The notes under the pieces: model-generated
Database searches by the model: none
Told to the model about the DNA's origin: nothing
The model's input: the letters and a program-made list of their open reading frames with translations, nothing else
In this document: one piece after another, positions 1 to 24,639 of the stretch
Numbering within the stretch: position 1 is the stretch's first letter
Layout of the letters: every line of letters begins with the position of its first letter
Translations under genes and position numbers: made by a program
DNA from: a virus
IMG/VR virus record: IMGVR_UViG_3300030406_005280
Location: 1 to 24,639 of that record
Strand: one strand, 5' to 3'
DNA: 24,639 bases

Positions 1-207
1 GAAAAGGGACATATTCCAAGCAATCTGCGACTTTTGGAGTAAAACACTGTTGTTTTTTGTTGTTTTTAATTCAACAAAGACAGAAATACCATTGTGACAT
101 AAAAATGTATCACACATGCCATTTGAAACTCTATTTTCAATTCTTTGATAATGAGTTTTTGGAGGTAGATTTTTCTTTAACTGCAACCAAAGATTTTTCT
201 CTGTCAT
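1..207 (-). CDS. PD-(D/E)XK nuclease-like protein (VRR-NUC type), 3' part missing
   Basis: The reading frame enters from the left edge, and 69 residues are visible from ATG 207 (a second in-frame ATG lies directly upstream at 210). A conserved-looking GxxD (NGMCD, residues 29-33) is followed about a dozen residues later by FVELK (44-48) and then by Q and W in QIAW. This spacing of an acidic residue, an ExK and a downstream Gln matches the restriction-nuclease-like fold of VRR-NUC or Holliday-junction-resolvase-like phage proteins. The start lies 71 bases inside the small terminase gene, so the two are probably co-translated. A nuclease next to terminase genes fits DNA packaging or recombination-intermediate processing. 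The upstream Shine-Dalgarno is weak. The C-terminal part lies outside the window, so the assignment is provisional. Confidence 0.62.
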   Translation of the reverse strand, partial: MTEKNLWLQLKKNLPPKTHYQRIENRVSNGMCDTFLCHNGISVFVELKTTKNNSVLLQKSQIAWNMSLF

Positions 208-673
208 CATCTACTTTCTTAAATTGACCCTCTACGAAAGCATGAGGATATTCTGATCTAATTTGATGTAGTCTAGAAACAATTTCTTCTCGACTAAGTT
301 TATCAAGTTGATGAGTGTGATTTTGTTCTCGTCTATCAATTGTTAAACCACCTAGTGCAGATCTTATTTTTTCTGCATTTATTGATGCAGAAAATTGACC
401 ATCTTCCTCTGCTTTGTGAGATAATTCAGAAAACCTTTTTAATTGACCAATTAAAGTCACTCCATATCTTCTTTCTCTTTCTTCTCGAAGTTCTTTAATA
501 TATTCAACCACCAAAGGAAAATCTTTTCCATTTAATAATTTAGATGCATGATATCTAGCACTATCTTCTGCATATCCACTTTTAACTGCACATTGTGTGG
601 CAGAATAAATGCCCTCAATGTAGTGTTTAGCAAACTCTTTTTGTCTTGCAGTAAGTTTATTTACATTAGCCAT
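137..673 (-). CDS. terS: Terminase small subunit
   Basis: The 178-residue protein has the typical opening of Terminase_2 small subunits: LTARQKEFAKHYIEG at residues 7-21, then a helix-turn-helix with SATQCAVKSGYAEDSARYHASK (24-45), followed by charged helices. Small terminases bind phage DNA and present it to the large ATPase/nuclease subunit for packaging. ATG 673 is chosen because the longer open frame upstream is Phe/Tyr/Leu-rich and looks non-coding, and because the family motif begins seven residues after this Met. No Shine-Dalgarno precedes it. Instead a good promoter sits so close that the mRNA may begin at the A of the start codon. The C-terminal 23 codons overlap the next gene. The large subunit is not in the window. 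Confidence 0.88.
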   Translation of the reverse strand: MANVNKLTARQKEFAKHYIEGIYSATQCAVKSGYAEDSARYHASKLLNGKDFPLVVEYIKELREERERRYGVTLIGQLKRFSELSHKAEEDGQFSASINAEKIRSALGGLTIDRREQNHTHQLDKLSREEIVSRLHQIRSEYPHAFVEGQFKKVDDDREKSLVAVKEKSTSKNSLSKN

Positions 674-679
674 AGAGCC

Positions 680-708
680 AATATAAGGGATTTCTACAAC
701 CAAATCAA
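680..708 (-). promoter_or_regulatory. Leftward promoter of terS, possibly leaderless
   Basis: Read on the minus strand, TTGATT (708-703) is followed after exactly 17 bases by TATATT (685-680). Seven bases below the -10 box lies the A of the terS ATG at 673, the usual distance to a transcription start. The -35 box lies within the palindrome CCAAATCAATTTGG (700-713), a possible operator. Inferred from sequence only. Confidence 0.5.
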
Positions 709-755
709 TTTGGAAAAAACAAAATCTCGCACATGTGCATTTAGATTGTTTAAAG

Positions 756-840
756 TGTAGTAGATGTAGTAGATTGTAGTAAAAATAATTAAAAAAAACC
801 TTTAAAAACAACGTCTACTACATTTACTACACTTACTACA
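756..840. repeat. Inverted array of TACTACA iterons
   Basis: On the plus strand, TACTACA occurs at 816, 825 and 834. Its complement TGTAGTA occurs at 756, 765 and 775. Copies within an arm are spaced 9 or 10 bases apart. The two arms are mirror images around a 34-base segment (782-815) that is almost all A and T. Phased iterons flanking an easily melted core are typical of initiator-protein binding at replication origins, but such an array could also be an operator shared by the divergent promoters. Confidence 0.6.
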
Positions 841-906
841 CCTTTTTCAAAAATATTTTTAAAATTATTTTCGTTGTGAAAAAGACTATATAAGTAAATA
901 TAAATG

Positions 907-957
907 TAATTAATTGCAATTAATTGTTTGACTTTTGATATTCTTTCAGAGTAGAAT
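907..957 (+). promoter_or_regulatory. Early rightward promoter with double CAATTAATTG-type operator
   Basis: TTGACT (928-933) and TAGAAT (952-957) are 18 bases apart, giving a start near 964, upstream of the GGAGG at 977-981. Immediately upstream are TAATTAATTG (907-916) and CAATTAATTG (917-926), two copies one helical turn apart. The same perfect palindrome recurs at three other promoters in the window. Confidence 0.65.
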
Positions 958-987
958 GAGGATAGTTAAAAATTATGGAGGATTAAA

Positions 988-1140
988 ATGAATATTTATT
1001 TAACTAAAGAACAACAAAAAGTTTTAAAAGCAATTCTAAAACAAGAGCAAACTGCTCCTACTTCAACATGGCATGTAGATGGTAAAAGAGAATTTAAGCA
1101 TGTTGATATTATTCTAATGAAATTAAATGGAGGTAAATAA
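988..1140 (+). CDS. Small early protein, 50 aa, unknown
   Basis: The ORF runs from ATG 988, six bases after GGAGG (977-981), to TAA 1140, and reads MNIYLTKEQQKVLKAI at its N-terminus. It is Lys-rich with a short predicted helix at residues 6-20 and no recognisable domain. It is the first gene after the early promoter. Its stop overlaps the next start (TAATG), with that gene's GGAGGT inside this one, which supports translation of both. No function can be given. Confidence 0.7.
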   Translation: MNIYLTKEQQKVLKAILKQEQTAPTSTWHVDGKREFKHVDIILMKLNGGK

Positions 1141-1445
1141 TGAAAAAAATAACTAGAACAACAATTAAAAGTTTTATCAAAAAGAATTTTGATGATCTTT
1201 ATATTTCTACAAGAACTAGATTTAATGGGATGATTGATTGTGTTGATGCATGTGCAGATCAATCTTTTCATAAAGTTGAAAGAGATGAAAGAGAAAGATT
1301 TCATGATACTTCATTAGGTATCAAGAATGCTTATTTTGTTGGAAGTAGTAGAGATTATTTTCAACCATATGATCTAGATGGTTTTAAAGGTTATGAGATT
1401 TATAACTGTGTAGGTTCTTTTATCTTGGCAGTTAAGGAGGACTAA
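1140..1445 (+). CDS. Conserved phage/plasmid-type hypothetical protein, 101 aa
   Basis: The protein starts MKKITRTTIKSFIKKNFDDL and contains RFNGMIDCVDAC (27-38), then a YFVGSSRDYF segment and a C-terminal YEIYNCVGSFIL stretch. I recall similar small proteins (KSFIKKN at the start, then F-GM-DCV) in phages and plasmids, annotated only as hypothetical. It is preceded by a strong Shine-Dalgarno and followed with no gap by the next gene, whose AAGGAGG lies at its end. Mixed alpha/beta composition, no membrane segment. Role unknown, probably host takeover or DNA-associated given its early position. Confidence 0.85.
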   Translation: MKKITRTTIKSFIKKNFDDLYISTRTRFNGMIDCVDACADQSFHKVERDERERFHDTSLGIKNAYFVGSSRDYFQPYDLDGFKGYEIYNCVGSFILAVKED

Positions 1446-1823
1446 ATGGACAGTTATAAAGCATTAACAAAACTTTATAATAGATGGTTGTTAAGAACTA
1501 AATACAACCCTCTAATTAGTGCAGAAGATCTCCTCTATGATCATCATAGAGGGGAGATAACTCTAACAAACATTCAAGAAAAATGGATTAGAAAGTTTAT
1601 TAATGTTTGGTGGAAAGCAGAACAACATGAATTTGAGAAGAGTAAAACCGATGAGGAAAAAATTGAAGATTTATGGCATGTCTTTTTTGATACTGACAAA
1701 AGATCTTTCAATGAATATTTTTCTGAAGAATATGGTTTTACTTGTAATGAAGATATTACCTACAAGCAGATGGTAGTTTTGTGTCAGAAATTACTTAATA
1801 CTGAAAATAAACCATGGAGGTAA
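1446..1823 (+). CDS. Hypothetical acidic early protein, 125 aa
   Basis: Starts at ATG 1446 directly after the previous stop, with AAGGAGG at optimal spacing. The sequence is rich in Trp, Glu and Lys (IQEKWIRKFINVWWKAEQHEFE near the middle) and reads as mostly helical and cytoplasmic. No family is recognised. Around codons 29-36 the DNA forms a near-perfect palindrome (listed separately). Its last codons carry the GGAGG that drives the next gene. Confidence 0.8.
   Translation: MDSYKALTKLYNRWLLRTKYNPLISAEDLLYDHHRGEITLTNIQEKWIRKFINVWWKAEQHEFEKSKTDEEKIEDLWHVFFDTDKRSFNEYFSEEYGFTCNEDITYKQMVVLCQKLLNTENKPWR
1529..1557. repeat. Intragenic near-perfect palindrome/hairpin
   Basis: CCTCTATGAT (1532-1541) and ATCATAGAGG (1543-1552) are exact complements with one base between them, and TCT/AGA ends extend the arms imperfectly. 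The element lies inside the coding sequence of the 125-residue gene and encodes L-Y-D-H-H-R. It could form a strong mRNA hairpin or be a binding site. Confidence 0.5.
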
Positions 1824-1825
1824 AA

Positions 1826-2023
1826 ATGATCAATGGTCAATTGGCAATGCTCAAAGATAGTGGAGCAACACTTCAATATGAATGTGAAGAATGTGTAGGA
1901 CATGGAAACATACCAATCAGTTGTGAGGAAGTTGTTACTTGTCCATCATGTGGAGGTAGGGGATGGACAGAAAATTTATCATCTATCCCTCAAGATTTAT
2001 TAATAACAGTTAGGAGTAAATGA
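1826..2023 (+). CDS. DnaJ-type zinc-finger small protein, 65 aa
   Basis: Two CxxCxGxG-like blocks are visible: CEECVGHG (about 19-26) and CPSCGGRG (about 39-46), with a further Cys between them (ISCEE). This is the pattern of the cysteine-rich zinc domain of DnaJ, here as an isolated mini-protein without a J domain. ATG 1826 is chosen over the in-frame ATG 1814 because GGAGG (1816-1820) lies six bases upstream of it. Such domains bind zinc and sometimes unfolded protein or nucleic acid; the partner is unknown. The stop overlaps the next start. Confidence 0.8.
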   Translation: MINGQLAMLKDSGATLQYECEECVGHGNIPISCEEVVTCPSCGGRGWTENLSSIPQDLLITVRSK

Positions 2024-2214
2024 TGGGTTACAGTATTAGAAGAAATGTTTATGTAAACAGACATTTATATGCAGTTGCTTTAGACAGAGTAAAAAAAGCC
2101 TTTGGAAAAAAATATTATGAAAATCCAAATGGAACAGAAAGAGATCCAGATTTAGATGAAGTTTTGTCAATCTTTATTGTTCTGTTTGATGAAAAATATG
2201 GAGGAAGTAAATGA
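2020..2214 (+). CDS. Hypothetical basic protein, 64 aa
   Basis: Begins at one of two adjacent ATGs (2020 or 2023), overlapping the previous stop by four bases, with AGGAG just upstream. The N-terminal half is basic (YSIRRNVYVNRHLYAVALDRVKKAF, in part) and the C-terminal half acidic (DPDLDEVLSIFIVLFDEKYGG). It is probably a small alpha-helical cytoplasmic protein. No family is recognised. It ends with GGAGGAAG, the ribosome site of the next gene. Confidence 0.72.
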   Translation: MMGYSIRRNVYVNRHLYAVALDRVKKAFGKKYYENPNGTERDPDLDEVLSIFIVLFDEKYGGSK

Positions 2215-2411
2215 AAGACGTAAGACCAACGAGTATAGAACTAGCAAAAGCACTAGAAAATTTTGTTTACCATGAACTTGATGTAATTACGGAGAGTGAT
2301 TGGTTTCAAGAAAGAGTTGCGATAGCATTGAAGAAAAACTTTGCAGACGAAGAGATTTTAGAAAAGGCTCAAAAGCTAAGAGATTTTAGAAAAAGAAATA
2401 GGAGTAGGTAA
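2211..2411 (+). CDS. Hypothetical helical protein, 66 aa
   Basis: Overlaps the previous gene by four bases (ATGA) behind GGAGGA. The sequence is strongly helical and charged, with a very basic end (KLRDFRKRNRSR, residues 55-66) that could contact nucleic acid. No family is recognised. It belongs to the string of co-translated early microproteins. Confidence 0.72.
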   Translation: MKDVRPTSIELAKALENFVYHELDVITESDWFQERVAIALKKNFADEEILEKAQKLRDFRKRNRSR

Positions 2412-2678
2412 ATGATGGGAGTTTTAAACATACCATATTTAATTGACGATGCTCATGGTTGGGCAATTGTTACAAGAACGGATATTCGAAAAGCAAGAAT
2501 GCATCCAAACGATTTTCCAAATGCGATCAGAACTAAGAATGAAGAATTGTTTGCACTTGAAGAAGATTGTGAGATGCCAAAGTTACTTAACAAGTTAAAT
2601 GACAATGGAGTTATCTATCAATTGAATGAAAAGTTTATTTCATTTGAAGATAAAGATAACCCTAGAAATTGGCAGTAA
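2412..2678 (+). CDS. Hypothetical protein, 88 aa
   Basis: Starts at ATG 2412 (or 2415) right after the preceding stop, with GGAG upstream. It contains HGWAIVTRTDIRKARM and an acidic middle (ELFALEEDCEMPKLLNKL). No signal peptide, membrane segment or known motif is seen. It is the last gene of the first early cluster and is followed by a 90-base gap with a palindrome and a possible promoter. Confidence 0.75.
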   Translation: MMGVLNIPYLIDDAHGWAIVTRTDIRKARMHPNDFPNAIRTKNEELFALEEDCEMPKLLNKLNDNGVIYQLNEKFISFEDKDNPRNWQ

Positions 2679-2689
2679 AATCCAGGCCT

Positions 2690-2750
2690 TTAACATGTTA
2701 ATTAAATAAAAGTTGCAAAGACTTGTAATAAAATGTTAAAAGATTATATA
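2690..2750 (+). promoter_or_regulatory. Palindrome TTAACATGTTAA and possible promoter
   Basis: A perfect 12-base palindrome occupies 2690-2701, and its half-site ATGTTAA recurs at 2733-2739. A weak promoter, TTGTAA (2723-2728) with TATATA (2745-2750) 16 bases on, would start RNA just before the GGAGG at 2759-2763. The half-site falls between the two boxes, as an operator would. Confidence 0.4.
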
Positions 2751-2768
2751 ACTATTACGGAGGTAAAA

Positions 2769-3020
2769 ATGAGTAGATTAAAAGATTTAGTTATTGATGT
2801 AGAAACTCACTTGGGTTCTTTACTCAATGACGAGGGATTGACGAATGATCAAGCATTGACAGTGATCGAGCAAGAAGAGTTCATGGTCGGTGGTCATAAG
2901 TTTAGTGGCAGATTTGTTCGTCAATGTGCAGAGCAAATCCTTAACGATTGGTCAGTTGAGGATTTATATTACAAACCTTTTCTACAACTTATCGAAGGAG
3001 ATAAAAATGAAAATAGATAA
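2769..3020 (+). CDS. Hypothetical acidic protein, 83 aa
   Basis: ATG 2769 is preferred to the upstream in-frame ATG 2733 because GGAGG (2759-2763) stands at proper distance. The protein reads as a run of helices (DLVIDVETHLGSLLND, QALTVIEQEEF) ending in acidic and Asn-rich residues. A VGGHKFSGRFVRQCAEQIL segment is the most distinctive part. No family is recognised. Its 3' end overlaps the next gene by 14 bases and carries that gene's GGAG. Confidence 0.75.
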   Translation: MSRLKDLVIDVETHLGSLLNDEGLTNDQALTVIEQEEFMVGGHKFSGRFVRQCAEQILNDWSVEDLYYKPFLQLIEGDKNENR

Positions 3021-3525
3021 AATAGAAATGAAGAATATATCCTACTATAAAAGAGGATCAGAAGAAACACCATGCTATAATGCAACTGTATATATCAATG
3101 GCAAGAAAGCAGTTGAGGTTTCAAACGATGGTCATGGTGGTAGTGATAGGCAACATGTATGGCATGAAAATGGTTTTAGACTTCAAGACATTGATAAATG
3201 GTGTGTTGAAAAGTTTGGTCAATCAAGTTGGGAGTATGGTGGGCAAACTTATTCTACTGACATAGACTTGGAGCATTATTGTCATGACGAGTTATACAAA
3301 CATCTTGATACTAAACTTTTGAAGAGGAACATGAAGAAAAATATTATGTTCTTTAGAGATGAGAAAGACATCAAGAGTGGTCAGTATAGTCTTGCAAAAA
3401 TTCAGAATAATTTTGGAGGACTTATGGCATACATAAAAGATAAGTTTCCAAAGTGTATTATTCTTAATGACATGCCATTTGAAAAAGCTTTAGAAACTTT
3501 TAGAAGTTTCGAAAGGGAAATGTAA
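3007..3525 (+). CDS. Hypothetical phage protein, 172 aa
   Basis: Start ATG 3007 lies behind AAGGAG; a longer open frame upstream has no ribosome site and covers the preceding gene. The N-terminal half has beta-rich segments with NATVYINGKKAVEVSNDGHGG (in part) and a patch of His, Trp and Tyr; the C-terminal half is Lys-rich and helical. I recall similar proteins with an 'NGK-a-eVsN-GhGG-' motif in phages as unannotated genes. There is no catalytic signature I can name. Translationally coupled to the next gene by TAATG. Confidence 0.78.
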   Translation: MKIDKIEMKNISYYKRGSEETPCYNATVYINGKKAVEVSNDGHGGSDRQHVWHENGFRLQDIDKWCVEKFGQSSWEYGGQTYSTDIDLEHYCHDELYKHLDTKLLKRNMKKNIMFFRDEKDIKSGQYSLAKIQNNFGGLMAYIKDKFPKCIILNDMPFEKALETFRSFEREM

Positions 3526-3719
3526 TGGATGATAAATGGAGAAATAGAATGCATGATCATCAATTCATAACATTAGACACATCTCTTCCAAATTTATTGG
3601 AAGAGGTGGGTTACAAGATCGATTGGAATGACGATGAAGATAGAAGTAAATATCATGCTTTTAGAAACAGAGTTTACCAATTAATAGATAAATATTACCA
3701 AGGAGGAAATAATGGGTAG
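3525..3719 (+). CDS. Hypothetical acidic protein, 64 aa
   Basis: Starts at the TAATG overlap with the previous gene. The sequence is acidic in the middle (WNDDEDRSKYHAF) and ends QGGNNG, part of which is the AAGGAGG ribosome site for the next gene. Soluble, helical, no recognised family. Confidence 0.7.
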   Translation: MDDKWRNRMHDHQFITLDTSLPNLLEEVGYKIDWNDDEDRSKYHAFRNRVYQLIDKYYQGGNNG

Positions 3720-4104
3720 ATATTATCATGGAGATATTGAGGGCAAGTTTTGGTTTGGAGTTCAATCAAGCACTGATGCCGAGTTCTTTGGAGTAGAGGG
3801 AAATGCAAACTTTCTTCACTACTACTTCGATGAAGACAATAAGAAAGATATTGTCAAAGGCAAACTTGAATGTGAAAGAAAACTAGGAAAGTATAAAAAA
3901 CTTTTAGATGAATTCTTTGATAGTCGTGAGAGTTATAATAATCAAAAACTCCAGGAATTTTTAGATGAAAAAGAACATCCTCATAAACATACTGAGAATG
4001 GAGTTAGATATTATTTAGAGTGGTATGCAAGATTGAATCTTGGGAAAAAGATTTATGATTGTATACTTGAACAAGGATCATGCAGTTTTGAGGCAGAATT
4101 ATGA
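3712..4104 (+). CDS. Conserved phage hypothetical protein, 130 aa
   Basis: Begins MGRYYHGDIEGKFWFGVQSS, an opening I recall from several phage hypothetical proteins. The rest is charged, with probable helices at GKLECERKLGKYKKLLDEFF (in part) and a Tyr/Trp-rich C-terminal segment. No signal sequence or membrane helix. AAGGAGG lies eight bases upstream, and the stop overlaps the following ATG. Function not known. Confidence 0.82.
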   Translation: MGRYYHGDIEGKFWFGVQSSTDAEFFGVEGNANFLHYYFDEDNKKDIVKGKLECERKLGKYKKLLDEFFDSRESYNNQKLQEFLDEKEHPHKHTENGVRYYLEWYARLNLGKKIYDCILEQGSCSFEAEL

Positions 4105-4343
4105 CAACAAGTTACAGTAAAATCAGAGGAAGATCAAAAGGCTATAGATATAGAAATTCTATAGTCGATCTTCAAAGAGATCTTCAAAGAGCAAATGCTA
4201 AAAAAACTCCACAAGAGTTGGAGGAGAATGAAATGTTTGAAGATGATCCTCGTGCTTTAAAAGAAATAGAATATGGTCGAGTGGTAAGAAAACCTACGAC
4301 CATGCTCCATGCCATGAAAAAAGGAGATGTATTTGATGATTAA
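4101..4343 (+). CDS. Hypothetical basic protein, 80 aa
   Basis: Starts in an ATGA overlap behind GAGG. The N-terminus is basic and Tyr/Arg-rich (SKIRGRSKGYRYRNS), followed by a local duplication, LQRDLQRA, caused by a 12-base direct repeat (ATCTTCAAAGAG twice, about 4167-4191), then an acidic stretch. It is likely unstructured or nucleic-acid-binding; no family is recognised. It overlaps the methyltransferase start by eight bases. Confidence 0.7.
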   Translation: MTTSYSKIRGRSKGYRYRNSIVDLQRDLQRANAKKTPQELEENEMFEDDPRALKEIEYGRVVRKPTTMLHAMKKGDVFDD

Positions 4344-5442
4344 TCATCTTGATTTATGTAGTGGTATTGGTGGGTTTGCTCTTGGATTTAAATGGGCAAA
4401 CCTATCCAAACCCATAGCATTTTGTGACTTTGATATTCCATGTCAAAAAGTGTTAGCAAAAAATTTTCCAAACGTACCAATCTTTAATGATGTAAAGGAG
4501 ATAGCAAGTGACCCAAAGAGATTTATTCAACAACCCATCGGAATCCTTAGTGGAGGATATCCATGTCAACCATTCTCCACAAGTGGCAAAAGGCTTGGAT
4601 CGGAAGACCCTAGACACATCTTTCCGTACATCCATGAAATTGTTAAACAAATTAGACCCTCTTATTGTGTTTTCGAAAACGTATATGGGCATGTCTCCAT
4701 GGGACTTGACGAGGTACTCTTTGCAATGGAAGACCTCAACTACCAAACGAGGACATTTATTGTTTCGGCTAGTAGTATCGGAGCAAGACACAAACGAGAC
4801 AGAGTGTGGATCGTCTGTAAAAACTTGGGCGACTCCTACTACCATGGATTATCTACCACCAAGATCGGCAGAGGGAACGAAGAGATTGCAAGAGGGTGCG
4901 AGGAAAGGCAGAAAGAGACCGAGCAATTTAAGAGAACAAGTAGACCCAAAGACAATGGAGATGTATCCAACTCCGACAACCAAGGGATTTGGACATGCAT
5001 CGGAGGGTCAGACAATGATCTTCAGAAAGAAAGTGGAGAGGGGAGAACTGTCAGAAACAGAAGCTCAATCTATGATGAATGGGGTAACTTTAAGACCACC
5101 GAGGATGGAAGAGTGGAAGTTTCCAACTCCGAACAGTGGTCAAGTGAAACATTCATACAATGGCAACAATCAGTATTACGAAAAGCGATTGAAAGATGGG
5201 AGACAGATCGACCTCACAATGAAGATGTATCAGACCGAGGGAGATGCGAGACTAAACTGCGATTGGACAGAGTGGCTAATGGGTTATCCTATTGGATGGA
5301 CGAGCCTAGAGGAATCCCAAGAATCACAACCGAACAACAAAACAGACCACAAAGATTAAAAATGTTGGGGAATGCAATAGTACCCCAACATGCATATCAT
5401 ATAGGACTAGCAATAAAGGAGGACATTAAAAATGAAAGATGA
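4336..5442 (+). CDS. DNA (cytosine-5)-methyltransferase
   Basis: The 368-residue protein transfers a methyl group from S-adenosylmethionine to C5 of cytosine, typically to shield phage DNA from restriction. Motif I is DLCSGIGGF (6-14), motif IV GGYPCQPFS with catalytic Cys77, motif VI the ENV triad at 114-116, motif VIII RHKRDR ending at Arg156, and motif X LGNAIVPQ from Leu344. The segment between VIII and X, about 180 residues, holds the target-recognition region and is unusually polar and G+C-rich. ATG 4336 is chosen because GGAG (4323-4326) is too close to ATG 4327. The same DNA is open in the +1 frame for 852 bases (next entry). The last codons overlap a small gene. Confidence 0.93.
   Translation: MINHLDLCSGIGGFALGFKWANLSKPIAFCDFDIPCQKVLAKNFPNVPIFNDVKEIASDPKRFIQQPIGILSGGYPCQPFSTSGKRLGSEDPRHIFPYIHEIVKQIRPSYCVFENVYGHVSMGLDEVLFAMEDLNYQTRTFIVSASSIGARHKRDRVWIVCKNLGDSYYHGLSTTKIGRGNEEIARGCEERQKETEQFKRTSRPKDNGDVSNSDNQGIWTCIGGSDNDLQKESGEGRTVRNRSSIYDEWGNFKTTEDGRVEVSNSEQWSSETFIQWQQSVLRKAIERWETDRPHNEDVSDRGRCETKLRLDRVANGLSYWMDEPRGIPRITTEQQNRPQRLKMLGNAIVPQHAYHIGLAIKEDIKNER
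4508..5359 (+). CDS. Overprinted ORF nested in the methyltransferase gene, 283 aa
   Basis: This frame is +1 relative to the methyltransferase and lies wholly inside it. It opens with GTG 4508, seven bases after a good Shine-Dalgarno AAAGGAG (4494-4500), and stays open for 283 codons. The product is not random-looking. It has a block with SLQWKTSTTKRGHLLFRLV, three aromatic-x-Thr-Pro repeats (WATPTT at 107, YPTPTT at 153, FPTPNS at 205) and LNCDWTEWLMGYPIGWT at 249. I recall the 'WPTPT' repeats and the 'LNP-WVEWLMGFP-GWT' ending from phage proteins loosely annotated as DNA methylases. It carries no methyltransferase catalytic motif itself. Whether it is expressed is unproven; function unknown, possibly a partner or regulator of the methylase. 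Confidence 0.6.
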   Translation: MTQRDLFNNPSESLVEDIHVNHSPQVAKGLDRKTLDTSFRTSMKLLNKLDPLIVFSKTYMGMSPWDLTRYSLQWKTSTTKRGHLLFRLVVSEQDTNETECGSSVKTWATPTTMDYLPPRSAEGTKRLQEGARKGRKRPSNLREQVDPKTMEMYPTPTTKGFGHASEGQTMIFRKKVERGELSETEAQSMMNGVTLRPPRMEEWKFPTPNSGQVKHSYNGNNQYYEKRLKDGRQIDLTMKMYQTEGDARLNCDWTEWLMGYPIGWTSLEESQESQPNNKTDHKD

Positions 5443-5608
5443 TTTTGATAAGTTCATGGAGAACAACATAGATATCAATCAGTACATTCAATATGACGAG
5501 AGTGGTCATAGAAGATTATATTTTAATAAAAGTAAATTTATTGAAGATGCTTTGGAGTATGTACAAAATGATAATGTAGATTATGAAGTTATAGAGGAGT
5601 GGTTATAA
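5432..5608 (+). CDS. Small acidic protein, 58 aa, unknown
   Basis: ATG 5432 follows an AGGAGG site and overlaps the methyltransferase end by 11 bases. The protein, starting MKDDFDKFMENN, is rich in Asp, Glu, Asn and Tyr and ends IEEWL. The strong negative charge is reminiscent of DNA-mimic inhibitors, but that is only a composition argument. Its stop forms TAATG with the next gene and its GAGGAG serves that gene's ribosome site. Confidence 0.72.
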   Translation: MKDDFDKFMENNIDINQYIQYDESGHRRLYFNKSKFIEDALEYVQNDNVDYEVIEEWL

Positions 5609-5847
5609 TGGCGAAAAAATATGATACTGAATTCATGGATTATAACAATGCAAACACATATTATGTAGAGACGTTTGTAAACATAAAAAGAATTGTAAAA
5701 ATTAAAGGCATAACAGAGAAACAAGCAGTTCTTAGATCTTTGAAAAGAGAACAAGATAGATCTTGGAAAAACTATGAATTTGTTGATTGTGATTACAATG
5801 TGGTTGATTACAATGAATTTAAAAAATTTAAAAAAGGGAGATGTTAA
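5608..5847 (+). CDS. Hypothetical basic protein, 79 aa
   Basis: ATG 5608 is preferred over an in-frame GTG nine bases earlier because of its spacing to GAGGAG and the TAATG coupling. The sequence begins MAKKYDTEFMDYNNANTYYV, has a helical Lys/Arg-rich middle (IKGITEKQAVLRSLKREQDR, residues about 33-52) and a basic end. No recognised domain. It is coupled by TAATG to a zinc-ribbon protein. Confidence 0.75.
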   Translation: MAKKYDTEFMDYNNANTYYVETFVNIKRIVKIKGITEKQAVLRSLKREQDRSWKNYEFVDCDYNVVDYNEFKKFKKGRC

Positions 5848-6020
5848 TGATTTGTGTAATTTGTAAAGGCAAAATAGAAGAGCATAAAAATGCAGAGGGC
5901 ATAGTGTATTGGACAGAGGGACACAATGCTCAACCAATATCAGATGGGAGATGTTGTGATAGATGCAACGAAGATATTGTTATTCCTCACAGAATAGCAG
6001 ACATGATGGTGGCAAAATAA
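5847..6020 (+). CDS. Zinc-ribbon microprotein, 57 aa
   Basis: CVIC (3-6) and CCDRC (36-40) give two Cys knuckles separated by a loop with YWTEGHNAQP. I recall near-identical small proteins (MICVICKGKI-, VYWTEGHNA-P, RCC-KCN) from marine phages, without a known role. The start is a TAATG overlap behind GGGAG. It is the first of three successive zinc-ribbon microproteins. A structural zinc site and protein or nucleic acid binding are likely; function unknown. Confidence 0.82.
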   Translation: MICVICKGKIEEHKNAEGIVYWTEGHNAQPISDGRCCDRCNEDIVIPHRIADMMVAK

Positions 6021-6158
6021 ATGAACACTCCCCAGGAAAAAATTATTATTTGTTTTAGATGTAAAATCAAAATGAATAAAACAGAACTGAAAGACGTTTA
6101 TAAATGTATTGCTTGTGGATTAATAGACGACAGAAAAAATATGGAAGAGAGGAGTTAG
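6021..6158 (+). CDS. Zinc-ribbon microprotein, 45 aa
   Basis: Runs from ATG 6021, directly after the previous stop, to TAG 6158. CFRC (11-14) and CIAC (29-32) form a minimal zinc ribbon; the rest is charged. The ribosome site is weak (GGTGG about eight bases upstream), so translation probably depends on coupling. The 3' end supplies GAGAGGAG to the next gene. Unknown function. Confidence 0.65.
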   Translation: MNTPQEKIIICFRCKIKMNKTELKDVYKCIACGLIDDRKNMEERS

Positions 6159-6160
6159 TT

Positions 6161-6358
6161 TTGGAAGATAAAGAATGGCAAAAAAAATACGGTCATGATT
6201 GGCAAGACGCAACACGCAAGGATGTTAAAACACACTGCACTCCTAGATGTCCTAGATGTCAAGGAACATTACATACAGTAAACGTACATGGACATGAGCA
6301 GTGTGTTCTTTGTCATGCTATTGTTGAGGATTGTTGCCAAGGATCACAATTAAAATGA
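6161..6358 (+). CDS. Zinc-ribbon microprotein, 65 aa, probable TTG start
   Basis: No ATG fits. TTG 6161 stands seven bases after GAGAGGAG and gives MEDKEWQKKYGHDWQDATRK. CPRC (about 30-33) and CVLC (about 48-51) form a zinc ribbon with HTVNVHGHEQ between; an extra CC follows at 58-59. A tandem 9-base DNA repeat, CCTAGATGT (about 6242-6259), encodes PRCPRC. Third of the zinc-ribbon run. Its stop overlaps the next ATG by four bases. Confidence 0.72.
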   Translation: MEDKEWQKKYGHDWQDATRKDVKTHCTPRCPRCQGTLHTVNVHGHEQCVLCHAIVEDCCQGSQLK

Positions 6359-6588
6359 GCAATAATATTATTGACTTTGATTTAATTCGCAAAGCAAAAA
6401 ATCCCGTCAAAAAAGTTTGTGACATAGCATCAAAAGAATTCAAGGAGTTAATAGTCATTGGAGAAGACAAGGATGGCGAGTTAAGAATGATTACAACTTT
6501 AGAAAATTATGCAGACATAGTTTATATCATGGAGATAATTAAATTAGGAATAATAACAAAAGGAGCAGAGGAAAATGAGGAGAAGTAA
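6355..6588 (+). CDS. Hypothetical protein, 77 aa
   Basis: The start is the ATGA overlap at 6355; an upstream TTG would lie inside the zinc-ribbon gene. The sequence has IASKEFKELIVIGEDKDGEL followed by RMITTLENYADIVYIMEIIK, suggesting a small alpha/beta fold. I recall similar 'F-vig-d--gel-m-tt--n-ad' proteins in marine phages as hypotheticals. Ends acidic. Overlaps the next gene by 14 bases, which contain its GAGG ribosome site. Confidence 0.75.
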   Translation: MSNNIIDFDLIRKAKNPVKKVCDIASKEFKELIVIGEDKDGELRMITTLENYADIVYIMEIIKLGIITKGAEENEEK

Positions 6589-6775
6589 ATCTGAGACCTA
6601 CCTACAATATAGTTTAGATTCAGTGATAAGTTATATAAGAGGAGAACTAAACTTAGAAGAGGCAGTAGAAAGACTTGAACAATTGGGACACAAAAAGAAA
6701 AGTGCGATGAAGGTCCTAAAAAACACTGATAGAAACAACATTTTTAGTTTTGAAACAAAAGCTAGAAAAAAATAA
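6575..6775 (+). CDS. Hypothetical basic helical protein, 66 aa
   Basis: ATG 6575 follows GAGG. A predicted helical pair (LQYSLDSVISYIRGELN, LEEAVERLEQLGHKKK) is followed by a basic tail ending KARKK. This is compatible with a small DNA-binding protein, but no family is recognised. Last gene of the early operon; the helicase promoter begins three bases after its stop. Confidence 0.72.
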   Translation: MRRSKSETYLQYSLDSVISYIRGELNLEEAVERLEQLGHKKKSAMKVLKNTDRNNIFSFETKARKK

Positions 6776-6778
6776 TTA

Positions 6779-6806
6779 TTGACAATTAATTGCAAGTATG
6801 CATAAT
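6779..6806 (+). promoter_or_regulatory. Helicase-operon promoter with CAATTAATTG operator
   Basis: TTGACA (6779-6784) is followed after 16 bases by CATAAT (6801-6806), or after 18 by TAATAG. The palindrome CAATTAATTG (6783-6792) overlaps the -35 box. The 17 bases TTGACAATTAATTGCAA here are identical to those at 8944-8960. Confidence 0.75.
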
Positions 6807-6842
6807 AGACGTATAGTTTTATTTTAAAAAATGGAGGACAAA

Positions 6843-7109
6843 ATGAAAACTATGACGATGAAAATGCCTAAATTAGTGAAACCAAAAGGATCAACTTGGG
6901 TAAATGCCCAAAGATATTTGTGTGATTTTTATATACAAAAAGCACCCATATGTGGAGGTCACTTAGTCTTTGCAGTTGTTGGAAGAAAATGGGTAAAGAT
7001 AGCCAAAGGAGACATGTTAAATAAAGGACAAAGATATAAACATTCTAGATTTAAAATTTCCGTTAAAGAATGGCATGGTTGTAATCCAAGAAAAGTAGGA
7101 GTTAGATAA
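6843..7109 (+). CDS. Hypothetical basic protein, 88 aa
   Basis: ATG 6843 is preferred over ATG 6831 because GGAGG (6833-6837) fits it. The N-terminus is MKTMTMKMPKLVKPKGS, then a WVNAQRYLCDF helix and a Gly/Val-rich strand segment (GGHLVFAVVGRKWVKIAKG). The overall charge is strongly positive, consistent with nucleic-acid contact. No family is recognised. First gene after the helicase promoter. Confidence 0.78.
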   Translation: MKTMTMKMPKLVKPKGSTWVNAQRYLCDFYIQKAPICGGHLVFAVVGRKWVKIAKGDMLNKGQRYKHSRFKISVKEWHGCNPRKVGVR

Positions 7110-7307
7110 ATGAAAATACAAGAAATAATTAATAATAAAAATGAACAAATTAAAAAACTAGAACAGATGTTTGAGTGGTTAAAGAACTGCCCTTTTGATT
7201 ATAAAATATCAAGTATGCAAGGAGATAATTTATTTTTAAAAGTAAAACTTTTTGAAAATGAAAAACAAAGATTATCTAAGGAAGATAAAGATGCATTTCA
7301 AATATAA
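7110..7307 (+). CDS. Small coiled-coil protein, 65 aa
   Basis: Starts directly after the previous stop behind GGAG. Residues 1-25 (MKIQEIINNKNEQIKKLEQM...) show heptad-like spacing and probably form a coiled coil; the C-terminus is charged. No domain is recognised. Overlaps the helicase start by 17 bases, so it is probably expressed and co-translated with it. Confidence 0.72.
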   Translation: MKIQEIINNKNEQIKKLEQMFEWLKNCPFDYKISSMQGDNLFLKVKLFENEKQRLSKEDKDAFQI

Positions 7308-8748
7308 AACAAAACCATATCAACATCAAAAGGATGCTTTGGTGCATAGTTTCGATAAACGGAACTATGCATACTTTATGGAGATGGGATGTGGTAAGTC
7401 TAAAGTTCTGCTCGACAACATGGCATGGCTTAGACTCCAAAACAAAATAGATTCTGCAATCATTGTGGCTCCCAAGGGAGTGTACAGAAATTGGGAATTG
7501 ACAGAGATCCCGAAACATTTCTTGGATGAAATAGATTACGAGGTATTTACTTGGAGGGCAAATGCAACCAAGTCGCAGAAAGATAATCTGGTTCGGGCCA
7601 CAAAAGAAAGATCAAAATTTAGAATACTTTTAATTAATGTTGAGGGTTTTGCTACACCAAAAGTAAAAAGATATACTGAAGCTTTTATAAAAAATTCAAA
7701 CTTTTTATTAGCAGTAGATGAATCAACAACAATAAAGAATCATCAAGCCAAAAGAACAAAGGCACTAATTAGTCTTGGTAAACAAGCAAGTTACAAAAGA
7801 ATATTAACGGGATCTCCCGTTACAAGATCGCCAATGGATTTGTTTTCTCAATGTTTATTCATGAGTCAAGATCTTTTGGGGTTTGATTCTTATTGGTCTT
7901 TTCAAGGTCGATATGCCGTGACAAGAAGACAAAAGATGGGTGCTCATTCTTTCAATCAAGTTATTGGATATAGAAACCTGGAAGAACTAGCACAAAGACT
8001 AAAAACATTTTCATTTAGAGTTACGAAAGAAAAAGTTTTAAAAGATGTGCCACCAAAAATATACACAACTAGAGAAGTAACATTGTCTACAGAGCAATTA
8101 CAACACTATCAATCCATGAAGAAACATGCATTGACAGTGGTCAATGATGAGTTGGTAAGTGCAACTGAAGTCATGACACAGTTAATAAAGCTGCAACAGT
8201 TACTTTGTGGTTTCATTGTGACCAATGATGGAAAGACAATAGAAGTTAAGAACAACAGAATAAACTGCATGTTAGATGCGATAGAAGAGATGAGTGGTAA
8301 GGTTATTATTTGGGCAAGGTTCAGACATGACATAATCAATATTACAAATGCTCTTAGAAAAAAATATGGACATGCATCTACTGTAAATTATTTCGGAGAT
8401 ACATCTGAAAAAGACAGACAAGATGCAATCTTAGGAATTGAGAACGATCCTAGTGTAAGGTTTTTTGTTGCTAATCCTCAAACGGGAGGCAGAGGCTTGA
8501 CTCTGATCAAGGCAACAAACGTAATTTATTTTTCTAATGATTTTGATTTAGAAAAAAGAATTCAATCTGAGGATCGTAATCATAGATCGGGTCAGAAGAA
8601 TCAAGTCGTGTATGTAGATTTGATAGCTAAAGGCACGATTGATGAGTATATCGTGAAAGTTTTACAGAATAAAATAGTCTTGGCAGGCAAAGCTTTGAAT
8701 GAAGAAGCAAAGAAATGGTTACAAGTTTCTCCAAAAAAAGACAATTAA
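7291..8748 (+). CDS. SNF2-like superfamily II helicase/ATPase
   Basis: The 485-residue protein has the full SF2/SNF2 motif set: a PYQHQ element (9-13), Walker A MGCGKS (32-37), Walker B as DEST with D143-E144 in place of the usual DEAH, motif III TGSP (173-176), and in the second RecA lobe TGGRGLTLIKA and SEDRNHRSGQ (the QxxRxxRxGQ-type motif VI). Such proteins translocate on duplex DNA and remodel protein-DNA complexes or forks. It lies first among the replication genes and may stand in for a fork helicase. ATG 7291 is chosen for AAGGAAG just upstream. The stop codon sits inside a CAATTAATTG site. Confidence 0.92.
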   Translation: MHFKYKTKPYQHQKDALVHSFDKRNYAYFMEMGCGKSKVLLDNMAWLRLQNKIDSAIIVAPKGVYRNWELTEIPKHFLDEIDYEVFTWRANATKSQKDNLVRATKERSKFRILLINVEGFATPKVKRYTEAFIKNSNFLLAVDESTTIKNHQAKRTKALISLGKQASYKRILTGSPVTRSPMDLFSQCLFMSQDLLGFDSYWSFQGRYAVTRRQKMGAHSFNQVIGYRNLEELAQRLKTFSFRVTKEKVLKDVPPKIYTTREVTLSTEQLQHYQSMKKHALTVVNDELVSATEVMTQLIKLQQLLCGFIVTNDGKTIEVKNNRINCMLDAIEEMSGKVIIWARFRHDIINITNALRKKYGHASTVNYFGDTSEKDRQDAILGIENDPSVRFFVANPQTGGRGLTLIKATNVIYFSNDFDLEKRIQSEDRNHRSGQKNQVVYVDLIAKGTIDEYIVKVLQNKIVLAGKALNEEAKKWLQVSPKKDN

Positions 8749-8782
8749 TTGCTGAAAATTACAACAACATGATATATATAAT
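8742..8782 (+). promoter_or_regulatory. Promoter region of the ribbon-helix-helix gene
   Basis: CAATTAATTG (8742-8751) overlaps the helicase stop codon. A perfect TATAAT (8777-8782) preceded by TATA lies 26 bases further on, but no good -35 box is at the right distance, so this promoter may need an activator or be weak. Placed upstream of the regulator, it allows autoregulation. Confidence 0.5.
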
Positions 8783-8813
8783 AAATACGGGCAACAACAC
8801 ATGGGAGCATGAA

Positions 8814-8954
8814 ATGCAAAAATATAGAACAGTAGCTATTCCGATTGAGATCTGGGAAGATCTTAAAAAAATAGCAGAACAAGAGGGTAGATCGTATGCG
8901 AGACAACTTTCTTGGATGATTAAAAATTATTTTGGCAAAAGTATTGACAATTAA
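8814..8954 (+). CDS. Ribbon-helix-helix DNA-binding protein, 46 aa
   Basis: ATG 8814 follows GGGAG; the longer open frame upstream crosses the promoter and the helicase gene. The protein reads MQKYRTVAIPIEIWEDLKKI and continues with a second helix (SYARQLSWMIKNYFGK). A short N-terminal strand (YRTVAIP), helix, turn with EGRS and second helix match the Arc/MetJ/CopG ribbon-helix-helix fold, which dimerises and inserts the strand pair in the major groove of short palindromes. CAATTAATTG flanks the gene on both sides, and its stop codon lies within one copy. A likely regulator of the phage early and replication promoters; binding is inferred. Confidence 0.8.
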   Translation: MQKYRTVAIPIEIWEDLKKIAEQEGRSYARQLSWMIKNYFGKSIDN

Positions 8955-8971
8955 TTGCAAATAATTATATT
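8944..8971 (+). promoter_or_regulatory. SSB/primase-operon promoter with CAATTAATTG operator
   Basis: TTGACA (8944-8949), 16 bases, TATATT (8966-8971). CAATTAATTG (8948-8957) overlaps the -35 box and the stop codon of the ribbon-helix-helix gene. The first 17 bases are identical to the helicase promoter. Predicted RNA start is near 8978, at the foot of a strong hairpin. Confidence 0.72.
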
Positions 8972-8977
8972 AAAAAT

Positions 8978-9015
8978 ACTAGTCTGGCAGTTTTTCATAG
9001 CTCTGTCAGACTAGT
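8978..9015 (+). promoter_or_regulatory. 5'-terminal hairpin in the leader of the SSB operon
   Basis: ACTAGTCTGGCAG (8978-8990) pairs with CTGTCAGACTAGT (9003-9015) over 13 positions with one G-U, around a 12-base loop TTTTTCATAGCT. No U-run follows on the plus strand, so it is not a normal terminator in that direction. Because it begins where the promoter should start RNA, it may cap the 5' end and protect the message. Confidence 0.6.
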
Positions 9016-9057
9016 CAACAAACCGAAGGGTATAACTTTAACGAAGGAGGTTCAATT

Positions 9058-9615
9058 ATGAACGAGTTATTTGAAACAATGGTTGCAGATGCGAGTGCGT
9101 TTGATGAAATTGACGCAAAAAAGGGGAGTGAATTATCTTCTTTAATTCGTAACAGTCAACAACTTTCAAATCAAATCAAAGAAGCCGAGCAACATCTCAA
9201 AGATCTTAAGGCTATGAGACAAAAGGTTGATACAGAATCTATTCCTGCAATGATGCAAGAAATGGGTATGGACTCTATTACTGTGGATGGTAATAAAGTT
9301 CAGTTAAAACCTTTTGTTCATGCAAGTATACCTCAAGATCGAAAAGGTGAAGCTTATGATTGGTTAAGATCAATAGGCGAAAGTGACATCATCAAGAACG
9401 ATGTTGTCGTGAGTTTTAGCATGGGAGAAGACAATCTTGCTAAAGCTATAGTTGCCGATCTCGAAGAGAAAGGTGTTAATCCAAGTTCAAAGACACACAT
9501 ACATCCAATGACTTTGAAATCTTGGTTATCGGATCGTATCAAAGATGGCAAGGAAGTTGATCTTGAAATGTTTGGTGCATACGTTGGTACAACTGCTACA
9601 TTTAGAAAGGTATAA
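9058..9615 (+). CDS. Coiled-coil replication-region protein, 185 aa
   Basis: Starts at ATG 9058 behind AAGGAGG. Residues about 23-62 form a long charged helix (SSLIRNSQQLSNQIKEAEQH, LKDLKAMRQKVDTESIPAMM) that should be a coiled coil, followed by a beta-rich part (MDSITVDGNKVQLKPFV) and a C-terminal segment ending GAYVGTTATFRKV. The architecture, helical hairpin then a small beta module, resembles phage Gp157-type proteins only loosely. It is the first gene of the SSB/primase transcription unit and only two bases from the SSB-like gene, which suggests a DNA-metabolism role. Unassigned. Confidence 0.82.
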   Translation: MNELFETMVADASAFDEIDAKKGSELSSLIRNSQQLSNQIKEAEQHLKDLKAMRQKVDTESIPAMMQEMGMDSITVDGNKVQLKPFVHASIPQDRKGEAYDWLRSIGESDIIKNDVVVSFSMGEDNLAKAIVADLEEKGVNPSSKTHIHPMTLKSWLSDRIKDGKEVDLEMFGAYVGTTATFRKV

Positions 9616-9617
9616 TC

Positions 9618-10421
9618 ATGAAAGCACAAGTAGTAAATAAGAAAGAGGCAGGTCTACCTGCAAATTTGATAAGTGAAATGGCAACCGATTCTGGCTTGGG
9701 ACTATCCAATGTGACGGCAGATGACATGCAGATTCCTTTTTTAAGGATTCTACAAGCATTGTCTCCACAGTTAGTCAAGACTAATTCAGATTATATAAAA
9801 GGTGCAGAACAAGGAGATATCTTTAATACTGTTACCCATCAAGTATGGAAAGCAGAAGAGGGTATTGTAGTTGTTCCTTGCTATTTTGAGCAAAAATTAC
9901 TTGAGTTCGTTCCAAGATCTCAAGGTGGTGGTTTTGTACAAGAGTTACCAAAAGATCATCCAGATGTTTTAAATGTCAAAAGAGACAAAGAAACTAATAT
10001 GGATATATTACCTAGTGGTAATGAACTTGTAAGAACGGGTCAACATTATGTAAAAGTTCTTAATGATGAACTTGGTATGTTGGAACCTGCCATCGTAGAC
10101 ATGAAGAAAACTCAAATCAGAAGATCAAAGATTTGGGTAACTCAAATGTCAATGCAAACTATAAAGTTAGCAGATGGCACATCAAAACCTGCTCCTATGT
10201 TCGCCAATAAATGGAGACTTAAAACAGTAGCCGATGGCAATGACAAAGGATCTTGGTATTCCTGGCAGATAGAAAAAGTCGGGATGGTAGATTCTCTTGA
10301 CGTTTATAATGAATGTAAAGAGTTTCATAATAGTGTTGCAAGTGGAGAGATCAAAGGAACGGCAGTAGCCGATGAGATTGATGATTCTCCTTCTAAAGAT
10401 ACAGACGAAATACCATTCTAA
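9618..10421 (+). CDS. Single-stranded DNA-binding-like protein with acidic Pro-Phe tail
   Basis: The 267-residue protein has an N-terminal PFLRILQALSPQL segment, a central region with Trp and basic patches (KKTQIRRSKIWVTQMSMQTI) and a disordered acidic end, EIDDSPSKDTDEIPF. The terminal DEIPF closely matches the DDDIPF tip by which bacterial SSB recruits replication proteins; T7 gp2.5 also ends in an acidic tail with terminal Phe. The position just before the primase fits an SSB. The fold itself is not recognised with certainty, so the SSB role rests on tail and context. AAAGG precedes ATG 9618. Confidence 0.72.
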   Translation: MKAQVVNKKEAGLPANLISEMATDSGLGLSNVTADDMQIPFLRILQALSPQLVKTNSDYIKGAEQGDIFNTVTHQVWKAEEGIVVVPCYFEQKLLEFVPRSQGGGFVQELPKDHPDVLNVKRDKETNMDILPSGNELVRTGQHYVKVLNDELGMLEPAIVDMKKTQIRRSKIWVTQMSMQTIKLADGTSKPAPMFANKWRLKTVADGNDKGSWYSWQIEKVGMVDSLDVYNECKEFHNSVASGEIKGTAVADEIDDSPSKDTDEIPF

Positions 10422-10431
10422 CTTTTAACAA

Positions 10432-10488
10432 TTTCGGGTAGAAGTCCTCCTTTTTCATTTTCTTCTACCCGAAAACCATTTGTGAGGA
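10432..10488 (+). promoter_or_regulatory. Hairpin with anti-Shine-Dalgarno loop before the primase gene
   Basis: TTTCGGGTAGAAG (10432-10444) and CTTCTACCCGAAA (10462-10474) are perfect complements over 13 bases. The 17-base loop begins TCCTCCTTTTT, so TCCTC (10445-10449) can pair with GAGGA (10484-10488), the primase ribosome site, to make a pseudoknot. No U-run follows in either direction, so it is a poor terminator. Translational control of primase is inferred. Confidence 0.55.
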
Positions 10489-10493
10489 ATAAA

Positions 10494-12023
10494 ATGAACA
10501 ATGGTCAAAGGTTTATGGATGCTTTTCAAGGTTTTTCTGAGGCTCATGGAGAGACAAAGATCTCTCAAGAAAGAAGACAAGGGAAACAAGCCGCCAATTC
10601 CTATATTAAAAGAACTCCTTTAACATTAGAGTTGATCAATGGTCATCTTGATGGTGGACTTGGTGTTGGCTCCATACCTATTAATGAAGAAAATAAATGC
10701 AAGTTTGGTGCATTAGATATTGATACATATCCTATTGATCATCTTGCCCTAGATAAGAAATTAAGAAAACTTAAGATACCATGCATTGTTTGTAGAAGTA
10801 AAAGTGGTGGAGCACATATCTTTTTCTTTCTAACAGATTGGATGAATGCAGGCGAGTTTAGAGATAAAGCATCAGAGATTGCATCTGTAATAGGTTTTGG
10901 TAACTGCGAGATATTTCCAAAACAAGAACAGATATTAGTAGAACGAGGGGATGTAGGTAACTTTATTAACCTACCCTATCATAACAAAGATCAAACCATG
11001 AGGTATGCCTTTAAAGAAAACGGAGAGGTTGCTACCTTCGAAGAATTTTTAGATTTAGTTGATAAAAGAAAAGTAAAACCAAATTCCTTTTTTAAACTAC
11101 AAGTAGGATCAAAAAAGACAGAACCTTTTCCAGAAGGTCCACCTTGTTTAAATGTCATGGCACTAAATGGCATTGGAGAGGGATCAAGGAACATGTCTTT
11201 ATTTAATTATGGTGCAATGTTTAAGAAGATGGATCCCGATAATTGGAAGGCGCTGCTTGAAAAATTTAACATTGATTACTGTACTAGTCCCGTATCTGCA
11301 CAAGAAATAGTTCAGATACAAGGTCAGTTAGAAAAGAAAGAATATTTTTATACATGTGGACAAGAGCCTATCAAAGCACATTGTAATAAATCTTTATGTA
11401 AAAGAAGAAAGTATGGCATTGGTGTGAATGTAGATGCAGTAGAAATAACAGGTATATCTATTGTTAAATCAGAACCAAGGGTGTTCTTTGCAGATCTGGA
11501 TGGCAGACGATTAGAGTTAACAAGTTTTGATTTACAATCACAATCTAAGTTTCAGATAGCATGTCTGGAACAACAAAATTTTATGCCACCAAAAATAAAA
11601 GAGAGCGATTGGCAGTTGTTAATTAACGGATTATTAGCAGAGGCTAATGAAATAGAAGTCCCAGAAGAACTAACTTACAAAGGACATTTTAATCAATTGC
11701 TTGAGTCTTTTTGTTATGGTCGAGTACAAGCACAATCGGCAGAAGAACTATTGGTTGGTAAACCATGGATCATGGAAGGATTAGTTTATTTTAAGATAGA
11801 TTCTTTCATAGAATTTTTGAGACAAAAAGGATTTACATATTATTCTAAAGGTCAGATTCAAGAAAGAATAAAGGAAATAAATAATGGGGATAAATGTAGT
11901 GATCCAAGATATTTCAAAACAACAGATGGTAAACAAAAGTCAATTCGTGTTTGGTGGGTTCCCGAAGTGAGAGAAGATGTTGAAATACCTAAAGTAGAAT
12001 TTGAAGAGGAGGTTCCGTTCTAA
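10494..12023 (+). CDS. Archaeo-eukaryotic-type (AEP) DNA primase
   Basis: The 509-residue protein has the three AEP active-site motifs: GALDIDTY with D75 and D77, SGGAHIFFF with H108, and EIFPK with E139. These coordinate metal and nucleotide for primer synthesis. Downstream a Cys/His cluster (C288, H296, C297, C302 within a C-x7-HC-x4-C pattern) resembles a metal-binding primase module. The C-terminus is acidic and closes EEEVPF, like the tail of the SSB-like protein upstream. No helicase domain is fused, so the helicase must come from elsewhere. ATG 10494 is chosen because GAGGA is five bases upstream; the in-frame GTG 10482 is inside the ribosome site. Confidence 0.88.
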   Translation: MNNGQRFMDAFQGFSEAHGETKISQERRQGKQAANSYIKRTPLTLELINGHLDGGLGVGSIPINEENKCKFGALDIDTYPIDHLALDKKLRKLKIPCIVCRSKSGGAHIFFFLTDWMNAGEFRDKASEIASVIGFGNCEIFPKQEQILVERGDVGNFINLPYHNKDQTMRYAFKENGEVATFEEFLDLVDKRKVKPNSFFKLQVGSKKTEPFPEGPPCLNVMALNGIGEGSRNMSLFNYGAMFKKMDPDNWKALLEKFNIDYCTSPVSAQEIVQIQGQLEKKEYFYTCGQEPIKAHCNKSLCKRRKYGIGVNVDAVEITGISIVKSEPRVFFADLDGRRLELTSFDLQSQSKFQIACLEQQNFMPPKIKESDWQLLINGLLAEANEIEVPEELTYKGHFNQLLESFCYGRVQAQSAEELLVGKPWIMEGLVYFKIDSFIEFLRQKGFTYYSKGQIQERIKEINNGDKCSDPRYFKTTDGKQKSIRVWWVPEVREDVEIPKVEFEEEVPF

Positions 12024-12289
12024 TGGAGATGTTAGTAGCTTTTTGTGTAATTTTTACTGAACAATGTAGGTACAGAGGTGGAGATGCTTTGTGTAGTTTC
12101 TGGGAACCTGGAGTTGTGTATAAAACAAGACAAGAATGTGTTGAAGGTAAAAAATTAATCGAAGAGTATTTAGAAGAGGAATTATGGAGATTGTACCCAG
12201 AGGCAGTAAAGATAAATGCAAAGGGGGTGTGTCCATTCGAAAATAAAGCACCAACAGGTAGAAACAAAGGACAAGGAAATAGAGAATGA
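12023..12289 (+). CDS. Cysteine-containing small protein, 88 aa
   Basis: Coupled to the primase by TAATG, with GAGGAGG upstream in the primase end. The N-terminus MEMLVAFCVIF is hydrophobic but short. Five Cys follow at 8, 15, 24, 39 and 69, the last in KGVCPF; the C-terminus is Gly/Asn/Lys-rich. It could be membrane-tethered or exported with disulfides, or simply a small metal-binding protein. It shares a rough two-Cys layout with the 60-residue gene at 16409-16591. No family is assigned. Confidence 0.72.
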   Translation: MEMLVAFCVIFTEQCRYRGGDALCSFWEPGVVYKTRQECVEGKKLIEEYLEEELWRLYPEAVKINAKGVCPFENKAPTGRNKGQGNRE

Positions 12290-13818
12290 GTAACGAAATA
12301 GCAATCTATGGACCACCTGGAACTGGTAAAACAACAAAACTTTTAGATATTATAGAGGATGCTATTGCAAATGGAGTAGATCCTCAAAGGATAGCTTTCT
12401 TATCTTTTACAAGAAAAGCTGCACAAGAAGCTGTTGATAGAGCTTGTGTTAAATTTAATCTAGATCAAAAGCATTTTCATCACTTTAGAACATTACATTC
12501 TCTTGCTTTTCGTTGGGTTGGAATGAAAACAGAAGATGTAATCAAACCACCCGACATGAGGTTTTTAGGCAAGAAACTTGGAGTTGTTTTTCAAAAAGAA
12601 GAAAAAATAAATATAGAAGAGGGCGACATGTTTACTCCAGGGTCAAGTGACGGAGATAAATATTTCTATATATATAATATGTCTAGACTAAAAGGCACTG
12701 ATCTAATGGATGAATTTGATTCTTTTGGAGACATGTCTTTGAGTAGAGCATACATGCCTACTGTTGCAGAAGCATATCAAGATTTCAAAAAGAAAAATTT
12801 TAAATTAGATTTTACAGACATGTTAATTAAGTTCTTAGAACAAGGAACGGGGCCTGACTTAGATTTATTAATTGTAGATGAGGCACAAGATTTAGTTCCT
12901 ATACAATGGAGAATGGTCAAGGAATGTTTGTTACCCAATACTAAGAAAGCATACTATGCTGGGGATGACGATCAATGTATTTTCAATTGGGCAGGCGCAA
13001 ACGTAAATAATTTTTTAAACTGTGCAAAAGAATCTATAGTACTAGATCAATCTTACAGAGTTCCATACACTGTTTGGTCTGTTGCAAGAAGCATTATAAG
13101 AAAAGTTAAAACAAGAAAACAAAAGGAATACAAGCCAAAGGAAGAAGAGGGCAATGTTTCTTATTATTACGATGCTATGGACATAAATTTTAACAGAGGA
13201 GAGTGGTATGTGTTAGCAAGAACAAACAGAATACTTTCTGATATAGGAAATAAATTACAAGATGAAGGATATATGTTCTGGAGGGAGGGGTCTGGATGGT
13301 CTGTATCTGAAAAGTTAATTAACAGTATAGAGGTGTGGATACAATTATGCAAAAATCAAAGTCTAAATGTACAAAATTGGGTAGAGTTTTCGAGGAGAAC
13401 AAAAAAAGGGGTCATTGGTCATGGTGGAAAAAGAAAAATAGAATTATTGGATCAAGACAGAACATATACTTTGGACGATTTATTAAAGAGCGAATTGGGT
13501 TATCTGTTAAACTTGAACAAAGAAATGATGTGGTACGATGTTCTAAACATGACAGAACAACAACGAATATATATTACCTCTGCAAGAAGAAGGGGAGAGA
13601 GAATATTAACAAAGAAACCTAGAATTCGTTTGTCAACAATACACAAAGCTAAAGGTGGAGAGGCAGACAATGTAGCTTTGCTTTTAGATTGTCCCAAAGT
13701 AATAAAGGAAAAAGGAGATGAAGACAGTGAGCATAGAGTATTTTATGTAGGAGTAACTCGTGCTCGTAAGTCTTTACATATAGTTGAAAGCAAAAGTGAA
13801 AGTGGATACAAAATATGA
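12286..13818 (+). CDS. UvrD/Rep-like superfamily I DNA helicase
   Basis: The 510-residue protein shows SF1A motifs in order: Walker A GPPGTGKT (9-16), FTRKAAQEA (Ia), RTLHSLAF, Walker B IVDEAQDL, GDDDQCIFNWAGA (III), LDQSYRVP (IV), TIHKAKGGEADNV (V) and FYVGVTRARKSLHIV (VI). Such enzymes unwind DNA 3' to 5' and assist rolling-circle, repair or fork progression. It is shorter than cellular UvrD (about 720 aa), with reduced accessory domains, as is common in phages. It starts in an ATGA overlap behind AAGGA and is followed by another ATGA overlap. Confidence 0.94.
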   Translation: MSNEIAIYGPPGTGKTTKLLDIIEDAIANGVDPQRIAFLSFTRKAAQEAVDRACVKFNLDQKHFHHFRTLHSLAFRWVGMKTEDVIKPPDMRFLGKKLGVVFQKEEKINIEEGDMFTPGSSDGDKYFYIYNMSRLKGTDLMDEFDSFGDMSLSRAYMPTVAEAYQDFKKKNFKLDFTDMLIKFLEQGTGPDLDLLIVDEAQDLVPIQWRMVKECLLPNTKKAYYAGDDDQCIFNWAGANVNNFLNCAKESIVLDQSYRVPYTVWSVARSIIRKVKTRKQKEYKPKEEEGNVSYYYDAMDINFNRGEWYVLARTNRILSDIGNKLQDEGYMFWREGSGWSVSEKLINSIEVWIQLCKNQSLNVQNWVEFSRRTKKGVIGHGGKRKIELLDQDRTYTLDDLLKSELGYLLNLNKEMMWYDVLNMTEQQRIYITSARRRGERILTKKPRIRLSTIHKAKGGEADNVALLLDCPKVIKEKGDEDSEHRVFYVGVTRARKSLHIVESKSESGYKI

Positions 13819-14165
13819 AAACGTATGAAGAAGCAAAAACAGAATTACTTTTGAAGCTTAAATATTTAGAAGGAACAATTAAATTTTTAAAAGAAAATTC
13901 TTATTTTGAGAAATTTTGTCTTAACTGTAGGTCAATTATGAAAGTTCCAGTAAATGGAGAAAGAGGTACAGAGCGAAAATTTTGTAATGATTATTGTAGA
14001 CGAAACTACCATTATAAAAATCGTTTAACAGCGAGAGAAAAACAAATTGTGCATTTAAGACAACAAGGTAAAACTTTAGTCGAAATTGGTAAGCAGTTCG
14101 ATATATCAAAACAAGCTATTTCAGTTATTTTACAAAAGGTTGAAAAGAAAAATGAAAAGAGATGA
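13815..14165 (+). CDS. Zinc-finger plus sigma-region-4-like HTH protein, 116 aa
   Basis: Residues 1-30 are helical and charged; C35, C38, C57 and C61 (CLNC and CNDYC) form a zinc site of the kind seen in small treble-clef fingers. Residues 72-109, with LTAREKQIVHLRQQGKTLVE and then IGKQFDISKQAISVILQKV, are a clear helix-turn-helix like LuxR or sigma factor region 4. Binding DNA is therefore likely, as a transcription regulator, possibly of the convergent late genes. It starts in the helicase stop (ATGA) and overlaps the next gene by 14 bases. Confidence 0.8.
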   Translation: MKTYEEAKTELLLKLKYLEGTIKFLKENSYFEKFCLNCRSIMKVPVNGERGTERKFCNDYCRRNYHYKNRLTAREKQIVHLRQQGKTLVEIGKQFDISKQAISVILQKVEKKNEKR

Positions 14166-14424
14166 AGTTTTAAAAAATGCCATGAAATTAATTAATGGTA
14201 ACAGAGCTAAAGACTATGGCGATGCACATGACAACCATCAAAGAATAGCAGACTTATGGTCTGTGGTGTTTGGGTTTAAGGTATTAGTATGGCAAGTTTA
14301 TTTGTGCCTAATATTAGTTAAGATAGCAAGACTAGTGCATTCTCCTAAACATTTAGATAGTATAATAGATATACCAGGATATTCAGCATTACTTGGGGAA
14401 ACAGTAGAAAAAGATGAAAAGTGA
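14152..14424 (+). CDS. DUF6378-family protein, 90 aa
   Basis: The sequence NGNRAKDYGDAHDNHQRIADLW, then LVKIARLVHSPKHLDSIIDIPGYSALLGE (in part), matches the DUF6378 pattern of DYG, N--RIA-LW, K-AR and H-DS--DI-GY as I recall it. These small all-helical phage proteins are sometimes likened to MazG-type nucleotide pyrophosphohydrolases, but no activity is established to my knowledge. ATG 14152 is inferred from the domain start; the longer frame upstream has no ribosome site. Located between a regulator and the polymerase, a nucleotide-pool role is plausible. Confidence 0.82.
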   Translation: MKRDEVLKNAMKLINGNRAKDYGDAHDNHQRIADLWSVVFGFKVLVWQVYLCLILVKIARLVHSPKHLDSIIDIPGYSALLGETVEKDEK

Positions 14425-16315
14425 TCAATACCATTTTTTAGATCAAGACATAAAAGATATGTCCTGGGGGAATATTGACTTTGATTGGTCTCCTCCAAAT
14501 GATTTTCCAGATCTAACAAAAGCATCTCGTATATCCGTTGATTTAGAAACAAGAGATCCTAATCTTTTAAAGTTAGGGCCTGGATGGTGTAGAAAAGATG
14601 GATATGTTATTGGCATAGCAGTAGCTGCTGGAGACTTCCAAGGATATTATCCTATAAGACATTCTCAAGGTAACATAGATTCAAACATGGTTTTTAAGTG
14701 GTTTAAGAAACAAATGGATACTCCAAAAGTTCCTAAGATTTTTCATAACTCCATGTATGATTTGGGTTGGCTACGAGCAGAAGGCATAGAAGTTAAAGGT
14801 CCCATACTAGATACAATGATTATGGCTCCTCTTATTAATGAGAACAGAAGATATTATAATCTAAATAGTTTGGTGTCAGATTATTTACAAGAATATAAAA
14901 GTGAAAAAACTTTAAGAAATGCCGCAAGTGAGTTTGGTGTAGATCCAAAATCAGAGATGTACAAACTGCCTGCTAAATATGTGGGAGCATATGCAGAACA
15001 AGACGCTGCAGTCACTTTGAGATTGTACGATCATTTACTACCAATATTAGAAAGAGAGGAATGCACAAGTATTTTTGAACTAGAATCTTCATTGATACCC
15101 GTCATGTTAGAAATGAAAACAAAAGGTGTTCGTGTTGACTTAGATCAAGCAGAAAAAGTCAAAAAACAAATGGCTATGCAAGAGAAACAATTACTTGATG
15201 AGATAGTCAAAGAAACTAGAGTCACGGTAGAACCTTGGGTCAGCACATCTATAGCAAAGGTCTTTGACTTTTTTGGACTTGAGTATTCTCGCACAGAAAA
15301 GAGCGGGTCTCCCTCTTTCACAAAACAGTTTCTGTCTCATCATCCTCATCCCGTTGCTAAAAAAATTGTAAAGATTAGAGAACTTAACAAAGCAAATACT
15401 ACTTTTGTAGAAACTATTCTTAATCATGCTCATGATGGTCGTATACATTGTGACTTTCATCCTCTCCGAACGGACGATGGTGGAACTGTTACGGGTCGTT
15501 TTAGTTCCAGTAATCCTAATCTACAACAAATACCATCTAGAGATTTAGAGATCAAGAAAGCGATTAGAGGATTGTTTATTCCAGAAGAGGGGTGTAAGTG
15601 GGGATCGTTTGACTATGCATCACAAGAACCAAGATGGTTAGCACATTATTGTGCCAAACCAACGGATGGATTTAGACATCCTTTGATAGATGAAGTAGTG
15701 ACTATGTATAATGAAGGTAAAGCAGACTTTCATCAAATGGTTGCAGACATGGCAAACATATCAAGAAAAGAAGCAAAGACTGTAAATCTTGGAATCATGT
15801 ATGGTATGGGCCGCAAAAAATTAGCAAACACATTAGCTATTACAGAAGAAGAGGCAAAAGAATTATTAGAAAAATATAATGAGAAAGTTCCTTTTGTAAA
15901 AGATCTAGCAACAAAGGTATCAAACTTTGCTTTGAAAAAAGGAATGATAAGAACTCAACTAGGTAGAAAATGTCGTTTTGATTTGTATGAACCAAGAGGT
16001 TACTCTTCTAAAAAAGCATTACCTTTGAAGGATGCATTAGAAGAATATCAAAATGTACAAAGAGCATTTACATACAAGGCGCTGAATAGATTAATTCAAG
16101 GATCTAGTGCAGACCAAACTAAAAAGGCAATGGTCGATTGTTATTCGGAAGGGTTATGCCCGATGCTAACAGTTCACGATGAACTATGTTTCAATATAAA
16201 AAATCAAGAAGAAGTCGATAAAATAAAAGATATTATGTCTAATTGTGTTCCAGACCTACGAATACCCTTCGAAGTTGATGCAGAATTAGGAAATAATTGG
16301 GGAGAAGTTGGCTAA
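14414..16315 (+). CDS. polA: Family A DNA polymerase with 3'-5' exonuclease
   Basis: The 633-residue replicative polymerase has an N-terminal proofreading domain, Exo I DLETRD (D43, E45), Exo II HNSMYDLGWL and Exo III YAEQDAAVTLRL, followed by the polymerase domain. The latter has a GRFSSSNPNLQQIPSR segment, motif A DYASQEPR (D400), O-helix RKEAKTVNLGIMYG (451-464) and motif C HDE (588-590). A 5'-3' exonuclease domain is absent, as in T7 polymerase. In the O-helix, K455 and Y463 align with E. coli K758 and Y766, and the residue aligning with F762 is Leu459. Overlaps the DUF6378 gene by 11 bases; its ribosome site is weak. Last gene of the replication unit. Confidence 0.96.
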   Translation: MKSDQYHFLDQDIKDMSWGNIDFDWSPPNDFPDLTKASRISVDLETRDPNLLKLGPGWCRKDGYVIGIAVAAGDFQGYYPIRHSQGNIDSNMVFKWFKKQMDTPKVPKIFHNSMYDLGWLRAEGIEVKGPILDTMIMAPLINENRRYYNLNSLVSDYLQEYKSEKTLRNAASEFGVDPKSEMYKLPAKYVGAYAEQDAAVTLRLYDHLLPILEREECTSIFELESSLIPVMLEMKTKGVRVDLDQAEKVKKQMAMQEKQLLDEIVKETRVTVEPWVSTSIAKVFDFFGLEYSRTEKSGSPSFTKQFLSHHPHPVAKKIVKIRELNKANTTFVETILNHAHDGRIHCDFHPLRTDDGGTVTGRFSSSNPNLQQIPSRDLEIKKAIRGLFIPEEGCKWGSFDYASQEPRWLAHYCAKPTDGFRHPLIDEVVTMYNEGKADFHQMVADMANISRKEAKTVNLGIMYGMGRKKLANTLAITEEEAKELLEKYNEKVPFVKDLATKVSNFALKKGMIRTQLGRKCRFDLYEPRGYSSKKALPLKDALEEYQNVQRAFTYKALNRLIQGSSADQTKKAMVDCYSEGLCPMLTVHDELCFNIKNQEEVDKIKDIMSNCVPDLRIPFEVDAELGNNWGEVG

Positions 16316-16384
16316 CCCACTTATCGTAATCGTGTAAAAACAAAGGTACTTCTGGGGTACAATCACACACGGACACTTTGTTTC

Positions 16385-16418
16385 GGCTCTGTGTGGGCAT
16401 CCTAGAGCCTAGTTTTTT
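16385..16418 (+). terminator. Intrinsic terminator of the replication operon
   Basis: GGCTCT (16385-16390) and AGAGCC (16404-16409) form a stem around a 13-base loop, followed after TAG by six T residues (16413-16418). It lies 70 bases after the polymerase stop and overlaps the last codons of the convergent minus-strand gene. On the minus strand no T-run follows, so it acts only rightward. Confidence 0.7.
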
Positions 16419-16591
16419 CGGACAGGCTTACAATATGCAGTAATTTTAGCCATTTTGCCATCTAACAGTGGCACATCGGGTTGATTGTTCAAACGTCTGG
16501 CAAAATACAAACAAGTATTAATATTTTCAAATCTTTGTGTCTGATCTACCACTCTTTCGTTGAGCATAAAGATCAGAAGAAACTCTATCAT
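16409..16591 (-). CDS. Conserved small phage protein with hydrophobic N-terminus, 60 aa
   Basis: The protein starts MIEFLLIFML, then has a polar part with NINTCLYFARRLNNQ (24-38) and ends KITAYCKPVRKN. I recall this TCLYFA-RL ... YCKPV pattern from many marine phage genomes as an unannotated small protein close to the lysis or structural genes. The 10-residue hydrophobic start is short for a membrane helix but could be a signal or anchor; the two Cys could be disulfide-bonded. The start overlaps the preceding stop (ATGA). A lysis accessory role is possible but unproven. Confidence 0.82.
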   Translation of the reverse strand: MIEFLLIFMLNERVVDQTQRFENINTCLYFARRLNNQPDVPLLDGKMAKITAYCKPVRKN

Positions 16592-17229
16592 TCATCTTTT
16601 GCCTTCCAAAAGTATTCATCTGTATCTCCGAGTCTAAACTTCTGTCCGTTCTCAACTTGATATATCTCTGTGCTAACTTTGAAGTCTGGCTGCAGTGGTT
16701 TGTCTGGTGTCAATGAATTATCATACACTCTCATTCTGTTGTTTGGATACAGACAAAACTGTCCGTTTTCTAATTCTATTATGTTATTTGATTTATGTTC
16801 TGCTGGTTTTTCACTCGTAGAATAATCTATTGTATTTATATTCTCGTGATAATTATCAAGAGTGCATACATATGATCCTTTTACGATACCATGATCTCTT
16901 GTATATACCTCGAAGTCCATAGATCCTATGAACTGTTTGCTAACTGCCACCACCCCATAATCCATGCAATTCCAAAACTGGAGATTATAAAGATCCATAT
17001 CTGGAGTTGGGGTCTGTGGTTCAGAAGTAAAAGCACTAATAGGTAGTTTATCGTAAAGAGCACCATAGTCAGGCAGATAAGTTTCAAAATAAAAAGCTCT
17101 ACCTGGAATAGATTTTGCTGTAACCCATACACCTTTTACGAACTCTCCATGTCCATCTTCTCCATCTCTTAAATATTCTTTTCGCACCCATACGTCTATG
17201 GAGGGTAAATTAACAACTAATGTAGACAT
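16588..17229 (-). CDS. Conserved phage protein of unknown function, 213 aa
   Basis: Distinctive stretches are LPSIDVWVRKEYLRDGEDGH at the N-terminus, GRAFYFETYLPDYGALYDKL, and QFWNCMDYGVVAV; the second half is beta-rich with ENGQFCLYPNNRMRVYD. I recall this as a widely conserved marine phage hypothetical. No signal peptide or catalytic motif is seen. It lies between the lysis enzyme side and the end of the late operon, joined by one- and four-base overlaps to its neighbours. A virion or late role is inferred from position only. Confidence 0.85.
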   Translation of the reverse strand: MSTLVVNLPSIDVWVRKEYLRDGEDGHGEFVKGVWVTAKSIPGRAFYFETYLPDYGALYDKLPISAFTSEPQTPTPDMDLYNLQFWNCMDYGVVAVSKQFIGSMDFEVYTRDHGIVKGSYVCTLDNYHENINTIDYSTSEKPAEHKSNNIIELENGQFCLYPNNRMRVYDNSLTPDKPLQPDFKVSTEIYQVENGQKFRLGDTDEYFWKAKDE

Positions 17230-17483
17230 TATGACTTTGGATTCTTCTTTCTAGCTTTTCTTGTTCTTGCATATGATCTGTTTTTAGAAGCAGATACAAC
17301 TTTTAATTTACTATGTTTCTTCAGCGCATTACCGCCCACATGATGTACATCTTTACCATCACCTTTTTTAACAAGACCTTTCTTCATCATTTTTTTACGA
17401 GCGTAATTACGATTAACCCTTTTCTTTCTACGAGACTTAGGTTCTATTTCGTATTCTCTTTGATAATTTCTTTTGTACGACAC
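17229..17483 (-). CDS. Basic HNH-nuclease-like protein, 84 aa, GTG start
   Basis: The protein is extremely Lys/Arg-rich. After a basic N-terminal arm it has KKGDGKDVHHVGG (39-51) and SASKNRSYARTRKA. D45, H47/H48, N52 and N68 recall a compact HNH (beta-beta-alpha-metal) nuclease in which 'DVDH...N' is the usual signature, though the Gly-Asn loop is degenerate and no Cys pairs are present. I recall similar proteins in marine phages close to late genes. It could nick DNA during packaging or be a catalytically weak DNA-binding relic. It starts with GTG at 17483, one base inside the endolysin stop, with AAAAGG upstream. Confidence 0.75.
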   Translation of the reverse strand: MSYKRNYQREYEIEPKSRRKKRVNRNYARKKMMKKGLVKKGDGKDVHHVGGNALKKHSKLKVVSASKNRSYARTRKARKKNPKS

Positions 17484-17938
17484 TACTCTATACCTTTTGA
17501 GTATCCATTTGCTCTTGTGTATGTTAGCACACTTTTTCTGTTCGCAATATCGTTAACGTAAGAAACATGCACCCATCCAGAATTTGGCTCTTTACCATCC
17601 CAGCATTCTAATATTAATTGGTCAAAATTTAAGTTCTTCTCAATGTATTTGGCAAGGTCATAATTACTAACACCAAATATTTCTATATCCGCCGCCTCAC
17701 CATCACAATGTTGTGAGGTGGGTTTTGATCCAATGGCTTCACACAAGGCAGGACTGCGATACCCAGAATTAATCATGACTGGTTTACCAAAAGCAGACCT
17801 AACTCTTTCTAATATATTAAAACACAAAGATTCCATAGCCACGATATGCACTTCATTTGGATTGTTTTCTATGCCTTTTCTTTCTGCTGTTTGTGATTTT
17901 GTAAACTCAATTAGTGAAAAATTGTCTGATAGTTTCAC
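17483..17938 (-). CDS. Endolysin, M15-family zinc peptidase, GTG start
   Basis: The 151-residue enzyme has SGYRSP (58-63), SQHCDGEAADIE with zinc ligands H77 and D84, and WVHVS with H124. This is the peptidase M15_3 layout of phage L-alanyl-D-glutamate or D,D-carboxypeptidase-like enzymes that cut peptidoglycan cross-link peptides at lysis. No signal peptide is present, so it should need a holin, and none is recognised here. Start GTG 17938 has AAGGAG eight bases upstream and overlaps the preceding stop (GTGA). Confidence 0.9.
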   Translation of the reverse strand: MKLSDNFSLIEFTKSQTAERKGIENNPNEVHIVAMESLCFNILERVRSAFGKPVMINSGYRSPALCEAIGSKPTSQHCDGEAADIEIFGVSNYDLAKYIEKNLNFDQLILECWDGKEPNSGWVHVSYVNDIANRKSVLTYTRANGYSKGIE

Positions 17939-20900
17939 TGGGTTCTCCTTTGTAAAATTTGTAAATTTTTAGCGGCTTCAATGGGATTGCCTCCTAAAAG
18001 TTCTGTAGCTATTGTTCTACCTATATTATTAGAATTGGTTGTGGTTGTTTGAGTTGGTCTAATTATGTTTGTAATAGCAGAATCTTTTCCAAAATAAGGT
18101 TTTGGAACTTCAACTACTGGTTTTACTTCTGACTTCAATGCCTCTTCTACGTTTGATTCTTCCAAAGATTTTAAAATTAAATTATCATATATTTCATTTA
18201 TTCTTAATTCTGGAAAATCTTTTGCTACATTTGGCTCATTCATTATTATTCTTTTTTCATAAAAATCATCTATTATTTCATCAGAAACACTGTAAGGAGA
18301 AAATCTACCTTCAGAGATAAGATCATAATTATCTTGACTTATCTTTCCTTTGTCTACAATCATTTCTCTTATTGTATTTTCATCAACACCTAATTCTCTA
18401 GCTGCTTTTATTTTTGCATATAATCCTTGTTGAAACTTAAATAAAGTATTATTTGCATCAACAAAACCTTGAACTATTTGATCTTCAGTAATATTTGCAT
18501 CATCTATAAACCCATGAAAAGTAGTCTTGATTGCATTTTTTTCTCTTGTATATTTTTTTGTATCATAAAAAAGAGAGTCATTTAGATTTGCCTTTAAGCC
18601 TCTTATTCCAGTAAAAGCAGTAAATATTTCTGATGGCACATCATAAACGATGCCACTATTACTTGGGTTAACCTCCCCAGTTATTTTTTGAGAAAAAGCT
18701 TTTCCTATACGACCTAATTCAACATCGAACTGACCATCTCCAGGCCCTCTAGCTGTTGGTTTGAATATTGTTTGTTCTAATATAGCAGGATTAAAAGCAT
18801 TAAATATGTGAGCTATACTCTTTTTAAATTTAGCTCCAAGTCCATCTCCTTCATCGTATACTTTTTGTCCCATGTTTGTTCTACCATTTCTGAATGTGGT
18901 ATCAAAAACTCTCTCTGCAAATAGAGACTCTCCAGCAAAAGGTTCTCCAAAAGTTTGTATTGCTTTAAAACCACCCGCTATCATATCCTTTGCTGTTGCA
19001 GCATCTATTGATCCCTTTTTATTATAGACATCTAACGCGGCTCTAGTAGGTTGTAACATAAAATCGTAAGGCATCATGTAGCTTAAATCTACATATTCAA
19101 ACTGATATTCTCCTCTTGCGTCTTTCTTCACATTAGTTAGTGGCATAATATTATGTCCCAACATATATTCTGGTAATATATTACTTTTTAATTTTTGAAG
19201 ATCTTCGTCTGAAACACCTGTTAATTTTTGTGCTGCCATAACTGTTGCCTTTGGAACTATAAAAGCAGAGGAAACATAACCAGTTAGTCTTTGAGCACCT
19301 ATGGCTCTTATTTGTTTTTGTAGTTCTTTAGCAGCACTTGCACCTATTTTTTGTATTAGTTGTGGGGACGCTGTAAAAGATAACTCACTTATACCTCTTG
19401 CAAATATGTTACCTGTGTTTCTAATTATCTCTGCTGGGAAAGATGCAAAAGCTCCAAAGAAAGGTACTTTTCTTAAAAATTTAACTGCCTCTGGAACACG
19501 ACTATAAATAGGCATGGTATCTTTTACTATGTCTCCTGCTAAAATATCTAATCCATCTATGTCGCTAATTAACTCATTCTTTTGTCTTTTAGCTATCCCA
19601 GCAGTAACTAAATCATCTGTTATATTATCAATGTTTTGTATGCCTGCTTTTCTAAATGCTGCACTATATTTACCTTTTTCTGCAAGAAATCCTATTGTCT
19701 TCCAATAAGTATCTGTGCCAGTGTAGAGACGTTGTAATGGTTTTGCTCCAGGTATTTTATCAACCATTCCTAATAGTCCATAATCTTTACCTTCTTGTTT
19801 TATTAATTCTCTAAATTCGTTTACAACTAGGTTTTCATCCCTTATTCCTAGTCTAGCAGTTAAATCAAAAAATTGTTTTTGTTCTTGTGTTGATAGATTT
19901 TGTAACTGTTTGAATGATAAAGCCATGGACTCACCTAAGTTCATGTTTCTCATGATGTTACCATTAGCACCAACAAAGAAAATACCAGATGCAAAGTTTC
20001 TAACTTGAGATAGAGGATTATAAACTGTCTTTGACATCTGAGCTAAACCTTTTGCTTGAAGAGAAACACCTAACACAGTGTTAAAAATACTATCTCCTCT
20101 AAGACCCATGGTTAAAGAGTTATATACTTCTGGTGCAACATAGTCTCCAGATAGTCTGCCATATTTACCACCAAATGCAGACATTTTTTCTATAACCTCT
20201 TCAGTCAACTCTGCTGCTCCAGCTTCATCTAAAACAGAACCTGGAACTCTCTGTGGTTTATACTCTCCAAGCTTTACATATCCGTTTTGCCTCAAAAAGT
20301 TTATAGAGTTAGCGTCTGTTAAATTTTCACCAGATATAATTAAAGGTCTGCCTCCCGCACTCAAAGAAGATATACCTTCTTCTGCTCCTACTTTTAATTG
20401 ATTCGATAATCCAGAATATAATCGACTAGCATTAAGAGTTGTTGACATGTCTCCAATAGTTTCTGCGTATAAATTTAGAGGATCTTTCTTCTCATTCAAT
20501 AGTTTTCTAAGTTCTGGTATTCTATCTAAGAATGGACTTCTTTTCTTTAATATACCTTCCATAACTTCGTACAGTGGCTTATCACCAAATTGTCTGGGGC
20601 CTTGTCTCAAAGCAACGGCAGTTTTTTTCATTGTTTCTTGAGCAGTTATTCCACCATTTATAGAATTGTCTTTTATTATATCCTCTACTATTTCAGCAGC
20701 TCTTATCGTAGCATTCTCGTCCTCTGGAAAACCAGCAGCTATTTTTCTGACTGCCTCTGAGTATTCTGGTGTAGCTCTTATTTGATCAAGAGTTTGTCCT
20801 TTACTAAAAGCACCTTCATAAACTCTTCTTATATACTCACCTTGTTGCTCATTTATTGTATTAATTAACTGTTGACCATAGTTTCCGTCTAACTCTCCAG

Positions 20901-22053
20901 AAGCAATTCTAGCTTGAATATCATCTTTGAACTGTGTGGATAAATCATCTATGTGTTTTCTCATTTTTGTTGCAGCCGTTTTTACTGCTGCTCCATATGA
21001 GTCTAGTGATGTTGAACTTCTATTTGTTAAAAAATCATATAAATTATTATGTGCTTGATTTATTCCTAATCTGCCTCTACCAAACAGTCTTTGTCCACCA
21101 ATAACTTTTTTTAGTTCTTTTTCAAAAGACGCTACGTTAGCGGCAACTTTGTCTGCATCTAACTTTGTAATACCTTTGATGTCTGCAATTTGTTCATATA
21201 CTTCGTTTGGAGTTACACCTTTACCACTAAAATATTTTTCTGGTAATCTACCTAGTCCTTTGTTTATTGAAGACCCTAAAAAAGAAAAACCTTTACTTAC
21301 TGCGTTCATAATGGATGGAACGCCTGGCAATTGTAAGGTAGATTTTGCTGCCATTCCAACAACTGGAAAGGCTGCTTCAATCCCTAGTCCAAAAGCAGTT
21401 GCTTCTGCACCTAGTTTTAATTTGTTAGTTATTCGTCTTTTTGCTTCATCCACAGAATTAACTTTTATCTCGTTATCTGTTTTTAAAATATCTGGTAAAG
21501 CATCAAAACTATCTGATAATGTAACTGCATTATCAGGTGAAGATAAAAATTCTGCGGCTCCTCCTCTTATGCTTGTTCTACCAGCTTGTTCTACTCTTCT
21601 AGCAACAGTAGCTTTTTCTCCTAGTTTCAACGGTTTTTGAGCTATTTTAAATACCTTTGCTACTTTTCCTAACCCTAGAAAAGATCCTAAAAAACCAGAT
21701 AATCGTTCTGCTATTTTACCTCCACCAGATTCTGGTGTGAGTCCAGTGTATTCTTGAAACTTGTTAAAAGATTTTTCTACCTTATCTGCTCTTTCAGAAT
21801 CACCCATTAAATTAAAAACAGTTTTAGTAGGCTCTATAGCTAAACCTCTTAGTAATCCAGATCCAGCGCCTTGTGCTATGTCGCTAAAAGTTGTTTCTTC
21901 TGTTTGTGGAGGAGGGACAAAAGGTTCTTCTGTTGTAGTTTCTTGATTTATTTGATTTTTAAGTGCAGATATAAGTTGTTCGTCCGTAGCACCATCAGGT
22001 CCTTCAATTCTATATGTAGCACCATCAGGTCCTTGAACTCTATAAATAGCCAT
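17935..22053 (-). CDS. Very large internal virion / DNA ejection protein, 1372 aa
   Basis: The N-terminus has two 10-residue repeats, YRVQGPDGAT and YRIEGPDGAT, then DEQLISALK; I recall 'tv-aPDG--y-v--PdGAT-eQ' modules at the start of phage internal or ejection proteins. A Gly-rich hydrophobic region follows (about 85-260, including LSGFLGSFLGLGKVAKVF and TAFGLGIEAAFPVVGMAAKS), then a long helical body. Near the C-terminus RTIATELLGGNPIEAAKNLQ resembles endings of similar marine phage proteins. The size, Ala/Gly/Lys-rich helical make-up and place among virion genes suggest a protein injected to form a DNA conduit in the envelope. No lytic transglycosylase motif was found. Overlaps the endolysin by four bases. 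Confidence 0.75.
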   Translation of the reverse strand: MAIYRVQGPDGATYRIEGPDGATDEQLISALKNQINQETTTEEPFVPPPQTEETTFSDIAQGAGSGLLRGLAIEPTKTVFNLMGDSERADKVEKSFNKFQEYTGLTPESGGGKIAERLSGFLGSFLGLGKVAKVFKIAQKPLKLGEKATVARRVEQAGRTSIRGGAAEFLSSPDNAVTLSDSFDALPDILKTDNEIKVNSVDEAKRRITNKLKLGAEATAFGLGIEAAFPVVGMAAKSTLQLPGVPSIMNAVSKGFSFLGSSINKGLGRLPEKYFSGKGVTPNEVYEQIADIKGITKLDADKVAANVASFEKELKKVIGGQRLFGRGRLGINQAHNNLYDFLTNRSSTSLDSYGAAVKTAATKMRKHIDDLSTQFKDDIQARIASGELDGNYGQQLINTINEQQGEYIRRVYEGAFSKGQTLDQIRATPEYSEAVRKIAAGFPEDENATIRAAEIVEDIIKDNSINGGITAQETMKKTAVALRQGPRQFGDKPLYEVMEGILKKRSPFLDRIPELRKLLNEKKDPLNLYAETIGDMSTTLNASRLYSGLSNQLKVGAEEGISSLSAGGRPLIISGENLTDANSINFLRQNGYVKLGEYKPQRVPGSVLDEAGAAELTEEVIEKMSAFGGKYGRLSGDYVAPEVYNSLTMGLRGDSIFNTVLGVSLQAKGLAQMSKTVYNPLSQVRNFASGIFFVGANGNIMRNMNLGESMALSFKQLQNLSTQEQKQFFDLTARLGIRDENLVVNEFRELIKQEGKDYGLLGMVDKIPGAKPLQRLYTGTDTYWKTIGFLAEKGKYSAAFRKAGIQNIDNITDDLVTAGIAKRQKNELISDIDGLDILAGDIVKDTMPIYSRVPEAVKFLRKVPFFGAFASFPAEIIRNTGNIFARGISELSFTASPQLIQKIGASAAKELQKQIRAIGAQRLTGYVSSAFIVPKATVMAAQKLTGVSDEDLQKLKSNILPEYMLGHNIMPLTNVKKDARGEYQFEYVDLSYMMPYDFMLQPTRAALDVYNKKGSIDAATAKDMIAGGFKAIQTFGEPFAGESLFAERVFDTTFRNGRTNMGQKVYDEGDGLGAKFKKSIAHIFNAFNPAILEQTIFKPTARGPGDGQFDVELGRIGKAFSQKITGEVNPSNSGIVYDVPSEIFTAFTGIRGLKANLNDSLFYDTKKYTREKNAIKTTFHGFIDDANITEDQIVQGFVDANNTLFKFQQGLYAKIKAARELGVDENTIREMIVDKGKISQDNYDLISEGRFSPYSVSDEIIDDFYEKRIIMNEPNVAKDFPELRINEIYDNLILKSLEESNVEEALKSEVKPVVEVPKPYFGKDSAITNIIRPTQTTTTNSNNIGRTIATELLGGNPIEAAKNLQILQRRTQ
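21986..22045. repeat. Two tandem 30-base repeats in the ejection protein gene
   Basis: The units 21986-22015 and 22016-22045 both begin GTAGCACCATCAGGTCCTT and differ at only a few bases near the end. They encode, on the minus strand, the decapeptides YRIEGPDGAT and YRVQGPDGAT. It is a recent in-frame duplication or a maintained repeat. Confidence 0.85.
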
Positions 22054-22056
22054 TTA

Positions 22057-23817
22057 CTACTCTTTGCCGATTACTTTAAAACCATCGTTAGTATCTGTGC
22101 TTACAGTTTTAAGTTTGTTAAAATCCCCAGTTTTTACTGCTTCTATGACAGTGCTTGGAATGTATTTTACTTTATTACCAAAACCAGATTGATTCACTAT
22201 TGAATTAGAGATATCTATTATTTTTTTAGCTTTTTGATCAATATTAAGGGTTTTAAATTTTGTTCTTTCTGCTGCAGGTAAATAAGTTTGAATGTCACCT
22301 GCAACAGTGTTTATAATTGTTTTTGCAAACTTATCTGCATTACCCCCACTATCTTTTATTAAAGCATTAATAGTAGTAGTTATTCTATCTAGTTGTTTTT
22401 CACCTGCTTTAAATCTTCTTTCTTTTGCTGCTTCTTCTGCTTGAATAGCTAATTTAGTTGCAGTCAACTGTATATCTCTTTTTTCTTTTCTGTCCTCTGA
22501 TAAGGCATCACCAAACATCTTAAAACCTTGTGCAAGTCCTCTTGTTATATTTGTCAATGCATCTGGACTATCTCCAGCAGCAATTAATAATCCAGTCATT
22601 ATTATATTAAAGTCTTTGTCTGTTTTAATATTACCTTTATCTCCAACAACAGACTCTAAAATATTAGAATACATTTGTTTTCTGTCATCTAGAGATAGAT
22701 TTTCAAACTGTTCATATCCTAAAACTTTTCCTAAATTAGCAGAGGTAATGCTCTTGTCATTCTCGTTTAAGAAATTAGTAGATAGATTATGATTGTTAGC
22801 TGTTGCATTTAATCCATCTTTTTTTGCTGTTTCTGACTTTTTAATATTTTTATCTTTGGTGTTGTTGGTAACAATATCTGTTGATTCTTTGTCTTCAGCT
22901 TCTATTTTTTGATTATGAGAATCATTGCCAACTGCCTCTAGTTTTTTGACTATTGGTGCTTTTTTATTTTTTTCTCGTTCTAAGTCAGATAATCTTGAAA
23001 TTGAAGACTCACCTATGAAAGCTCTTTCGTCATCTATTTGAGCTACTTTATCTTGATAATCTTTTAAATCTTTTTTGCCTTTTTCTACACCCTTTTCTAA
23101 AACATCAAGAAATTTCTTACCGCCTGAAATTAAAAAATTTTCTGAAGTTTCACCTGTAAAAGCTTTTTCTTCTTCTACTTGAGCCTCATCACCTGGTTTA
23201 GGTGACATGAATTGTTGAAATGTTGGATTAGCAATTAAATCACCAGCTAAACCTTGAAGATACTGGTTAGATTTATCTATAAGGCCTGGTACACTTTTTA
23301 AAAATTCAACAAAAGGTTTGTTTTGTTGTTTAAATCTAACTGCTATATCTTTAAAAGTTAAATCTGTTCCTGGAACTTGTGTGCTAGATTCTGGTGTGGT
23401 TTCAAAAACATCCACTCCTTGTGTTGCAGCAACTCTTTGCTTTAATGAGTTTTCTCCTTTTCTATTCTTAGCTCTTGCGATTTCATTTTTAACTCTTTGT
23501 TTTTCATCTTCAAGAGAATCTACTCTTGATTCATATATATTCATAAAAGGTTGCATTCCAAGAGATTTTAATATTGTCTGTCCAAGACCTGGAGACGGAG
23601 GTATGTAACTAGTATTTAATCTTTCTAATTCAGTAGGAAATTGTGACATACGAGCTGGTGCTCTTGTTCTCACTGTATCATCAAAACCTCTTGGGTCACC
23701 TAATCCAAGATTTGCAAAAACACCTTGTTGTGCTTTTATTAACTCTGGTCCACTAGCCATAATACCAACAGTTCCACCACCTTTTTTACGAAACATTTTT
23801 CTATTGTATACGGTCAT
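22057..23817 (-). CDS. Putative internal virion protein, 586 aa
   Basis: Starts with a basic, Gly-containing segment (MTVYNRKMFRKKGGGTVGIM), followed by long charged helices with coiled-coil potential. The central part, about 290-345, is Asn/Asp/Lys-rich low complexity. A conserved-looking GLLIAAGDSPDALTNITRGL segment and an Ala/Lys/Glu-rich helix (QAEEAAKERRFKAGEKQLDR) follow. Two near-repeats, AFTGETS and AFIGESS, lie about 55 residues apart. I recall 'K-F--GG...SGPEL' and 'gdsp-al-ni--gl--g' in marine phage structural proteins. No enzyme motif. It is three bases from the 1372-residue gene, and the two probably act together in the virion. Confidence 0.72.
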   Translation of the reverse strand: MTVYNRKMFRKKGGGTVGIMASGPELIKAQQGVFANLGLGDPRGFDDTVRTRAPARMSQFPTELERLNTSYIPPSPGLGQTILKSLGMQPFMNIYESRVDSLEDEKQRVKNEIARAKNRKGENSLKQRVAATQGVDVFETTPESSTQVPGTDLTFKDIAVRFKQQNKPFVEFLKSVPGLIDKSNQYLQGLAGDLIANPTFQQFMSPKPGDEAQVEEEKAFTGETSENFLISGGKKFLDVLEKGVEKGKKDLKDYQDKVAQIDDERAFIGESSISRLSDLEREKNKKAPIVKKLEAVGNDSHNQKIEAEDKESTDIVTNNTKDKNIKKSETAKKDGLNATANNHNLSTNFLNENDKSITSANLGKVLGYEQFENLSLDDRKQMYSNILESVVGDKGNIKTDKDFNIIMTGLLIAAGDSPDALTNITRGLAQGFKMFGDALSEDRKEKRDIQLTATKLAIQAEEAAKERRFKAGEKQLDRITTTINALIKDSGGNADKFAKTIINTVAGDIQTYLPAAERTKFKTLNIDQKAKKIIDISNSIVNQSGFGNKVKYIPSTVIEAVKTGDFNKLKTVSTDTNDGFKVIGKE

Positions 23818-24639
23818 TATGTAGGTCTCACTCCCATATTAAATAAGTTACCTATTCCGCCTGCACTACCAGCCGCACCTAGACCTGCAATACCAAGTCC
23901 TAATAATTGTGATGTTCTGCTTGGTGGTGGTGTAGTAGTAGTTGAATATGTTTGTTGCAGTGCTGGTACACCTCTAAAGATATCAGACATAAATCCTATT
24001 CTCTGGAAAGGTAGTGCTTGTTGTGCTAACTGATTAGCTCTTGCAACGTCAAGCTCTCTTTGTCCTTGTTGTTGTTGCAATCCACCAATGCCTAATAAAG
24101 TGTTGACATCTTGAACACCCATCTGTTGTCCTAGTTGTCCTAGACCAGCAGTTTGAACACCCAGACCAGCAACTGTCTGACCTAACTGTCCAGTTAGTTG
24201 TGCTTGTCTTAATTGTTGTTGCGCTGCTTGTTGTGCTAAGTTTTGTGCTTGTTGAAAACCAGCAGATCTTAGTTGTGCTCCAGTTCTTGCTTGTTGATCC
24301 ATAACATCAGCAGCTATCTGTCCTTGTAATACTGCTTGTCTTGAACCACCAAATGCACCTTGTCCAGCAGCTCTTGCTTGTGCTTGTAATTGCTGTTGTG
24401 CTCCTTTATCTGCAATGTCTTGTTGTGTTGTTGCAATTACATCTTCCATAAAAGGATTCATGAACTGTTGATAGCTAGTTGGATCTATTCCTGCTGCAGC
24501 AACTCTTTGTTGTGCAGTTCCTAATTGTCCTATGCCTTGACCAACAGCCTCGGCTCCTTGTTGCAGAAAAGGTTGAAATGCACCTACACCTTGAGTGGCT
24601 CTTGTTATTGCATCTCTTTGTCCTTGTGAAAGTCCCGCT
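23817..24639 (-). CDS. Gln/Ala-rich virion protein, 5' end beyond the window
   Basis: The frame is open to the right edge, so the Met at 24461 is internal; translating 24462-24638 continues the same protein (for example AAGIDPTSYQQFMNPFMEDV across that Met). At least 273 residues are present. The pattern FMNPFMEDVI, then ARAAGQGAFGGSRQAVLQGQ (in part) and long Gln/Ala helices is one I recall from tailed marine phages, where such proteins sit beside internal virion or tail components. The C-terminus is Thr/Pro then Gly-rich and hydrophobic (QLLGLGIAGLGAAGSAGG), which could insert in a membrane. Its stop overlaps the next start by one base. Confidence 0.78.
   Translation of the reverse strand, partial: AGLSQGQRDAITRATQGVGAFQPFLQQGAEAVGQGIGQLGTAQQRVAAAGIDPTSYQQFMNPFMEDVIATTQQDIADKGAQQQLQAQARAAGQGAFGGSRQAVLQGQIAADVMDQQARTGAQLRSAGFQQAQNLAQQAAQQQLRQAQLTGQLGQTVAGLGVQTAGLGQLGQQMGVQDVNTLLGIGGLQQQQGQRELDVARANQLAQQALPFQRIGFMSDIFRGVPALQQTYSTTTTPPPSRTSQLLGLGIAGLGAAGSAGGIGNLFNMGVRPT

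Follow-up and report, generated by a model that had tools for sequence, protein, structure and literature searches.

The window, i.e., the whole stretch of DNA analyzed (24,639 nucleotides), covers 24.6 kb out of a viral record of 26.05 kb. Its largest intergenic region is the gap at 674-987, which is flanked by divergent genes. To the left of this gap lie the gene of the terminase small subunit (TerS) and a small ORF matching phrog_2165, a phage family named DNA helicase. To the right is an early operon of small ORFs followed by genes for a cytosine methyltransferase (MTase), an SNF2-like helicase, an archaeo-eukaryotic-type (AEP) primase, a UvrD-like helicase, and a family A polymerase (PolA). 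An earlier note, made from this single sequence, had described the gap as the only sizeable intergenic region. It is indeed the largest and lies between divergent genes, but another gap, about 270 bases long, is present at 16316-16587, located between the convergent PolA gene and a 213-aa ORF, where the GC skew changes back. The features discussed below are as follows.

137-673, minus strand: TerS (Terminase_2), conserved left neighbor of the array
756-781, minus strand: left arm of the array, three units, TGTAGTA on the plus strand; layout kept in relatives
782-815, no strand: core of 34 bases, variable among relatives in sequence and A/T content
816-840, plus strand: right arm, three TACTACA units; the more uniform arm of the two in relatives
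841-885, no strand: A/T tract, 82% A/T in the window, candidate unwinding element
928-957, plus strand: sigma-70-like early promoter TTGACT-18-TAGAAT at the start of the rightward operon, proposed from its consensus match
10482-12023, plus strand: AEP (TOTE-type) primase of 513 aa, proposed initiator from profile, fold, and covariation
11664-11966, plus strand: winged-helix domain in the predicted model, primase residues 395-495
11898-11966, plus strand: wing hairpin, primase residues 473-495, holding the covarying residues 475, 477, 485, and 487

The array at 756-840 consists of six exact 7-mers in a 3+3 inverted arrangement. TGTAGTA starts at 756, 765, and 775 (successive spacing of 9 and 10), and TACTACA starts at 816, 825, and 834 (9 and 9). 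The left-arm unit can be read as TGT followed by a variable AGTA and is directed at the core. Multiple short repeats spaced at close to the helical turn form the pattern of iterons. Outside the array, only one further copy of TGTAGTA/TACTACA was present in 24.6 kb (at 23931). A comparable 3+3 array was not found in any of 300 dinucleotide shuffles of the window, and a general detector of 3+3 inverted arrays run over the window gave 756-840 as its sole match. An Rfam search gave no match. The six copies, their positions, and the 34-base core agree with the earlier note, but the note had swapped the orientation and spacing of the two arms, and the core that it called nearly pure A/T measured 82% A/T.

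Searching viral contigs with TerS and with the primase yielded several hundred relatives of the locus, and longer stretches were retrieved for many of these records. A strict test, consisting of a right-arm triple plus a left copy, was passed by 86 of 101 distinct regions upstream of TerS and by none of the shuffled regions; the failures were mostly near-misses among those listed. The conservation that had been proposed as a check was therefore confirmed for the layout of the array. The spacing in relatives was 8 to 10 and then 9 to 12 in the left arm and 8 to 9 for both steps in the right arm. In most relatives the core was 34/35 or 25/26 bases long, two lengths that differ by roughly one helical turn. 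Its A/T content ranged from 50 to 85%, so the core is not conserved as the melting region that it had been taken for. What is conserved is the A/T tract that follows the right arm: these 45 bases had a mean of 80% A/T in relatives versus 58% for the loci containing them. This right-flank composition corresponds to the A/T-rich region adjoining the repeats of iteron origins, and the tract may have an unwinding role.

A core motif near (GA)TAAGGGTTT was common to the arrays of L239, L336, L532, L495, and L564, which have several unit types, and is perhaps the site of a second protein. This motif was absent from the A/T-rich AGTA, GGTA, and AGAA cores of the window's clade. When the detectors were run on more distant relatives, bacterial-genome contigs of at most 53% identity, no array was found, some of the flanks being perhaps too short. 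Primase relatives of 36 to 39% identity were encoded on SAR11/Pelagibacterales genome contigs (L591, L592, L606, L607, and L625), mostly single-cell assemblies. The isolate with the closest primase is phage DSL-LC04 (38% identical), in which the detectors found no array. An intergenic stretch of this phage (L576:21870-21960) has GGTGCGGTTA-like direct repeats at a spacing of about 10 bases, possibly a different iteron cluster.

The array of the window folds well as single-stranded DNA (z = -5), which would suit a hairpin or cruciform recognized by its shape, comparable to the stem-loop proposed for pRN1. Across relatives, however, the inter-unit spacers paired no better than shuffles and were often unequal in length between the arms, and a stem-loop maintained by pairing, as in the pRN1 type, was not seen. 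The direct copies within an arm are also alike, which recognition by shape would not need. Hairpin recognition is considered highly improbable.

Within 756-840, DnaA boxes were absent even when 1 mismatch was allowed, which agrees with the earlier note and does not fit a DnaA-dependent origin. Two exact DnaA boxes are located in the window at 12115 and 20935. Boxes with 1 mismatch near the array (657 and 875) were at chance level, and boxes with up to 1 mismatch showed no excess over chance in the window. Sigma-70-like matches around the array were also about as frequent as in shuffles (3 found versus 2.6 expected). The GC skew of the window changed sign twice, once at the array and once near 16.2 kb, but it follows the direction of transcription and is not independent evidence for an origin.

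The repeat unit differed among close relatives. Its formula is [TC]G[TGA]NNNN, with four variable bases at the end, and at least 20 distinct types were present, a number derived from a list of 25 five-base forms in which a few entries repeat a unit in a shifted register. All copies of the unit were swapped between phages whose other genes were 90 to 100% identical, and the flanks were conserved. The window has the unit TGTAGTA and L318 has TGTGAAA, while their helicases, primase, and polymerase are 97 to 100% identical. The two primases differ at 17 positions, 15 of which lie within residues 412-511. L326 and L329, which have different backgrounds, share the GTAA unit and have an identical primase C-terminal domain. 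This wholesale switching in step with the primase wing was not visible from the one sequence on which the earlier note was based. Several arrays were heterogeneous in the left arm, and this was counted against the reading that we prefer. In the TerS-upstream arrays of L564, L570, L403, L381, and L371, the right arm was uniform and the left arm was mixed. These arrays are possible intermediates of a concerted change, as if it were spreading from the right arm.

Three other proteins were considered as binders of the array and rejected. The small helix-turn-helix (HTH) ORF at 13815-14165 was absent from the majority of the relatives covered by the gene matrix. The Arc-like ORF at 8715-8954 was 99% identical in L318 despite the different unit. 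For TerS, the HTH was often unchanged while the unit switched.

The same behavior of TerS bears on the possibility that the array is a packaging site (pac/cos) bound by the product of the adjoining gene, for which the adjacency and conservation of TerS, its HTH, and the scores of some TerS columns in association screens would speak. The TerS HTH was identical across the GAAA, AGTA, and GTAA units (L146, L147, and L149) and across AACG, GTTG, and others (L193, L198, L201, L203, L347, and L430), and no TerS column matched the effect of the primase wing. A packaging site is thus a very unlikely explanation.

To relate the unit type to protein residues, arrays and primases were paired in 52 contigs; a few units missed or misframed by the detector were assigned by hand from the sequences. 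In close pairs, the greatest excess of substitutions in pairs with different units was at primase residues 477, 475, 487, and 485. Residues 475, 477, 485, and 487 were all identical in 28 of 34 related pairs with the same unit and in 0 of 128 with different units, counts that omit three mosaic contigs (L359, L362, and L476). In each of these three contigs, the sequence switches abruptly somewhere between the array and a primase that does not match it; either chimeric assembly or genuine recombination could be the cause. When unit labels were permuted within clusters of at least 85% identity with the mosaics kept, none of 2,000 permutations reached the observed value. Among seven long genes, the primase showed the strongest covariation with the unit, and primase 487, 477, and 475 ranked on top by effect among approximately 1,700 variable columns. 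The P value was 0.0003 for each, the floor of the test; the P values serve as guides, since the tests were designed after the wing pattern was seen and the genome pairs are not independent. Other scoring columns had smaller effects (primase 202, o9058 16, and TerS 91). A first, cruder association screen, in which columns of the MTase (21 sequences) and TerS outranked the wing, was confounded by relatedness; it was replaced by the within-cluster permutation test, from which the MTase was left out.

The association was also observed between distant primases. In primases less than 80% identical, residues 475 and 477 both agreed in 39% of the pairs with the same unit and in 1% of the pairs with at least two base differences in the unit, the background identity being similar. 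The AGAA unit recurred with V475/K477/S487 in primases 55 to 57% identical, and AGTA recurred with P475 in primases at 65% identity. Residue 475 left 0.24 of 1.55 bits for unit base 4: K475 occurred with C at this base (5/5), L475 with T (2/2), and V, H, P, or I475 with A. Q475 occurred with a non-T base 3 in 5 of 5 cases, and base 3 was T in all 44 others. Between the AGAA and AGCA types, the wing difference was essentially S487 versus N487. Prediction of the unit from the wing residues gave no clear gain over overall similarity when donors were less than 75% identical, and the code therefore depends on the background.

The phages are mosaic, and the array and primase are 8 to 10 kb apart in one early region, so that joint exchange of the array and the primase C terminus by recombination or shared descent might produce an association without contact. 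The genes between the array and the primase, however, did not track the unit comparably, the same residues and units recurred in clades 55 to 65% identical, and the signals clustered on alternate wing residues. Such a by-product of exchange is regarded as improbable to a high degree. The covariation is strong support for the proposed recognition of the array through the wing of the primase.

The primase matched Pfam PF22548 (59.9 bits; cutoff, 27) and phrog_21866, annotated as primase (1.5e-84), and its model aligned with the CAPP Prim-Pol 7nqd (Z, 19.3; root mean square deviation [rmsd], 3.5; 190 residues). The N-terminal domain thus has both the AEP-TOTE profile and the Prim-Pol fold, with putative priming activity. 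AlphaFold2 models, built on 57 and 62 relatives, predicted a C-terminal winged helix with pLDDT of >90 in the domain core. The predicted domain has a three-helix core (399-412, 439-448, and 456-466) and a wing hairpin with strands at 473-479 and 485-494. Residues 475, 477, 485, and 487 occupy alternate positions in both predicted wing strands and are expected to share one face. Among relatives, the canonical helix (454-467) was largely invariant.

A structural search with the C-terminal domain gave 45 PDB chains with Z of ≥5 and none with Z of ≥8, and the listed ones were mainly winged-helix proteins. The top match was TcpK bound to oriT (Z, 7.1; rmsd, 3.0; 82 residues), a middling Z that was tied with other winged helices. 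TcpK of pCW3 binds tandem 9-nt repeats by placing its wing in the major groove, and its canonical helix is hardly used (PMC6137059). The two proteins may thus be alike in wing-based reading of tandem repeats. TcpK differs as a conjugation accessory protein acting at oriT (PMC6137059), and sequence kinship was not detected. Sequence searches of solved structures with the primase or its C-terminal domain gave no convincing match. The match could reflect a common arrangement, and the resemblance is suggestive as an analogy, not as evidence of kinship.

Covariation reveals specificity and not what the binding does, and the primase, or its winged helix, might act on the array as an operator, regulating the divergent early and TerS promoters while replication starts elsewhere. 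The same covariation would be expected in that case, and the array does sit between divergent genes, upstream of the promoter-like sequence at 928-957. The candidate binder, however, is a replication enzyme and not a repressor, and a conserved A/T tract lies beside the array. Regulation in place of replication is considered unlikely; a dual role is possible and would be compatible with an origin.

From the nature of the proposed binder as a replication enzyme, the layout, and the A/T tract, we infer that the array is a replication origin. Taken with the covariation, the array probably represents six sites for the C-terminal winged helix of the primase that most likely serve as the origin. The initiator-bound origin suggested in the earlier note, with a phage-specific initiator, remains the best reading, but the likely binder is the winged helix of the AEP primase and not a small HTH protein. 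The wing strands would read the four variable bases via residues 475, 477, 485, and 487. Physical binding to the three inward-pointing units on each side, spaced at close to one helical turn, would recruit primases to the origin. Strand opening and priming may then start at the conserved A/T tract beyond the right arm, and priming would serve the SNF2-like and UvrD-like helicases and the PolA of the phage. In evolution, the unit has been replaced in all copies along with the wing, which would result in many distinct origin types among close relatives.

No description of this system was found in searches of an open-access library, and one may nevertheless exist. Its closest parallels are the SaPI, PLE, and geminivirus systems. 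The SaPI Rep/iteron origin is similar in that the C-terminal domain of an initiator encoded by a mobile element recognizes short iterons and the element also encodes an AEP-family primase (PMC7581432). The SaPI initiator is a helicase, the origin is downstream of the helicase gene, and the primase is separate (PMC7581432), whereas the origin-binding domain of the window phage seems to be part of the primase itself. For the PLE RepA/origin and ICP1 Odn, the DNA-binding domain of the initiator also covaries with the origin, modules are exchanged among close relatives, and origin-directed attack is a selective force (PMC8263062, PMC7145576). PLE differs in having a RepA_N initiator, semipalindromic iterons of about 30 bp, and two module types (PMC8263062, PMC7145576), compared with an AEP primase winged helix, 7-base units at 8- to 11-base spacing, and at least 20 types here. 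Closely related geminiviruses differ in their short iterons of 5 to 6 bases, and the Rep regions that interact with the iterons evolve fast along with them (PMC12548392). These are single-stranded DNA plant viruses with a rolling-circle Rep, and both the protein and the replication mode are unrelated (PMC12548392).

Two other AEP enzymes were compared. The primase-polymerase of the marine phage NrS-1 needs an 8-nt recognition sequence on the template, and this site is present once per strand at the genome center, the suggested origin (PMC7102993). NrS-1 differs by its C-terminal helicase domain and by two single sites instead of a 3+3 array (PMC7102993), and the structural match of its Prim/Pol to the window primase was weak (Z, 5.4). 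ORF904 of pRN1 combines an AEP primase and a C-terminal winged helix in one polypeptide, at a proposed origin, but the origin is a large stem-loop without iterons and an SF3 helicase domain intervenes (PMC4234260).

An origin and its initiator are thus proposed for a phage group that is mostly uncultivated; the arrangement, a primase carrying an origin-reading domain, is proposed as new. On balance, we lean towards the view that in this marine phage family the AEP primase itself is the origin-recognition protein, reading a variable tetranucleotide via alternate wing residues, and that coupled change would lead to many incompatible origin types. The many natural unit/wing pairs provide a data set on specificity change in winged-helix DNA binding and include near single-residue/single-base pairs (AGAA with S487 and AGCA with N487). 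If the proposal is true, these pairs would be a natural protein-DNA recognition code. Pressure from satellites, competing phages, or origin-directed defenses may lie behind the coupled change of wing and array. The fast switching of the unit points to attacks on replication specificity in nature. One parallel is the conflict of ICP1 with PLE, in which nucleases are directed at the origin (PMC8263062); another is the inhibition of lambda by extra copies of the lambda origin (PMC4488673).

Follow-up and report, generated by a model that had tools for sequence, protein, structure and literature searches.

The window analysed here (the whole stretch of DNA, 24,639 nucleotides, 34% G+C) comes from a marine phage. 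It carries a terminase gene and an early operon that diverge from each other, followed by replication genes, and a short repeated element lies before several of these. The relevant features are:

885 to 890, minus strand: candidate -10 (TATAGT) of a leftward (terminase/late) promoter, a presumed function, within the conserved CTATATAAGTA
904 to 929, plus strand: S1, three boxes at 10-bp steps (ATGTAA 904-909, TTGCAA 914-919, TTGTTT 924-929) with TTAA linkers, in the divergent region between the terminase small subunit gene (minus strand) and the early operon (plus strand)
928 to 957, plus strand: early promoter, TTGACT - 18 - TAGAAT, its -35 overlapping the third box of S1
2690 to 2701, no strand assigned: another palindrome, TTAACATGTTAA, which starts 23 bp before the start of S2
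2713 to 2728, plus strand: S2, TTGCAA-AGAC-TTGTAA, ahead of a gene that starts at 2733 or 2769 and ends at 3020
6780 to 6795, plus strand: S3, TGACAA-TTAA-TTGCAA, over a -35 (6779-6784) and spacer; -10 CATAAT at 6801-6806
8739 to 8754, plus strand: S4, AGACAA-TTAA-TTGCTG, upstream of the ribbon-helix-helix (RHH) gene and overlapping the helicase stop
8814 to 8954, plus strand: CopG/Arc-like RHH protein of 46 residues, the proposed regulator
8945 to 8960, plus strand: S5, TGACAA-TTAA-TTGCAA, over a -35 (8944-8949) and the RHH stop codon; -10 TATATT at 8966-8971
8965 to 8970: weak third box of S5
9058 to 9615, plus strand: Pam3 gp33-like gene (DUF7307), the first gene behind S5
9618 to 10421, plus strand: Pam3 gp34-like gene, followed by the primase gene ending at 12023

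An earlier sequence-only reading described the genes after 8948 as 'SSB/primase'. The primase is borne out by a TOTE-type primase domain, but the first two genes are gp33-like and gp34-like and no SSB family is listed for them. No relatives were found for the protein at 6843. The nearest named polymerases among the matches listed are those of phage 023Pt_psg01 and Pelagibacter phage HTVC023P (about 50% identity). Two contigs from metagenome-assembled genomes that carry gp34 relatives are labelled Maricaulis and SAR202; these are probably phage contigs binned there. As to a temperate way of life, the search covered the integrase domain PF00589; it gave no match in 12 records, which may all be incomplete.

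The same reading proposed a regulon of four promoters marked by the palindrome CAATTAATTG. Exact copies do occur at 917-926, 6783-6792, 8742-8751 and 8948-8957, and nowhere else in the window or in the rest of the 26,050-base record (exact search). Four copies compare with 0.14 expected, and none of 100 shuffles of the window reaches this number. The further copy at 907-916, matching at nine of ten bases, is confirmed, yet the window total of copies with up to one mismatch is unremarkable (7, a number reached in 8 of 100 shuffles, versus 3.31 expected). The 17 bases TTGACAATTAATTGCAA are indeed common to 6779-6795 and 8944-8960. Two sites, not three as had been claimed, overlap an upstream gene at its end: 8742 (helicase stop) and 8948 (RHH stop). 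For the site at 6783 the preceding gene ends 8 bases earlier, at 6775, and the site at 917 lies between divergent genes.

The palindrome recurs, but the element itself is larger. The description that suits it best is of two 6-base boxes, TTGCAA-like and with centres 10 bp apart, on either side of a variable 4-base linker: (TTG/TGA)CAA-N4-TTG(YAA). CAATTAATTG corresponds to the commonest linker, TTAA, with the two inner half-boxes, and is thus part of this larger unit. The plain palindrome was rejected as the unit since linkers vary between sites while the boxes persist: in the window and its relatives we find TTAA, AGAC, TTAT, TTAG, TTAC, TAAA, TTTA, TTTT, GTAA, CTTA, CAAA and CTAA. With this description the multi-promoter regulon is well supported, but it comprises five promoters rather than four, the fifth carrying the non-identical site at 2713-2728 (S2), whose linkers in relatives are TTAA, TAAA, TTAT and TTAG.

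A de novo count of 3-base dyads places CAA-N4-TTG joint top, in 5 of the 12 intergenic stretches of the window (1.4 expected); ATA-N2-TAT gives identical numbers. Pairs of TTGCAA-like boxes at 10 bp, counted over the whole window with one mismatch allowed per box, show no excess (2 versus a mean of 2.5 at other spacings), and we rejected this statistic. A requirement of at least 11 matching bases out of 12 leaves a single pair at 10 bp, S2, and spacings of 7-9 and 11-15 bp yield no pair. A first weight matrix, trained on these same window sites together with related sites, gives 7 matches in the window at a score of at least 11 (0.95 in simulated sequences) and 15 at a score of at least 6 (16.2 in simulated sequences). 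A CtrA site (TTAA-N7-TTAA) was considered and rejected: S1 has a spacing one base short (TTAA-N6-TTAA), and none of the others matches. Rfam returned two matches, both far below cut-off.

A motif search of the full record and its relatives, suggested with the original reading, shows that matches are concentrated outside genes in related contigs. For this search the matrix weights were derived from the window sites only. Since the relatives had helped in recognising the boxes in the first place, these contigs provide an independent test of the matrix weights but not of the form of the matrix. In 14 related contigs (14.5% noncoding) there are 39 matches with a score of at least 11 outside predicted genes and 6 wholly inside. 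For 300 column-permuted matrices the means are 2.3 outside and 6.3 inside, and none reaches 39 outside. At a score of at least 10, a weaker control, 20 matches lie inside and 41 outside genes (permuted means 12.6 and 3.9; 1 of 300 permutations reaches 41). The pattern CAANNNNTTGYAA occurs 27 times forward and 25 times in reverse in 12 records; for the reversed pattern the counts are 5 and 1. In the relative L160 the top dyad is CAAT-N2-ATTG, in 5 of 11 intergenic stretches (0.35 expected); in 10 distant contigs, the five top-ranking dyads per contig include no other one present in more than two intergenic stretches. The dyad count, CAANNNNTTGYAA and the permutation control all point to symmetric half-sites spaced by about one helical turn and joined by a short linker. 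The matrix peaks at offsets 0 and +10 exist by construction because those sites were chosen with the matrix.

At S5 the boxes overlap the end of the RHH gene. In the window and all eight of the clade A loci examined they are read in frame 2 with a TAA stop, whereas the five clade B loci examined all use frame 0 and a TGA stop. Their persistence despite the different frames of the two clades indicates that selection acts on the DNA. Counterparts of S3 are found in L011 (6417) and L087 (9438). At S4 the left half is kept in the window, L005 and L006 only, and the right half in nearly all aligned clade A loci. Next to S1, CTATATAAGTA adjoins the boxes in 12 of the 13 sequences searched, window included (in two cases as variants). 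TTAACATGTTAA precedes a set of box sites, with start-to-start distances of 23 bp or about 29-37 bp.

The sites were also said to lie at -35 boxes. This applies to S1, S3 and S5, where the boxes overlie a promoter element; the scan of 800-10500 lists no promoter match at S4 (8742), nor at S2. Within 800-10500 the two highest-scoring promoter matches are those at S3 and S5 (11/12 each), whose boxes cover the -35 and much of the 16-bp spacer of these consensus-like promoters. The S1 boxes abut and overlap the -35 of a 10/12 match, the third best on the plus strand, with two minus-strand matches scoring equally.

The sites might simply be strong -35 elements in an AT-rich context, repeated since good promoters look alike, with no regulator involved. 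TTGACA is present in two of the five sites, and the base composition of the window is in keeping with such an explanation. However, the right-hand TTGCAA box sits in the promoter spacer, a region in which sigma-70 is not known to require a particular sequence, and there is no TTGACA in the boxes of S1 and S2. L025 and L031 have one base inserted between TTGA and CAA and yet keep CAA-N4-TTGCAA. Together with the column-permutation control, this makes an explanation from promoters only highly improbable.

A second alternative is that the sites are operators for a transcription factor of the host, used by the phage or imposed on it. In favour, the promoters of the phage appear to be of a sigma-70-like type. 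Against this, 9 of the 14 IMG/VR stretches with an exact TTGACAATTAATTGCAA belong to this phage clade and carry it in the same place (none of eight window proteins was found in the other five, as far as the fetched stretches extend). In addition, 114 more distant phage loci, in which the RHH protein has diverged, have fewer motif matches than expected (3 versus 18). We consider a host reader unlikely.

Among phage proteins, the 46-residue RHH protein is the regulator that fits best by fold, position and conservation, as a candidate. Its matches to Pfam RHH_5 (21.8 bits, cut-off 26) and Arc (15.1 bits, E 0.02, cut-off 20.4) are below threshold, the best PHROG match is 'Arc-like repressor' (E 1.2e-4), AvtR, an archaeal-virus regulator of the same group as SvtR and F55, matches weakly (E 0.045) and NCBIfam profiles give no match. 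The AlphaFold monomer model (pLDDT 78.4) has helices at 11-23 and 28-39 and no strand; Foldseek against the PDB ranks CopG and Arc best, with probabilities up to 0.99 and E values of 0.11 or worse. For named phages, one search for relatives returned three hits with an E value of 3 and another none. The stretch before the gp33-like gene is held by 23 near sequences, of which 22 have the RHH gene and 21 a site scoring at least 11. L021, the only one without the gene, also lacks the site, while L022 has the gene (74% identical) and no site of at least 11 in its 14.3 kb. That distant relatives with a diverged RHH protein show neither this motif nor a substitute dyad also speaks against the RHH protein as reader. 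A shared ancestral regulator other than the RHH protein would give much the same distribution.

The reader could instead be another phage protein, for instance the Zn/HTH sigma-70-region-4-like protein (13815-14162) or a small basic early protein. The former has a credible DNA-binding domain (Sigma70_r4, E 1e-7; TIGR02937 below cut-off), and a 66-residue basic protein (6575-6775) is conserved in both clades. Among 22 tabulated loci, however, the HTH gene occurs only in L086 (93%) and, weakly, L085 (30%). It was not found in L011, L015, L087, L089 and L092, which all have its neighbour g14155 and the sites; these contigs are incomplete and may have had a copy elsewhere. Another phage reader seems quite improbable.

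CopG, the copy-number repressor of plasmid pMV158/pLS1, has 45 residues (PMC4803016) and an operator of two half-sites with a 5-bp narrowed linker; short linkers with a narrowed minor groove reportedly separate the half-sites of Arc, CopG and omega (PMC3325190). Cooperative binding of RHH dimers to multiple operators and occlusion of promoters have been reported (PMC5569661). The protein described here resembles CopG in size (46 residues), has it as best fold match and would likewise act on paired half-sites with a short linker. CopG also autoregulates, which the protein here may do at most weakly. CopG serves one plasmid promoter, whereas the candidate operators here lie at five promoters of a phage genome and have TTGCAA boxes. 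The Arc repressor of phage P22 has 53 residues (PMC4803016). It is a small phage RHH repressor, as the protein here is proposed to be, and is the best PHROG match and among the top fold matches. Arc has one operator between divergent promoters, in contrast to the set of sites on several operons here, and the sequence match is weak. SvtR and F55 of archaeal viruses act on several viral promoters, including their own, through tandem or inverted repeats, by occlusion and spreading along DNA (PMC5569661). They are similar to the proposed regulator in being virus-encoded RHH proteins with several viral promoters and differ in their archaeal promoters and site sequences. In Cluster A mycobacteriophages one repressor uses many dispersed sites (stoperators), which are asymmetric and also terminate elongation (PMC9283540). 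The sites of the present phage lie at promoters or ahead of genes. Cluster A repressors, moreover, are not known to be RHH proteins.

We favour the RHH protein as reader: the sites are probably operators of one phage-encoded regulon, at which it would cover the -35 regions and repress. One RHH dimer would occupy each box of the core, two adjacent dimers touching across a linker that is mostly A/T-rich, with a third dimer at S1 and perhaps also at S5. We infer that binding would lead to repression rather than activation: with the -35 and much of the spacer taken up by boxes at S3 and S5, a bound protein would keep RNA polymerase off. The degraded S4, in the protein's own promoter region, suggests at most weak autoregulation. 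As the protein accumulates, the early and replication operons would be turned down together. It might further act through S1 as an early-to-late switch, repressing early transcription and setting the late promoter that points leftward, in which boxes make up the -35 region, and it might work jointly with a second putative regulator on TTAACATGTTAA, but this extension is doubtful.

The proposed system is a new example of an already known kind of switch. As we see it, few regulatory circuits of uncultured marine phages have been worked out. Here a candidate operator, its likely 46-residue repressor and five or six promoters may be read from sequence in the window and its best-covered relatives (L160 and L087), and TTAACATGTTAA suggests that the promoter code is denser than the annotation shows.

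All four exact copies of the 10-base palindrome CAATTAATTG placed in the window by the sequence-only reading were recovered where it had put them, against 0.14 expected from dinucleotide-preserving shuffles, and the full-record search for which it called found no extra copy anywhere in the 26,050-base virus record containing the window. With one mismatch allowed, the seven copies in the window are at chance level. The shared sites of the proposed four-promoter set stand; their number does not. There are five (S1 to S5), and S2 was overlooked because its linker is AGAC. A 16-column matrix trained on these sites and related ones finds seven places in the window scoring at least 12.7, all within the five sites; the next best scores 9.6.

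S1, 904-929, flanked by the early operon on one side and the gene for the small terminase subunit on the other; matrix matches start at 904 and 914
S2, 2713-2728; match starts at 2713
S3, 6780-6795; match starts at 6780
S4, 8739-8754; match starts at 8739
S5, 8945-8960, before the gp33-like gene; matches start at 8945 and 8955

The repeated unit was defined by aligning the sequence that precedes the gp33-like gene in 22 loci and the window. Related contigs were taken from IMG/VR with the gp34-like protein, the SNF2-type helicase and an early protein as queries, among the matches listed (up to 80 per query). TTGACAA-NNN-ATTGCAA is exact in 16 of these 23 stretches; L025 and L031 have one base inserted between TTGA and CAA, L016, L018 and L020 carry TTGACAAGTAATTACTA, and L021 and L022 have neither pattern. 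As judged from the alignment, the common core is (TTG/TGA)CAA-N4-TTG(YAA), that is, a pair of TTGCAA-like boxes 10 bp apart. The L011 ortholog of S2 reads TTGCAA-TTAA-TTGTAA. S4 is the weakest of the five: its left half encodes the helicase end and is conserved in no sequence but the window, L005 and L006, and its right half, TTGCTG, is kept in the clade A rows except L021 and L022. In an offset profile of 32 matrix-chosen sites (peaks at 0 and +10 by construction) the box-consensus mean outside the core is highest at +20, with 2.7 standard deviations, but +23 (2.4) and -1 (2.3) follow closely, so that a third box as a general feature is only hinted at. Longer inverted repeats enclose box pairs shortly before a start codon, for example ACCCATTGCAA-TTTA-TTGCAATGGGT (L160 5565, L166 2161, L087 1011, L164 4895).

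Enrichment in relatives was measured with weights from the five window sites only, in a matrix form chosen after the relatives had been inspected. At score 11 the motif search proposed by the sequence-only reading gave, in 14 related contigs (189,180 bases, of which a crude ORF call leaves 14.5% noncoding; L086, nearly identical, excluded), 39 matches not wholly inside predicted genes and 6 inside, orthologous copies included. In the same contigs 300 symmetric column permutations averaged 2.3 outside and 6.3 inside; the maximum outside was 37, none reaching 39. At score 12, unmerged, there were 39 matches against 7.1 expected from simulated sequences, and 3 against 18.0 expected in 114 more distant loci (1.41 Mb, part overlapping). 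The 64 sites scoring at least 10.5 in 18 sequences form 16 context clusters; seven of these consist of one site only, and among those some look like chance matches. A model-free dyad count ranks CAA-N4-TTG and ATA-N2-TAT equal first in the window (CAA-N4-TTG in 5 of 12 intergenic stretches, 1.4 expected); in L160 the leading dyad is CAAT-N2-ATTG (5 of 11, 0.35 expected). The motif is missing from the top six dyads of L087, and of the five dyads listed for each of 10 distant contigs, none occurs in more than two stretches. Across 12 records, the window's own included, CAANNNNTTGYAA has 27 forward and 25 reverse matches against 5 and 1 for the reversed pattern; one of the window matches, at 14130, falls inside a gene. 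No integrase of family PF00589 was found in 12 incomplete records.

The 17-mer TTGACAATTAATTGCAA is indeed common to 6779-6795 and 8944-8960. It occurs exactly in 14 IMG/VR stretches, nine from this clade at the junction of the ribbon-helix-helix (RHH) and gp33-like genes and five unrelated within the part fetched. Reading frames at S5 were compared in loci with TGACAA at that position. In clade A (window and 8 of 8 loci examined) the box starts on the third base of a codon, and ID(N/K)-TAA, the end of the RHH gene, falls within the site; in clade B (5 of 5) the frame is another and the RHH stop is the TGA of TTGACA. The S5 DNA is retained while reading frame and protein end differ, which points to selection at the level of the DNA. 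The gp33-like leader contains a variable hairpin (8978-9015), then a small stem around GAAG (9022-9031, ACC-GAAG-GGT) immediately ahead of the ribosome-binding site; at this position more distant relatives form stems of other sequence that also pair (for example ATCCC/GGGAT in L149, ACCC/GGGT in L121, ATACC/GGTAT in L113). The leader is possibly a translational control site; Rfam gave no match above cut-off in the window.

A second, 12-base palindrome, TTAACATGTTAA, was found 65 times, in 10 of 12 records, one of which is that of the window and two of which, G001 and G011, share nearly identical stretches; the reversed control had no match. Its single window copy (2690-2701) lies at S2; it is numerous, and partly grouped 15-60 bp apart, in L160, L163, L093, L095, L166, L161, L087 and L086. 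In eight sequences, 33 of 43 copies lie outside predicted ORFs of at least 50 codons. By a loose pattern on one strand, a box-like site starts 23-37 bp downstream of 14 of the 43 and 45-68 bp downstream of 6, and for the other 23 the next 80 bp contain no such site. This palindrome suggests a second regulator.

The proposed regulator of the box pairs is the 46-residue RHH protein (8814-8954, plus strand). It matches PHROG Arc-like repressors (E 1.2e-4), and Pfam RHH_5 below cut-off. Its structure model (pLDDT 78.4, from a 30-sequence alignment) has CopG and Arc as best PDB matches, with probability up to 0.99 and E-values alone not significant. Among 23 near sequences that reach 260 bases or more upstream of the gp33-like gene (six other near loci were too short), that stretch holds the RHH gene in 22 and a site scoring at least 11 in 21. 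L021 lacks both, which counts for the link between protein and site; L022 has the gene without the site, which counts against it. A different open frame occupies the expected RHH position in L021 (1-551). The RHH strand is KY(R/K)TVAIP in 13 clade A and B rows of the alignment and mostly KYKSVAV-like in the 17 distant rows, which come from genomes without the box pair; this correlation tracks phylogeny and is no independent proof. The main rival as reader of the sites, an HTH protein at 13815, was not found in those relatives that carry sites and also have the gene next to it. This protein (13815-14165) combines a cluster of cysteines with an HTH like that of sigma-70 region 4, and 2 of the 22 related loci tabulated were found to have it.

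Among the publications listed, which include 8 of 23 that contain the letters CAATTAATTG, none was found to describe these sites. For RHH proteins, PMC5569661 and PMC3325190 describe cooperative binding, occlusion of promoters, and half-sites separated by a short linker that is narrowed, which fit expectation for these sites. Two of the four CAATTAATTG sites overlap an upstream stop codon, not three as claimed. A plain promoter scan of 800-10500 listed 40 matches against 39.4 expected, of which the top two are at S3 and S5 (11/12 each); the match at S1 (10/12) shares its value with two minus-strand matches. No match is listed for S2 or S4. To the left of S1, CTATATAAGTA is a candidate -10 for a leftward promoter; 12 of the 13 sequences searched have it, two of them in variant form. 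An inverted repeat, AAGTGTAGTAGATGTAGTAGA, adjoins this divergent control region (753-834; 21-nt arms, 95% complementary, 40 nt between, TAGTAG repeats), and the early operon includes a C-5 cytosine DNA methylase gene (4327-5442; Pfam PF00145) with relatives in many loci. The boxes at S3 and S5 cover the -35 box together with the greater part of the spacer, and dimers bound there are therefore predicted to exclude RNA polymerase.

Follow-up and report, generated by a model that had tools for sequence, protein, structure and literature searches.

The window analysed here, a stretch of 24,639 nt that makes up most of a 26,050-base IMG/VR virus record, contains a gene for a C5 DNA methyltransferase, hereafter alpha, and a second reading frame, hereafter beta, that lies entirely within the first in relative frame +1 (Table 1). 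The initial annotation had reported a +1 frame open for 283 codons inside the methyltransferase gene, and this frame is indeed present at 4508–5359. Alpha ends with the stop codon at 5440–5442; its mechanical start is the ATG at 4327, and the ATG at 4336, nine bases 3' of an AAAGGAG, is the likelier one.

Table 1. Features of the alpha/beta locus, in positions of the window.
Feature	Position	Strand	Basis
Alpha ribosome-binding site AAAGGAG	4320..4326	+	sequence
Alpha: C5 DNA methyltransferase catalytic subunit, 368 aa, motifs I–VIII and X	4336..5442	+	PF00145, phrog_363, M.HhaI match, AF2 and Foldseek
Beta ribosome-binding site AAAGGAG	4494..4500	+	AAGGAG 4495–4500 invariant, 67/67 aligned relatives
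Beta: overprinted +1 gene, GTG start, 283 aa	4508..5359	+	phrog_1008, dNN/dNS, openness in relatives
Alpha motif IV (GGYPCQPFSTSGKR, catalytic Cys)	4552..4593	+	invariant alignment columns
Alpha motif VI (CVFENVYGH)	4666..4692	+	invariant alignment columns
Alpha motif VIII (GARHKRDRVWIV)	4780..4815	+	M.HhaI homology of alpha ends here; invariant columns
Alpha read-through linker, residues 171–335	4846..5340	+	AF2 pLDDT <50; much of it close to neutral in dN/dS
Beta cassette 1 (WATPTTMD..LREQV family, the commonest)	4826..4963	+	cassette family comparison
Beta cassette 2 (YPTPTTKGFGHASEGQ... family)	4964..5119	+	cassette family comparison
Beta cassette 3 (FPTPNSG...)	5120..5251	+	without family match beyond close relatives
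Beta motif IX (LNCDWTEWLMGYPIGWT)	5252..5302	+	motif IX profile, position, relatives
Alpha motif X (LGNAIVPQ)	5365..5388	+	invariant columns; AF2 confident helix

As had been noticed at the outset, beta possesses its own AAAGGAG seven bases ahead of the GTG at 4508. All 67 aligned relatives keep the AAGGAG followed, at fixed spacing, by a start codon, which is ATG in 53 and GTG in 14 of them. The hexamer is invariant although AAG accounts for ~27–30% of the lysine codons and GAG for 30–44% of the glutamate codons, and the beta start signal, AAGGAG together with the start codon, is itself under selection.

The openness of the +1 frame was compared with a null in which the alpha protein was kept fixed and its codons were randomised by usage or by codon shuffle (5000 trials each). 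The randomised genes had on average 12.2 (codon usage) or 6.4 (codon shuffle) stops in the +1 frame, and a fully open +1 frame was obtained in 0/5000 trials for either randomisation. In the reverse null, with the beta protein fixed, ~10–19 frame-0 stops are expected over the second part of beta, and none is observed. As neither null predicts an open partner frame, both frames must be kept open. Relatives were collected by two window-seeded scans of viral contigs (80 loci per frame); without exception, their +1 frame keeps its phase relative to alpha and is open across the match.

For the 51 relatives clearly different from the window, alpha is 72% identical upstream of the overlap, 73% across motifs IV–VIII, 53% in the variable region and 69% after the overlap, and the +1 frame 47, 65, 82 and 47%, respectively; in the middle of the gene the +1 product is better conserved than the methyltransferase frame (82% vs 53%). 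Seven divergent relatives have a variable-region +1 identity of 77–87%, vs 33–38% from a null in which synonymous codons were reshuffled while keeping alpha.

Selection was estimated with a re-implemented OLGenie-type method that counts sites by their effect in both frames. Across 740 pairs of 80–97% nucleotide identity, which are non-independent and offer very few sites in the SS class, dNN/dNS of beta is 0.77 before the overlap, 0.41 over motifs IV–VIII, 0.08 in the variable region and 1.14 after the overlap, and dNN/dSN of alpha is 0.10, 0.18, 0.65 and 0.11 over the same regions. The 95% confidence intervals, which are bootstraps over codons, are 0.06–0.11 for beta and 0.42–1.00 for alpha over alpha residues 164–340 (0.08 and 0.65), and 0.25–0.65 for the beta value over motifs IV–VIII. 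In sliding windows over alpha residues 166–315, beta lies between 0.00 and 0.13 and alpha between 0.26 and 2.14, most alpha windows being near or above 1. Past residue 330 the constraint returns from beta to alpha in a clean cross-over, and outside the overlap it bears on the methyltransferase frame only. The initial suggestion that both frames are selected at once is thus correct over motifs IV–VIII and fails over residues ~166–315, where selection acts mainly on the +1 frame. The more general proposal of a second, overprinted gene is borne out by the selection, null and conservation tests: the relatives of the two scans display neither stop codons in the matched stretch of the +1 frame, nor loss of the SD or start, nor a lack of additional +1 selection, and purifying selection on this frame is strong. 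Taken together, we regard it as practically certain that the overprinting is real and that two proteins are encoded in two reading frames of one DNA stretch.

Alpha matches Pfam PF00145 (E 4.8e-37) and phrog_363 (E 1.1e-57). Its match to M.HhaI covers residues 6–165 only (numbered from ATG 4327), stopping at motif VIII. The AlphaFold (AF2) model is confident for most of residues 1–170 and from residue 336 to the end, and gives no structure to residues 171–335 (pLDDT below 50); a Foldseek search with the ordered part retrieved M.HaeIII and M.HhaI (both E ~1e-12), as well as DNMT1. A small motif IX profile, made from six single-chain enzymes of the same bacterial genomes, had no significant match in any window between motifs VIII and X of 31 alphas. 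Single-chain C5 enzymes of these genomes match PF00145 positions 1–323, and the alphas of the family typically only to ~165–200. Since alpha is without motif IX, motifs I–X do not lie on one polypeptide. The target-recognition domain (TRD) does not seem to reside in the large chain either, as its residues 171–335 are disordered in the AF2 model and largely near neutral, the constraint being on beta. The initial annotation credited the methyltransferase frame with all catalytic motifs, which has to be corrected: motif IX and a conserved target-recognition region are absent from the main frame. LGNAIVPQ, a segment of the methylase frame that it pointed out, is motif X, whereas RVANGL in the same frame is for the most part motif IX showing through with a shift of one base. 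To carry the catalytic chain on to motif X, the alpha linker must stay free of stops.

The +1 product had been left without a role. The database search that had been recommended for it retrieved a near full-length profile match to the PHROG family phrog_1008 (residues 14–268, E 6.7e-23), which is labelled simply 'DNA methyltransferase', yet beta is without motifs I–VIII and X. No sequence relatives of beta were found in Pfam, NCBIfam and PDB, and PDB sequence searches with beta, a beta profile or the motif IX consensus gave nothing relevant; an assignment as a Glycos_trans_3N or GH-E protein was rejected, the matches being at chance level (E about 0.02–0.1). The C-terminal end of beta fits motif IX (LNxxWxEWLMGYPxGWT, and LNPxWVEWLMG(F/Y)PxGWT in relatives). 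The best window of the motif IX profile is the LN..WLMG site in 33/34 betas. Most of the more distant betas match it significantly, whereas the short motif of the window itself has p about 0.5 against shuffles; the absence of motif IX from the large chain and its presence in the second are thus read from the family and from position, not from the window alone. A profile–profile comparison of beta with single-chain methylases yielded a sole, weak alignment, of motif IX with motif IX (E 0.35). The AF2 model of beta alone was poor (pLDDT 49), so that the fold of beta is only putative. Given the phrog_1008 match and motif IX, the interpretation of beta that fits best is that of a second subunit of alpha's own enzyme.

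This division extends to the whole family. We counted 165 distinct motif IX sites, 155 with a motif X downstream, and IX lies in the +1 frame relative to X in 154 of the 155. The loci come from phages (Paenibacillus, Lacticaseibacillus, Bacteroides, Acinetobacter, Escherichia and Klebsiella) and viral contigs, and also from bacterial genomes or prophages across many phyla; both frames are listed as 'DNA methyltransferase' in some P. larvae phage records, and one frame in most others. Both frames are coding, the constraint is split between them as a two-subunit enzyme would lead one to expect, and motifs I–VIII and X are separated by frame from motif IX throughout the family.

A few loci depart from this layout. 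In a Flavobacteriales MAG (L193), stop codons interrupt the overlapped beta, whose motif IX is degraded, and a separate gene directly downstream is a beta with cassettes and motif IX, whose N-terminal part aligns to beta from residue 40 (hhalign 99.4%). This single case speaks for beta as a separate protein that would work with alpha; a search of 299 genomes for further separate betas in the same order found only that of L193 and one short match. A Rickettsiales MAG gene (L203, 2134–3165) has motifs I–VIII, IX and X in one frame, its tail matching PF00145 positions 277–322 and the motif IX of DRM2, each weakly and in the right place, and a partial beta is still found in +1. An ancestral single-chain enzyme was rejected for this gene, as the +1 frame holds beta until just before motif IX; for the same reason it is more likely a frame-shifted derivative, possibly a re-fusion of the two subunits. 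No single-chain relatives were found in the viral search. At two loci (L190 and L370) indels bring IX into frame with alpha while throwing X out of that frame, and we read these as decayed (prophage) copies or assembly errors. In another (L360, 2397–3728), alpha runs ~500 bases further than beta and has motif X close to its own end; the distance between IX and X in the DNA is therefore free. Separately, the alpha frame of one locus (L286, 1332–3932) is fused behind a terminase large-subunit-like domain in a single 867-aa ORF (Pfam Terminase_6N at 63–260 and DNA_methylase at 477–678).

Because motif IX is in +1 of motif X in nearly all of these loci, a two-polypeptide C5-methyltransferase of the M.EcoHK31I type is the most likely reading, and we think it very probable, from the arrangement of the motifs, that beta is its motif IX-bearing second subunit. 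Alpha, read in frame 0, would form the large domain, with motifs I–VIII followed by X at the C-terminus, and would bind AdoMet and provide the catalytic cysteine. Beta would be initiated internally at 4508 from its own AAGGAG, in frame +1, as a second chain that supplies the small domain that alpha lacks, i.e. an array of ~41-residue target-recognition cassettes (here three) and then motif IX. The alpha reading of the cassette region would be a mostly disordered linker, stop-free so that X stays on the catalytic chain. The two chains may associate into one active enzyme, each cassette may recognise one target sequence, and methylation could protect the phage DNA from host restriction, as the phage context and precedent suggest. 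Activity, complex formation and specificity are thus predictions of the model.

To our knowledge, overlapping two-subunit methylases are rare and known from one laboratory enzyme, M.EcoHK31I. Its small subunit was reportedly found by Lee and colleagues, in 1995, to be encoded in another frame inside the large-subunit gene. The second chain is likewise encoded here in the other frame within the first gene. In M.EcoHK31I (YGGCCR), the large subunit holds motifs I–VIII and X and the small one motif IX, both proteins being required (PMC3404938), a likeness to alpha and beta that was drawn by description, not by sequence. Contrary to its predicted TRD, which was placed in the large subunit (PMC3404938), the conserved TRD region would be here on beta, as a multi-cassette array, and no neighbouring restriction enzyme was noticed beside the locus. 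M.AquI is also split into a catalytic and a recognition chain, with IX and X together on the small subunit along with part of the variable region (PMC3404938), whereas in the present locus alpha carries X and beta has IX alone. The multispecific phage C5 methyltransferases of SPbeta, phi3T, H2 and relatives share the phage origin, and their several TRDs in series and anti-restriction use (PMC12707154, PMC8936443) would have a counterpart in the cassettes predicted here; those enzymes are single chains, while here the array is on a separate polypeptide in the other frame of the catalytic gene. No earlier description of this overlap in phages was found in the literature searched, an absence that does not prove novelty; judged by its motifs, the arrangement was found in many phages, beyond the M.EcoHK31I precedent.

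The WATPTT, YPTPTT and FPTPNS blocks, pointed out initially as patterned protein, are the starts of ~41-residue cassettes that recur, differently combined, in related betas. We delimited 493 cassettes in 150 distinct betas, mostly 2–6 per beta, and sorted 384 of them into 42 families, so that 50 distinct arrays could be assigned in full. The commonest family was seen with 16 different neighbours to its right, and four family pairs are found in both orders. When the anchor was relaxed, the set of loci enlarged and the cuts set at 70%/50%, 259 cassette pairs are ≥70% identical while the alpha catalytic cores are <50% identical, and 109 of these pairs sit at different array positions; a strict-anchor recount with 80%/45% cuts leaves 1. 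A first count of 319 shared pairs, from betas with unlike N-termini, was dropped, being inflated by truncated contigs and misplaced array starts. We keep the claim of cassette exchange moderate and quote the 259 only with its cut-offs. The first two cassettes of the window recur at 57–75% identity in betas whose alpha core is only 36–47% identical. The last cassette block lies a median of 42 residues upstream of motif IX, and in size, position just ahead of IX and modularity the cassettes resemble the TRDs of multispecific methylases (PMC8936443, PMC12707154). The published TL-motif core (PMC2413257), P[STCA]PT, occurs in just 111 of the 493. From modularity, size and position, the cassettes are probably exchangeable target-recognition domains. 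In one locus (L226, 2120–2350) a complete overlapped alpha/beta pair is followed by a second, short ORF that stands alone and holds a single TP cassette and motif IX; could it be a spare specificity cassette?

Other explanations of the +1 frame can be weighed against these results. Some compositions can yield long +1 ORFs by chance, and many records annotate only the methylase here, so one could imagine a frame left open by methyltransferase codon choice and giving no protein; the randomised genes, the conservation of beta, which exceeds that of alpha over the latter half of the overlap, the beta dNN/dNS of 0.08 and the invariant SD and start argue against such an accident, which the selection tests already refute and which we deem extremely improbable. 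Programmed frameshifting from alpha, with no internal initiation, would give a single chain (fused I–VIII, TRD and IX) in canonical motif order through IX. It is nevertheless very improbable, as the +1 frame is already constrained over motifs IV–VIII, which a frameshift product would not use, the SD and start codon are invariant, frame 0 is open through to motif X, and the separate beta of L193 retains the N-terminal region of beta. A hidden selfish element is suggested by the ShiLan domain, an HNH endonuclease in the alternate frame of a mycobacteriophage methylase that belongs to an insertion element (PMC11855218) and shows the same theme, an ORF in the alternate frame of a phage methylase gene whose main-frame reading is disordered. 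Profile searches, in contrast, gave no convincing HNH or other nuclease match in beta, which moreover spans catalytic motifs IV–VIII and, unlike an optional insertion, is present in practically all relatives, and a homing endonuclease has a negligible probability here.

Beta might instead be a protein that shares the DNA and is independent of the methylase, e.g. with an anti-restriction or regulatory role, in keeping with its want of a sequence relative of known structure and its uninformative structural model. We find this improbable: the motifs of a single enzyme are shared out between the two frames almost without exception, alpha is devoid of both motif IX and a conserved TRD, and a beta of L193, though a gene of its own, adjoins alpha. 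A more serious alternative accepts the two-subunit enzyme and takes the cassettes as structural repeats or alpha-docking elements. Their TP start is conserved far beyond what a base-reading element should show, the TL consensus is met only in part, and the recognition residues could also lie in the N-terminal region of beta; the cassettes nonetheless occupy the place of the TRD ahead of motif IX, vary in number and change in combination, so that we hold structural repeats to be the less likely reading, and prefer target recognition.

A two-subunit enzyme would account for phrog_1008, a 'DNA methyltransferase' family devoid of catalytic motifs, and for the apparent absence of motif IX from many phage C5 methylases. 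Because annotation usually retains just one frame, the specificity half is often missing from genome records, and an alpha cloned without beta would be expected to be inactive. Same-strand overprinting is seen here with unusual clarity: selection passes from one frame to the other where domains meet, and large sets of natural replicates as well as internal controls are at hand. It seems reasonably likely that phages harbour a widespread methyltransferase family whose whole specificity subunit, mostly 2–6 exchangeable target-recognition cassettes and motif IX, is written in the +1 frame of the catalytic gene. If so, cassettes would be gained, lost and recombined although each has to be stop-free in two frames, because the catalytic chain reads through them to motif X, and multispecific anti-restriction methylation and overlapping coding would form one system. 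Elsewhere in the window, a ferredoxin-like phage gene (16588–17229, minus strand; phrog_3704, E 4.5e-107) lies near an endolysin gene.
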